DNA from: Mesostigma viride
Lineage: Eukaryota; Streptophyta; Mesostigmatophyceae; Mesostigmatales; Mesostigmataceae
Reading direction: 5' to 3'
Assembly (NCBI GenBank): GCA_009746045.1
Contig: RPFO01000264.1
Coordinates: 1,304,214-1,368,213 of the forward strand
Length of the DNA: 64,000 bases
In this document: one piece after another, positions 1 through 64,000 of the stretch
Layout of the letters: every line of letters starts with the position of its first letter
Numbering within the stretch: position 1 is the stretch's first letter
The notes under the pieces: model-generated
Told to the model about the DNA's origin: nothing
Databases searched by the model: none
What the model saw: the letters and a program-made list of their open reading frames with translations, nothing else
Program-made: the position numbers and the translations under genes

Positions 1-668
1 AAGGGCAGTTTGCCGAATGCTGGTACACAGCAAGCTGGAGAGGCGCTGAGCAGCTGTGCAATTTCAGGATTTCAACGTGGGACACCAGACACAAATGCAA
101 GGAAGCCCCAGGCGGTGCCTGGCATGGCCGACAGATTTGCCCTTGTATATTTGTGTTCGCTTGACAGAAAAAGCTTGAAGTTAAGCTTGTCGGAAATTAG
201 ACAATGTTATGATTGGTTGATGTCAAAAGTGGTGCTAGTGGCGCCAGCCGCCAGGCTTGAGCTTTGAGCAGTATAGAAGAATGAGCAACGAACCATGGTG
301 GTCGTTGTTCGTCCGTTTCTCTCCCTCACAACTAGTTTGTTGTCTTCATGGGGTTAAACTTCTCGAACAGCCCGGAGCAGCCCCCGTGAGTGGTTGCATG
401 TCGTTGCCATGACGATGGTTGATAGGATTGACAGTGGTTTGATCCGGTTGGGATGTTGTTGGCATTGTGGACGAGAAACGTTCTGCTGACCCGGGAACAG
501 TCCCGGGAAAGGGCCGGTTTGTCGTTGGCCAGTGTGCCAGTAACTGGGACATGAGCGCAGAGTCACACAGTTGATATAGATTATGACGTAAGTAAACACT
601 GTTTCGCCACAGTGGCGTCATGGTCGGTCTGTGGTGATTTCGATGGGTCTCAAGGGTAACGCGAGACT
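1..668. other. Sequence upstream of the methyltransferase-pol frame
   Basis: No recognisable protein domain. A stop codon (TAA at 657) lies in frame just before the ATG at 669, so the methyltransferase frame does not continue leftward. This stretch may hold the leader or LTR of the Ty3/gypsy element, but I found no matching repeat near its presumed 3' end (17880-18870), so LTRs are not assigned. No gag or protease of this element is visible, so these lie outside the window or are lost. Confidence 0.4.
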
Positions 669-1830
669 ATGCGCAAGCGGGTGACTGAGGCGGTCGTCAC
701 CGTTCCTCAGATGGCCAGCCATGGCCTCACTTTGGTGCAACCGGGTGTCTCGGAGGCCCAATGTAACTTTTCTGCTGCAATCTTACCGCAGGCCCCTGAT
801 TTTGCCAAGGGTGCGGTAGTGTTGGAACTGTTTGCGGGCATCGGAGGGGGCATTGCAGGCTTTTTGGCCGCAAGCGGCGTGTGCCGTAAACTCATCGCGG
901 TAGAGCCATCGCACAAGGCGCGTCAGGTGTACTTCAGTCACTGTGGCGTGTTGTCGCGAGAGTATCCCGCGCAGTTTCCGCCATCAGCATGGCGTGACCC
1001 GTTTGGGGAATGTCCTCAAGATATCCGAGCCATCGGTGAGGTGCAGGTGCAGCAGTTGTTGCGCAGGCATCATGCCATCGACTTGGTAATCGCGGGTTGG
1101 GAGTGCCAGGGCCTGAGCCAGGCAGGGCACGGGCGGGGGCTAGCGGATCCGCGTAGCGTGCTGTTCTGGGAACTGTTGCGTGTGGTGGGACTGTTGCAGT
1201 CGCGTCAGCCCCATCCGCCTGCGTATCTGTTTGAGAATGTTGTGGCGGGTGACAGCCCACATCAGGCGGTGCGGGAGGACTGGGCTACAATCGTGGCACT
1301 CCTGGGGGAGCCCATCGTGTGTGACAACGCAGGGCTGGGTGGGCTCACGCATCGTTTGCGTGCCTATTGGACCAACGTGGCGTGTGCGACCGGTGTGCAG
1401 GCGGTCTTGGGGGCGGTAGCAAGGCAGCATCCGAGTGTGTCTGCGGAGGTAGCATTGCCTTCCCACCTAGTCACGCAGAAGGTGGATAGCGAGGATCGCC
1501 CACCGTATGCACGCGTCAACCGGGTCGGGAGCCCCATGTGTGCACTGCCGACCCTGGTCAGTTACCAAGGGTCGACAGCATACCGTGATCGGGGTACGGG
1601 TCTTGTTTGGGACACTACCACCGGTCTGTTGGTGCAGCCACCCGCAGAATTTCGTGAGGCCAGCATGGGTTTTCATGTCGGGGCCTCGGCGCTGCCGGGC
1701 GTGCTCGAGAGTGAGCGCTGGTCTTTGATAGGCCAGGCTATGTCGGTGTTGCAGGTCCGGTATGTGCTGCTTGCATCAGTTGCCGTGCGCCAGTCTGGGG
1801 GGGCGTCCCCAGCCAATCCGCCTCAGCAGG
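669..1830 (+). CDS. C5 cytosine DNA methyltransferase domain, N-terminal part of a Ty3/gypsy pol frame
   Basis: About 387 residues with the conserved C5-methyltransferase motifs in order. Motif I (SAM binding) is ELFAGIGGG near residue 52. Motif IV carries the catalytic Cys as AGWECQGLS near residue 142. Motif VI is LFENV near residue 188. Motif VIII is HRLRAYWTN. After a variable target-recognition stretch come SMGF and a C-terminal motif X-like IGQAMSV. The enzyme would transfer methyl groups from SAM to cytosine C5. The open frame is broken at 1830 by a copia-type insertion and resumes in phase at 12003, where it runs into reverse transcriptase. It is therefore part of a retrotransposon polyprotein rather than a free-standing host gene. 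Motif IV has Glu before the catalytic Cys where Pro is usual. The domain itself has no internal stop. Confidence 0.88.
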
Positions 1831-2484
1831 ATTTGCGCAGCAACTTGTCAGCAGAGCTTGTGAGCTCCTGGTCCTTGCCGGCTGGAATGACCCTAGGCTG
1901 CTGGCTAGCAACCTTTATCCTCACACCAGGCCTACGACCCTCGATAGGCTCGCCACTCGTCGTGACGACCAAGGTTCGTGTGTGAAGACGCTCGTTGCCT
2001 CGTTGAGCCTCGAGCTATATGCAACCTCGTTCCATCCTTGTTCCTCGGTCATGAGCAACGCTGGGCAACGCTACATTGCCAGAGCCTCGTATCGCTGCCT
2101 TGCATCCTCGTTGCAGGCAGCATACAGGAATCTCTGGCTATCCTGTGTCTAGGACAGCACAGGACCTGCCACAGTCCTGCAAGGACTTACATCCTTGCAG
2201 ACCTGCTGGCTGGTTACTGGCTTCTACTAGCCACAGTACCGTTGAGTCCTCAGTACACTGTGTCCCAGTCACGTGAGAGTCCAGGCTAAGCCTGTGCAGG
2301 CACGGCCTGCCACGTGTCCTGTCCACTATGCCCTGAGTGTGCACCGCCCTCGCCCACCGGTCGGCAGTACTTCGGGACTTGATATCTTTCTCGTCCCTTG
2401 TCTGTTCTAGGCGGTTGACACGGCGTTGGAAAGGTCTCCTCAACCTGCATCCATCTAGCACATTGGTGCCCCAATATGCTAACT
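1831..2484 (-). repeat. 3' LTR of copia copy 1
   Basis: 654 bp, matching 11340-11997 with only a few substitutions and one 4-bp indel by eye. The small divergence implies recent insertion. Its first bases extend the methyltransferase frame artificially to a stop near 1985. Confidence 0.88.
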
Positions 2485-3419
2485 CCAACCCTTTCTTGTT
2501 TTGGAGCTTGGACCAGCCTGAGAACCTATCAGCCACTGTCCCCACAAGCCTTCAGACATCTGATCCCTCCCAGAGACCAGACCTGCCTTTTCTTTTGGAA
2601 CCTGAGGTGCCTCCAAATATTAGCTAGGCCTGCTCATTGGTTCAAAGGTTGCCCTCTGACCCACATGACATCCCAACCCTTTCTTTGGGAACCTGGTGTA
2701 GATTAAAGTTAGGTCTGCACTTAGTCAGAGGAGTTTGGATAGAGGAGTTCATGAACGTACTATTGTGAGTTCCTGGTCATCCAGTTATCACAGGCGCCCG
2801 TTCATATGGCGCCCGCCACGAAGCCTCCTTTATCTTTTAAAGCCTTCCAAAGACTGAGAGAGCCCTGACAAATGTTAGCCAACACATGGGGAGCCCATGT
2901 CCTCACTGAGTCTCACTCAGGATTCATACATGCCAGGCTGAGGTCAGCTGGGGAATCGAACCCCACCCCATATCCTCCAGGTTTGGATCAGCTCCTGGAA
3001 CTGAGCATCACAAACAACAAGACATGACAATAACAAGATTATGTTTTATTATAAAGGAGTATAACCCATCGTGAGGCCCCTGGCAACCACGTCCAACATG
3101 GTCACTCAACCAGGGATTTTATTAGCATGCAACAGGTTGGTTACAGAGAATATATACAAATGTACAGCAACCTGTTAGAGCCAACACTTGGGCTGCCCTT
3201 GCAGGGTCCATTCCATGAAGACCCAAGGCCCATTACAAAGTCCTTAAGACTCTTCTGCAGCTCCATGACAGAGCCAGGCGAAATTCTCAGCCAGGGGAGT
3301 GACTCCACCCTGACCCCTGTCCAGCAGAGTGTGTCTGAACTCTGAAGGACCTGCTGTCAGCCACCACGTGGCTGCCCAGCCCACTGGGATGCCTCCCACC
3401 TAGAGCAAGGCTGTTTGGT
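2485..3419 (-). other. 3' noncoding segment of copia copy 1
   Basis: Lies between the RNase H stop and the 3' LTR, with a diverged counterpart at 20060-21068 in copy 2. It contains paired GGCGCC boxes near 2790-2815. Near 2950-2980 the minus strand shows a tRNA T-arm/B-box-like sequence (GGTTCGATTCC). No protein is evident. Confidence 0.6.
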
Positions 3420-4873
3420 CTACTCTGGCCCTCCCCCCTTGGAGGCCATGAGCCCACGAAGCAAAGGGTATTGCAGCTCAGCCTTCTCCTCCAGCTTGGT
3501 GAGAGCATCTGCAGGGTTGTCCACGCCAGCCACATGTTCAATGTTAGCTAAGCAAGACATTTCCTTGAGCAACAAATAATCAAGGTCCCTGCTCCTGGCC
3601 AGCTGCCTGTGCACAAACTGCACCATGCCCATGCTGTCAGTTCTTACCAGTGTGTGCATCTGCAACCGACAGGAAGCCACTTGACATAGCTGGTAAAATA
3701 GCTCCCTCAAGTAAAGAGCAGTATGAAGCCCTTCACAGATTGCCCTGCACTCAGCAATGTCACTGCTGGGAGTTACCCTGTTCTGCAACCGACTGTACCA
3801 GCAGACCAGAGAGGACTGTTCCTGCACCAGGGATATTAATGCTGCTGCACGGCCCCTGACCTCTGTGACCTTCCTACTATCCATAGAACTGTCCACATAG
3901 AGCATCATGTCAAAAGGCCTGTACAAATCCAAAGGACCCAGGATGAGAGGGGGAGACATGCGAACAGCCTCTACCACTCTCTCAGCACCCACCTCAACCA
4001 GTTGGGAATCGGTCAACCGACTCAGTACCAACAGGTCAGGAGCACAAATGCTGGCCAGCCATGCCAACATACCTCGTATTGTTGCACATCTGGCCTGGGT
4101 GATGGGCTCCTGCAAGGCATCTATGATCTGCTGAGGATAATCCTTACCACCCTCCAGCTGGATGGACCATGTACCCTGCTGTTGGACCAAGGTCGCCTGC
4201 ATCCCACAAAACACCATGGGCTCATTCTCAACCATGTACTGGATCTTACCCAGTTCAAACCGTTTCTGGATCCTGGCCAGAGTCAACTCTTGCCAAGTGG
4301 GATGGCCCAGGAGATGCAGATCATCACCATGCAGGGAGGCAAACGCTGGCAGCCCCTCATAGCTACCCTGAAACAGACAAGGATCAACTGGAGAGACTGA
4401 GAGACCACAGACAGACCTGAGGTACTTCTCCAAGCTCTTTCTCCAGATGATGGGACTCGATCTAAGGCCTTCCACGCCTTTGAGAATCCTCAAATACCTC
4501 GTCTTCAGCTCTGCCCTCCACACTGCAGGCACCTTAACAAAGAAAGGGGGTATTGTGCGCCAAGTATCCTGTGCTTCCTGCTGATCACCCTTAAGAAAAG
4601 CCCTCTTGAAATCTACCAACACAGAGCTATAGGGTATCCCCTTCTGCCGAAAAGACAAATAAATGCACAACAAAATCCTCCATGTATCATGCAGCATCCC
4701 TGGTGTGTAAAGCTCCTCATCTGCTAATTGTCCAGTGCCATGGTACTCAGTCACAACTGGTCTGACATGTGGCACCTGCACGCCATCTACTTCCTTGAGC
4801 TTGAGGACAAACATCAATCTGAGCAGCTGGTGATCCTCAGGGAGGACATCCACAGGCTCTGCACAGTTGGCAA
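3420..4873 (-). CDS. Copia-type reverse transcriptase and RNase H (copy 1)
   Basis: An open frame of about 480 residues, read right to left. The N-terminal part has RT fingers/palm (LMFVLKLKEVDG, then SSVLVDFKRAFLKGD, the first catalytic Asp region). The catalytic box reads LHGDDLHLLG at about 4317-4331; copia RTs usually have YVDD. The C-terminal part is RNase H: YVDSSMD, IAECRAICEGL, RTDSMGMVQF, GVDNPADALTK. It would copy element RNA to DNA and degrade the template. Upstream the frame is cut at 4874-4877 by a TIR element and resumes at 6647. Copy 2 shows the uninterrupted order. The RT part itself is intact, unlike the integrase part. Confidence 0.88.
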
Positions 4874-4877
4874 CTAT

Positions 4878-6642
4878 TGTCTAATCACCAAGAAAATGTC
4901 CTCAAATGAGGACATTTTTAAGCATGGATACCATTTGTAATAACTAACACATGTCAACACATCCATGGGTACGGTATGGAACCATGTTCATTTATGATAT
5001 GTTCAAGAGTTGCAATGCTTAACATTCATGAAATATGCTCATTGTATAATTGTTTACGATTTATGAATGCAGGGGGGTCGCTACGCGAGTGACCAAATAG
5101 CACTCAAGTCAACAATATGCCAAGAAAGAAGGCATGGCCAGGTCATGGCTGGCCCTGAAAATGCACCCAGGGTGCCCACAACATGTCTATGTTACACCCT
5201 CGCAGTCCTAGACCCTGCAGCCTGCCAGGGGGGGGGGACAAAATGTAACTGGCAACCAGGGACCATGGTGCAGGCCAAACAGCAGGTGTAAAGCTAGCTC
5301 AGTCCAACGAGTGAAATATGAAGCAAATACTCGCCAAGGTTAGGTCCATGATCGTTAGTAGAGGCTCGGCTGCCACCACGGTGCTAAACCATGATGCTGA
5401 ACCCTTACGTTATATATGAAACATATATTGCAAAGAGGCACAAGTTGTAACACAAGCACAATTTAAACATGGCAAGTTCAAGTTTCCAAGCCAGTCTTGA
5501 TCACTTGGACATGAGTTGAAGCATTAGAAACATATGGGCAACATACCAGCAAGCCTTGAAAAACTTCTCAGCAACAAGGCAGTATATGTGTTGAATCAAA
5601 CTACCATGCACATCGCAATTAAGCACAGCGACTTCTATAGTTGCTGCTGTTTTGATAACGCAAGGCCGTTTACCTTTTCAGTGACGCAGCGGGAAAAGAA
5701 AGTACTGCCCAGCAAACTTCCGTTATTCCCCGGACATAAACGTAATCAAAACCACGAAGTTGGGCATTGAAAGCAACCGGAATTATCACGTCTGCGAGAG
5801 TTATAGGTTACAATCCGCTTAACACGCTTACTTAGAACGATGCGGTTGAGAATGACAGTCGGAACCTTGCTCTTGACGTGCGCCCAGGCCGCCAGCTGCG
5901 CGGGCCAGCTCAATAAATATATATTAAAGGACGGTGACGCGTGGGAAGCACCCAGCCTTGCGGCAAAAGAAAAATATGGCTCGCGCTCGCCCTGGTTTTC
6001 GCCAGGCGCGACTGCGACATCACGACGAAAAAATAGAGACTCTTTGACGCATGCAACTGCCCAGGTCCCTCTTCTCCCCATGTCGCCCATAAGCCCAGAA
6101 GCGTACCATAACCCATACTCGCGATATCCGCAGCGCCTGGGCGGAAAAAGAAATTGTAAAACCGAACTGCGAACTGACCTATCATGCGATCTACGTAGCT
6201 CTCAGATTTTCTTCAACAATGCCAAAATCCGTTCATGAACAAAAATTTCGACATATACAAAGCACCTGCACGTGAAGAATAGCATCTTCGAAATCACTAG
6301 ATGACGATCTAAAATGCTGTCTTCGTCCGGGGCAAAATAATGCCCTATAACATTCAGGCAAGCCTCGGAACTGGCACGACCCCATAGCCGCCACTCGACA
6401 AAACACTCGATTGCATTACGATGTTCTTGCTATTGTAGGTACTTTTCGTCGCCTCATATTTTCCAGGTACGGTCGACCCCTGTCGACCCCAGGGGCTTGG
6501 CGCGCTCAGTACCTATCCCAGTCTCGCGCCAAAACCCACCAAGTGACCCTAGGACCAAATTTGGCGCAAAAACCGCGCCCCTGACCCCCCCCGTCTCAAA
6601 CGAGGACTATGTCCTCAAATGAGGACATTTGGTTTTTGGACA
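4878..6642. mobile_element. Non-autonomous TIR DNA element inside copia copy 1
   Basis: 1,765 bp inserted in pol. The homologous site in copy 2 (near 22512) is uninterrupted. CTAT occurs on both sides (4874-4877 and 6643-6646), giving a 4-bp duplication (5 bp if the adjacent A is counted). Both ends start TGTC(T/C)AA, and about 15-20 bp inside each end is the palindrome TGTCCTCAAATGAGGACA (near 4896 and 6609). The interior is AT-rich on the left and GC-rich on the right, with no transposase. Superfamily not assigned. Confidence 0.8.
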
Positions 6643-6646
6643 CTAT

Positions 6647-7928
6647 CCACTCATGCCCAGAAGCAACAAAGCCAAGAGTCCATGCCTTAGCCATCTTGGG
6701 GCTTTGCATCATCTCCACTAGCTTGCGCCAAGGTACAGGACTCGTTCCTGGGATCTGGTACCTCTGCACACCCAACTCACGTGGGTCAAACGTAGTAGGG
6801 AGGATCAGCAGGTCCCCAGCAATGGGCTCCTTTGTATCAGGACCCTCTGCCTCTAGACCCCTCACAGCCCTTACAGCCACACTAAGACCCTGGGAGTAGC
6901 GATATCTCTGCAAGGGAAGGCGGCCCTGCCCTTCTAATGCTAGCTCCTCAGAGGATATCCTCACCCCTGGTAAGCACAAGAAGTTCTGACCTAGAATGGC
7001 AGGCCCCTGATACCCTTCAACCACACTGAACGTGGTGGGCACCCCCAGGATAGGCACACTCACTTCTCCCAAGATCTTCATGGACACATTCCCAGAGAAA
7101 TCAGACACAGCTAGGCAGCTAGGGGATGACCACTGCAAGCCTGCAGCATCCTCTACCCTTAGAATGGACACCTGTGAGTTGGTATCCACTTCTAGTGCTG
7201 GTGCCCCACATGACCCCCATCCCGTGAGCTTAGATACCTTGGGATCACGCTTGCTGTTCTGCAGAGCTCGAATGATGTCCGCCATAAGCAGCCCCCTGGA
7301 CTGTGGTGCAGCCCTGGCCACCTCTGGCCTTGTGACAGACGTCTCAGCAGACTCCTGCTCACCCTCATCCATCCAGGACAGACCATAATCCAAGCATGGT
7401 GGGTTAGCATCTGCTGCCTGGCTCTCATCCTGCTCATCTCCCTCCAAGGGAGGATCAGGGCCGTCTTCAGGCCAGATTGCAGTTGGCCTTCTCTCCTTGA
7501 CGTGAGCCCAGGATAGCCTGTACACGTGCTTGGGATTACTCTCCAAAGCCACCAGACAAGAATGGTTAGCTTCCTCAACATGGGTTACCTGCCCATCTTG
7601 CCACTTGCCACGCTTGCCTGGTAATGACGGTTCCTTCCACATCCTGACCCTCAGTCCCACCTGGGGCCTCAGCATTTTCCAACCCTTGTCCTTACGCCTC
7701 AATCTGGAAAACACCCTGTCTGCCTTCTTCAGGCAGGCTGCCACCACGTCCTGTGATAGCATACCAAACTGCAATGCCAGGGGAGAGACTGCCACACCAT
7801 CATAGTAATAGGTTACCCTGTGGTTAAGCTGCTCCTCAATCCCCTTACACCAAGCTGCTTTCTCTAGAGCTGATGCCACAACAGGCACACTCCTAGCTGC
7901 TAGCACCACTGTTTTTACTTCACGTATA
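6647..7928 (-). pseudogene. Copia pol middle part: integrase C-half and aspartic-protease-like domain (copy 1)
   Basis: Read right to left. The frame resumes after a 1-nt deletion near 7945 relative to copy 2. It holds the end of integrase: the catalytic Glu region (AVERS in copy 2), LNHRVTYYYDGV, and a basic C-terminal domain with GKRGKWQDGQV. About 200 residues on comes a retropepsin-like segment: EVDTNSQVSIL (about 7160-7190), then VPILGVPTTF and GPAILGQNFL (near 6985-7010). These correspond to the active-site Asp turn and the ILGxDFL strand of retroviral-type proteases, but the active site reads D-T-N-S rather than D-T/S-G-A/S. The domain lies between integrase and RT. The end is cut by the TIR element. 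Confidence 0.72.
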
Positions 7929-7935
7929 GATCTCT

Positions 7936-8775
7936 CTACAGCTCCCTGCTGCCCATGGATTCCCTAGGGACCACTACCAACTTACAAGGAAGCTGGTCAG
8001 CCAGCTTGATCAAGCAGTCAAACTGCAAGTCAGCTTGCACCTTGGTGTACACCCCAAAGCCTGGCAACAAAGACTGGAGACCCATCAACAGCTGATGCTC
8101 CTGCATTCCAGGAAGAATGGTCAGCAACCTATATCTGCTAAACCTATCCACCCCCACCAACAGATACATGCCCCTGATGTGTTGGATGTCCACCTGGATA
8201 TCCCCCCGCTCTCTAGCAGGTTCTCTGGCATGGGACTGTGGGAGGCGAACAGCATTCTCCTGACAGACACAATTCTGAGCAGCTGCACTGCAGGCCTCTA
8301 GCAAAGGCTCCTTGCCAATCTTCCAAGCAAACATCTCTGCCTGCTTAGAGTGACCAAAGATATGGTGTAGAGTGTTTCCAGCCTGAGCATAGCTCAACCC
8401 CCTGTCAGCCTGGCTGCACAGAGAGGAACGTGACAAAGACTGTGTGCTTGGGATAGCACGACCCACCTGCTGTTCTCTTGCTCCAGGGACCTCCTCCAAG
8501 GTAGCTCGGCTCCCAGAGCCAGCCCCGGTTCCCACAGAAGCTGCAGGTCCTTCCAGTCTGGCGGCTTGACTCCCAGAGTCAACCCCAACAACTGGAGACC
8601 CTGCACCTGCCACAGGCACAGGGAATTCCACTGCTGCAGCAGCGTTATTGCAATCATTGAGTGGAAGCACCTCATCATTCCCAACCCCTTGCTGCTGCAC
8701 AAGAGGGACACCCCCATTACTATGTACAACTGTTCGTCCCACTAGGGGTGATTGACTATTTACAGGGGACAACAT
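7936..8775 (-). pseudogene. Copia pol start: zinc-binding domain and integrase core (copy 1)
   Basis: 280 residues read right to left. A low-complexity N-terminus is followed by a pre-integrase zinc-binding region (LHHIFGHS with later Cys residues), then the integrase core with DIQHIRG (first Asp) and QADLQFD (second Asp). Comparison with copy 2 shows a 1-nt loss near 7945 that replaces the catalytic Glu segment with a premature stop. Integrase would insert element cDNA into host DNA. The frame is broken here, so the copy is probably not autonomous. Confidence 0.78.
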
Positions 8776-8781
8776 CTCAAG

Positions 8782-10131
8782 TCATGGCTTACCCACCTGG
8801 CCAGAGCCTGCTCCAGCAGACTTGGCCTGGTCTGGGCAGTCACGTCGCCAATGACCCGTCCTGCCACATCCAAAGCACTTGTCATCCTTCCCAGCAGCAG
8901 CCTTCTTCAGGCCACCCTGGTTCTGGCTGCTCTGACTGGCCTGGGTGCCCTGGCCCTGGCTCTTGCCTTGCCCTTGGCCACCCTTGTTCTGCTGACCACC
9001 CTGGTGACCACCAGCCTGCTGCTGACCCTTGCCTTTGGATCCCTGCTGCTGGCCCTTGCCACCCTGGTTACCATTCTGCCTGCGCCTGTTAGCCCTCTGA
9101 CGCCTACTAGGTCTGGTTTCTCCCTGAGCACCCTGCCCAGGGGCGTCACCATGGACCTGATGAGCGGAGGCTGAAGGGGCACCAGTCACCTGGATTGCCT
9201 TGCAAGCAGCATTGTCAGATGGACGGATATTGAAAATAACCTTTTGCAAGGCTGGCCACGTCCCATCTGTCTGATCAGCAAACATCCTAGCTGCATTTCT
9301 CCCATCCACACTCAGCCCCATGCGATCCAGGAAGTAATCTGCCACTGCTCTATCAGTCAGATTGAAGCCATGCTTGGCCCCCTTCTCCCTGATGCGTGTG
9401 AGCCGCTGCAGCTCCTCAGCTATTGTGCCCTTGATCTCAAAGGTATCATAGCTGAGCTTATAGTGATTAGTGAGGTTGAGTACCTTATCAGAAAACTCCT
9501 GACGTAGGCCCTCTAGGAACTGAGACCAAGTCAGCTTGTCCTTGACAGCCTGCCTAGCCTTGTCCCTCACCCTCTCACTTGAATCCCTATTAGTCGTGGA
9601 TGTGTGGAATACCTGCACAAGGTTGACAGTGGGATCTACAGAGCATGAAACTAGCTCCATATCCTCCAACCACTTGTCTAGCTCTTCCTGTCCCACAGGA
9701 GGCTTGAGAGGCTTCTGGCCATTCATCACAGCCACAGCACTCATATGAGGTCTAGTCCCAGGCAAAGCACGAGGGTCACTGCCAATGACAGCAGCTCCTA
9801 CTGGTGCTAATGGCGCAGGAACATGAGCTGCAGGAACACCAGACGGAGGCACACATGGTCTCTTACCAGGTGCTTGCCGTTCAGCATCATTCTGGCCCTC
9901 CCCCGTCAGCACCACGCCGTCGGTTGGCCACCCTGCACGCTCCTCCCCTTGTGCCACCTCTTTCCTCTTCCGGTTGGACGCCCTCCTGCCATTGACGCCC
10001 TCTGCCGTTGGGATTGCCTGTCCCTCTGGCACGACGTTGGCGGGGCTCCCGTGTCTGCCCTTGCCTCACCCCCGCCATCCCCCGCTCCCGCCCCGCTCCC
10101 GCTGCCGCCCCGCGCGTGTTACGAAGCATTA
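8782..10131 (-). CDS. Gag with CCHC zinc knuckle (copy 1)
   Basis: The main open part is 8782-10032; the start near 10131 (MLRNTRG) is in another frame, and copy 2 shows the two joined, so a frameshift lies near 10030. The protein has a basic N-terminus, an alpha-helical capsid-like middle (KWLEDMELV, NLVQVFH, DKVLNLTNHYKLSYD, DYFLDRMGLSVDGRN), a long Gly/Gln/Lys-rich linker, and one CCHC knuckle (CFGCGRTGHWRRDC). Gag packages element RNA into particles. The stop falls just before the pol frame at 8775. Confidence 0.85.
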
Positions 10132-10191
10132 TAGAATACCACAGAAAACACACGCAGATATGGCCGCTGGAACCCACTCAGGCTCACGCAC

Positions 10192-11316
10192 TTACTCCAG
10201 ACGAGGCCGCCTCCTGGCTTGCACTCGCCTGCCCCTCCTCACGGTCTGGACGCTGCTCAACACCCTCAGCAACCGTGTGGCTGCTGCTGCCTCTGCGACA
10301 ATCTGGAGGTCTGGGTTAAACTCTCCCAGCACGCAGGTCACAGGTCGCCCGTCTTCCTTGCGTTCGACTGGATGTTGTGTCTCGCCTGGGTTGCGATGCC
10401 AAGCAAGATTGCGCAACCACCGCTTACCGCCGCCGACAAGCTCGTTCTGCTCGCCTCGGCCGTAACGGTCGTACTCGTGAGTCGCCTCACGAGGGATATG
10501 CAGATCAGCTCTCTGCCTTGCCTCGTAGGTCTCGGTAGTGCCGTCGCCCTCGTTTATCTGCTGGGCTGAGCGCTTGACGGAGCCCTCTGGCTTGTCAGTC
10601 CACTCAAAATGGACGTCTTCAGGCGTCTTCTCGACCCCTGCGACAATCTCCACCTCCGGACCCCACGCAGTGGTGGTTTCCGGCCTCGGTGTATCAAGCC
10701 TGAGTATACCCCGAAAGGCTGCGTGGTAATATAGAACCTGTCTGCGTACCCTCTCGACTCTTGCAAAAGGACAGCAACAAGATTCTCAATGGTTTGGGCA
10801 AATACCTCGCCGTGCTCCAAGGATTTACCGTCTCCCGAGCACGCGCGTTCCGGATGATGTCGGCGTCTGGTACCCCCTCTCCTAGCACTGCTGTCGCCAC
10901 CCAGTGGTTAAACAGTCGGGTGCTGCCGAGCGCTGTTGCCACAATCTGGCTAAGCGCCTCCCTGGCTAGGTCGAGACCGGCAAGCGTGATATGGGCGCCC
11001 TGATAAGCGACCTCCACACGATTAGCAGTTTCAGCTAGCGCGTCACGTAGCGCACCAACTCTTCCACCGCCACTCGCCCCGTCTCACCTGGAGAAATCAC
11101 GACGCGAGCCCGTTGAATAATCGGGTCCGCCGCCGCTGGCCTGTTGCCTCCCCCACTCACCGCCACCCACCCCTCTTCTGCCAAGTGCCTCGCTACGTAG
11201 GCCGCTTGCACGAATGTTGGAGCGTTTGCTTGGTTACGGTAGGGGAAAAACGCTTGCGCGTCTCTCTGCTCGTTCGCCTCACCAGCACCGTGGCTGCTTG
11301 ACGATGAACCAGACAT
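10192..11316 (-). pseudogene. Extra 5' ORF1 of the copia family (copy 1)
   Basis: Read right to left from ATG 11316. Three frame segments (11316-11035, 11017-10694, 10653-10192) align by eye to the less broken ORF1 of copy 2 (31623-30473). Shared stretches include EEGWVAV/EGGWVAV, ISPGETGRV/TSPGETGRV, EVAYQGAHIT/EVAYQGGHVT, NHWVAT, and QQINEGDGT/QQIDEGDGT. It lies between the 5' LTR and gag, where copia elements normally have no gene. I recognise no domain. Confidence 0.7.
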
Positions 11317-11339
11317 GAAAGCGTGGAAGCAATAGTACG

Positions 11340-11997
11340 ATTTGCGCAGCAACTCGTCAGCAGAGCTTGTGAGCTCCTGGTCCTTGCCGGCTGGAATGAC
11401 CCTAGGCTGCTGGCTAGCAACCTTTATCCTCACACCAGGCCTACGACCCTCGATAGGCTCGCCACTCGTCGTGACGACCAAGGTTCGTGTGTGAAGACGC
11501 TCGTTGCCTTGTTGAGCCTCGAGCTATATGCAACCTCGTTCCATCCTTGTTCCTCGGTCATGAGCAACGCTGGGCAACGCTACATTGCCAGAGCCTCGTA
11601 TCGCTGCCTTGCATCCTCGTTGCAGGCAGCATACAGGAATCTCTGGCTATCCTGTGTCTAGGACAGCACAGGACCTGCCACAGTCCTGCAAGGACTTACA
11701 TCCTTGCAGACCTGCTGGCTGGTTACTGGCTTCTACTAGCCACTGTCAGTACCGTTGAGTCCTCAGTACACTGTGTCCCAGTCACGTGAGAGTCCAGGCT
11801 AAGCCTGTGCAGGCACGGCCTGCCACGTGTCCTGTCCACTATGCCCTGAGTGTGCACCGCCCTCGCCCACCGGTCGGCAGTACTTCGGGACTTGATATCT
11901 TTCTCGTCCCTTGTCTGTTCTAGGCGGTTGACACGGCGTTGGAAAGGTCTCCTCAACCTGCATCCATCTAGCACATTGGTGCCCCAATATGCTAACT
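11340..11997 (-). repeat. 5' LTR of copia copy 1
   Basis: 658 bp, nearly identical to 1831-2484. ORF1 starts 24 bp to its left. The right end GCTAACT abuts the target duplication GCAGG, after which the gypsy pol frame resumes. Confidence 0.88.
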
Positions 11998-12002
11998 GCA
12001 GG

Positions 12003-13492
12003 TTGAGGCGCGTGCAGCCAAACTGAAGCGCCCTGCAGCGACGGGGACTTCATCAGCATGGGGGTGGCGTCTGCGACAGGTGTGGACTATCATTCTCATG
12101 ACCGCCCTGCTGACCAGCACCGTGCTGGCCGGCGAGCCCACGCTGCATCGGGTAATACACCGTGCGGCACGCGAGGCTCGGGCGGTGGGTGTCACACCAG
12201 GTGTGGCAGCCTTTTCCTTGTTCCACGACGATGCGGCTAGGGCGCCGCATCTTGAGGCACATGCGGTAGCTGTGGGTGATCCCGCGGATATGCACCCCTG
12301 GGCTATTGGCGAACACCTTTCTGATGCGCAGCGCTCAGCCATGCTAAAGTGGCTAGGCACTGCAAGGGGGGCCTTCGCTTTCACAAGTGATGAACTGGGG
12401 TGTTTCAATGGTGGGACCATGCGTGTTCCATTGGACACTAACACTCCTTTGTTCCGACGCCAGCATTGCCTGAGTCAGGCCGAGTTGGATTTTGTAGCCG
12501 AGCAATGCAAGGAGTTAGAGGATGCCGGTATCATCAGGCAATCTTCCTCCATCTATGCTGCTGCCGTTGTCGTTGCGCCCAAGAAGGACGCTATCACCGG
12601 GGCATGGACGGGTATGCGCATGGCCACCGATCTGCGGTTGCTGAATGCACACACACCCGTGGACCGTTACCCCATGCCACGTGTGGATGATGTCTTGGAT
12701 AAGATATCTCCTCATGTGAAGTTTGTGTCCTCGCTGGACCTGCGTAGCGGCTTTCATCAGATCGCAGTTGCGCCGGAGGATCAGCGGAAGCTTGCATTCT
12801 GGGGGGGCGGCAATTTGTATGAGTGGGTGCGCATGCCGTTTGGGCACCGCAACGCTAGTGCTGTTTTCCAACGAGCTATGGACAAAGTGCTTGCAGGTCT
12901 TCCTTTCGCCGCTTGTTACATTGATGATGTAATCGTCTATAGCGCGACATTTGAGGAGCACCTGGCGCACTTGGAGCAGGTTCGCTTGGCTCTCGAGGAG
13001 CATAATAATATGCGGCTGCACCCTGAGAAGTGCAAGTTCGCCCAGCGGACCCTCTCATTCCTTGGTCATCAGATTGTGCCGGGTGGCCGGACGCCTGATG
13101 CCGCCAAGGTCGAATCCATTGCGCAGGCCGCCGTCCCCACGGATGTCTCAGGGGTGCGGGCGTATTTGGGTTTGGCTGGCTATTACCGAGGTTACATTGA
13201 GAACTTCAGCAGCAAGGTGAAGCCCTTGACCGAGTTACTCAAGAAGGGGTGCGTGTGGGCGTGGGGTCCCGCACAGCAACGCGCCATCGAGACAATCAAG
13301 CAGGAGCTCACGCCGGCACCGATTCTGCGCGCCCCTGACTATGCTTTGCCATTTGTGTTATATACCGACTGGTCCAAGGTAGGACTGGGTGCGGTCTTGG
13401 CGCAAAAGGATGGTGATGGGCGCGAGCACGTTATTGCTTATGCTAGTCGCAGCAACAACCCAGCGGAGAGCCGGTATTCTTCCTATGACTGA
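12003..13492 (+). CDS. Ty3/gypsy reverse transcriptase, continuing the methyltransferase frame
   Basis: With the copia element and one duplication removed, codon 1830+12003-12004 joins the methyltransferase to this frame. The next 25 codons to 12080 contain no stop. RT motifs follow: a [10 protein letters not shown] region, [12 protein letters not shown] (first catalytic Asp), [17 protein letters not shown], the box [10 protein letters not shown] (Y-I-D-D), then [10 protein letters not shown] and the start of RNase H ([18 protein letters not shown]). It would synthesise cDNA. The joined frame is about 880 residues, methyltransferase plus RT. It ends in a frameshift in RNase H at 13492. Confidence 0.9.
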
Positions 13493-14502
13493 GGGGGAGG
13501 CACTGGCTGTGGTGTGGGCCATCAAGCACTTTCGCCCGTATTTATTTGGGCGCGTGTTTACTCTGGTGACAGACCACCAGCCGCTTCAGTGGCTATAATG
13601 ACCAACACCAACCTGACGGGTAAGCTCGCCCGATGGGCCATGATTATCCAGGAGTACCACATGATCATTGTGCATCGGGCCGGCAAGGACCATGTCAACG
13701 CCGATGTGCTATCCCGATATGCCATGCCTACCACTGTTGACCACACTGGAGCCCGGGCCATGGGTGCCGAGGGCTCGTCGGGTTCTGTGGTCTTTGTGAA
13801 CGCTGCTGGCTGGGTATGCGGCCGACGATGAGGAGGAGGCGTGGTGGCGCAGTGTCGAGTACTCTGTAGCGGACTTTGGCATCAGCGACGACCCGGTGCG
13901 GCTGTCGCCATTCGCGCCATCCAAAGCTGTGTGCGCTATGGAAGAGGGTAGGTCTCTGTCCTTTGACATTGATCCTTCTCTGCAGCAGCTGATCGCTGTG
14001 CAGGCTCTCTTAGCGCGTAGCTCTCTTGCTGATTGCTACACCGCTGATATCTGGCTAGATGGTCGAGTTTTGGAGCAAGTGCAGGGTGCTGTCTTGACTC
14101 CTACTCCAGTCGATTGGACTCCTGCTCAGAAGGCGACGGAGTTGAACAGGGTGCAGCACAGGGCTGCAACCTATGGTTGGGAAGATGGGGTTTTGTACAA
14201 GCTGTTGGGCAAGCGTAGGGTGGTCGTCCCACCGCCTGATAAGCGCGTTGCTATAGTGCAGGCGTACCACGAGCGGTATGGTCACTTGGGTGGCAATCGC
14301 ACGCTCAGCCTCGTACGGACCAGCTATATTGGTGGAATAACATGCGACACACGGTGGCCCAGGTAGTGGCCAGCTGTGTCTCGTGTGCTCGAACCAAGGC
14401 TAACTTTAGCGCAGATCATGGTGCCAAGGAGCTGATGCCGCTTCCCATCAAGGGCTTGTTTTATCGCTGGCACGTCGATCTGTGCGGGCCGTTTCAGGAG
14501 AG
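13493..14502 (+). pseudogene. Ty3/gypsy RNase H end and integrase N-terminus, frameshifted
   Basis: Homology continues in shifting frames: [20 protein letters not shown] and TDHQPLQWL, then NLTGKLARWAMIIQEY and GKDHVNADVLSR. After a spacer come an HHCC integrase zinc finger (HERYGHLGGNRTL ... CVSCARTKANF) and the start of the catalytic core (WHVDLCGPF, first Asp). At least three frameshifts or stops are seen (near 13491, 13597 and 14335), so the element is dead here. The frame is then cut at 14507 by the foldback element. Confidence 0.82.
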
Positions 14503-14507
14503 CCCTG

Positions 14508-14585
14508 AGTTATAAACAACGATTCCTTGCGGAATCGGTACTAAGCGCTTAGTACCGATTCCGCAAGGAATCGTTGTATATAACT
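14508..14585. repeat. Palindrome 1 of the foldback element
   Basis: A 78-bp palindrome centred on AAGCGCTT. The arms pair a GATTCC(T)TGCGGAATCG motif that is itself a small palindrome, so it can form a cruciform with branched arms. Confidence 0.85.
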
Positions 14586-15091
14586 AAAACTTTTGCTTGC
14601 GCCGGCAAGGCTAAGGCCGATACTAGTCGGGTCATCGAATTGGCTATTCGATTATCGAAGTTGCCTATTCGACCATCGAACTTTCCTATTCGATTATCGA
14701 ATTTTCCTTATTCGATTGTCGAAATTTCCTATTCGACAGGGGGTCAGAGGCCAGCGGCCTATCATACTCGGTGCCCAGCGAGCCACCGAACTAGGCCTAG
14801 TCGATTATAGCGAGACATCGCGTGGAACTTAGCCGATTTCGGGGACTTAGCCGATTTTCGGAGCGACGTCGAACAACACAGATGATTAGCCGGTTGAGCA
14901 CATCATATCAGTCGAATAGCTAGCGCTGGTACTCCGCCTAGTAAGCGGAGAGCACTTGCCTATTTCGATTAACATATTAGGCCGAACGATTAGCGTCCGC
15001 AACGTTATTCGCATTACTAGGCGAAAAATCCACCCCCGGAACGATCCTAGCGGGATTCGAACCCGGGATGCCGGCGTGTCGCAACAGTCTT

Positions 15092-15168
15092 AGTTATATA
15101 CATCGATTCCTGCGGAATCGACACTAAGCGCTTAGTACCGATTCCGCAAGGAATCGTTGTATATAACT
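15092..15168. repeat. Palindrome 2 of the foldback element
   Basis: Second copy at the head-to-head junction of modules 1 and 2, same AAGCGCTT centre. The left arm differs slightly from the right (CATCGATTCC versus AACGATTCC). Confidence 0.85.
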
Positions 15169-15674
15169 AAGACTGTTGCGACACGCCGGCATCCCGGGTT
15201 CGAATCCCGCTAGGATCGTTCCGGGGGTGGATTTTTCGCCTAGTAATGCGAATAACGTTGCGGACGCTAATCGTTCGGCCTAATATGTTAATCGAAATAG
15301 GCAAGTGCTCTCCGCTTACTAGGCGGAGTACCAGCGCTAGCTATTCGACTGATATGATGTGCTCAACCGGCTAATCATCTGTGTTGTTCGACGTCGCTCC
15401 GAAAATCGGCTAAGTCCCCGAAATCGGCTAATTTCCACGCGATGTCTCGCTATAATCGACTAGGCCTAGTTCGGTGGCTCGCTGGGCACCGAGTATGATA
15501 GGCCGCTGGCCTCTGACCCCCTGTCGAATAGGAAATTTCGACAATCGAATAAGGAAAATTCGATAATCGAATAGGAAAGTTCGATGGTCGAATAGGCAAC
15601 TTCGATAATCGAATAGCCAATTCGATGACCCGACTAGTATCGGCCTTAGCCTTGCCGGCGCAAGCAAAAGTTTT

Positions 15675-15751
15675 AGTTATATACAACGATTCCTGACGGA
15701 ATCGATACTAAGCGCTTAGTGTCGATTCCGCAGGAATCGATGTTTATAACT
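15675..15751. repeat. Palindrome 3 of the foldback element
   Basis: Third copy, at the junction of modules 2 and 3, same centre with a few mismatches between arms. Confidence 0.85.
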
Positions 15752-16262
15752 AAAACTTTTGCTTGCGCCGGCAAGGCTAAGGCCGATACTAGTCGGGTCA
15801 TCGAATTGGCTATTCGATTATCGAAGTTGCCTATTCGACCATCGAACTTTCCTATTCGATTATCGAATTTTCCTTATTCGATTGTCGAAATTTCCTATTC
15901 GACAGGGGGTCAGAGGCCAGCGGCCTATCATACTCGGTGCCCAGCGAGCCACCGAACTAGGCCTAGTCGATTATAGCGAGACATCGCGTGGAAATTAGCC
16001 GATTTCGGGGACTTAGCCGATTTTCGGAGCGACGTCGAACAACACAGATGATTAGCCGGTTGAGCACATCATATCAGTCGAATAGCTAGCGCTAGTACTC
16101 CGCCTAGTAAGCGGAGAGCACTTGCCTTTTTCGATTAACATAGCACATTAGGCCGAACGATTAGCGTCCGCAACGTTATTCGCATTTCTAGGCGAAAAAT
16201 CCACCCCCGGAACGATCCCAGCGGGATTCGAACCCGGGATGCCGGCGTGTCGCAACAGTCTT

Positions 16263-16338
16263 AGTTATAAACATCGATTCCTGCGGAATCGACACTAAGC
16301 GCTTAGTTTCGATTCCGCAGGAATCGATGTTTATAACT
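16263..16338. repeat. Palindrome 4 of the foldback element
   Basis: Right-terminal copy. Its outer end GTTTATAACT is the complement of the element's left end and abuts the CCCTG duplication. Confidence 0.85.
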
Positions 16339-16343
16339 CCCTG

Positions 16344-16998
16344 ACGGCAACCTCTATGTCATGGTATGCGTGGAGAGCTTTAGCAAATGGGTTGACTTGA
16401 TCCCCATTGCTGACAAGCATGCCGCTACAGTACCACAGCGAAGCATTTTGCGGACATCATGCATCACCAGGTTTGGGGCTCCCGCGGAGGTAGTCACGGA
16501 CCAGGGTGGTGAGTTCAGGGGTGAGTTCCAGGAGTTGCTGGATGGATGTCTTATTGATCACCGTCGCACTTCTCGGGAGCATCCTCAGTCAGGCCAATGG
16601 TTTGGCTGAGAGATTGGTGCAGACCGTCAAGCAGGCGCTGCGCAAGTGGAGCCTGCAGGTGCCGGAGTCGGCCAGGTGGGATCGCGAGTTGGCATGGATT
16701 GCCATGGGTTATCGCATGTCTCCCCAGGAGTCTCTCGCTACCTTCTCCCCGTACATAATTCCTTCTGTTCGGGCGTAATCCTCTTTTGCCTACGGAGGCA
16801 CAGGTTGCGCACCCCGAACCCATGGCCTTCGACAACGCTCAGCAATTTTTTGTTGAGGTGCTGGCCAGGGCAGAGACTTTTAAGAAAGTCATGCCCATCG
16901 CGATGAACAACTTGTTCATTGCTCAGCACAGGGATTCCCTGCGCTACGCTCAGCGCCGGGGGGGCGCATACATGGCTCGCCAGCTGCGGTTTAGTTAG
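16344..16998 (+). pseudogene. Ty3/gypsy integrase catalytic core, second part
   Basis: Continues the core after the foldback insertion: VCVESFSKWVDLIPI, EVVTDQGGEF (second catalytic Asp) and, after a frameshift near 16550, NGLAERLVQTVKQALRKW (catalytic Glu). Then WIAMGYRMSPQES (typical end of core) and a C-terminal stretch to a stop at 16998. All three D-D-E residues are recognisable when both insertions and shifts are allowed for. Confidence 0.85.
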
Positions 16999-17045
16999 GC
17001 CAGGGCAGTATGTTTTCCTGCGCACTCAGCTGAATTAAGCACACT

Positions 17046-17444
17046 TTGGATGTGGAGGCGGGGCCCACCATTTTGCGCATTGTGGCTATCAAACCATCGG
17101 GAGTGGCAATTTTGGAGGGCGCTGACGGGAGCCGTACGACTGACAACCTCAGCAATCTCAGTCCCTGCTCGCTGCCCAATTTGGTCCACGACCTCCAACC
17201 GCACACGTCTCGCCGAGTCAAGGACGCCCAGTGTCAGGTTTGTCACCGGGTCGATCAGGCGGAGTCCATGTTATTGTGTGATCAGTGTAACTGTGGTTGG
17301 CACATGCAGTGCTTGCAGCCAGTGGTCACCAGCATTCCGGAGGGGGATTGGTTTTGTCCAGTGTGCACCGCTGCGCAGTTTACCTCCCGCAGCTTGACTG
17401 CGGTCACCTCTGCCCTTGTCTTGGTACGATCGCTGTCTTCGTGA
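17046..17444 (+). CDS. Integrase C-terminal region with PHD finger
   Basis: 133 residues, open. After a GPTILRIVAIKPSG stretch lies a complete C4-H-C3 PHD finger at about 17232-17367: CQVC, LLCDQC, GWHMQC, WFCPVC. PHD fingers commonly read histone H3 tails. Here it sits where chromoviruses carry a chromodomain, which suggests it steers integration to particular chromatin (inference). A stop codon separates it from the integrase core in this decayed copy. The last 20 residues are unrecognised. Confidence 0.83.
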   Translation: MDVEAGPTILRIVAIKPSGVAILEGADGSRTTDNLSNLSPCSLPNLVHDLQPHTSRRVKDAQCQVCHRVDQAESMLLCDQCNCGWHMQCLQPVVTSIPEGDWFCPVCTAAQFTSRSLTAVTSALVLVRSLSS

Positions 17445-18869
17445 TGGGGCCGGTCGCCAGCGAGGGGGGAATCATGGGACAGGTCCTCGCCCACCCCACA
17501 GGGCATGCAGTTAAGGCAGGCACGTCAGCTCAGCTCATTTGGGTTTTACCAAATTAAGCTGAGTGGCCAGCCGCCATGGTGGCGCCGGAGATTGTGGCAC
17601 GCAGACGCGACAGCTGTCACGGACGCGAGCTATGTCATCCGGGCGCCCACTATGCACAAGACCGGTGACGTGCGCAAGGAATTTGTTTTCTACGCATTTT
17701 CGACAAAGGCTAGTGGCCGGGGGGGACACTAGCACTTGCAGCATAAGAGCGGACGAAAGTGTACGTGCACGCGCGCCGGGCCAGGCACAGCTGGGCGCGC
17801 AGCACTGGCTTGAGCGGACGGCAGCACAAGTGCGCAGCGTCGAGAGGATCATACGCGTGTTAGTGGACAGCTGGAGCTGAAGCTGGACTGCTGGACTTCA
17901 ACAGCGCCGAGGCTATTGACAGGCCAGGTGTCTTTGTGGTGTAGAATAGCGGGTCAACGTTATGAGGACTGGACAGAAAACGGAAAAGGACAATTTGCGG
18001 TGCGGAGCCAGATCGCTGGAATGAATGCGAAATCGCTGGCAGCCCTACAAAGGGATTTCTTCTAGAAAGGAACGATTAGACGCAAATTATGTTTGCTGGG
18101 CCACTCACACGCAAGGTGTGAGCGTGCAGATTGTCTGAAGGATATTATGCTTCGACCTTGGTGGACGTGACTCAATGCCAGACATTCCCAGGGACAGAAA
18201 TGCCGGAGCCTCTAGGAGATGAGATCGGCAACAGGGTAGCAATTTAGATTTGTCGGGATGCCTTCCTGCTTTTGTTGGCATGTGTGGTAGTAGAAAGCCA
18301 GGACGGCAACTGGAATGCGGTTTCTATTTGCATGGTTCAGGCAGCAAGATAGTTTTGGCATTCCTGGCTGGACTGACAAGTGTGGCATGTGTCATGCGTG
18401 TGGCATGACGAATGGTTTGGTTCATAGTCGAAGAGGACTCTCACGCAGCGTGTAGTCTCTTCGAGTCTCTCGTTAGTGGCCTTCGTGTTTCTCCCTTTCC
18501 TTGGGAGCAAGGCCGGTAGCATGTCATGGAGCGCTGCCTAACTGCGGGCTCGTGAGTGCATCGATATTGAGACTATCAACGTGTTGTAATTGTATTAACT
18601 TTCTCAATAAATTCCGCATGTGCGGCTTCATCATCAGACTGTGCAAAGTGTGTGTTGTGAAAGCATTGTTCTATAGCAGGGGAGGCAAAAGCATCATCTT
18701 GCACCATCATATTGTCGCAATTAGAGTAGTTGGAGCGTCTAGCTAACGCCCCAGCAAGGATATTCAAACGCGGCACGCGACGGTACACAAGGGGATCAAT
18801 AAGGTGGTCATCAGGCACGAGGGACAGTTCCTTGTCCTCGGCTGAGAGCCCTCTTTTCATTACTCGAAG
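17445..18869. other. 3' end of the gypsy element and unassigned sequence
   Basis: Open fragments at 17505-17732 and 17563-17880 show no recognised domain. From 17880 to 18870 I see no confident gene. A minus-strand open stretch (18576-18860, with CFHNTHFAQSDDEAAH) looks protein-like but I do not recognise it. The gypsy 3' LTR should lie here but is not identified. Confidence 0.35.
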
Positions 18870-19412
18870 AGACTATGCGCAAACGCGACACGAGTGTTTG
18901 ACACGCCAACGGTGTGCTCTGACCACCGGTTGGTGCGCGCGACCCTTCGGCTCCGGTTCCACGTCCCCGCGCGCCGCGCCCCAGTGGTCCGCCCTGACTG
19001 GTCTGCTCTACGTCCGGTCAAGGGAGATCCTGAGGACTGGACGGACGCCGAACACGAGCGGAACCGGTGCCGACGGGAGTACCTGTCGGCCATGGACGCC
19101 CGGGCGGACGTCGATGAGCTGGACAAGGGTGCCCCCAACGCCGCCATTTTTGCGGGCTTTGCGGCCCGTGCCCCGTTGCTGGCGGCCCGGCACCTGCCGG
19201 CCATGCCCCGCCGCCGCCCCGGCCCGCTCTACCGCCAGGACCCCAAGGTCTTGGCCGCCCGGCACCGCCTCAAGCGTAACCGGGACCCGCTGCAGAAACC
19301 AGTGCTCAAGGCCGCCCTCGTGGAGGCCTACGAGCACGCTCAGGACGCGGAGGCGGCCCAGTGCATCGCGGATGCCAAGGCCTGCCAGGCTCGCAACCAG
19401 GGCAAGGACATG
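18870..19412 (+). pseudogene. LINE ORF2: end of the APE-type endonuclease and linker
   Basis: The frame reads VFDTPTVCSDHRLVRATLRLRF, with the SDH motif that ends apurinic-type LINE endonucleases, followed by a helical linker to GKDM. The LINE is 5'-truncated near 18870. It is cut at 19412 by copia copy 2 and continues in frame at 32309 (GKDM then WYHLDRLGG). Confidence 0.75.
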
Positions 19413-20059
19413 AGTTAGCGAGCAGCCAGAACTGTGAGTTCCTGGTCTCTCACGCCACACAACGGGATGAGCCAAAGTTGCAAGGCAGCAACCTTTTAAC
19501 CCGTGCACCAAGCCACGACCACGGTGAGCCGTTCCACGTCCAATGTGGGAGCCTCGGTTCGTGCTTGCCAAGATAGCTGGTCATCCCCCATGACCAAGCT
19601 ATATCCTTTGCGTTGTTCCTCGTTCCCATCGGCGTGACGAGGCACGTGCAGGCAGGCAAGCAAATCCTCAACGTCCACTGGCATCAGTGCAGAGCCAGGA
19701 CGAACTGGATTTGCCTAGACTCTGCAACCTAGGAAGTACAGGACCTGTCACAAGCCTGCAAGGCCTAGTATCCTTGCAGACCTGTGCCAGTTCCTGTAGT
19801 CCACCAGTCACAGGCTGCTGCTCCTCTGGTCTACGTGGACCACAGTCACGTGATAGTCAGGCTAAGCCTGTGCAGGCACGGCCTGCCACGTGTCCTGTCC
19901 ACTATACCAGAGGACTGTACCTAGTCGGCCACGGACGGCTAGGACTTCGGGACCTCATATCTTTCTCGTCCCTTGTCTGTTTCAGGCGGTCAGCACGGCG
20001 TTGGAAAGGTCTTTCCAAACTGCATCCACTTAGCATATTGGTTGCCCAAAATGCTAACT
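19413..20059 (-). repeat. 3' LTR of copia copy 2
   Basis: 647 bp, nearly identical to 31656-32303 (a few differences by eye). Terminal AGTTAGC/GCTAACT form an inverted repeat. Confidence 0.88.
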
Positions 20060-21068
20060 CCAACCCTTTCTTCTTTTGGAGCTGGACCAGCTTGAAACAA
20101 ACCTAACCTTGCTTGTGCCCACTCAGCCACAGACCGCTTGGTCCCTTGAGGTTGATCAGACCTTTGAGGGCCCAGGTTCCTGCCTCCTTTGGGTAACAAC
20201 ATATCTGCCCTTGGACCAGGCTAGGTGTACTGGCCAGTGAATCAGAGGTCACCCCAGGTTATCCCCTGACCCCTTGGTCAGCTCCCAACCTTTCCTTGGG
20301 AACTTGGTGCTAGATTAAAGTCAAGGCACATTACCTAGTCCAATGGCTGGGATTACAGGATGCCAAGAACGTACTATTGTGAGTTCCTGATCTTTCACAG
20401 TTATCACAGGCGCCCGTTCTTATGGCGCCCGCCTTGGCCAGCCTTTCCCTTTTATGCTCAAAGAGACTCAGGTAGCACCTATACAAATACTGCCTCATTG
20501 GGGAGCCCATGTCTTCACTGGGTGTTAAGCCCAGGAATCACTCATGCCAGGCTGTGGCTCTGCTGGGGAATTGAACCCCACCCCAACCTCCAGGTTTATA
20601 GGTGACCTGGAACTTTACACAAGAGAAACATTACAACCATGGAACAACATGAGAATGACATGACATGATTATGTTTTATTCAAGCATTATATAACCCAGA
20701 ATGTGGCCCCCTGGCAACCATGTTCCACATGGTCACACAACCAGGTTCTTTATTAGCAACAGGTTGGAAACAAGCACTAGAAAACATATGTACAGCAACC
20801 TGTAAGAACCAACATTCGGGTTGCCCTTGCATGGCCTAACTGTTTGAGGCCAAAGGCGTCGACTTAAGTCCTGGCGACTCTTCTGAACCCCATGGGGAGG
20901 GCCAGGCATGATTCTCAGCTGGTAGGAGTGACATTCCACACCAACTCCTGTCCAGGAGGGTGTACCTAACCCTGAAGGACCGGCTGTCAACCAGTAAGCA
21001 CCAGTCACCACTTGGTACTTTGGTCAAGCAGCCCACTGGGGCACCCAAGCTGAAGCAAGGCCTGGTCT
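20060..21068 (-). other. 3' noncoding segment of copia copy 2
   Basis: Counterpart of 2485-3419, with GGCGCC boxes near 20410-20430 and a diverged T-arm-like sequence near 20565. No gene seen. Confidence 0.6.
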
Positions 21069-22051
21069 CTATGGCCGCCCGTGTAAGGGGTCCATGAGCC
21101 CACGGAGCAGGGGGTACTGCCTCTCCGCCTTCTCCTCCAGCTTGGTGAGGGCATCTGCAGGGTTGTCCACACCAGGCACATGTTCAATGTGAGCTAGGTA
21201 GGACATCTCCTTGAGCAACAAGTAGTCAAGGTCCCTGCTCCTGGCCAGCTGCCTGTGCACAAATTGCACCATGCCCATGCTATCAGTCCTCACCAGTGTG
21301 TGCAGCTGCAACCTACAGGAAGCCACTTGACATAGCTGGTAGAAGAGCTCCCTCAAGTAAAGAGCAGTATGCAGCCCTTCACAGATTGCCCTGCACTCAG
21401 CAATATCACTGCTGGGTGTAACCCTGTTCTGCAACCGACTGTACCAGGTAACAAGTGAGGTGTGATCTTGCTCCAGGGTAACTAATGCTGCTGCCCGCCC
21501 CTGACCTCTGTGACCTTCCTATTGTCCATAGAACTGTCCACATAGAGAACCATGTCAAGGGGCTTGTACAAATCCACAGGACCCAGTATGAGAGGGGGAG
21601 ACATCATGACAGCCTGCACCACACTCTCAGCACCCACCTCAACCAGCTGGGAATCAGTAAGTCGACTCAGAACCAGCAAGTCAGGGGCACATATACTTGC
21701 AAGCCATGCCAGCATGCCCCTGATGGTAGCACACCTAGCCTGCGTGATGGGCTCCTGCAATGCATCTACAATCTGCTGTGGGTAGTCCTTACCACCCTCC
21801 ATCCTGATGAACCACGAGCCCTTGGCTTGGAACAACGTAGCCTGCATGCCACAGAAGACCATAGGCTCATTCTCCACCATGTGCTGTATCTTACCCAGCT
21901 CAAACCGCTTCTGGATCTTAGCCAAGACAGCCTCAACCCAGTCTGGTGGACCTATGAGATGCAGGTCATCACCATGCAGTGAGGCAAAGACAGGAAGGCC
22001 ATTGTAGGACCCTTGGAACAAACAGGGATCCACTGGAGACACAGAACCCAC
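21069..22051 (-). pseudogene. Copia RT C-half and RNase H (copy 2)
   Basis: Two open blocks (22051-21482 and 21434-21069) with RT box SLHGDDLHLIG at about 21965-21978, then MVENEPMVFCGMQATL, LYVDSSMDNRK, and RNase H IAECRAICEGL, RTDSMGMV and GVDNPADALTK. A frameshift near 22050 separates it from the RT N-half, and a second lies near 21480. Copy 1 keeps this part open. Confidence 0.85.
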
Positions 22052-24149
22052 AAGTATTCTTCAAGAATTTCTCTAGGCTCTTTCTCCAGATAATGGGACT
22101 GGACCTGAGACCTTCCAACCCTTTCAGAATTCTCAGGTACCTGGCCTTTATCTCTGCTCTCCATACAGCAGGTACAGTCACAAAGAAAGGAGGGATATCT
22201 CTCCAAGTCTGCCTAGCCTGATCTTGGTCACCCTTGAGAAAAGCCCTCTTGAAATCAATCAGCACAGAGCTATAGGGCACACCCTTAACCAGAAAAGACA
22301 GAAATATACACAGCAGAATCCTCCACGTGTCATGCAGCATCCCTGGAGTATAGAGCTCCTCATCTAACAACTGGCCAGTGCCATGATACTCGGTTACAAC
22401 TGGTCTGACATGTGGCACCTGGACACCATCAACCTCCTTGAGCTTGAGGACAAACATCAATCTGAGCAGCTGGTGAACTTCTGGCAGCTCATCCACAGGT
22501 TCTGCACAGTTGGAAACTATCCACTCATGCCCAGAAGCAACAAAGCCAAGAGTCCATGCCTTAGCCATCTTGGGGCTCTGCATCATCTCGACTAGCTGGC
22601 GCCAGGGAATAGGACTGTGAGCAGCTATCTGGTACCTGTTTACCCCTAACTGCCTTGGATCAAAGGTGGTTGGGATTATCAACAAGTCCTCAGCTATGGG
22701 CTCCTGACTCTGAGGACCCTCAGCTGGCTGACTCCTAACAGCCTTCACCGCCACTGCAAGACCCTGGGAATAGTGATATCTTTCAAGGGGGAGGCTGCCC
22801 CTGCCTTCTAGTGCCAACTCATCAGAGGTCAAAGTAACCCCTGGCATGCACAAGAAGTTCTGTCCCAGAATGGCAGGCCCCTTATAGCCCTCTACCACAC
22901 AGAACGTGGTGGGCACCCCTAAGATAGGCACACTCACTTCCCCAAGGATCTTCATGGACACCTTTCCTGAGAAATCAGACACAGCAAGGCAACTGGGATG
23001 GGACATCTGTAAGCCTACAGCATCCTCTTCCCTGATGACAGACACCTGTGAGTTGGTATCTACCTCCATTGTAGCTGCCCAGCACGACCCCCACCCCGTG
23101 AGCTTGGATACCTTGGGATCATGTTTGCTGCGCATGAGTGCTCGGATGACGTCCGCCATGAGAGGCCCCCGGGCCTTAGGTGGCTGCCCCGTCCCCTCTG
23201 GCCTTGTGACAGTTGCTTCAGCAGCCTCCTCCTGCTCGTCATCTTCCAGCAGGGACAGACCATCATCCACCACCAGAGGATTGTTAGCTGCTGCTGCCTG
23301 GCTCTGGCCTGGCTCCTCAACCCAGCTGGGAGGGCCTGGCCCGTCTGCAGGCCAGATTGCATGTGGCCTTCTTTCCTTGACATGAGCCCAGGACAACCTG
23401 TACACGTGCCTTGGATCCTTTTCCAAAGCCACCAGGCAAGATCTGTTAGCTTCTTCCACACGAGTGACAACCCCATCCTGCCACTTCCCCCGCTTGCCTG
23501 GAATAGATGGTTCCTTCCACATCCTGACCTTCAGCCCCACCTGAGGCCTCAGCACATTCCAGTTCTTGTCCTTACGTCTCAGCTGGGCAAATAACCTATC
23601 TGCCTTCCTAAGACTGGCCTGCACCACGTTCTCAGGCAACAAGCTATACTGCAGGGCCAGGGGAGAGACAGCCACACCATCAAAGTAATAGTTAACCCTG
23701 TGGTTCAGCTGCTCTTCTATCCCCTTACACCAGGCTGCCCTCTCTAAGGCAGATGCCACAAGTGGCACTGACTCTGCTGCTAGCACCACTGTCTTCACTT
23801 CACGTATGGATCTCTCTACAGCCCCTTGCTGCCCATGACTCTCCCTGGGGACTACTACCAGCTTACAAGGCAGCTGGTCCTGATGCTTGAGCAAACAGTC
23901 AAACTGCAAGTCTGCCTGCACACTCTTGCACACCCCAAAGCCTGGGATCAGGGCCTTCATACCCAACAACAAGTGGTGCTCCTGCATACCAGGCAGAACG
24001 TCTATCAGCCTGTATCTGCTGAACCTGTCCACCCACCAATATATACAAGCCCCTGATATGCTGGATATCCATCTGGATGTCGCCACGCTCCCTAGCAGGC
24101 TCCCTAGCATGGGACTGAGGTGGGTGAACAGCATTCTCCTGGCAACCAC
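21969..24149 (-). CDS. Copia integrase, protease-like domain and RT N-half (copy 2)
   Basis: A 726-residue open frame showing the domain order that is broken in copy 1. The integrase core has VDRFSRYRLIDVL, QADLQFD and AVERSIREVKT (catalytic Glu), then the C-terminal domain (GKRGKWQDGVV). The retropepsin-like segment follows: EVDTNSQVSVI, VPILGVPTTF, GPAILGQNFL. RT then begins (LMFVLKLKEVDG, SSVLIDFKRAFLKGD). No stop occurs from integrase to RT, so the protease-like domain really lies between them. The last 40 residues are out of frame after the shift near 22050. Confidence 0.88.
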   Translation of the reverse strand: MVARRMLFTHLSPMLGSLLGSVATSRWISSISGACIYWWVDRFSRYRLIDVLPGMQEHHLLLGMKALIPGFGVCKSVQADLQFDCLLKHQDQLPCKLVVVPRESHGQQGAVERSIREVKTVVLAAESVPLVASALERAAWCKGIEEQLNHRVNYYFDGVAVSPLALQYSLLPENVVQASLRKADRLFAQLRRKDKNWNVLRPQVGLKVRMWKEPSIPGKRGKWQDGVVTRVEEANRSCLVALEKDPRHVYRLSWAHVKERRPHAIWPADGPGPPSWVEEPGQSQAAAANNPLVVDDGLSLLEDDEQEEAAEATVTRPEGTGQPPKARGPLMADVIRALMRSKHDPKVSKLTGWGSCWAATMEVDTNSQVSVIREEDAVGLQMSHPSCLAVSDFSGKVSMKILGEVSVPILGVPTTFCVVEGYKGPAILGQNFLCMPGVTLTSDELALEGRGSLPLERYHYSQGLAVAVKAVRSQPAEGPQSQEPIAEDLLIIPTTFDPRQLGVNRYQIAAHSPIPWRQLVEMMQSPKMAKAWTLGFVASGHEWIVSNCAEPVDELPEVHQLLRLMFVLKLKEVDGVQVPHVRPVVTEYHGTGQLLDEELYTPGMLHDTWRILLCIFLSFLVKGVPYSSVLIDFKRAFLKGDQDQARQTWRDIPPFFVTVPAVWRAEIKARYLRILKGLEGLRSSPIIWRKSLEKFLKNTCGFCVSSGSLFVPRVLQWPSCLCLTAW

Positions 24150-24597
24150 AGTTCTCAGCAGCAGCCTGGCATGCCTCCCACAAAGGCTCCCTACCTAGCT
24201 TCCAAGCAAACATTGCTGCCTGCCCAGAATGCCCAAACATATGATGCAATCTATGGCCAGCCTCAGCATAGCTCAGCACTCTGTCAGTACTGACCTGGCG
24301 AGACGTCTGAACCGTGTGTGGGGACACATGATCCACTCCTGAGGTTCCAGGGCTTCCTGCAGGCCATCCTGACGCCCCAAGCCAGGCCCTGCACCCTGGA
24401 CCGCTCCAGGCCCTTCCAGCAAGGTCCTTGGCCCTCCAGGCCAGCACCTGCTGGAGACCCACCACCTGCATGAGGCATAGGGAATTCAGCTGCAGCATTG
24501 TTATTGCAATCCAGTGGAAGAACAACATCTTTACACCCTTGGTGCTGCACAAGGGGCACACCCCCATCCTTATGTACATCCAACACACCTTCCCCAA
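24030..24597 (-). pseudogene. Copia pol start: zinc-binding domain (copy 2)
   Basis: Contains HRLHHMFGHSGQAAMFAWK, ENCGCQENAV and DIQHIRGLYILVG, the pre-integrase zinc region and first integrase Asp. A frameshift near 24045 leads to the long frame starting at 24149. The N-terminal 100 residues are low complexity. Confidence 0.72.
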
Positions 24598-24634
24598 GGG
24601 GTGATTGACTATTTACAGGGGATGATGTAGCTAG

Positions 24635-24878
24635 TCACTGCTGCCCCGACTGGCCCCCTGCCCCAGCAGGCTTGGCCTTCCTGTCAGGACACTCACGACG
24701 CCAGTGACCTTCCTTGCCACACACAAAACATGCTCCACCCTTCTTCCCAGACCCAGCCCCACCCTTGCCAGGCTTCCCCTGGCCTCCCTGAGACTGTCCA
24801 CCCTGCTTGCCCTGGTTGCCTTGAGCTTGGCCCTTGCCTTGCCCTTGGCCACCCTTACCCTGCTGACCACCAGCTTGC
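24635..24878 (-). pseudogene. Gag C-terminus with zinc knuckle (copy 2)
   Basis: Gly/Gln-rich linker and CCHC knuckle CFVCGKEGHWRREC, ending 38 bp before the pol segment. Upstream gag is displaced by the scrambled insert; it resumes at 25911-26582. Confidence 0.8.
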
Positions 24879-25910
24879 AAGCCACGTGCAGGCAGGCAAG
24901 CAAATCCTCAACGTCCACTGGCATCAGTGCAGAGCCAGGACGAACTGGATTTGCCTAGACTCTGCAACCTAGGAAGTACAGGACCTGTCACAAGCCTCGT
25001 CACGCCGATGGGAACGAGGAACAACGCAAAGGATATAGCTTGGTCATGGGGGATGACCAGCTATCTTGGCAAGCACGAACCGAGGCTCCCACATTGGACG
25101 TGGAACCGCTCACCGTGGTCGTGGCTTGGTGCACGGGTTAAAAGGTTGCTGCCTTGCAACTTTGGCTCATCCCGTTGTGTGGCGTGAGAGACCAGGAACT
25201 CACAGTTCTGGCTGCTCGCTAACTCGTACTATTGTGAGTTCCTGATCTTTCACAGTTATCACAGGCGCCCGTGACTGTGGTCCACGTAGACCAGAGGAGC
25301 AGCAGCCTGTGACTGGTGGACTACAGGAACTGGCACAGGTCTGCAAGGATACTAGGCCTTGCAGGCTTGTGACAGGTCCTGTACTTCCTAGGTTGCAGAG
25401 TCTAGGCAAATCCAGTTCGTCCTGGCTCTGCACTGATGCCAGTGGACGTTGAGGATTTGCTTGCCTGCCTGCACGTGCCTCGTCACGCCGATGGGAACGA
25501 GGAACAACGCAAAGGATATAGCTTGGTCATGGGGGATGACCAGCTATCTTGGCAAGCACGAACCGAGGCTCCCACATTGGACGTGGAACGGCTCACCGTG
25601 GTCGTGGCTTGGTGCACGGGTTAAAAGGTTGCTGCCTTGCAACTTTGGCTCATCCCGTTGTGTGGCGTGAGAGACCAGGAACTCACAGTTCTGGCTGCTC
25701 GCTAACTCGTACTATTGTATTTCTGTTTGCAAAGGTTTCATGTCGGCCGAGGCTCGGGTTACGACACCTGAGTCATCTCCCAGGCGCGAAGCAGCTCCAG
25801 AGTTGCCGGCGCGCGAAAACGCATTCTACCCCTATAATCACCCGTCCAACGCTTCTACATTTGTGCAAGCGGCCCACGTTGCGAGGGGCCTTGCGGAAGG
25901 AGGTTGGGTC
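24879..25910. other. Scrambled LTR and ORF1 fragments within gag
   Basis: 1,032 bp made of pieces of the element itself: a plus-oriented LTR part (24880-24997), inverted LTR parts (24998-25223 and 25272-25708) separated by a short piece of 3' internal sequence, then leader and the first ~57 codons of ORF1 in plus orientation (25740-25910), opposite to the main copy. It is flanked by direct repeats of gag sequence (24772-24878 and 25911-26013; 103 bp apart from one 4-bp indel). It resembles self-integration or template switching of element cDNA. Assembly error cannot be excluded. Confidence 0.7.
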
Positions 25911-26582
25911 GCTTCCCCTGGCCTCCCTGTGTCCACCCTGCTTGCCCTGGTTGCCTTGAGCTTGGCCCTTGCCTTGCCCTTGGCCACCCTTACCCTGCTG
26001 ACCACCAGCTTGCTGGCTCCCAACCCCTCCTTGGGAACCTGCACCCTTGCCACCCTGAGCCCCCTGCCTCTGGCGCCTGAAGCGCTTACGCTTGTTGGGC
26101 CTTGCCCCATCACGGGCTGGGTACCCGGGGACATCACCTTGGCCCTGCACAGCGGAGGTGGCATTGCTGCCATGGGACTGGATAGCTTTGCAGGCAGGAT
26201 CTGGCTTCCTTATGCTGAGGATTACAAGCTCCAGAGCACGCAAGGAGCCATCAGTCTGGTTAAGAAACATGCGGGCACTGTTCCTCCCATCCACACTCAA
26301 ACCCATACGGTCCAGGAAATAGTCTGCCAAGGCCCTATCTGTGACCAGGAAGCCATACTTGGCCCCCTTGTCCCTGATACGGTTGAGCCTAGCCCATTCC
26401 TCTGCCACAGGTCCCACTATCTCAAAGGTGTCATACTGATGTTTATAGTAGTTGGTGAGGTTGAGAACCTTGTCAGAGAACTCCTCCCTCAACCCATCCA
26501 GGAACTGTGCCCAGGTTAGCTTATCCTTGACACCAGTCCTAGCCTTTTCCCTGACACGCTCTGACGAGTCCCTGTTGCACGT
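25911..26582 (-). pseudogene. Gag middle part (copy 2)
   Basis: Open, read right to left: REEFSDKVLNLTNYYKHQYD, DRALADYFLDRMGLSVDGRN, then the Lys/Arg/Gln-rich linker. Matches copy 1 gag. Its upstream part lies beyond the gag-only element at 29788-30419. Confidence 0.82.
26494..26582. repeat. 89-bp direct repeat, left copy
   Basis: Gag sequence repeated without visible difference at 29788-29876, on the other side of the gag-only LTR element. Far longer than the 4-6 bp duplication expected from LTR integration. Confidence 0.9.
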
Positions 26583-26583
26583 T

Positions 26584-27413
26584 TGTCAGCGGTATAGACA
26601 CTTATGCCCGAATAGCTAGCTGGATTAAGTGTGACCAATTATTTTTCTAGCCGACGGTTGGGCTGCATCGCTACTTAATTGCACCCATCGTACGCCTAAT
26701 TTATGGCACACTTAAATTAATAGTTTAGGCTTGGGGCATGTTGTTGTACTGAACCGCACGGAATATTTTTCTACTTTGTTATACGGACGATATGATGGAC
26801 TAGCTGTGACGTCCGACAGTCGTACCACTTTTCTTTTACTGAGTCTTGATGCACCGCATGGGTGCTTTGACACTTTTCCATGCGTATCAATGTGGCGTTT
26901 AGTCCTGGCGCCGCGCCGCGCCGATTGCACTTGTAATTCTTACACCTAAGTTGAGCCGAGCAGCATGAGCCGCGCCACTAGAAAGAAATCAGATTTTACA
27001 TGGTAGAGTATAGTGGCGCCGGCGCTGCAACCTTGGTCCTTTAGCTTGTGCATGCATGTTATGCATGTGCTCTATGCATCCGATGCTCAGCAGTGCGCCG
27101 CCAGACATCTAACGGCGGATATTGCTTGTTTCGTGACTTGTGCTTTGTGTGCAACGTAGCATATAGCTGTGACCTCTTGCTCCTTAATTTTAAGCACTAC
27201 TTGAGCAGCCATGGCAGCTGGCCTTGTACAAGGGCCGCTAGCCGGGATATTGGGACAATAAAGATGCGAATTATATCATTGAAATCGCCTCATTTTGTTC
27301 ACCAAGAGGAAGCTTCAAAAGACCGGAACTCTACTCCGACACCTGCAAAATATATAGGTGATTGGAAGTATAAATAGGAATCTGGTCAACACATTCTATA
27401 GAATATTTTGACA
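26584..27413 (+). repeat. 5' LTR of the gag-only element
   Basis: 830 bp, starts TGTCAG and ends TTGACA. Contains a possible poly(A) signal (AATAAA near 27256) and a TATA-like box near 27369. Confidence 0.9.
27369..27377 (+). promoter_or_regulatory. TATA-like box in the LTR
   Basis: TATAAATAG, 36 bp before the LTR end, repeated in the 3' LTR near 29743. A candidate core promoter for element RNA. Confidence 0.5.
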
Positions 27414-27427
27414 TGGTATCGTAAGCC
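27414..27427 (+). other. Primer binding site
   Basis: TGGTATCGTAAGCC directly follows the LTR. It begins TGG (pairs with the tRNA CCA end) and shares TGGTATC with the initiator-Met primer site of many plant elements. Confidence 0.55.
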
Positions 27428-27534
27428 AAGTTCCGAATTGCTTTCCCAAGCCACGAAACGTCTACAAGAAGCGCCTATAAGGAGAAAAACGCCTAGTTGT
27501 CCAGCCTACTTTTTCATAGGGTACTGATGAGCAC

Positions 27535-27762
27535 ATGGAGGGGCCTGATCAGCCAGATTTTGCCACAGTAACTATTGAATTTCAGGGGCGGAAAATATCA
27601 GCGTTTATTAACCCAGCAAAGGCGCAGCAGTGGACAGAAGAGATCATAAAGGGCATCAGAGAAACTGACCTAGATTGCCCAATTGACTATCTGTGGCTGA
27701 ACACCCTACTCCTGAGCTATTTGAAGCATCTAAAGGAAGAAAAGGGCATTGTTTTCGAGTGA
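27535..27762 (+). CDS. Small ORF of unknown function in the gag-only element
   Basis: 75 codons from ATG to TGA between the primer site and gag. The sequence looks protein-like (VTIEFQGRKISAFINPAKAQ, charged helical C-terminus) and has no stop, but I recognise no family. It ends 80 bp before the gag ATG. Confidence 0.45.
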   Translation: MEGPDQPDFATVTIEFQGRKISAFINPAKAQQWTEEIIKGIRETDLDCPIDYLWLNTLLLSYLKHLKEEKGIVFE

Positions 27763-27842
27763 GCTTTCCAAGGCGCATTTTATTTCACCGCTGCGAGTTT
27801 TTCTTTCCGCGCGAGGAGCGCCTGTTTTACCTCTTGTACACC

Positions 27843-28790
27843 ATGAACACACGCAGTGGTGGTACGTCCAATACCCCACCTTCACGCGATGAGCTCCCAA
27901 GGACGAAGGGCGCGAAGGAGGTTGTAAAATACTTCCGCAGCATGATGCGCTTCGATCCTTTTGAAGACTACGCCACCTGGCGCGAGTTCGAGGATATGCT
28001 ACTTACCGGGTGCGAGGCATACAATGTCAAGGACGTCATCGACGGCACAGCCGACATGAACGACCCTGATGTGATTTCTGCCGAGAAAACGCTGCTCACA
28101 CCCATCATCAGCCTTATGAAGGGCCGAGGGGCACGCGTGGCGCGATTGGTTACTGACCGACGTGCCAGCTCCGTGTTTAAGGCACTCCAGGCGGAGGTGA
28201 GGCAGCCCTACCAAACCGAGAGCTACCGACTGGCCAAGAAGAGCGAGATCCAACGTATTTCCCTGCAAGTGTCGAGCGAGACCTGCAACCAGTACTGGCA
28301 ACGTGGCAAGTTCCTCCGGCAGGACTTGGAGGACGCGGGCGAGGCGATGGACTGGAACGAGTGGCGCGATTGCATGATCAATGGACTACCGCCTGCGTTC
28401 CGTGCAGCCATGGCCGCCCGCCGCCTGCCGGGGATGACCCTGGAGCAGATCCACAAGCTGCTCCTGGAGATCTACGACATGCTGGTTTCCAGCGATCAGA
28501 TTCCTCGACCCGGGGCCAAGACCACCAACACAGGCAAGCCGCAGGACTCCGCTGCAACAACTCCAGGCCTAGCCTATGCCACAGGGGCTGAGCCTGAGAA
28601 GAAGGGCAAGCGCTGCAAGTTCTGTCGGCGACCCGGCCACATCGAGGACGAGTGCTGGCGGAAGAACCCATCCCTACGGCCCAAGGAGCGAGCACACGCC
28701 ACACAGGAGGCAGAAACTATGCCACCTGGGTTTGTGTTCCACACCACCAGCGGCGACATGGGAGGAGACAACCTGGCGACCGTTCTCTGA
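27843..28790 (+). CDS. Gag polyprotein with CCHC zinc knuckle
   Basis: 315 residues from ATG (MNTRSGGTSN) to TGA, fully open. The helical capsid-like region contains FDPFEDYATWREFEDMLL, ARVARLVTDRRASSVFKAL and LPPAFRAAMAARRLPGMTL. A Pro/Thr linker is followed by one knuckle, CKFCRRPGHIEDEC. It would form the particle that packages element RNA. It is the only sizeable protein of the element and unrelated by eye to the copia gag around it. The intact frame suggests selection for gag function even though pol is absent. Confidence 0.88.
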   Translation: MNTRSGGTSNTPPSRDELPRTKGAKEVVKYFRSMMRFDPFEDYATWREFEDMLLTGCEAYNVKDVIDGTADMNDPDVISAEKTLLTPIISLMKGRGARVARLVTDRRASSVFKALQAEVRQPYQTESYRLAKKSEIQRISLQVSSETCNQYWQRGKFLRQDLEDAGEAMDWNEWRDCMINGLPPAFRAAMAARRLPGMTLEQIHKLLLEIYDMLVSSDQIPRPGAKTTNTGKPQDSAATTPGLAYATGAEPEKKGKRCKFCRRPGHIEDECWRKNPSLRPKERAHATQEAETMPPGFVFHTTSGDMGGDNLATVL

Positions 28791-28957
28791 GTGATTATAC
28801 CCCACCTGGGTGGCTACAGGAAACGACGTGTTTGACAACATGTTTGTGTATACAGCACGGGGGTGATTTACCGCAGGACAATCCAGCTGGACCTACTGTA
28901 CCTGAGACATGTATTACATGTATGCCTGTTGTGCTGAGCTATCCTGGCACGGGGGTG

Positions 28958-29787
28958 TGTCAGCGGTATAGACACTCATGCCCGAATAGCTAGCTGGATT
29001 AAGTGTGACCAATTATTTTTCTAGCCGACGGTTGGGCTGCATCGCTACTTAATTGCACCCATCGTACGCCTAATTTATGGCACACTTAAATTAATAGTTT
29101 AGGCTTGGGGCATGTTGTTGTACTGAACCGCACGGAATATTTTTCTACTTTGTTATACGGACGATATGATGGACTAGCTGTGACGTCCGACAGTCGTACC
29201 ACTTTTCTTTTACTGAGTCTTGATGCACCGCATGGGTACTTTGACACTTTTCCATGCGTATCAATGTGGCGTTTAGTCCTGGCGCCGCGCCGCGCCGATT
29301 GCACTTGTAATTCTTACACCTAAGTTGAGCCGAGCAGCATGAGCCGCGCCACTAGAAAGAAATCAGATTTTACATGGTAGAGTATAGTGGCGCCGGCGCT
29401 GCAACCTTGGTCCTTTAGCTTGTGCATGCATGTTATGCATGTGCTCTATGCATCCGATGCTCAGCAGTGCGCCGCCAGACATCTAACGGCGGATATTGCT
29501 TGTTTCGTGACTTGTGCTTTGTGTGCAACGTAGCATATAGCTGTGACCTCTTGCTCCTTAATTTTAAGCACTACTTGAGCAGCCATGGCAGCTGGCCTTG
29601 TACAAGGGCCGCTAGCCGGGATATTGGGACAATAAAGATGCGAATTATATCATTGAAATCGCCTCATTTTGTTCCCCAAGAGGAAGCTTCAAAAGACCGG
29701 AACTCTACTCCGACACCTGCAAAATATATAGGTGATTGGAAGTATAAATAGGAATCTGGTCAACACATTCTATAGAATATTTTGACA
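28958..29787 (+). repeat. 3' LTR of the gag-only element
   Basis: 830 bp, second copy of 26584-27413. Only a short purine-rich run (GGGGG) precedes it. The 89-bp repeat starts at the very next base. Confidence 0.9.
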
Positions 29788-29876
29788 CCATCCAGGAACT
29801 GTGCCCAGGTTAGCTTATCCTTGACACCAGTCCTAGCCTTTTCCCTGACACGCTCTGACGAGTCCCTGTTGCACGT
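29788..29876. repeat. 89-bp direct repeat, right copy
   Basis: Same sequence as 26494-26582. See that entry. Confidence 0.9.
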
Positions 29877-30419
29877 GGACGAGTGAAACACTTGCACTAG
29901 GTTGACAGTGGGGTCCACGGAGAGTACAACCAGCTCCATGTCCTCTAGCCACTTGTCGAGAGCTTCCTGTGCTAGTGGTGGGTTAAGAGGCTTTTGTCCA
30001 TTCATAAGCGTGACTGCACTCATGTGAGGTCTCGACCCTGGCAGCGCTTTCACCGGCTCCACCACAGTGGGTGTCACAGCAACAACGCCACTTGGGCCAG
30101 CAAGCACAGGGGAGAGCACATCCACGTGAGGCCTCTTACCATTGCCGTCAGCGGAGGTGTCCCTCTTACGCTTCTCCACGGCTGGTTGCCCATTCGCCAC
30201 CGTTATTGCATCAGATGCCCCTAGCGCCCGCGCCTTGCGCGCCTCCTCCACCGAGTCTTCGTGCCGTCTCTTGCTGCCTGGTCTCTTTCCCCCATCGCCC
30301 TCGCTGGCTGGGATCGCCTCCCCCACCAGCTGCTCCTTGTCTTGCCGAGGCTCCTGGCTCGCCCCAGCCGGTGCCTCCATCTCGCCCTTGTCGCCGTCTC
30401 CCGGTTTGCCACGAGGCAT
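29788..30419 (-). pseudogene. Gag N-terminal part (copy 2)
   Basis: Read right to left from ATG at 30419 (MPRGKPGDGD): acidic/basic N-terminus, KWLEDMELVVLSVDP, NLVQVFHSS, KDKLTWAQFLDG, then cut by the gag-only element. Matches copy 1 gag. Confidence 0.83.
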
Positions 30420-30472
30420 TATATACAGTGGGATGGCAAAGCAAAACAGGCGATAGACAAGGAAACACAGGC

Positions 30473-31623
30473 TCAAGCGCTGGTGCTGCCTGAAGAAGCC
30501 GCTGGCTGCTCTCCAGCTACTGCCTCCTCCTCACGCTCCTGCGCTGTGCGTGCCACCGGTGTCCCCACGCGTGGAACTGAACGGACCTCCTCCGCGTTGT
30601 AAGGACCTAGCACACGGCTCACCGGCCTCCCGGCTGCTGTCTGCTCTACCGGCAGTCTAGGCGCACTGCCACGGCGATACCACTGAAGATTTCTGACCCA
30701 CCGACTACCACCACCTCGCCGGTCGTTCCGCGAGCCCCGACCAATCTCACCAAAATCGTGTTCTGGCTCAAATGGGATGTTTAACTCTGCCCTACGCCGA
30801 GCTGAGTATCCCTCGTTTGTGCCGTCACCTTCGTCAATCTGTTGTGACGACCGGGCTATGATTCCCGTTGGTCGGTCCACGAACTGATCGTGGAACTCCT
30901 CGTCGGAGACGTCTCGACCGGTGATGACTGTCACCGTCGGCCCAGTCGCCCCTGGCCTGCTCTGCAACCTCGGAGTGTCCAAGGTCGACCAAATCCCCGG
31001 CGGCCGCGTAGTCGGATCACCCAGTGATCGGCGTGACCACGCGCCTCTTGGATCAGAATGTTGACCAGGTGCTCACACGTTTGAGCCACCACCTCGGCCG
31101 AATCCCACGGGCTATCGGCCTCGCGCGTCTGCGCGTCCCGTATGATATGTGACGCGTCGGTCCCCTCCCCCAGCGAGCTTGTCGCCACCCAGTGATTATA
31201 CAATCTGGTTCCACCTAAACAGATGGCCACCAGTTGGCCCAGCGTTTCACGCGCTAAGTCCAGCGCCTGGATGGTTACGTGCCCGCCCTGGTACGCAACT
31301 TCTAAACTGTAGATCAACGAAGCAATTTCGTCGCGAATGGCGACGAGGCGCTCCGTGCAGACCCGTCCTGTTTCCCCTGGCGACGTCGTCGCCCTAATCC
31401 TCATCACCACAGGGTCGTTTGCCGACGGCCCTGCTGCGTTACCGAACACAGCGACCCAACCTCCTTCCGCAAGGCCCCTCGCAACGTGGGCCGCTTGCAC
31501 AAATGTAGAAGCGTTGGACGGGTGATTATAGGGGTAGAATGCGTTTTCGCGCGCCGGCAACTCTGGAGCTGCTTCGCGCCTGGGAGATGACTCAGGTGTC
31601 GTAACCCGAGCCTCGGCCGACAT
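30473..31623 (-). CDS. Extra 5' ORF1 of the copia family (copy 2)
   Basis: Starts at ATG 31623, 33 bp from the 5' LTR. The first frame (31623-30931) and second frame (30982-30473) overlap by about 50 bp, so there is one frameshift or a -1/+1 recoding site; together about 370 residues. N-terminal part: NASTFVQAAHVARGLAEGGW, SPGETGRV, EVAYQGGHVTIQALDLARE, NHWVAT. C-terminal part: VSDEEFHDQF, SSQQIDEGDGT, SRWVRNLQWYRRG. Conserved with copy 1, so likely functional, but no known domain is recognised. It ends 54 bp before gag. Confidence 0.7.
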
Positions 31624-31655
31624 GAAACCTTTGCAAACAGAAATGCAATAGTACG

Positions 31656-32303
31656 AGTTAGCGAGCAGCCAGAACTGTGAGTTCCTGGTCTCTCACGCCA
31701 CACAACGGGATGAGCCAAAGTTGCAAGGCAGCAACCTTTTAACCCGTGCACCAAGCCACGACCACGGTGAGCCGTTCCACGTCCAATGTGGGAGCCTCGG
31801 TTCGTGCTTGCCAAGATAGCTGGTCGTTCCCCATGACCAAGCTATATCCTTTGCGTTGTTCCTCGTTCCCATCGGCGTGACGAGGCACGTGCAGGCAGGC
31901 AAGCAAATCCTCAACGTCCACTGGCATCAGTGCAGAGCCAGGACGAACTGGATTTGCCTAGACTCTGCAACCTAGGAAGTACAGGACCTGTCACAAGCCT
32001 GCAAGGCCTAGTATCCTTGCAGACCTGTGCCAGTTCCTGTAGTCCACCAGTCACAGGCTGCTGCTCCTCTGGTCTACGTGGACCACAGTCACGTGATAGT
32101 CAGGCTAAGCCTGTGCAGGCACGGCCTGCCACGTGTCCTGTCCACTATACCAGAGGACTGTACCTTAGTCGGCCACGGACGGCTAGGACTTCGGGACCTC
32201 ATATCTTTCTCGTCCCTTGTCTGTTTCAGGCGGTCAGCACGGCGTTGGAAAGGTCTTTCCAAACTGCATCCACTTAGCATATTGGTTGCCCAAAATGCTA
32301 ACT
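31656..32303 (-). repeat. 5' LTR of copia copy 2
   Basis: 648 bp, matching 19413-20059. The right end GCTAACT abuts the duplication ACATG. Confidence 0.88.
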
Positions 32304-32308
32304 ACATG

Positions 32309-32629
32309 TGGTACCACCTCGACCGGCTCGGCGGCCGGCGGCAGCGCACGGGAGCACACGGGAGGTGGAGCACACGGGGGACGGCACGGCGCCGGTCAGC
32401 CTTGACCGCTGGTTGGCCCACAATGTTTCCTTGACTGGTGGGGCTCGCGCCCCCCCTCCGCCGCTTCACCCCGAGACGGCCGCCCGCCTCGGGGTTGCCG
32501 GACCCCCGCCGCCGCCAGCGCCCCCCTCCTCGGCCGCGGACTACCAAGTCCCCGCCTTGCAGGAGGGCTGCCTTGCCATTGGCGACGTCGTCCCCCCCTT
32601 CACTTTGAAGGAATTGGACGGCGCCCTTG
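32309..32629 (+). pseudogene. LINE ORF2 middle segment
   Basis: Continues the LINE after copia copy 2: WYHLDRLGG, a Pro/Ala-rich stretch with a frameshift near 32415, then GDVVPPFTLKELDGAL, the typical segment just before the RT domain. Cut at 32629 by the large DNA transposon and resumes in frame at 51423 (ARLRYDAAVGADHLSAELLK). Confidence 0.78.
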
Positions 32630-32710
32630 GAGGGGATTCATAAGTGTTTGCTCAATTTCACAAGTCTTCAAATGAGTAAAAAAAAAATCTTTCAGATCTG
32701 AGGGTACCTA

Positions 32711-33724
32711 AAGCTGGACTGTTGCAGGCAGCATGTAGACCATGAAAATAGACCACCCACAAAAATTGGGCTCATTCTGAGCTCAAATGGTGACATGTGA
32801 CAGCATACATGTGCAGTTTTTCGTCATTTTCCCCCTTTACTTACATGAAACAAATATGAATAGTGGACAAATGAACTCATTTCAGGCTGGATTCTTGCAG
32901 GCAGCATCTAGACCATGAAAATAGACCACCCACAAAAATTGGGCTCATTCTGAGCTCAAATGGTGACATGTGACAGCATACATGTGCAGTTTTTCGTCAT
33001 TTTCCCCCTTTTCTTACATGAAACAAATATGAATAGTGAACAAATGAACTCATATCAGGCTGGATTCTTGCAGGCAGCATGTAGACCATGAAAATAGACC
33101 ACCCACAAAATTTGGGCTCATTCTGAGCTCAAATGGTGACATGTGACAGCATACATGTGCAGTTTTTCGTCATTTTCCCCCTTTACTTACATGAAACAAA
33201 TATGAATAGTGGACAAATGAACTCATTTCAGGCTGGATTCTTGCAGGCAGCATTTATACCATGAAAATAGACCACCCACAAAAATTGGGCTCATTCTGAG
33301 CTCAAATGGTGACATGTGACAGCATACATGTGCAGTTTTTCGTCATTTTCCCCCTTTTCTTACATGAAACAAATATGAATAGTGAACAAATGAACTCATA
33401 TCAGGCTGGATTCTTGCAGGCAGCATTTATACCATGAAAATAGACCACCCACAAAAATTGGGCTCATTCTGAGCTCAAATGGTGACATGTGACAGCATAC
33501 ATGTGCAGTTTTTCGTCATTTTCCCCCTTTTCTTACATGAAACAAATATGAATAGTGAACAAATGAACTCATTTCAGGCTGGATTCTTGCAGGCAGCATC
33601 TAGACCATGAAAATAGACCACCCACAAAAATTGGGCTCATTCTGAGCTCAAATGGTGACATGTGACAGCATACATGTGCAGTTTTTCGTGATTTTCTCGG
33701 TTAACTTCCATGAAACAAATATGA
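32711..33724. repeat. 173-bp subterminal tandem array, left
   Basis: About six units of 173 bp, each with AGGCTGGATTCTTGCAGGC and a run of TGACATGTGACAGCATACAT. The array continues at 42043-42090 after the chromovirus. Same units, inverted, at the right end. Confidence 0.92.
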
Positions 33725-34391
33725 TGTTACGGCCCAGACCTTTGTATGGGCGTAACAATGCCTTCAATAAATAAGTCGAAAGTCATTTGTTATTCGTTTG
33801 GGACTTTCGATAGCTCGCTTTCATAGTCCGCCGGACTATAGGACTCAATTCGGGACTTATTTGGGAATTTGTCCTAAGTTCGGGACTTTGTGTGTTTATT
33901 TGGTACTTTGTGTGTTCCGGACCAGTTATTTTGGGCCTAGCCAGAAGTACGAGATCTTCTTGGGGCCGGGCCGGCCCTAGACGTCATACAGAACCTATTG
34001 GGGCTTGACGGCAGTATCTGGAAGATCGGCGCGCATGTCGGCGCGCCTGCACACCAACTTGCCAGCTTGGTAGCGCAGTTAGGTGAAATTGGTCTGTGGA
34101 CGATGGACTCTCTCTCTTTGGTTTGATGATTAATGAAACGAGTGTTGACGACTCTCTCAGACCAAGGGGCACTAATCCGGATGTCATTTGCCTCATGACA
34201 TGCCGTGTTATATAGCTAGATTAATTAATCATGCTATAAGGCCTAGCTGAGAACAAACCGCTGCTCAGTTAGTCAATTTACTGCGATCTTTGCTTGCTAT
34301 CGCGGTACGCGGATGCGCGGCTATGCCGGCTTATTAAACTGCACCTTATACTAGATTAGATCTTTCGCACCGTCCGGCTCGGGACGTAACA
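33725..34391 (+). repeat. 5' LTR of the chromovirus
   Basis: 667 bp with termini TGTTACG/CGTAACA. TATA-like TTATATAG near 34207. A diverged solo-like copy in minus orientation is at 55086-55753. Confidence 0.92.
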
Positions 34392-35102
34392 CTGGATCGG
34401 AGGTAGTTCTAGAGGTTTTCCACAGGTGCTCGCGAAGAGCCCTTGTGTTTAAGCCGCTAGGTGCATTCTTAATAGCGCAGGGCCTGCGCTGGACCGGCCC
34501 AATATTTAGTGAGATAGAAAGCCGAGTTCGACCCGCCAGCCTGGGCAGCTGGCTGTGGTGAAAGGCGGCATCGTCTAGCTGAAAGGGCGGTCATAGTGTA
34601 GGGCTTAGAAGCATCACCTGTCGACTGGGCACCGACGGGGAGCTCGGCTCTGCACCACTACAAGGAATCGGCGCCACAAGCTAGGGAGGAAAGTCGGCTG
34701 CGCAACGCCAAGGTACGTTTCGTCATGCAGTATGTGGTAGTAGCTTGCAGCCAACCGCTTTGCTCCGACTCTCTTACCTGCAACGCGTAGGATGTGCGCC
34801 CATCCTTGTTGTTTTGTTTGTGAATTTGTCGTTTCTGTGACGTATTGTGACTAGCGTCCTGGCTGCGAAAGCTGTGGGCGCTGGTAGGGTGGTTTCCGTG
34901 GCTTCGTCCTTGCGAAAAGGCGGGCAGTTATCACGGAGGCTACCCTCTTGTATGGAATTAGGGGCGCGAAGCTCCTGATTTCTGTGATAGTGATTAGATT
35001 AGAGCCAGTTGGCATCCCACCCCTGTGACAGGTCACACACTAGAGGTAAAAGGTTCCTTTCTCTTTTCTATCTCTGTCTGCTGGCAATAGACAACGTGTG
35101 TG
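34392..35102 (+). other. Chromovirus leader with primer binding site
   Basis: CTGGATCGGAGGTA follows the LTR and is a probable tRNA primer site. The related fragment at 55086 shows CTGGTTATCGGAGGTA at the same place. The rest of the leader has no evident gene. Confidence 0.55.
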
Positions 35103-35525
35103 ATGGCTAATAGTAATAATAGAAATAATAATAGATATAATAATGGACTTGGGGGTTGGGATAGTGATGTATCTAGGCAACTTTGCTATGCTGTGGCACA
35201 TGATGGAGGCACAGGGAAAGTAGGTATTTTCTATAGCTGGGTAGACTGCAAGAACTATATAGTGGATAGGCATAGGGTTATCTTTAAGGGATTCAAGACA
35301 GCATGGGAAGCAGATAGGTTTATCCAGGAATACATGCCACGTCCAGTAGGCTTGCACGTAGAGGCACCACCTCAGGAGATTAGGACTCGTCCAATGCCTA
35401 GGGGCCGTAGTTGTGCACCCAATAGTGCAACAGTAGAGAGCAGGACGGGGGACACACAGGCTGTTACCGTCACGTTCAGCCAACTCACTGTCAGCACCCC
35501 ACCTAGGCAGCCACCTAGTTTCTAG
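35103..35525 (+). CDS. Viroplasmin/RNase H1 N-terminal-like ORF
   Basis: 140 residues from ATG. After an Asn-rich start it has LCYAVAHDGGTGKVGIFYSW, DCKNYIVDRHRVIFKGFKT and EADRFI. This matches the pattern of the caulimovirus-VI/RNase H1 N-terminal hybrid-binding domain (Y-V-x-G-x-x-x-G-I-Y-x-S-W ... K-x-F-x-T-x-x-E-A). That domain binds RNA-DNA hybrid or dsRNA. It is the first ORF of the element. A related truncated copy is at 54136-54336 in an element fragment, at the same distance from its LTR, which supports it being a family component. Confidence 0.75.
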   Translation: MANSNNRNNNRYNNGLGGWDSDVSRQLCYAVAHDGGTGKVGIFYSWVDCKNYIVDRHRVIFKGFKTAWEADRFIQEYMPRPVGLHVEAPPQEIRTRPMPRGRSCAPNSATVESRTGDTQAVTVTFSQLTVSTPPRQPPSF

Positions 35526-35684
35526 AGGAGGAGAGTACTAATTATAGCTTACTATATAATAGCTACATTAGCAGTATAACGTAGGGCAGTCGCTTGGTTG
35601 ATTGCTTGTGGGCATGTGCATGGCATTTTCCTCCTTCTTCCTCTCTCCTTCCTTCCTTCTCTTGTGGATGTGGTACTGGTAAAC

Positions 35685-36485
35685 ATGCCGCGGGGTAAAA
35701 AGAAGGTACGCGGCACGACTAGGAGTCATTCCGAGGAGGGAGGTGCAGACTTGGATAGGCAGGGCAGCCCAGAGTACCAAGTACAGGAGGTATCACAACA
35801 GGGCTCGTCCTACCAGCAAGGCAGTCCTGTAGGTCACCCAGGTGAGCTGGCTAGTACCTCCCGTGAGCCGCGAAGGCCACGAGGAGCGGATAGGATGGAT
35901 AATAGCGAGGAATACCAGCCGCAGCGAATGCAGGCTGAGTATAACCAGCTGATGGAACGGGCAGGTGATGAGACCCGGCCCAGATCGAATCCCACGAGTG
36001 CAGCCCAGCACCAGTCAGTGCAGCCGCAGCAACGCCCGCCCGGGCAGCCGCAGCAGCACCCAGTGCAGTCCCCACAGCAGCATTCGGAACAGCAACAGCC
36101 GTTGTCGCAGCAGTGACAGCAGCCGCAGGGTTTCCAGCAGCAGCAACGGCAGCAGCAGCAGCAGCAGCAGCAGGGTTTCCAGTAGCAGCAGCAGCAGCAG
36201 CAGCAACCGCAGCAGCAACTGCAGCAACCTCGGGGGCAGAGCAGCAGCATGGTTCACTCGCCAGCGGTCGTCAGCAACCTGAATTTCAGCAGAGTGGCCT
36301 TGGATGGCCCGGGGTATGAACACCCCTCGTCGGTACAGGTGCGGCGGACGCACGGTACGCCGACCAGATCCGGATCTCTCCCCCGGTCGCAGCCTCCAGC
36401 CTTCGGCTCCATCGCCTACCGGGAGGTCGGTGGGCCCAAGCCTAATACGGTGAAGGCCCCACCCTGTGCCGCTGGAAGAATACTA
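35685..36485 (+). pseudogene. Gln-rich gag-like frame with two internal stops
   Basis: From ATG 35685 (MPRGKKKVRG) the frame runs 144 codons to a TGA inside a CAG-repeat tract, continues as polyglutamine to a TAG, then through a Gln-rich region to SSSMVHSPAVV and a final TAA at about 36485. The stop-containing section has a duplicated CAGGGTTTCCAG unit. Position after ORF0 and before protease suggests gag, but no zinc knuckle or capsid motif is visible. Confidence 0.5.
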
Positions 36486-36863
36486 TAATATATATATTAT
36501 TATATTAGTATATTTAACTAATAATTATATTTTTATAATATGTTCAGTCAGGTGCGCTTTTCCAGTCCTAGTGGCTGGCCACCTTAGCCATTCTGAGAAT
36601 GCCCACCTGTGTAGGGCAAGGGGGGGTGTCTGTTTTGCCCCACATCTGTACCAAATACCAAGGGTGCATTGGTCCTGCACAGTAGCAGGTCACCCTGTTA
36701 TCATGCTATCAGCAGTAAGGGGGGTGTTTGGAATCATACACTGACCCCATGCATAGACGCCGTTGGCGGTAATGGGAAATTACTATTAGGCGTCTAGCAC
36801 TAGTGGTTTTATATAGGGTACCGTTGGCGGTAATGGGATATTATATTAGAATGTAATAATATA
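36486..36863. other. AT-rich gap between gag-like frame and pol
   Basis: Very AT-rich at 36480-36540, with a repeated GCCGTTGGCGGTAATGGGA motif (near 36759 and 36820, about 61 bp apart). No gene seen. Confidence 0.5.
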
Positions 36864-37905
36864 TTGAGATACGGCCAACCAACCGTCATGGACGTGCAGT
36901 TCATGGTGGACACGGGTGCGTCTACGTCGTTCATCAACGAGACATTGGCGCGTCGCGCAGGATACGACATCTGGCCACATGCGACAGTGGTGAATGTGAC
37001 CTATTCAGATGGTCGCAAGAGCCCCTCGCCTGGTCGGGTTTATATCAAGGCTGTGATTCAATGCATCCCTGTGGTGCTCACCGCCACGGTCGCACCGCTC
37101 GGAGCTGCCGACATCATCATCGGCATCGACTGGCTGGACGCGCAGGATGTGGACATTAGCATTCGGCGTCGCGTGGTGTGGTTCCCTGACGGTTCCTTTT
37201 GGAGTCCTGTCAGCGAATACCAAGTGCAGGGCCCCGACGTGCATAACATCACGCACGAGCGGGAAGTCACCCAGCCCCGCAACAAGTCGCCGCACAGTCG
37301 CTATCTGTTCCACACCGGTCGCACGACCCAGGACGACCTGTCTCCCGACTGGGAGGCCGCGCGCGAGGACGTGCGCGCCCCCGGGGAAAGGGAGGGGTCC
37401 CGGTCACGAGTGCCACTCAGCCACGTGGTACCGGCTCAGGGAATTTTTCACCTGCAGCGCATCGGGCCCCCTACCATTTTTTCGGAGTACGTGCACCAGA
37501 CCCTTGAGGAGGAGGCGGACACGTACACGATCACTTCTGTCCTGGAGACGTTGATTAGTCGGTTCACTGTCACGGAGCCCGCGGCCTTAGAGGCAATCAG
37601 GTCGCACCCCAAGGGCAAGCTCCCGTGCAAGTTCCAGGACGGGCGACTCTATGTCATGGTGAGGCCAGACTGCTGGCGCCTGTACGTCCCGGAGTTATGT
37701 CGAGCGGCTCTGCTCCATGAGCTCCATGACTCTCTCGCCGGTGGCCACCAAGGGATCCACCGCTTGCTGCCACGGGCCAGAAAGAACTTCTATTGGCCAG
37801 GCATGCGAGAGTACATTGAGACGTACGTGCGCGAGTGTCCATCATGTCAGATCATGAAGCCCGCAATACGGGCTCACAGGCAGTCCCCAGACCCTACCAG
37901 ACCCG
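36864..37905 (+). CDS. Chromovirus protease and integrase zinc finger
   Basis: The retropepsin region begins VQFMVDTGASTSFINETLARRAG (active site D-T-G-A near residue 17) and ends ADIIIGIDWLDAQ. A ~110-residue linker follows with no RT motif. The frame then reads directly into the region before integrase (KLPCKFQDGRLYVMVRPDCW) and the HHCC zinc finger (HDSLAGGHQGIHRLL ... CPSCQIMK). The deletion of RT and RNase H leaves the frame open. A frameshift near 37905 leads into the integrase core. Confidence 0.85.
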
Positions 37906-38559
37906 ATGGGTCCTTGGGATTCCCTGATGATGGATTTTGTTGGCCCCTTCCGGAAGACCAAGAATGGCAACAGCATGATTCTGGTTTTCCTGGACCGTTT
38001 GACGCGCATGTGTCACCTGGCACCATGTCCGGCCGAACTCACGGCCGAGGCTTGCGCTAAGCTATACCTTCACCACGTGTTCAGGTACCACGGACTCAGC
38101 CGGCAATTCATATCGGACCGAGACAAGCTGTTCACGGCCCGCTTCTGGCAGGAGTTCTTTGAATGCCTGGGCACCAAGGTGTCGCTGGGGACAGCATATC
38201 ACAGCTCGTCCTCCCACCTGGTGGAGAGGCTGAACCGCACAGTGCAAGAGACCATGCGCCACTACACCGACGCGGTGGGAAGCAACTGGGAAGAGTTCTT
38301 GGGTTTGGTGGAGTTCTCCCTGAATAACGCCCCCCAGGCAGCTCATGGCTTCACACCATTCTTCCTCAACACGGGCAGGCATCCGCTCACGCCGACTGAC
38401 CTTCTCACAAGCCCAGCCTTAGCTGAAAAGTCGGTCCGGCGAGACACCCTCGAAGGGGTGGAGAGGCTGCTGGTCCAGATGCGCCAGGCCCATGACAGTG
38501 CGGTCAAGGGCTACCGGGCCGCCGCGAGCGCTATATGGCGAGGACTGCTGGCCGCCTAG
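37906..38559 (+). CDS. Chromovirus integrase catalytic core
   Basis: 218 residues, open: SLMMDFVGPFRKTKNG (first Asp), QFISDRDKLFTARFW (second Asp), SSSSHLVERLNRTVQETMR (Glu), then SLNNAPQAAHGFTPFFLNTG. All D-D-E residues are present. Out of frame with the protease block by one base and with the C-terminal block downstream. Confidence 0.88.
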   Translation: MGPWDSLMMDFVGPFRKTKNGNSMILVFLDRLTRMCHLAPCPAELTAEACAKLYLHHVFRYHGLSRQFISDRDKLFTARFWQEFFECLGTKVSLGTAYHSSSSHLVERLNRTVQETMRHYTDAVGSNWEEFLGLVEFSLNNAPQAAHGFTPFFLNTGRHPLTPTDLLTSPALAEKSVRRDTLEGVERLLVQMRQAHDSAVKGYRAAASAIWRGLLAA

Positions 38560-39044
38560 ATGCGCGCACGCCGGCCATCGAGGTGGGCGACTGGGTACTG
38601 GTGGAAGGCCCCCGCCTAGGACGTTTCTCTGAGAAGGTAGAGGGTGAGCTCAAGACAAAGCTCCGTCCTATGTTCCTGGGGCCACACAAGGTTCTGGAGA
38701 AGCTTGGAGATGTGATGTTCAAGGTGGACATCCCGAGCTCCTGGAACACTTCCTCCAACTTCCATCGAGACCAGCTCAAGTTATACCACCAGAACTCCAT
38801 CCAAGGTCGGCTCAACCCGCCGGCCCCTGTCGAGTACAACCCAGAGACCGGAGAACAGGAAGACGAGGTGGCCGAGATCGTGGGCCACCGGGACATCAAG
38901 CGTGGGAGAGGTAGACAGCGACAGTATCGCGTACGGTGGCGTTTTGCTCAGCATGATTACGAGGATTCGTGGCGAACCGAGAATGAGCTAGAAGGGTGTG
39001 AACGTCTGCTTCGCGAGTATAAGGCCGAGCATGCCCTCCACTAG
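38535..39044 (+). CDS. Integrase C-terminal GPY-like region and chromodomain
   Basis: 170 residues: IEVGDWVLVEGPRLGRFSEK, KLRPMFLGPHKVLEKLGD (GPY/F-like module), FHRDQLKLYH, then a chromodomain at the end (EVAEIVGHRDIKRGRGRQ, QYRVRWRFAQHDYEDSWRTE). Chromodomains in chromovirus integrases bind methylated histones and direct insertion. Confidence 0.85.
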   Translation: MARTAGRLDARTPAIEVGDWVLVEGPRLGRFSEKVEGELKTKLRPMFLGPHKVLEKLGDVMFKVDIPSSWNTSSNFHRDQLKLYHQNSIQGRLNPPAPVEYNPETGEQEDEVAEIVGHRDIKRGRGRQRQYRVRWRFAQHDYEDSWRTENELEGCERLLREYKAEHALH

Positions 39045-40430
39045 GCTACCGCGAAGGTAGTAGTGGTGGGGGCGCTATGACAACGGGCTTGATCACGTGT
39101 AGCCAGGATGCCGCGAAGGCACTTGTGTTATTCACGTCGATGTGTACGCACCATCGTGGTAATTGGGTCGAAAAGCATCCCCAACGCCACGTGCAAGCAG
39201 GGCCGACTCGGCGAACGGGCGGATCTGTCACACCTGTGGTGACACCGATCCAGCAACAGGACGGTGATGCCGTGCGAACCATTCGGACTCAGGGCACGGG
39301 CGGAATGACGGTTCTTGTCGGGACGGGACCGACCCGGCGAACGGGCGGCTCGACCGACCCGACTAAGCTCGATTCCGAGGATATCGAGGCAAGCAACCAG
39401 AAACGCCCCCAAGTGGAACCGGATGCCCAGCGAGGAGTTAGACGTCGCGCATGTACGAACGAGGTGTCGGCGGGCAGCGTCTCCGCGGATTCCCAGAGTC
39501 CGCGCCGAGAATCGCGAACTTACTCCGAGCGGTTGCCGCGCGTGGAGACGTCCCGCGCCCATATACCAGAGAGGCGTGGCCCGATACCAGCGGTGGGCTT
39601 TATATCTCCCGCGCAGGGGTCTTTGCTCGTACAGGCGGTGGCTCGACCGGCGCCATGGACGGTGGGCGCTTACGTCAGCGCGTTTCCCGGCCCACAACGA
39701 GTACGCCCCTTACATGAGTTTCGGGGTGTTCCCGTCTACATTGAACTCCCACCGTCGCGTTCGTGGCCGTCGACAGCGCGGACTATCATCGACCGCAACC
39801 GCTGCACTTTGAGGCAGGAACTCATGCGTATGTGGAGCGAGGCTCCATGCGCGAGCTAGTCTGCTTCGACTTGCACCCAGGGAGGGCGGCCCCGCGACCC
39901 CAGGACTGCCTAAATCGACGCCAGAGGGTTCTGGTACGCGTTACGGCCCCAAGCGGGAGCTGCCAAAATACATGGTAGATGGTAAACCTCGAAAGGTTGA
40001 CTGTCCCAAGTATGCTCCGTGCGAGGGAGAGGCATTCCTCGACTGGGTTGTGCCCAACTTTGTGAGGGCTCCGGGCTTTCGCTTCAACGCTCTCCAGGTG
40101 CGCGTCGTAGTGTTGACCATGGCGGGGGTTTCTTTGCGGAGCATGGATGTGGGGTTATTGATTGGAACGCGGGCACAATCATGTTCACGCACCCGCAATA
40201 CCTGGCCGCATTCATGTCGTACTGGCCCACCGGGACGTGGGTAGACCTCGCTCAAACGCGCACCAACGTGAACGAATACCAGCTCGCATACAATGCGGAT
40301 CACCTCGCTAACCCCGGGAAGATCCTCGAGGAAATTGGTGAGCAGGGTCGCCAGGTACTCCACGAGTATCGTCAACGGAAGGCGCGGTCGGGAGGGGTGG
40401 GCCCTAGCATTGGAGGAATGTGAGGGTCGC
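39045..40430 (+). pseudogene. Unrecognised ORF downstream of the chromodomain
   Basis: Open blocks 39077-39859, 39763-39978, 39972-40244 and 40019-40423 look like one protein in shifting frames. A low-complexity N-terminal part has two PTRRTGGS repeats and R/P-rich sequence. The C-terminal part is more globular (GVIDWNAGTIMFTHPQYLAAF, WPTGTWVDLAQTRTNVNEYQ). I recognise no domain. It follows integrase, where accessory or env-like genes sit in some gypsy elements, but no signal peptide or membrane segment is evident. Confidence 0.4.
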
Positions 40431-41370
40431 GACCTCCTCATGGACAGTCTTGCAGACGGGATGACGAGTTCAGCGCTTGCGCGCGCATCTCCGCACAGGC
40501 AAGACGTGATTCAGCTTGGTGGTCCTCCCTGCATCGACCGCATTGGACAGTTCTGCACGCGAGCACCTCCCGTAGTCGCTGATGACGACTGCCGTGATCC
40601 ATATTTTGGCCTTTGCTCGGCGGTGGCGTTTACAACGCTGTCACATGCTGGCGCGTGCGCGCCCCGCGGATCACTGTTGCGCACCCCAACTGTTGCGTGC
40701 CCGCCACTGTGCATGGTCGCGCGCAACATGTCTGCCACGCGCGATTATTATCCCAGTTGTGATAAGCATCGTCGCCTGCAACCATGCATCCGGTAGTATT
40801 GGTATCGGTCGACCCCATCAATTGGGTTAATTGTCTTGCATGGCGTTGATTGGTGTGCGCCTCTGATTCGGGTCGCTGGCGGAATTTTATATGCTGCCGC
40901 GGCCCTGCACTAGCGCGGTCGCCAGGGAGGGCAGCGGTGAGGGGAAATTAATTGATGGATTTGTGGGAAGTGGGGGAGATTCCAGGAAGGATTATGGGGG
41001 TTCCTGTTCCTGCTGTTCCAGTCCAGAGATCCAGAGTTTCCAGTCACATTGCCCTCATGGATTGCAACGGGATGGCGACAGCATCCCATCGGCTATCAAG
41101 GAATTGTCCTTGTGTGGCAACGCCGGGGAGAATTGGCTTTACTAACCCGCTGGCGAACAGGGGTTGGGACATAGTATCCCCATGGCCGATTTTGTACTAT
41201 TGTTCTCTATAGCTGACTGCCCAGCCTGGGCAATTGTCGCTTTTGTGTGTTGCTTGTTTTGCTTGCAAGAGCTTCTTTTTTTTTCTTGTTTGTTTGTTTG
41301 TGTTAATTGTCTTGTTGCGTGCGCCCCAAGCCTGGACGATATAGCTATCGTCCCCTGGGGAAGGGAGGAG
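40431..41370 (+). other. Chromovirus 3' noncoding region with polypurine tract
   Basis: No confident gene. The last 15 bases before the 3' LTR (41356-41370) are the polypurine tract GGGGAAGGGAGGAG, the primer for plus-strand cDNA. Confidence 0.65.
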
Positions 41371-42037
41371 TGTTACGGCCCAGACCTTTGTATGGGCGTA
41401 ACAATGCCTTCAATAAATAAGTCGAAAGTCATTTGTTATTCGTTTGGGACTTTCGATAGCTCGCTTTCATAGTCCGCCGGACTATAGGACTCAATTCGGG
41501 ACTTATTTGGGAATTTGTCCTAAGTTCGGGACTTTGTGTGTTTATTTGGTACTTTGTGTGTTCCGGACCAGTTATTTTGGGCCTAGCCAGAAGTACGAGA
41601 TCTTCTTGGGGCCGGGCCGGCCCTAGACGTCATACAGAACCTATTGGGGCTTGACGGCAGTATCTGGAAGATCGGCGCGCATGTCGGCGCGCCTGCACAC
41701 CAACTTGCCAGCTTGGTAGCGCAGTTAGGTGAAATTGGTCTGTGGACGATGGACTCTCTCTCTTTGGTTTGATGATTAATGAAACGAGTGTTGACGACTC
41801 TCTCAGACCAAGGGGCACTAATCCGGATGTCATTTGCCTCATGACATGCCGTGTTATATAGCTAGATTAATTAATCATGCTATAAGGCCTAGCTGAGGAT
41901 AAACCGCGGCTCAGTTAGTCAATTAACTGTGATCTTTGCTTGCTATCGCGGTACGCGGATGCGCGGCTATGCCGGCTTATTAAACTGCACCTTATACTAG
42001 ATTAGATCTTTCGCACCGTCCGGCTCGGGACGTAACA
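41371..42037 (+). repeat. 3' LTR of the chromovirus
   Basis: 667 bp, nearly identical to 33725-34391; differences cluster near 41895-41930. Abuts the TATGA duplication. Confidence 0.92.
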
Positions 42038-42042
42038 TATGA

Positions 42043-42347
42043 ATAGTGAACAAATGAACTCATTTCAGGCTGGATTCTTGCAGGCAGCATTTAGAAAATG
42101 CACATTGCCAGCTTTTACGTCATATCCCATTGAAAAAAAATAGATGAGCCATGAGCCATGAAACCTGTTCACCCAAATATGGTTTTATCCCATTTGATAT
42201 ATGTTCTACCAATTGTAAGGACATGTAATAAACCTATGAACCAAGGTCATAAGACACGGAATGTGTTGATCACAAGGCTGCTAGCCGCAAAGCATGCACC
42301 GAGAAGGTAGGGCAGCCATGAAAAATTAAAAGCCACATGCGGCAAGG
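42043..42347. other. Remainder of left array and 3' flank of the putative transposase gene
   Basis: Finishes the interrupted 173-bp unit (to about 42090), then AT-rich sequence with AATAAA-like sites. No gene seen. Confidence 0.6.
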
Positions 42348-45300
42348 CTAGTCATCAGAGTCTGAATCAGGAATGATGGGAGGCCGGCGCTTGTGGCGCG
42401 GGGTGGCCTTGGCTTGCTTCATTGCCGTGGACCGCTGGGCGACCTGCTTGCGAATGCACTCAGTAATGTCCGCCTTCCCTCGCGCAATGCTCGCAGGTGG
42501 AAGATTTGGCAACTGCACACCGGGGCATGCGCAAAGCGCAGCCTGCACCTCATCAAATCCCACTATATTTCATCGTCGCCATCGGAGTATAGCAGATGGG
42601 CCATGTCGTGCTCCTTACTAAAGGCCGTCACATGGCCATGATACCGCTTCTCCCCCGAGTTGGGGCCCGAAAATATCTTGCATACCAGGGTCCCCACCAA
42701 CCATTCCGGCTCTGGCACGTCCATGACACGCGATTTGAAAAGTCCCACCGCCGTCTTCTCCGCCATCGCCGGGGTTCCGTACCCATCCCACTGAATCCAG
42801 TCGAGCGAGAGCCCAACAACAGCATCCTTCGTGTGCTGCGTCAATGTGCCACTGTTTGTCAAGCCCACCCGGCGCACCTTGCCCCCCCCGCACGCCACGA
42901 AGACAAGACGATTGTGCTTGCCTTCACTGAAAATGTGTGGGTACCTGTCCTTGTGGCGGCGGGCAGGGGGAAATGGGCCGAGCTCGGGCTGAAGGGCGAA
43001 AACCGCGTTGTGTACGAGTGCGAGCCGTAGCACTCAAGTTCAACCACGGCGTCTGGCGATAAGTCGCCGGTGATGTTGCGGGCCACCGCGTACAGCAAAG
43101 GAGTGAAAGGCATTAGGGGGCTGCACAGAAGATCGCAGCCGTCCTTTAGCCCCGGATGTTGACACATCACCGGCTTCCCCACCTCGATGCCCTCCCATGC
43201 TGCAGCGGATGCTTGCTTTAGCGCGACCGCTGCATCCTCTGCGCGTCGCACAGCAGCGGGCCGCCCCGCGTGGACAACGGGGTCAACCAGCGGCACGAAG
43301 CAACGAGCACCCTCCAATGCTAGACGCGTTTCCGCATCCAGGTCAGTGGTGGCACTCGGGCCTGCTCCGCTCTGATTGGGTCGCCGCAGCGCCTGGATTT
43401 CCGCTCTAGTTGGCCACTTGGGGGGCTGCCATTCAGCAGGCACGGTGGCCACACCAGTTGGAACAAGAGGCCAGAAGGCCTCCCACTTGTCCATGCCCTC
43501 CTTCTTTAAATACTGCGCGTATCCTCCAGCCATCAAGCCCTTGATCTTTCTCTGGATTCCTGGCATCTTGCCCTCCAGGAAGTCCAAATCCAAGCCTGCT
43601 AGCGAGGGCACCGTCCCAAGTGCGCGCTCCACCTTCTCCCCGTCCACCACCAATACCCCATACAACTCCTTGTCGTCGTGTTCCCTAGTCCACAGCGGGT
43701 GCTCGCCGTCGGCGCCGTCCGGCCTCCACTCGAGCAAGTCATGGAATTTATACCACAAGTAGACTTCCCCGTCCGCAGCACGCCGCAACATCAGATGGTG
43801 AACCTTGCAGGACTTTGTGTTTTTTTCTGCCTCCCCCGTCAGCGGGTTTTCCACCCAATCCGTTGACATCGCCCAGTTCGCGAGCTCCGGCTCTTTCAAG
43901 AGCATGAGCCACGCAGCGATGTTGTAGGCGGCGCCCATGGTCCAGCAGACCGTGCCTGCGGGCGTGGTGCGACCCAGGTCCGACGTGTCCGAACGCCGAA
44001 ACGCGGCAACGACCGCTTCCCCATACTCCTCCACTGTGTGCCACACCGCACCCTTCAGTGCGTTGGCCCCCAGCTTGAAGTACCCCCAAACTTGTCCGAA
44101 TTTCTGATCGATGTCGAGATGGGTGTGCCCCCTTGGCAGGCGATGAATCTCGACACGCGCGAACAAGCCCGACGCCACCAGCCACCACGCCCACAGCAGC
44201 ACCGTGTCGTTGCGATTTTCAGATCCCCCGTCGAGTTGCAGGTGGAGGGTATCAGGCATCGGCAGCCCCTTCCCCTCCCAAGGCTTGGCCTTGATGAGCT
44301 CACAGAGCACCCACATGAGCAGCGTGACGGTGATGCCCCCCGACTGATCTGCCACAGCCACCCAGGGGAGCACCTGGAAGAAACAAGTTTTCCACCCGTG
44401 GGCTGCGACACAAAAGAGAGAGAAACGAAACAATGTGTTTATTCCGTTTTCCCAACCCTCGTGTTTCGCGCACATGTGCGGCACGTATGACTTGTTGCTG
44501 TCGATCTTATCGCACGCAAGGGATATGATCTGCCAATCCACACCCTCACGGCGGCGCTTCCAAAACTCGCGCCGCGCAACTCGCACGGCAGCCAGGTGGC
44601 GATTCCGCTCCAGGGTGATGCGCTCCAGCTGCTCCCGATTGGTTCCCGCTGCCGCACGGAGGGTACGGTACAGCACACAGTGCCCACAAATCCCCACATT
44701 GCGCCGGTTTTTCTGCATCTCTATTTTCAAGCCGTCGCTGTATTTGCCCTCGCAGACGTCGTTCCACAGAATGGTGAAGGCCGTGTACTTGTACATCATT
44801 TTCGACTCCGTTGGGTTGCCCCATACCGCGATGCAATCCATACAATACTGCTGCTCCCACAGGTTTTTCAAGTTCTCTTTCTCTAGCAGCAATACATTGT
44901 CGCGTGTGGGATCGCGGCAGCCATTCGTCTGCACGTATGCCGCAATCCAGTCCACAGCCCATTCTTTACGCTGTTGCACAACACTCGGCTCGCGTTTGCC
45001 AGCGCCTGCATTGCACAAGGCACACATCACATATGGACAAGTTTACCAACAGAGGCATCAAGAATATAAGTTATCCATGCAGGGTCATCCTCAACATGCA
45101 CACGCGAGAGCAACATCAGGTATTAAACATAGTAATGAAACAACAATAAATGTGCCTGGCAAGCCAAAAAAAAAATTTTCCCCTCGCGGGGGGCGCTGGA
45201 AAACGGCAAAGGCAAAGCGGAGCCCGCCGCCTTTGGGCGGGCGTAGCGGAGCCCCCCGCGAGGGGAAAATTTTTTTTTTGGCTTGCCAGGCACAGTAGCA

Positions 45301-46014
45301 TTTCTCATACAGATTTCTCAAAACAGGGCAGCAATAAGGTGAATTGCATCCAAAAGGAGGAAGGGCAGAACGATAGCATGTCTTCTTACCGTGAGAGATT
45401 CCTGGTATTTCACACCCCACGGCGTCGAGGGTGTCCGCCTCCCAGACTTCGTGATCAAGCTTGCAGGCCGCCTTGGCGACGGCCATGTATGTCCTCCACG
45501 TGGAGTGGGCGATGCCAAACATGCGTCGTATCGCATGGTGGCACCCCTCCACGTGGTGCCGTCGCCCATGCACCAGCACCTCCGCCACAACCGGCACCGA
45601 GCATTCGTATTTCCCATGGTGTCGGCCAAACTCTGGCAAGGTGACTGTCACATGCTCCAGGCCGGCAGCGACAAAGAGCCCCACCACCAGCTGCCGGCGT
45701 TCATTGCAGGACAGCCCCCAATATTTGCTACGTGCCGCCTCCCATATTACAAAGGATGACAGGGGGCTCTGGGGATCTTGTATGCATCTATGTTTACAAC
45801 ACCGCCCGCGCAGCTCTGCCGCGATCACATGGGCATTACAGGCGTATTTCAGTACTGTTGTTGCTGATGATTTGAATCCTGCTGTGCGGCACCCACCACC
45901 TACATCATCATCGTCATCACTGCCGATATCCAGATGGTCGACCTGATCGTCATGATCAACGTCTACTACGACGTTGTAGGCCTCGTACAAGGGGAATCGA
46001 CGCTGCCTGGGCAT
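42348..46014 (-). CDS. DUF7869-like putative transposase with Tudor-like C-terminus
   Basis: Spliced gene read right to left. Exon 1 (46014-45390) has a Lys/Arg start, an Asp run and a Cys-rich region (CCKHRCIQDP). The donor GTAAGAAG at 45389 and acceptor TGCAG before 45005 give a 384-bp phase-1 intron. Exon 2 (45005 to about 43030) has CGHCVLYRTL, LACDKIDSNKSYVPH, LHLQLDGGSENRN and LPRGHTHLDIDQKFG, the pattern of DUF7869 proteins (an RNase H-like fold with Asp residues, suspected transposase). The 3' blocks are in other frames (42563-43033 and 42348-42563): the first has EWLVGTLVCKIF and LLYSDGDDEI, like a Tudor-type module; the last is basic and ends DSDSDD. Junctions near 43000 and 42563 are unresolved (introns or frameshifts). 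Confidence 0.72.
45151..45294. mobile_element. 144-bp hairpin MITE in the transposase-gene intron
   Basis: A perfect 43-bp inverted repeat starting TGTGCCTGGCAAGCC, then ten A, TTTT and a CCCCTCGCGGGG-type core, around a ~58-bp GC-rich loop. It lies wholly within the intron at 45006-45389. No clear target duplication. Confidence 0.82.
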
Positions 46015-46032
46015 CAATTCCCCTTGTACGAG
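45982..46032. promoter_or_regulatory. Inverted repeat around the transposase start codon
   Basis: Perfect 16-bp arms CTCGTACAAGGGGAAT (45982-45997) and complement (46017-46032) with a 19-bp loop. The putative ATG (46012-46014 on the minus strand) lies in the loop, so the mRNA could fold a hairpin around its start. Confidence 0.5.
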
Positions 46033-46327
46033 ACAGGCCCCTGGTGGTCGGGACGTAAGAGCAGCAACACCAAAACGGCAACGAACATTCTCCAGCAAGC
46101 TGCCTCATCCCCGGCTAAAACAGGGGGCCTGGGGCAAGGGTCTTTTTCAATTTCCAACGACAGAAAATTCCAGCGCCCCCCACCATTTTCGTCACGGCGC
46201 CTCCAATAGTCTTCACGACCGCCCATGGCAGCTCTCGCAATTATGTTGGCACGCCTCTCCCAATTATGCCTCTCCTGCCTCGTTTGTGGCTCGATCTTCC
46301 GCCGCCTCAGCGCGGCGCATGAGAGTT

Positions 46328-46990
46328 CCATTCAGAATTCATTCACCGACCCCCAACACTGACCGTAAAGCCTGAACATGCAAAAAGGTCTTGCATTCTC
46401 AATGAAAATGGGCTGTAACGGCATTCCATTGAGAATTCCATTGAGAACTCATTCACCGACCCCCAACACTGACCGTACAGCCTGAACTGGGCTGAACATG
46501 CAAAAAGGTCTTGCATTCTCAATGAAAATGGGCTGTAACGGCATTCCATTGAGAATTCCATTGAGAACTCATTCACCGACCCCCAACACTGACCGTACAG
46601 CCTGAACTGGGCTGAACATGCAAAAAGGTCTTGCATTCTCAATGAAAATGGGCTGTAACGGCATTCCATTGAGAATTCCATTGAGAACTCATTCACCGAC
46701 CCCCAACACTGACCGTACAGCCTGAACTGGGCTGAACATGCGAAAAGGACTTGCATTCTCAATGAAAATGGGCTGTTGCGGCATTCCATTGAGAATTCCA
46801 TTGAGAACTCATTCACCGACCCCCAACACTGACCGTACAGCCTGAACTGGGCTGAACATGCGAAAAGGACTTGCATTCTCAATGAAAATGGGCTGTTGCG
46901 GCATTCCATTGAGAATTCCATTGAGAACCCATTCACCGACCCCCAACACTGACCGTACAACCTGAACTGGGCTGAACATGCGAGAAACGA
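46328..46990. repeat. 120-bp tandem repeat between the divergent genes
   Basis: About 5.5 units with an exact 120-bp period (unit boundaries at 46441, 46561, 46681, 46801 and 46921). Each carries CATTGAGAATTCCATTGA and CCGACCCCCAACACTGACCG. The first unit lacks about 10 bp. Because 120 is a multiple of 3, a minus-strand frame (46343-47155) stays open, but I regard it as a by-product. Confidence 0.9.
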
Positions 46991-47222
46991 AGGACCATCC
47001 AAAAAGTGAAACAGTCCGCGGCGTTGTCCGAGCCTCGCATGCAAATGGCATTTGAATGAACAAAGCGCAGTGACCGTCGTCTTTGCGCGCGCGCGGGTGG
47101 AGGTGCGTGCACTAGTCTGCCAAGAAAACACTGCAGGGCATGCGCGCACGAACACAACGAGAACGTGCCAGCCTATGACGTCGTCGACGATGAAGTTCGT
47201 CGTCCGCTAAATTGTAGGGGAT

Positions 47223-48846
47223 ATGGCGGAGTATCTGAGTGAAACAGAGAGGCTGCGGGCAGAACGACTGTGTTATGGACGAACTGCGGGTGTTTGCCTC
47301 TTAGGCCATGCCGATGGGGCAGACAACAACTGTCGGGGCCGAAATGGTGAAAGCTGCAACCTATTTGCTCATGCGATCTGCGTCAAGGCAATTGACGGGA
47401 ATAAAAATGGGGAGGAGTGGTGGTGCCCAGGATGCCGTGACCCCGGTGGCGTGAAAGTTGCCAATCTCCAAGCTTCGGGTTCGAACGGTCATCATGAGGT
47501 CGGCACTCCCCCCCGGCCCTGGGGTCCGCTGCTAACAAGTTTCTTCCAAACACCGACAAAGACCGGCGCATGTTGATGGATGATTCCGGATGCAAGGCCG
47601 TTGACGACTTCGAGAAAGCACATCACCAGGCACCCGGCAGGAAGCTAGTGTTTCCTCGTACTACCGACGGCCATGCCACCCAGGAATCAGATGCACGCAG
47701 CAAGGAGGACGTGCCGTCAATTCCGGCTGATGCCAGCAAGGGCGTTCAATCGAGTGATGAAAAGTCGACCGCGGGGGTGGTGGACGATGACCTACCCGAC
47801 TCCTCACACCCCCGCGACTCCGCGACTCCCCCCTGTGCAGGCGGTGCAGAACATGGAGACCACGCTAACCTTGACGAGGCCCAGCCGGCAGCAGCTGCCA
47901 TGCCTGGCAGCGCTAGCAGTGCGACACGGCGCGCCAGCTTTGATGCAGCGAACCTCAAGTCCGGCGACCAACTTGCGTCGGAAGCTCCAGCGTTTATGAC
48001 GTGGCTTCCCTCCCCTGATGGCCCCTCCCCTGGCCATCTCCGTGTTGGACAATTGGTTCGCGTCGCCATCCCTCATAAGGAGTTTGGCAAACCCCTCTTC
48101 CCCAAGGTAATTCTTGGGTTTCATTTGTACCCTGGAGGAGCGGGGATCTTCCTGGCCAACACACCGTACGGAAGAAAGGACATCATGGAAAAGGCTGTCA
48201 AGAGCGGGGGGACCAAGCTGACGCCTGATCCCCCAGCATATTACGTGAACTGGGCTCAGCAATCCCAGGCCCTTCGGCCCGTCTTCATGGAGGATGGTGC
48301 TGTCGCCACGGTTGGCGACCTGACCGTCCTGCGCGACCGGCTAGATGCTGTGTGCGAATACCTGCCAAACGCAGGTCTGGCGGCGCTTCGAGCCACATCT
48401 GGTGGCTTGATCTACACAAACAAAGGCGAGGCCGTCAAGTTTGACTTGGTAAAGGACTTCCCAAAGCGCAAGGCACCACCACCAGCTGCCACGGCACCAC
48501 CACCAGCTGCCACTTCCAGCCAACCTCGCGCTAACAAAAGCGTGCCAGAGGCGCAGCTGGTTCACCCCACACGCTCCAAGCGTGTGAAGGCGGACAGCCA
48601 GCAGCCAACTGCAGAGCCCAAGTGCGGTGTTCAAGTGCCAGTCAAGCCGAGCACCGAAGCCAGGGCGAGTGGTGTTCGCAACAAGAGGCCTCCCTCGAGC
48701 TCGGTATATGTACGCTGCGATGACTCGGGTGAAGAACGCGACTCGGACCAAGAAGTAGCGAAGCTACGCCGCACTGTCGCGGACCAGCACAAGCAGTACA
48801 ACGCGGAGGTTGCGCAGCTGCAACGCAAGATGCAGGAGATGGAACA

Positions 48847-48879
<33 letters not shown>

Positions 48880-49149
48880 CCAACAGCAGCAGCAGCAGCT
48901 CCTACAGCAGCAGCAGCAGCAGCAGCAAATGCAGCAGCAGCAGCAGCCTTTGCAACAGCAGCAGCAGGAGCCGCCGCCGCAGCAGCTGCTGCAGCCACAG
49001 CAGCTGCTGCAGCTCTCACAGCTCCTACAGCAGCAGCAGCAGCAGCAGCAAATGCAGCAGCAGCAGCAGCCTTTGCAACAGCAGCAGCAGGAGCCGCCGC
49101 CGCAGCAGCTGCTGCAGCCACAGCAGCTGCTGCAGCTCTCACAGCTCCT

Positions 49150-49191
<42 letters not shown>

Positions 49192-49913
49192 GCAGCCGGC
49201 GCCGCCGCCACAGCAGCAGCAGCTGCTGCAGCAGCTCCTACAGCAGCTGCAGCAGCAGCCGCCGCCGCCGCACCAGCAACTACAGCAGCTGCTGCAGCCG
49301 CCGATGCAGCAACAGCTGCTACAGCAGCAGCATCCGCAGCAGCTGGTGCTGCAGCAACTGCAGCAGCTGCTGCAACAACAGCAACACTATCGCCTCCCAC
49401 TCCCTGCCGCTACAACGACTACACGAGTAATTGACGGGGACGCCGAAGTAGCGCCCCTCGCGCAAGTGCAGCAAATGCTGGCTCAGATGCAACTTCCCCA
49501 GGTATGTCCTTTCCTATTGTGATTTCTTTGAATCAACATAATCTGCCTTTGTGAATAGTTTGTTGGAGTATATAGGATATATTTGTTTGGTTTGTTGATT
49601 ATTCCTTCATATACCGTGCCCTAAGGCATGCTGGCTTGATGTGCTGGGTGGTGGTGTGCAGGTTGGTGGACGCCGGCTCCCATCCATTGACCCCTTCTCT
49701 GGCACGGTCTCTGTGGCGGTGGCTGCGCTCAACTCAATTGCGACACTGGCCATGTCTGGGAACACGACGCCCGTGCCACGATGGCGCCCGGTGACCACGT
49801 GGGTGCCATCATCCGTGTCAGCTCCGCCCAACTATGGTGTCGGCCGCCCATTGCAGCAGTGGCCAAACTTCTCCAATGACTGGACTATGAGCAATGACTG
49901 GTTTACCAGCTAA
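47223..49913 (+). CDS. PHD-finger and polyglutamine protein of the DNA transposon
   Basis: Starts at ATG 47223. The first exon has a PHD-like zinc finger: VCLLGHADGADNNC, NGESCNLFAHAICVKA, WWCPGC. A frame change between about 47490 and 47570 implies a short intron. The second exon runs to about 49500: an acidic Ser/Asp region, a globular stretch (LRVGQLVRVAIPHKEFGKPL, YYVNWAQQSQALRP), then about 180 residues of Gln/Pro/Leu including a duplicated ~123-bp block. A donor GTATGT follows at about 49501, and an acceptor before 49662 gives a last exon ending WTMSNDWFTS at 49913. It is divergent from the putative transposase and inside the same ends, so probably a second element protein. Confidence 0.68.
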
Positions 49914-50109
49914 GCTTATACTAGTTTCTGATGTATTATTAAGTGAGCCAGTGCTTCTAGTAGAAGGTGATGTCTTAGTACTTATTGTATATTCATGCTG
50001 GACTGAAAGAGTACGTGGCGTGCCACTGGCAGCCGAGACATGTGCCTTGTCGATGGCCTGGGTTGCTCTTGTGCCATCCCATTTCATCTCAGATTGAATC
50101 ATGAAGTTT
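49914..50109. other. 3' flank of the PHD/polyQ gene
   Basis: Between the stop codon and the right array; no gene or repeat recognised. Confidence 0.5.
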
Positions 50110-51320
50110 CATGATTCAGTTGATGCTTGCAAGTTTCCAGCCTGACATGATCGATCGAGTTCATTTGGTCGCACAAAAATGTTTTATTCAAGAGAACAGT
50201 GGCAATGGCATCAAACTGCATTGTTTTCCTTTCATTTGTCACCTTTTGAGCTGTAAACAGTCTATTTTCATGGTCTACATGCTGCCTGCAAGAATCCAGC
50301 CTGATATGAGTTCATTTGTTCACTATTCATATTTGTTTCATGTAAGAAAAGGGGGAAAATGACGAAAAACTGCACATGTATGCTGTCACATGTCACCATT
50401 TGAGCTCAGAATGAGCCCAAATTTTGTGGGTGGTCTATTTTCATGGTCTACATGCTGCCTGCAAGAATCCAGCCTGATATGAGTTCATTTGTTCACTATT
50501 CATATTTGTTTCATGTAAGAAAAGGGGGAAAATGACGAAAAACTGCACATGTATGCTGTCACATGTCACCATTTGAGCTCAGAATGAGCCCAAATTTTGT
50601 GGGTGGTCTATTTTCATGGTCTACATGCTGCCTGCAAGAATCCAGCCTGATATGAGTTCATTTGTTCACTATTCATATTTGTTTCATGTAAGAAAAGGGG
50701 GAAAATGACTAAAAACTGCACATGTATGCTGTCACATGTCACCATTTGAGCTCAGAATGAGCCCAAATTTTGTGGGTGGTCTATTTTCATGGTCTACATG
50801 CTGCCTGCAAGAATCCAGCCTGATATGAGTTCATTTGTTCACTATTCATATTTGTTTCATGTAAGAAAAGGGGGAAAATGACGAAAAACTGCACATGTAT
50901 GCTGTCACATGTCACCATTTGAGCTCAAAATGAGCCCAATTTTTGTGGGTGGTCTATTTTCATGGTCTAGATGCTGCCTGCAAGAACCCAGCCTGATATG
51001 AGTTCATTTGTCCACTGTTCATATTTGTTTCATGTAAGAAAAGGGGGAAAATGACGAAAAACTGCACATGTATGCTGTCACATGTCACCATTTGAGCTCA
51101 GAATGAGCCCAAATTTTGTGGGTGGTCTATTTTCATGGTATAAATGCTGCCTGCAAGAATCCAGCCTGATATGAGTTCATTTGTTCACTATTCATATTTG
51201 TTTCATGTAAGAAAAGGGGGAAAATGACGAAAAACTGCACATGTATGCTGTCACATGTCACCATTTGAGCTCAGAATGAGCCCAATTTTTGTGGGTGGTC
51301 TATTTTCATGGTCTGAAGGC
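50110..51320. repeat. 173-bp subterminal tandem array, right (inverted)
   Basis: About seven units (the innermost degenerate) complementary to the left array, for example the CTACATGCTGCCTGCAAGAATC core at about 50276, 50449, 50622 and 50795. Ends about 100 bp from the transposon terminus. Confidence 0.92.
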
Positions 51321-51422
51321 TGGATGACCCCTGCTTTATTGACAAATATAAGGATTTAATCACATGTGGAAAAATTGAGTAAAATTTATGAAATTGAGCA
51401 AACACTTATGAATCCCCTCTTG

Positions 51423-53080
51423 CTCGCCTGCGGTACGATGCGGCGGTCGGTGCCGACCACCTTTCTGCTGAGCTGCTGAAGACCCCTGATCCGGCGGTTA
51501 GGGATCTTCCGGCTGGCGTTCTGCAACCGTGTTCTGCTTTCTGACGAGCCTCCGCCTGCTGAGTGGCAGACGGCCGTCCGCGTCATGCTGTACAAGAAGG
51601 GCTCTGCTGCTGACCCCGGTAACTACAGGGGTGTCTGCCTCCAGAGCGCCGCACTGAAGGTCTTCATGCGCATGATGCTGCACAGGCTCCGCGCCGCGCT
51701 GGACCCCCACCTGGGTGAGTCTCAGATGGGTTTCCGTCGTGGTCGTAATACTGTCATGGCTGTGTTTGTCGCGCGCCGGTTGATGGAGGAGGTGCGTCGC
51801 CTTCCCCCTGACAGTTTGCCGCTGGTCTTCATTTTTGTTGACTATATCAAGGCCTTTGACACGGTCCTCTGGGAGGCTCTTTGGGCCATCCTAGCTCTGG
51901 ATCGAGTGCCACCTGCGTTTATTGCTGCCATTCGCCGACTGTATGAGGGCTCACAGGCAGTAGTGCGGACTGCGGAAGGCACCACCCCACCATGCATTCC
52001 CCCTTCACCACGGGGTGTGGCAAGGTTGTGTCCTGTCCCCATACCTGTTCATTATTGTCGTGGATCACGGCATGCGCCGAGCATGTGCGCGCTTTACTGC
52101 TCTTAAGGGGTTCGAGCCAGGCTTGGACAGAAAGAGCATGGCGGGGTTCGACCTGGTTACCGCCTGGCCGACCTGATTTATGCGGATGACACCACCCTCA
52201 TCGCGTGCCCCGAGCACATTCAGACCTGGCTGGACTGTCTGGGCCTGGAGGCGAGGGCGGTGGGGTTGGAGATTAGTGTCAAAACTGAGGCGATGGTGAT
52301 TGGGGCCTCCAGTACACCGCCGCTGCCGCGCCTGCTCGATGGGACGACGGTCCCGTTCCGCGATCGCTTCAAGCTGCATGTTAGGGAGCTGGCTCCCTGA
52401 CACCGCCGACGATGAGGACACTCGCATCGGCCTGGCCTGGGCTAAGCTTCGTTCGCTCAACACCTACTGGCGCTCCAAGGGCCTGGGCGACCACCGCAAG
52501 CGCATGCTCTTCAAGGTCCTCGTCCTTACGGTTGCTCACGTATGGCGCCGAGGCGTGGACAATCACACCCACACTGGCATCTAGGCTAGACGGCACAGTT
52601 TACAGGATGCTCCAACAGGTCCTCAACGTAGGGTTTTCCAAGCGCCCGTCATCAGAGTCTTTGTATCAGGGCATGCCCCGTATTTCGGACGAGATTAGAC
52701 AGCGTAGGATAGCATTTGTAGGACACCTTGCTCGCACCAGCCAGGTCGACACCGCCCTTGGTCTGGCCGGCCCCCAGCGGCTTGGCCAGCCAGGACGGCA
52801 CATTCTGACCTGGCCTGGCCCCAAGGACATTCCCAAAAAGGTAGGGAAACATGTCACGAACTACGTACAGATGTTGCTGGATGACCTACTGGTCCCAGCC
52901 CAGTTTGAATACCGCATCCACTCTCTCTCCCTTCTTTGGACTGCCATGCAGAACAAGACGCGGTGGAAGAGGATTGTCAAGGCTCACACGCCCGACCCTG
53001 TGGGCAAACCACCTCCCCGGCTCCCCCCAAGCGGAGGAGGCGTTTTGATGAGTAGGGTAGTTAGGACTTTTCTAGACTAG
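51423..53080 (+). pseudogene. LINE ORF2 reverse transcriptase and C-terminal region
   Basis: Read in shifting frames: ARLRYDAAVGADHLSAELLK, then DPGNYRGVCLQSAALKVFMR, QMGFRRGRNTVMAVF, FIFVDYIKAFDTVLWEAL (first catalytic Asp), QGCVLSPYLF, LIYADDTTLIACPEH (Y-A-D-D box near 52179-52190). A C-terminal region follows, LLTYGAEAWTITPTLASRLD and RRIAFVGHLARTS, typical of non-LTR elements. Frameshifts near 51510, 51990, 52170 and 52400 make it non-functional. Clade not assigned. No poly(A) tail is obvious; AT-rich sequence follows near 53165-53205. Confidence 0.87.
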
Positions 53081-54135
53081 CTAGATTAGAGTTAGGTTAG
53101 TTCGATTACGCGGCTCCTTCCATCCCACCCAACCATCAAGGAATATGTGCTACATGATCTCCCAACGGAGGCATGTTATAATTTAATTTAATTTTACATG
53201 TAAATAAGTTCTATATGGTATCATGATGGTTTCTATAGCCTAAATCCTTAAGAATAGATGGTATCTTGGCCAGTTTTTTGTTAGCCTTTTAGCTTTGTTA
53301 GTATTGCTGTTGTGCAGTCACCCCATCTGTCTTCATGTAACACCTGTGGAGGTCCCAGTGCCCTGCTTGCATTCAAAAGAAGGTCCATGAATTGTCTCTG
53401 CGTCATTTCATCTCAGGCAAGCATATGGAGGTCATCTATTATGTTGTGGATGCATGGGCTACGTAGCCCCTTGCACACGTGCATTTGGGCCTTGGCACAG
53501 TGGTATACTTGCTAGTAGAGCTTGGTAGCCACCACATGGTGACATTTTCTTTAGAACAACATGAAGCATAGTTTAAGCTGTGTGTAAGTGATCATTTTAA
53601 GCATTACCCGGCAATGCAAAAGCACCATTGTGCACGCCTCATACCATGGTAATGCCACTTAGTGCCGCATGTCGCCCCGTAGCCAGTTAACAGCTGAAAT
53701 GATGAAGCCCAGCATAGAAGGAGCTCCAGTTAGCATTTCCAGTGATCTAGGGTTACTTTTACTTGTTTAGTCTAGCATTGACATCATTGTGAGAAAAACT
53801 GTGCATGTGGTAGGCTTGTGTGGTGGGTAGTCTTTGGCCTTACCATGCCATGATACGCGCGAATGTGACTGTGCATTGGCATGGCTACCTATGTTTAATC
53901 GCTGTTATGGATGTTCTGCATGCTGGAATGGATGAAATAATGCATGTTTGATCATTTATGATGTTTTATGATGCTACGGATTGAGGCGCCTGCTTTGTAA
54001 TGCTAGCAAATGTCACCAGCCAAACTGGCACCTATTTGTAGGCGCGAGTTATTTTTAGATAGTGCATCTGGGTCCCTGGGACAACCTGTGATGTCAGTGT
54101 TCAGAAGCCATGCCTGGCTACCCAAGCAACTGCCT
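53081..54135. other. No gene recognised
   Basis: LINE 3' flank and AT-rich sequence without motifs I can name. Confidence 0.5.
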
Positions 54136-55753
54136 TTAAAATGTCCTCTTGTTGGCCAACTCCTTAGACATTATCTTATCCTTGATATGCTCTTCACATG
54201 CCTTCCAACTATAAAATATGGCTGGTCTACCCTCGCCCCCATCATGGGCCACTGCATAGTAAGGAAACCCAGATTGCCCACCCTTATTTATCCGTCGTAT
54301 GGGCATGTTACATAGTAGGCTAGCAGAAGCTGGCAAGCAGGAGGAAAGGAGTTCCCAGGGCTACCTCTAGGTGCAGTGACCTTTACCAAAAACGAAACGA
54401 GGAAGAAGAACAGAGTCTAACACAGCACACGCCCGAGCCTTCCGCAGAGCAAGGGCACATTACGCTCCTCCCCTACGCGGGGCACACAGAGGTAAACACC
54501 GTCAACATAGTCGGCAACAGCCAGACGGTATCCACCCCACGACCCGTTGCAGGTCAAACAACGATGGGCGTCTCCGCGACGTCCATTGGCACAAACGACA
54601 TATAAACACCTATAGAGAGCACAACATTTAACATAAACCCCCCTACGCGTGCGGTCCCGGAGAGAGGGCGAGCGCGCAAGCTAGCCTTCCACAGGCATAG
54701 CTCATAAAGGGATAAATCTAAACTAGGGGTCGTACCATCGTCAATATCGTCGATAACCCCTGAGCTGGCCGCCACCTGGTGTCGTTGAAGGCGAGCCCTG
54801 GCCGCCACTAGGTGTCGTTGAAAACAGGGGAAATGGCCGCTATTTGTCGATAGCACCTCACCACATGCAGGACCATGGCTGGCCCCGCCGAGTATCCCAG
54901 CCTGGCCGCTTGCTTTCTAGATCGTCGTTGACTCCCTTACGGGCTGGCCGCCGACCTGTCAGCAATCGTCGAATTCCGGAACCTCTATCTACACCAAGCT
55001 CCGCCCTGGTTTCCTAACTGGCTACACTAGCTCTCTCCGCGAGAGTTAGCTAGCCTTGCCGGCAACATTTACCTCCGATAACCAGTGTTACGTCCCAGCC
55101 CAGACTCCTAGTTTGAGCTACATAGCGAAAGATCTACCATGCCGGAATTAGGAAGATTCAAGGTGGCCTAATGCAGATTGCGCTTCACGACTGGGGTCGT
55201 GAGATATCTGGCACCGCGGCTTGATGCCAAGCTAATTAATACACACTTATAATGGCTAGCAAGACCAATTACAAATGGATAGTTGCCCCAGGTTTAATAT
55301 GAAGGCGTCATCGCACTTTATACATTCATCAAACCAAGAGGACGAGACTCTCGTCCTCGGACCAATTTCACCTAGGTCTGCCACTAAGCTGGCAAGGGGC
55401 GCCGACATGGCGCCGACCTTCCAAAGCATGCAGTCCACACAAGATCCTCGGGTCGACATCGACCCTCGCCTACAGAATCCACGCATGAGCACAATGTCTC
55501 AACTAGCTATAAAGTACGCAGCGCGGCGCGACTGCACCGGCCCCTAGAAGATACACGCATACAACAACCTAGGCCCAAAATAACTGGTCCGAATCACACA
55601 AACTGTCATAGTTCCATACAAAAGTCCTGACCAAGGGACAATTCCCAAATTAAGTCCCGAAATGAGTCCCAAAGTCCTACGGACTATGACAACAAGTCAA
55701 ACTACACAATTTATTCCATTGTTACGTCCGTCCGAAAGGGCCGGGACGTAACA
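54136..55753 (-). mobile_element. Truncated relative of the chromovirus
   Basis: Minus orientation: LTR 55753-55086 (668 bp, TGTTACGTCCC ... GGGACGTAACA on the plus strand), primer-site-like CTGGTTATCGGAGGTA, a ~750-bp leader, then the N-terminus of a viroplasmin-like ORF (54336-54136: YYAVAHDGGEGRPAIFYSW, then out of register after EEHIKDKI). The element is cut near 54180. The LTR is clearly diverged from 33725-34391 but shares end motifs and the short repeats around AAGTCCCGAAATGAGT. Confidence 0.75.
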
Positions 55754-56130
55754 TGGTCCTTATCCTTCGTGTAGAATGTAGTGGACCAGGGTGAATCTGT
55801 GCATCTGTAGGCGAGGGCCATGTCGGCCCGAGCATGGTGGACCGTCGGTGATCATTTATGCACGTCCTACCCCTCGTGTTGGCACTCGGCGTGAATTGAC
55901 ACATATAGCTAGGGTCATGGCAGTGTAGTAGTGTTTCCTTCGTTATCGTGGAGTAAACGGGTTTTGGTTGAATGGCCTATGGCATATTACAGTCGTACTT
56001 ATGTTAATGCATTGAGATCCAGTTCGTCACGTTCGTCTTTCACACAGGGATTAAGTAGAGGCGGCCTCACTAACTTAGGTAGTATTATTAGACGTGGGTT
56101 AGGTAGAGGAGGAGGTAGAGAACAAAGCCG
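55754..56130. other. Between LTR fragments; no gene recognised
   Basis: One open stretch (55931-56209) rich in Ser, Arg and Gly has no recognised domain and overlaps the next LTR fragment. Confidence 0.4.
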
Positions 56131-56305
56131 CAACACTATCATAATTCCATACAAAAGTCCTGACCAAGGGACAATTCCCAAATTAAGTCCCGAAATGAGT
56201 AAAAATTAAGTCCCGAAATGAGTAAGTCCTACGGACTATGACAACAAGCCAAAATACATAACTTATTCCCTTGTTGCGCCCGTGCCAAGGGTCGGGCCGC
56301 AACAA
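56131..56305 (-). repeat. Partial LTR of the chromovirus-related family
   Basis: Repeats the right part of the 55086-55753 LTR (from about 55610), with a small internal duplication of AATTAAGTCCCGAAATGAGT and end GGGCCGCAACA. Confidence 0.7.
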
Positions 56306-59198
56306 ATGTTTGCCGACGACGGAGGGTAGGGAACGACCAAATTTGGCTTGATGTCACCCCTCCTATGGATGACCCCATTCAATGTGTTGATGATTTGATT
56401 TTTTTTTTTGGCTCAAAAAAGTACCCATTTTGCGGGGAAATTAATAACCCAAACAAATGTGATTATTTTGACCATTTGAATAGCCCAGAATTTTTATAAG
56501 CCTGGGGGAACTTTGCAGGAATGTATGGGCAGCTAGGTCAGTTGGATAAGTGGTTTGTCTTGGGCAAAATATCTCATAGATAGCGTCTTTTTCTATTTTT
56601 AGCTCGCCACCGGTGCGTGGTTGGGGGTAGTACCCCCAACAAGTGGTGGCATGAATGTCCAAACATCATATTTATGGTACTCAATCATCACTAGATGGTT
56701 CCCAAGTGCATTGGAATTGATAGTTCATTGAAGTCAGTTTTTCAGGCTTTTGGACGTAAGTACGTGCGAGTCCGACTGTCGAGTCATGTTGACTCACTAG
56801 TGACCATTACAGTAGTATTGTAGTGACCAATTAGTGTAGATTGGTCCCACGCTGGGGACAAGCACTGATGTTTATGTAGGACTTTGTGTCAAACGCAATA
56901 CCGTTTGAATTCGGGTAGGCAAGGTAACTACTGACTACATGAGGGCACTGGGTAAATTAATAGCAACCTCGGACCGGACCTGGAAGGCTGGAAGCCTGGA
57001 ACAGGTGTTTGTACTTTGTACGTTTGTACGTTTGTACGTCTACCGCAACCGTGTCACGGTGCTCACGTACCGGGGCGTGGAGAAACAAACCACGCTGCAA
57101 ATTTTAGGTACCTAATACCTATGCCCGCCAGAATTGCCAGCACGGAAAGGAAGGCGCATTTATACACCATGACTGCGGCGAAGTCATAGAGTAATCTATT
57201 GTCATTGCTCGTTAGCTGTCTCGCAATGCTCTTCGCTGTCTAATCGGAAAATTTTGAATTCCGGTGGGCAAACTTAACTTGCGAGTTCTAGATGCACAAC
57301 TGAAAGGGCTATTTTCAGATTCTGTTACAAATGTTTTGTCGTTGCGCCCTTGTGTAGCAAGAACCGCATAGAAATCGAGGCCAGGCCAGGCCAGGACAGG
57401 TTAGTGTACTGTGGTGAAGGGACGAATTCTACGGTGTTTAGCGATCGCTGCACGGCAGGGCAGGACATCCTCTGTAGAGAAGGGCCTTTCCAGCAAGTGT
57501 GCTTTCCTGGCAAGAATCAGGCGCATGTTTTCGCAGAATGCTGGCGATTGCACGCCCGAAACAGGCTGTTGCGATAGGTAAGCGCCTCCGCCTAATGCGA
57601 CGCTGCGGTGGAATCAGTGGTCGCCTGGAAGACGCAGCTATTTGCCAGGCTGATTGCCATCAGCTTACGGTGTACCCTCCGCCAGGCGCGGCTTCCTTGC
57701 GGACAGAATACCTCTTGCAATAACTATTTTTGGCCACGCGGGCAGTACCGCGCACTATCTACTCCTGTTCTGGGCAAATTCCCCACATGTCATCCTGCCA
57801 TCTTGGAGCCAACTGGCAGGTCCCTTTCCGCAATGGTAGGCAAAAAGGGGCCATGCATAGGGCACACGTCCCCTGCTGGTGGGAATAGTGTGGCGTGCAG
57901 TGACGCCAATCCAGACTGAAATAATCCACAACGCAGAAATGGTTGCATGGATGGATGCATGGATGGTTGCATGATGAATGTCTGGATGGATGCATGGATG
58001 GATGGGAGCCTTTGATGCTGTGGCAACACCCAAGTGCGCCCGTGGCCTTCCATGGGTCCCTATTGTGGAGAAATTCGTGTTGGTTCGCAACTATGCTTTG
58101 CATGCATGGTATGCCTTTTTTTTTTTTTTTTATCTTCACGGTATGCCTAGGTTCGAGCAGTGCCCAGGTAGCATCTCATCCCACTAGCATGATCCCACGA
58201 AATAAGAGGAAACCCATGTTAACGTAAAGAAGCAAAACGTCAACGGCCGTGAGATACTATTTTGCCCAAGTTCTGTGGGAACAAGGTTGCCTGTGGATGG
58301 AAACTGAGTAATTGAGCTGAGTTGTGTGTAGGCGCCGAGCAGACGATGGACCTAGGATGGAGACGCCCACAGGGGTAGCGATGCTGATGTGCGCACGCCA
58401 TACGTAATAATTGGCAGCGTGTGCACCAAGCGAGGCAGGCCACATGGCACTTGCCATCATGGGCAGGCCACACGTGACACTCGCCATCATGGGGCAGGCC
58501 ACGTGATAGTTATCTGCGCACGGCCCATCATGGGGCAGGCCACCGGCCTTCCCTTTGTTCACAGGCATTCTCCCCTTTCTTCCTGGTTTCGCTCTGCCCT
58601 GCTCGCCTGCCCGCCCGCCTGCCCGCCTGCCCGCCTGCCCGCCTGCCCGCCTGCCCGCCTGCCCGCCTGCCCGCCTGCTCGCCTGCTCGCCTGCCCGCCC
58701 GCCTGCCCGCCTGCCCGCCTGCCCGCCTGCCCGCCTGCCCGCCTGCTCGCCTGCCCGCCCGCCTGCCCGCCTGCCCGCCTGCCCGCCTGCCCGCCTGCCC
58801 GCCTGCCCGCCTGCCCGCCTGCCCGCCTGCCCGCCTGCCCGCCTGCCCGCCTGCCCGCCTGCCCGCCCGTCTGCCTGCCTGCCTGCCCGCCCTCCCGCCC
58901 GCCCATCTGCCTGCCCCCCCCCCCACCCGCCCGCCCGTCTGCCTGCCCGCCCGCCCGCGCCTCTTATATAGAATAGTCATCCCGCGTTGGCCTGCATTCA
59001 TGATGTACCCCCATATGCCCGCACACGCTCTGCCTGCTTACCCCCTCCCCCATCTGCGCGCACCCTTGCTTCACTAGCCAGAACGGGGTGGTCGGCTACG
59101 CCCCAGTTTGCCCGCATTCCCTGATTCTGTCGCCCCCCTGTGTGCCCGCGCCCCTGTTCTGTTCCGCCCGCGTTTTACTCTGCGCGATTGCGTGCCAG
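56306..59198. other. Intergenic or upstream part of the PP2C gene
   Basis: No exon can be called with confidence. Earlier PP2C exons should lie here, because the first visible exon starts in phase 2. Simple repeats present: GTACGTTT (57015-57040), GGATGGATGCAT (57943-58005), and a ~35-bp unit around CATCATGGGGCAGGCCAC (58435-58545). Confidence 0.45.
58600..58960. repeat. Octamer minisatellite GCCTGCCC
   Basis: Around 40 units of CCCGCCTG with occasional CTCG variants and one-unit shifts. Pure pyrimidine-rich GC strand. Open frames across it are repeat artefacts. Confidence 0.95.
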
Positions 59199-59329
59199 TG
59201 AGGACGGGTCGGTCAGCTACGGCTACTCGCTGCTGCGTGGCAAGCGCGCGTCGATGGAGGACTTCCACGAGGCGCAGTTCAAGGAGTGTGCCGGCGGCGA
59301 GAAGGTTGCCTTCTTTGGCGTGTTCGACG
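59199..59329 (+). CDS. PP2C-type protein phosphatase, first visible exon
   Basis: 131 bp between an acceptor (GTGCCAG) and donor GTAAGC. Encodes SVSYGYSLLRGKRASMEDFH ... KVAFFGVFDG, with PP2C motif 1 (R-A-S-M-E-D, phosphate and metal binding) and the start of the VFDGHGG metal-binding motif. PP2C enzymes are Mn/Mg-dependent Ser/Thr phosphatases. The wording is closest to plant PP2Cs of the soluble, non-ABA-coreceptor type (from memory). Starts in phase 2, ends in phase 1, so an upstream exon exists. Confidence 0.9.
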
Positions 59330-60098
59330 GTAAGCACTCGCCCAATGTGGGCATGCATGTTCGACGGTAGGCACCCCCCACCCCTTGTGCGCATAGGTGT
59401 TCGACGGCGGGCGGGCGATATTCCGTACTGTCCCTCGCCTCTCTTGGCTCCCTGTGCGCATAGGTGTTCGACAGTAGGCTTGCCCTCTGACCCACCCCTT
59501 GTGTGCGGGCGCTTTGGATGGCACACTCCCTCTTTGGGCTGGACCACATATATTGTCTAATTGATAAATATGTATGCACGGCAAGTGTGCGGGTCTCCCC
59601 CTAATATCCCCCCCCCCCCCCCCCCCCACACACATGTGGTGTGCCCTTCCCTGCTTACATATGGTATGCCCTTGCCTGCTTACACCGGCCCTCTCCATGC
59701 CTTCGTTAGCCCCTTGGCTGGTTCGTGGACTCTGCGTGCCTCTTGTCCTGCCTGCTGCGCGTGGCTCCATTGTTTGGTTTGCTTACAAGGCATGGGGGGG
59801 GACAAGAAATGGCCTGGCCTAATCTCATGGTGTTCTTCCCTCGTGGTGTGGCTATTATAAGTTCCTCATGCGCGTGGTTTATCCCATGTGCGTGGCTACT
59901 GTACTTGTTTTTATATTGTACTCTTGTCATTTTGTTATTTTATAATTTTGTGACTTTGTTGTTTTGTTATTTTATTACCACTATTTTGTTATTGTTTTAT
60001 TGTGTTCTTTTATTATATATTACTACTAAGATTTAGTAAATTTGTTTTGTTATTATTATTGTGTTATTTTCTTTTTTTGTGTGATTGACGCGTGCCAG

Positions 60099-60197
60099 GT
60101 CACGGCGGGCCCCGCGCGGCCGAGTACATCAAGAGCCACCTGTTCCAGAATCTGCTGCGCCACCCGGCCTTCCCCAGCGACCTGCAGAAGGCCATCA
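60099..60197 (+). CDS. PP2C exon 2 (visible)
   Basis: 99 bp, acceptor GTGCCAG and donor GTAAGT. It completes the FDG-HGG motif across the intron ([20 protein letters not shown] ... DLQKAI). Phase 1 at both ends. The upstream intron is 769 bp and contains a poly-C run (about 59611-59627). Confidence 0.92.
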
Positions 60198-60949
60198 GTA
60201 AGTGAAGCGTTGTAGTCAGCAAGTGGCCACATGCTAACTGTTGGTGCACGAGGCATGGGTGATTGGGCCGTTGCGGAAGCTGGTAGTCAGCGAGTGCGCC
60301 GGTGCTGCTATAGGCCATGTGCGAGAGGGGCGGTGCTGCTATGGGCCACTTTTATTGTGTTGCACTCCCTGGGTAGAGCATTTCTGTAACAGGCAGAGAG
60401 GAAGCGGATGGGCCATGGCTGCAGAAATCCTACCGTACGGTCGCGGTCACGAGAGGGGCGGCGCGGGAATCGTACAGTCCATTGCCGTACGATCTTACAA
60501 TGCGCTTGGTTTCGGAGGTCCTGCAAGACACGTCAGACTCATAACGAATTGGTGAAGAAAGATTCAAGTAGCACTAGTCCAGACGAAGCTAATACTACTG
60601 AGCTCATACTGAATTGTGTAAGTAGCAAGACAATTTGGGGGCTTTTCCCTCAGGTGCCGTGTTTCTGGATGCCCCTGTTCCCACCTGTGTGGGCATGGTG
60701 CCTGGGTAGCATGCGTGCCACCACGCATGCACAGGATGTGTGCGTGTGCTTGTACCGCATGCACAGGACGCGTGCTTGCCTCACCGTGCATGGCCTACAG
60801 TCAATAACCCACATGCCGAGGCCGAGCCTGCGCCCGGCATGGCCTGCCACAAACAATGACAACCGCATGTCCACCTGGTTGTTAGTGGTGGTTTTCGTGC
60901 ATCGTGTGGGTGTGGCCTATTTCTGGCGGCGGCCCCGTGGGGATGTCTC

Positions 60950-61053
60950 CCTCCCTCTCTCCTTCCTCTCTCCCTCCCTCTCTCCCTCCCTCTCTTCCTC
61001 TCTCTCTCCCTCCCTCTCTCTTTCTCTCTCTGTCTACTCTCTCCCTCCCTCTC

Positions 61054-61130
<77 letters not shown>
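60950..61130. repeat. CT-rich then CA microsatellite in PP2C intron
   Basis: (CTCC/CT)n from about 60950 followed by (CA)n to 61130, then CTG repeats to about 61155. Polypyrimidine-rich tract within the 1,082-bp intron. Confidence 0.92.
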
Positions 61131-61131
<1 letters not shown>

Positions 61132-61279
61132 CTGCTACTGCTGCTGCTGCTGCTGTTAGCACTGTTGCTTCTGCTGGTGGTGCTGCTGCTAAGCTGCTTC
61201 CTTCTTACTGCTGCTGCCTGGCTTGCTCCCTCGCTGGTTGCCTCGTCGCCGTGTCCCCCTCGGCTCCCCCCATCGCCAG

Positions 61280-61438
61280 CCGAGGTGTACGTGCAGACGG
61301 ACAAGAACTACATGTGCAGTGACAGCGGGATGAACCGTGACGACGGCTCCACGGCCGCCACGGCGCTGCTGGTGGGCAAGCGCCTGCTGGTCGCCAACGT
61401 GGGTGACTCGCGAGCCGTCATGAGCCGCGCGGGCAAAG
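61280..61438 (+). CDS. PP2C exon 3 (visible)
   Basis: 159 bp, acceptor CGCCAG and donor GTGGGG (weaker). Encodes [34 protein letters not shown] and [13 protein letters not shown]: the GSTA and GDSRAV PP2C motifs, with the Asp involved in metal coordination. Phase 1 at both ends. Confidence 0.92.
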
Positions 61439-62265
61439 GTGGGGCGCCCTGCCTGCTGTGCTGATTCTTTCATGTTCATGGGGATGAGCATGAAGCTGCT
61501 TGTCTGTGTTGAGCCGCGCATGCAATGGTGGGGGGTCATGCCTTCCATAACGGCGGTGGTAGCGCTCATCAACAGGCGAAGCGCCCTGCCTGCCGTGCTT
61601 ATGCATGGGTGGGAGCACGAAGCTGCTTGTCTGTCATGGGGTGCGTTGTCGGGATTGTCGAACATCCGCGCTGGGGTTTCGGGGTGCGGTCTTCTTTCAT
61701 CCAGGCTGTCTGATTAGTTATGACTCAAATTTTAGCCTAACCTAACAAATACCTAACAAAATTGTAACGTGAAATTGGAGCACAGCAGTACACCCCCCTA
61801 TTCACGTTTAAGAATCCCAGGTTGAAGATTCCGAGACCCTGGATTTCGGAATTTGGGATTAAGATTTAAGGGTGGTGTTGGGCACAAGATCTTAGAGTAG
61901 GTACAAAGGCTACTCAAGTACACCCCTGGCTAGGCTTCACGTTGAAGAATCTTAGGTCAAATATGAGCCCTGGATTAGCTCCCTGCTTTAAGAACACAGT
62001 CCTGGGTCGGTCGCATCCCATTCTTGAATGTCAAGTGGGGAGTGTAGTGATTCCTTAGGTGCCCCCCGCGATCGCATCACGCTTCGCCACCGTAATTTGG
62101 GGCGCTTGGCGCATGTGACCAGAGACTATGCATCCAGTCAAGAAAAAGGGCAAAAACCGCTTGGTTGGATTTGTGTCCTTGCAGCGTTGCCTTTCAGAGT
62201 GGCGGCCTTGCGAAGATGGATAGCCTTGCAAAGGGCCTTTATACCCGTGCAACCTTAAACTGGTG

Positions 62266-63000
62266 TATGCCTTCTACTGATGTATGCCTTCTGCTGGTGT
62301 ATGCCTTTTACTGGTGTATGCCTTCTACTGGTGTATGCCTTCTGCTGGTGTATGCCTTTTACTGGTGTATGCCTTCTGCTGGTGTATGCCTTCTGCTGGT
62401 GTATGCCTTCTGCTGGTGTATGCCTTCTGCTGGTGTATGCCTTCTGCTGGTGTATGCCTTCTGCTGGTGTATGCCTTCTGCTGGTGTATGCCTTCTGCTG
62501 GTGTATGCCTTCTGCTGGTGTATGCCTTCTGCTGGTGTATGCCTTCTGCTGGTGTATGCCTTCTGCTGGTGTATGCCTTCTGCTGGTGTATGCCTTCTGT
62601 TGGTGTATGCCTTCTGCTGGTGTATGCCTTCTGCTGGTGTATGCCTTCTGCTGGTGTATGCCTTCTGCTGGTGTATGCCTTCTGCTGGTGTATGCCTTCT
62701 GCTGGTGTATGCCTTCTGCTGGTGTATGCCTTTTACTGGTGTATGCCTTCTGCTGGTGTATGCCTTCTGCTGGTGTATGCCTTCTGCTGGTGTATGCCTT
62801 CTGATGGTGTATGCCTTCTGCTGGTGTATGCCTTCTGCTGGTGTATGCCTTCTGCTGGTGTATGCCTTCTGCTGGTGTATGCCTTCTGCTGGTGTATGCC
62901 TTCTGCTGGTGTATGCCTTCTGCTGGTGTATGCCTTCTGCTGGTGTGTGCCTTCTGCTGGTGTGTGCCTTCTGCTGGTGTATGCCTTCTGCTGGTGTATG
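62266..63000. repeat. 17-bp minisatellite in PP2C intron
   Basis: About 43 units of TATGCCTTCTGCTGGTG, highly homogeneous with a few variants (TTTTAC, GATGG, GTGTGCC). It fills about 40% of the 1,804-bp intron. All forward frames stay open because no stop arises in 51 bp. Confidence 0.95.
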
Positions 63001-63242
63001 GCATCCTTTGCTGTGCGGGTGCTTTGCTGAGGTTTGAGATTGTCGCGCTGGAGCTTGGTCTGGCTTGGGGCATGGGATCCCCCGCATGGATGCATTCCTG
63101 GTTTTCCTCTCATGTCTTCATTGCGTTGCTTTGTTGGTGCTTGCTTGGGGTTCTGCTTCTGGGGTCCGCCTGGAGCTCTGTCTGGCGTGCCTGCTTGGCA
63201 CGCATGCTGTGTGTGGGCATGTATGCTGTGTCGGCGTCACAG

Positions 63243-63329
63243 CGGTGGCCATGTCAGTCGACCACAAGCCCAACCGGCTGGACGAGAGGCAGCGCATCGA
63301 GAAGGCGGGGGGGGCGGTGCTCTGGGCAG
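63243..63329 (+). CDS. PP2C exon 4 (visible)
   Basis: 87 bp, acceptor GTCACAG and donor GTGAGC. Encodes [20 protein letters not shown] then [10 protein letters not shown], the DHKP/ERxRIxxAGG block. The next expected block (TWRVGG, SRAFGD) is not in the window, so the gene continues rightward. Phase 1. Confidence 0.92.
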
Positions 63330-63339
63330 GTGAGCGCGC

Positions 63340-63535
63340 ACTGTGTGTGTGTTTCTGCGCGCGTGTGTGCATGTGTCTTTGCGTATGTGTGTGTGTTTGT
63401 GTGTGTGTGTCTATGCGTGTGTGTATGTATGTTTGTGTGTGTGTGTCTATGCGTATGTGTGTGTATGTTTATGTGTGTGTCTATGCGTGTGTGTGTGCGT
63501 GCTTGGGTGCACGCGTTAGTGTGTGAGTGTGTGCC
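63340..63535. repeat. GT-rich microsatellite in the last visible intron
   Basis: Imperfect (GT)n with GTGTCTATGCGT and GTGTATGTTT sub-repeats, just after exon 4. Confidence 0.9.
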
Positions 63536-63689
63536 TGTGCGTTTTCCAGAACAGGGCAGGTGAGCGTGCGCTGTCAACCACAATATAGTGACCAGAGGTC
63601 CCATCCTCCAGGCCTCCAGTGTCAAGTCTGCTGCTCACCACGCGGTGTAAAGAGGGGCGCCAGATCCTCCCTTACCAATATTACCCAAA

Positions 63690-63870
63690 CCAGCTGTCCT
63701 AGCATTAATGCGCAAGCCAGTAGTCCTAAGCTTTCCTGAGCCTGTAACTAGCGTCCGTGCCCAAGCCAGTAATCCTAGCACCTCTGCCCGATCCAGTTGT
63801 CCTAGCATCCGTGCCTACACCGCTAGTGCTAGCATCCGTGCCTGCACCGCTTGTGCTAGCACAGCTCCTG
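63690..63870. repeat. ~30-bp imperfect tandem repeat in the last intron
   Basis: Variants of CCTAGCATCCGTGCC and GCTAGTGCTAGCATCCGTGCC, about four to five units. The rest of 63330-64000 shows no exon. Confidence 0.75.
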
Positions 63871-64000
63871 GTCTTCTCTTCCGATGCAGCGCTGTGGTAT
63901 CTCATTGCCACCGCCTAGCAGCAGGTGGGTTGTGCTCGTGGTTGTGCTCCATGTCACCAGCTATGCCGCTCTGCCAACGAGGCTGTTGCCAACTGCTGCC

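Follow-up and report, generated by a model that had tools for sequence, protein, structure and literature searches.

The locus raises the question of whether a DNA methyltransferase (DNMT) and the gypsy reverse transcriptase (RT) into which it leads belong to one retrotransposon protein and, if so, what the enzyme would do for the element. The window, i.e. the whole stretch of 64,000 nucleotides from Mesostigma viride, contains a copy that on its own is both interrupted and truncated. This is what we would expect if nested insertion had by chance placed a methyltransferase next to a gypsy fragment with which it has nothing to do. The features of the window copy are as follows:

667..1830, + strand: DNMT domain, corresponding to pol residues ~499-886 (PF00145; blastn, 98.2% to an intact copy)
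1831..11997, - strand: copia-type LTR retrotransposon inside the element (direct repeats; junction letters)
1831..2484 (approx.), - strand: left copia LTR (direct repeats)
11340..11997 (approx.), - strand: right copia LTR (direct repeats)
11998..14508, + strand: linker, RT, RNase H and integrase start of the DNMT element (Pfam; blastn, 98.3%; tblastn of the intact pol)
14509..16338, no strand: second insertion, palindromic, with a ~6-bp flanking duplication (inverted repeats; blastn gap against the intact copy)
16339..17469, + strand: remaining integrase plus the C-terminal region; the window copy has frame changes here (blastn; tblastn)
17232..17366, + strand: PHD finger, pol residues 2005-2049, with an unbroken reading in the window copy (PF00628 on the intact pol; tblastn)
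17470..17612, + strand: B repeat (B1), 143 bp (blastn, 99.3%)
17615..18862, + strand: A repeat (A2); like copy cE, it contains an additional ~98 bp (blastn)

The open reading frame at 660-1982 (+) matched PF00145 with an E-value of 9.9e-12, over the curated cut-off, and blastn against the intact copy showed that the homology opens at 667 and runs to 1830. The copia insertion was described correctly at the outset: its LTRs were recovered, the 5-bp duplication GCAGG flanks it at 1826-1830 and 11998-12002, and as its length of 10167 equals 3 x 3389 the reading frame is preserved. On its minus strand Pfam gave a weak RVT_2 match, below the cut-off, and CCHC matches. The segment at 11996-13489 (+) matched RVT_1 (1.8e-26) and RNase H. 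A stop closes the 11996-13492 frame, and tblastn of the intact pol revealed several frame changes further downstream. The preliminary description had placed the element at 669..13492; the DNMT and the RT do lie inside this span, but the copy continues through the second insertion to a right end at ~18875. Its left edge is the start codon of the DNMT, where it is truncated at the 5' end, and gag, the protease-like region and the left A repeat were not found in it by blastn against intact copies. We also considered a short subfamily without gag, in which A would be followed directly by the DNMT. This candidate was rejected: the joint at the right end of the window copy occurs once genome-wide (≤1 mismatch), at that place only.

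The joined frame can be demonstrated without excising the copia element, because uninterrupted copies occur elsewhere in the same assembly, which comprises 440 Mb and has an rbcL of the green type. Among 71 neighbouring DNMT-RT pairs the spacing was constant (1738-1740 bp), and in 47 of them a single open frame spans both domains; 30 of these 47 frames are 2074 aa long. The claim of an in-frame DNMT upstream of the RT in a Ty3/gypsy-type pol thus held up, including the suggested search for uninterrupted copies, and chance juxtaposition, which the constant spacing and the 47 joined frames refute, was dropped as vanishingly improbable. Copies that speak against a fusion do exist. In 24/71 pairs we observed a shift of 1-2 nt between DNMT and RT, so that as assembled these pairs encode no fusion unless frameshifting occurs, and one locus within an inverted repeat carries the DNMT alone; the in-frame class is the larger one. 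The scored copies of this family (family 1) are near-identical (97-98%) and in four copies A1 and A2 are 99.5-99.7% identical. Intact, recent copies of the DNMT-carrying element are present in the genome.

We read the complete architecture from one intact copy. A gag ORF precedes pol, and pol has the order zinc knuckle, protease-like region, DNMT, RT, RNase H, DDE integrase and PHD finger, with Pfam matches to RVT_1 (1079-1243), RNase H (1306-1435), H2C2 (1625-1681) and rve (1702-1794). A DNMT at the N-terminus of pol is not supported: in the intact copy ~498 residues with the zinc knuckle and a protease-like DSGA stretch precede it, which makes it internal to pol. Its N-terminal appearance in the window copy results from the truncation of that copy at the DNMT start codon. 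The order protease, RT, RNase H, integrase is that of Ty3/gypsy elements, where the protease is the DSGA stretch identified by eye in a region of the intact pol that gave no Pfam match. In place of the two long terminal direct repeats of Ty3/gypsy elements we found split repeats in the plan A-coding-B-A-B, so that the element ends are A and B. Seven copies were examined for target duplications. For two of them there was no left-end match, and all five with both ends located showed TG..CA ends and 4-bp duplications (TAGT, AGCT, AGGT, CCCA and AACC). By eye, the sequence after A1 showed no TGG start of a tRNA primer-binding site. In the one intact copy scanned, Pfam matched no tyrosine recombinase in ORF1 or ORF2, whereas rve was present, and no chromodomain was matched after the integrase, where the PHD finger is located. 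The best PDB matches of this finger were BAZ2B, Lid, CHD4, BAZ2A, WSTF and ATXR5, whose PHD fingers read unmodified H3K4; judged by this resemblance, the finger is probably of the same kind. The element is a Ty3/gypsy-type retrotransposon with split direct repeats; it encodes gag and, in a long ORF of its own, a pol whose DNMT lies between the protease-like region and the RT.

To the left of 1830 the preliminary description had seen a complete C5-methyltransferase motif set. The PF00145 match, the catalytic Cys and the ENV motif of a C5-cytosine DNA methyltransferase are all there, but "complete" is too strong a word for motif IV. The usual motif IV of these enzymes contains PCQ, which was present in 5/5 aligned phage relatives. 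Here it reads GWECQG, i.e. ECQ with a Glu on the N-terminal side of the catalytic Cys, and this holds for both families of the element that we compared. The phage relatives (37 records) and plasmid relatives (27) all have <60% identity, and no relatives were confirmed among the viral_contigs or the prokaryote genome_contigs. A profile built with the phage relatives ranked DNMT3A first. This Dnmt3-like first view was not upheld by the small tree that we ran, which left both families on a long branch and assigned them to no DNMT class. With the ten non-element relatives in the comparison they share 21-28% identity. An AlphaFold model from a 5-row alignment was discarded (mean pLDDT 35). The altered motif, the long branch and the low identity would fit a fold retained for another task (nucleic acid binding, RNA methylation or spacing within the polyprotein) in a protein that is no DNA methyltransferase. 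We consider this unlikely, as the match exceeds the curated cut-off and as the Cys, ENV and an HRxRAxWTN stretch are retained across families whose DNMTs are only 64% identical.

The two families, represented by 80 rows of family 1 and 30 rows of family 2, also bear on whether the enzyme is a mere passenger, a recent capture hitch-hiking in one successful family. The near-identity of the family 1 copies leaves little time for decay, the solitary DNMT noted above lies in an inverted repeat, and 4/30 family 2 rows contain internal stops, all of which would agree with a passenger. However, the diverged second family also keeps the DNMT ahead of the RT, with the same order of DNMT and linker; between the families, the amino-acid identity of the DNMT is 64% and that of the linker 38%, and synonymous sites are near-saturated (pS 0.74; pN 0.25). 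At the level of the aligned codons, the DNMT is shown to be under constraint between the two families, and the already weakened passenger explanation is quite improbable.

Next to the coding constraint we looked at the decay of the element DNA. Relative to one intact copy, against which the direction was judged with no outgroup, C-to-T changes in the window copy were over-represented at CpG (17/806 CpG sites versus 12/2630 other C/G sites). Such a bias is expected if the element DNA carries CpG methylation, though host enzymes alone could explain it. The copia element of the window has a low CpG observed/expected ratio (0.46), which points to methylation of other repeats as well. Both observations, and the constraint on the DNMT, would suit an enzyme that acts on chromosomes, where it would methylate the insertion site or sibling copies, silence them and limit copy number with less harm to the host. 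The discussion of de Mendoza et al. 2018 (PMC5890265) raises slowed retrotransposition as well as insertion-site effects. The many very recent copies are unlike tight self-limitation, and we regard a chromosomal role as rather improbable.

The most likely role of the enzyme, as far as sequence can tell, would be to methylate the element's own cDNA before integration. Gag-Pol would package the DNMT together with the RT in particles, and the DNMT would methylate double-stranded cDNA during synthesis. The PHD finger, a second chromatin tool within the same polyprotein, may then steer the integrase so that insertion occurs in quiet chromatin. As a rule DNA methylation is directed against transposons; here a new copy would already bear the host's mark and might thereby be spared an attack aimed at DNA that lacks methylation, or expression that does harm. 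In favour of this proposal we count the joined frame in 47/71 pairs, the domain order, the split repeats with their near-identical A1 and A2, the 4-bp duplications, the constraint on the DNMT, the PDB matches of the PHD finger, the CpG-biased C-to-T changes and the de novo CpG methylation by a DIRS-type retrotransposon DNMT in yeast (PMC5890265). Against it we count the Glu before the catalytic Cys, the 24/71 shifted pairs and the result for the KnitGypsy-Dnmt3 domain, which produced no methylation in yeast, a test that its authors called inconclusive (PMC5890265). We put the proposal as a whole at about even odds (≈0.5). With many intact and recent DNMT copies, the benefit of the enzyme to the transposon is testable in a living alga.

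Tentatively, and with more doubt than for the proposed role, we further suggest an independent capture, in which a gypsy element of a non-charophyte green alga would have taken up an orphan (non-Dnmt3) DNMT whose catalytic motif is altered, and would have combined this enzyme with a PHD finger on its integrase that reads unmodified H3K4. Animal DNMT3 follows a reader-writer logic. If the independent capture is true, a selfish element has rebuilt this logic and delivers pre-methylated copies into quiet chromatin.

The closest known system is KnitGypsy-Dnmt3 of Klebsormidium nitens, an element of the same kind and repeat plan, with which we compared ours by description only. It has the DNMT within the Pol ORF, a Gypsy domain composition, A-coding-B-A-B repeats of the DIRS element structure and a DNMT under purifying selection with Ka/Ks <0.2 (PMC5890265); the Mesostigma element shares the presence of the DNMT in Pol, the repeats and the constraint. 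The suggestion that the arrangement might be new is therefore doubtful, and methylation of an element's own cDNA was already proposed in the 2018 discussion. By description, the present element is set apart by its different green-alga host, the ECQ motif, the PHD finger at the C-terminus (PHD is not mentioned in the main text of PMC5890265) and a DNMT that the small tree did not place in Dnmt3. In SymbioDIRS-Dnmt3, too, a single ORF encodes both DNMT and RT, although the order of the domains varies, and the repeats follow the A-coding-B-A-B plan; it has a tyrosine recombinase in contrast to the DDE integrase found here, and its DIRS-type DNMT carried out de novo CpG methylation in yeast (PMC5890265). 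In SymbioLINE-Dnmt the DNMT also precedes the RT, but this is a LINE with separate ORFs and a DNMT of an orphan clade (PMC5890265). With the chromoviruses, the chromodomain-bearing Ty3/gypsy elements, ours shares a chromatin-reader domain after the integrase; it differs in having a PHD finger in place of the chromodomain, split repeats and the DNMT. The element is a strong further example of a rare and already described kind, of which the host, the PHD finger and the ECQ motif look new.

For uninterrupted copies of the frame that joins the DNA methyltransferase (DNMT, PF00145) to the reverse transcriptase (RT) of the Ty3/gypsy-type element, we searched the assembly (440 Mb, 2243 contigs) with each domain separately. 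The assembly also holds an rbcL whose product matches 9hvm and 1gk8 (the latter from Chlamydomonas) best among solved structures (950 bits), with land-plant and cyanobacterial enzymes lower, at 933-867 bits. On this basis we take the host to be a green alga, although the contig with rbcL might be foreign. With the DNMT of the window as the query the best 106 of 528 candidates were scored. Apart from the window itself they were 97-98% identical, and none of the 106 contained an internal stop, although decayed copies are under-represented among them because only the best-scoring candidates are included. An open frame of 2074 aa was reported at 30 of the 106 and one of 1042 aa at 19. For the RT the best 114 of 3680 candidates were scored, all at least 99% identical. 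Once both lists were paired, 71 of the 114 RT matches had a DNMT match 1738-1740 bp upstream; the spacing was 1740 bp in 47 pairs and 1 or 2 nt less in the remaining 24. The same open-frame length was reported for both domains in 47 of the 71 pairs, and the in-frame fusion proposed in the preliminary description is thus found uninterrupted elsewhere in the genome. The single copy of the 1042-aa class that we inspected shows a one-nucleotide difference in a short run that lies between the two domains; the difference could be inherited or stem from the assembly. For the 43 RT matches left over, no DNMT match was among the best rows of both lists, which tells little about the absence of the domain, and 9 of the 43 sit in 2074-aa frames. 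The RT gave more first-look candidates than the DNMT (3680 against 522-528), which hints at, but does not prove, the existence of related gypsy elements that lack a DNMT.

We then compared seven element copies fetched at length from the same assembly (cA to cG, with cA and cE representing two subtypes). Five of them (cA, cB, cC, cD and cF) carry an ORF1 of 615 aa and an ORF2 of 2074 aa. Copy cG lacks a long ORF1 and its ORF2 measures 2073 aa, and cE has a 2092-aa frame that starts in gag and is interrupted by an insertion ahead of the PHD finger. ORF1 had no match in Pfam and is assigned to gag by its position. A protease-like DSGA stretch was recognised by eye only near pol residue 312.

Domains of pol in one intact copy (Pfam, residue numbers) and the second insertion in the window copy (window positions)
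32-48: CCHC (weak)
550-690: DNMT
1079-1243: RVT_1
1306-1435: RNase H
1625-1681: H2C2
1702-1794: rve
2005-2049: PHD, E 8.5e-9
Window 14509-16338: second insertion, palindromic, inside the integrase, near-perfect inverted arms of 584 bp

The coding region is accompanied by split direct repeats in the order A-coding-B-A-B, observed in cA to cD and, by blastn, also in cE. In cA to cD the A repeat is ∼1140 bp long and begins TGTCACGG, and the B repeat is 143 bp long and terminates in GCGACA. An exact-pattern search located both termini in five of the seven copies, and all five showed a 4-bp duplication and TG..CA ends. The joint between the left B and the right A reads CA-GC-TG in six of the seven copies, a sequence reminiscent of the junction formed when unprocessed retroviral ends are joined in a circle. 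Identity between the two A repeats of a copy is 98.4% in cE and 99.5-99.7% in the four copies cA to cD, so the insertions are recent. We regard the structure of the element as described here as close to certain. Copy cF was inserted in an A-coding-B form that stops at the first B, without the right A and B, and has AACC on either side (a 4-bp duplication). The pol proteins of cA and cE are 98.9% identical and their gag ORFs clearly different (33% over 118 aa), a contrast that we read as an exchange of gag between the subtypes.

For the window copy our placement of the DNMT, the RT and the copia insertion (flanked by the GCAGG duplication) agrees with the preliminary description. Past the end given there (13492) the element continues, across the second insertion, with the integrase and the PHD finger, followed by B and A, and terminates near 18875. 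Comparison with the cA and cE subtypes revealed no element sequence ahead of 667, neither in window positions 1-666 nor in the 9.9 kb that precede the window. The copy therefore starts at the DNMT start codon, and the apparent N-terminal position of the DNMT is an artefact of this start. The copy has GAGACTATGCGCAA at both ends (663-676 and 18868-18881) and a right-end joint that occurs once in the genome, and looks like a rearranged insertion rather than a normal one. Its A repeat is of the cE form. A break at the same DNMT start codon was seen at a second locus, L029 (G000:C1434:15539-16699, reverse strand), which holds the DNMT alone, from the start codon to ∼30 nt beyond the domain. There it occupies the loop of an inverted repeat that is rich in GTGTCACG minisatellite and has arms of ∼346 bp (73%), possibly a capture by a foldback element. 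Elsewhere in the window we observed two arrays of a 173-bp unit (32713-33724 and 50260-51314, ∼6 copies each, opposite orientation), which look as if they share one unit; a further gypsy-type ORF (36834-38057) with protease and H2C2 and no RT match between them; and an ORF of 727 aa with DUF7869 (42862-45042, minus strand).

A second, diverged family was read in a single 1.5-kb stretch, with 56% identity over 490 residues from the DNMT to just before the RT. The DNMT is 64% identical between the families (pS 0.74, pN 0.25; the ratio of 0.09 is rough because synonymous sites are near saturation) and the linker 38%. Of 522 candidates the best 110 were scored, and these include 30 family 2 rows at ≥87% identity, several of them partial, with internal stops in 4 and 1642-aa frames at 6. 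From this frame length we infer that the family 2 RT, which lies just beyond the stretch read, shares the frame of the DNMT. Across 30 loci of family 1 (the window element and its near-identical copies) 16 of the distinct changes relative to one intact copy were synonymous and 13 nonsynonymous, a ratio of 0.28 that is biased against nonsynonymous change as the loci were chosen by protein score.

Compared alone with the PDB, the DNMT of the element gave weak matches to 4onj (a tobacco DRM), HhaI and DRM2, and its best phage relatives showed 39% identity over ∼105 residues. A profile of both families and five phage enzymes ranked DNMT3A/3B first (5.6e-41), followed by HhaI (4.4e-33) and DNMT1 (3e-9), an order driven largely by the phage rows. 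DNMT3A shared 24% identity with the family 1 DNMT, the five phage enzymes 25-28% and four bacterial enzymes 21-25%. A 12-sequence tree, in which the element branch measured 1.6-2.2 substitutions per site, did not group the element DNMTs with DNMT3A and placed them in no class. Both families have ECQ as motif IV. On many short contigs there are also frames of 364, 313 and 325 aa whose PF00145 matches score identically; we regard these as other mobile, viral or foreign methyltransferases.

The last 124 residues of pol match the PHD fingers of BAZ2B, Lid, CHD4, BAZ2A, WSTF and ATXR5, which are known as readers of unmodified H3K4. When the genome was searched with this domain, the best 150 of 1092 candidates were scored and all 150 were 100% identical, so family 1 fills that list and family 2 is not visible in it.

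The observed/expected CpG ratio of the element was 0.85; for the copia interior it was 0.46, and for two further stretches of the window 0.49 (19-30 kb) and 0.73 (42-64 kb). Relative to one intact copy, C-to-T (or G-to-A) changes in the window copy affected 17 of 806 CpG positions compared to 12 of 2630 other C/G positions; for 30 pooled, non-independent loci the counts were 147 of 16670 and 157 of 49484. This CpG bias is consistent with CpG methylation of the element DNA and does not indicate the methylating enzyme. Our best guess at the function of the DNMT, at about even odds, is that the element methylates its own cDNA.

PMC12344493 names orphan DNMT clades and ChloroDNMTs and cites retrotransposon DNMTs in streptophytes and dinoflagellates. 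In the open-licence literature, mostly openings of abstracts, we found no gypsy element described with both a DNMT and a PHD finger, and no DNMT-bearing one named from a chlorophyte. Any claim to priority is limited by PMC6338049, which mentions methylase-encoding Ty3/Gypsy and DIRS elements of green algae in general terms. DNMT-bearing gypsy elements as such were already known, as follows from KnitGypsy-Dnmt3 of Klebsormidium nitens. For that element de Mendoza et al. 2018 (PMC5890265) also give a DIRS-like repeat plan. The present element shares this plan and shows target duplications of the kind that a DDE integrase would make.
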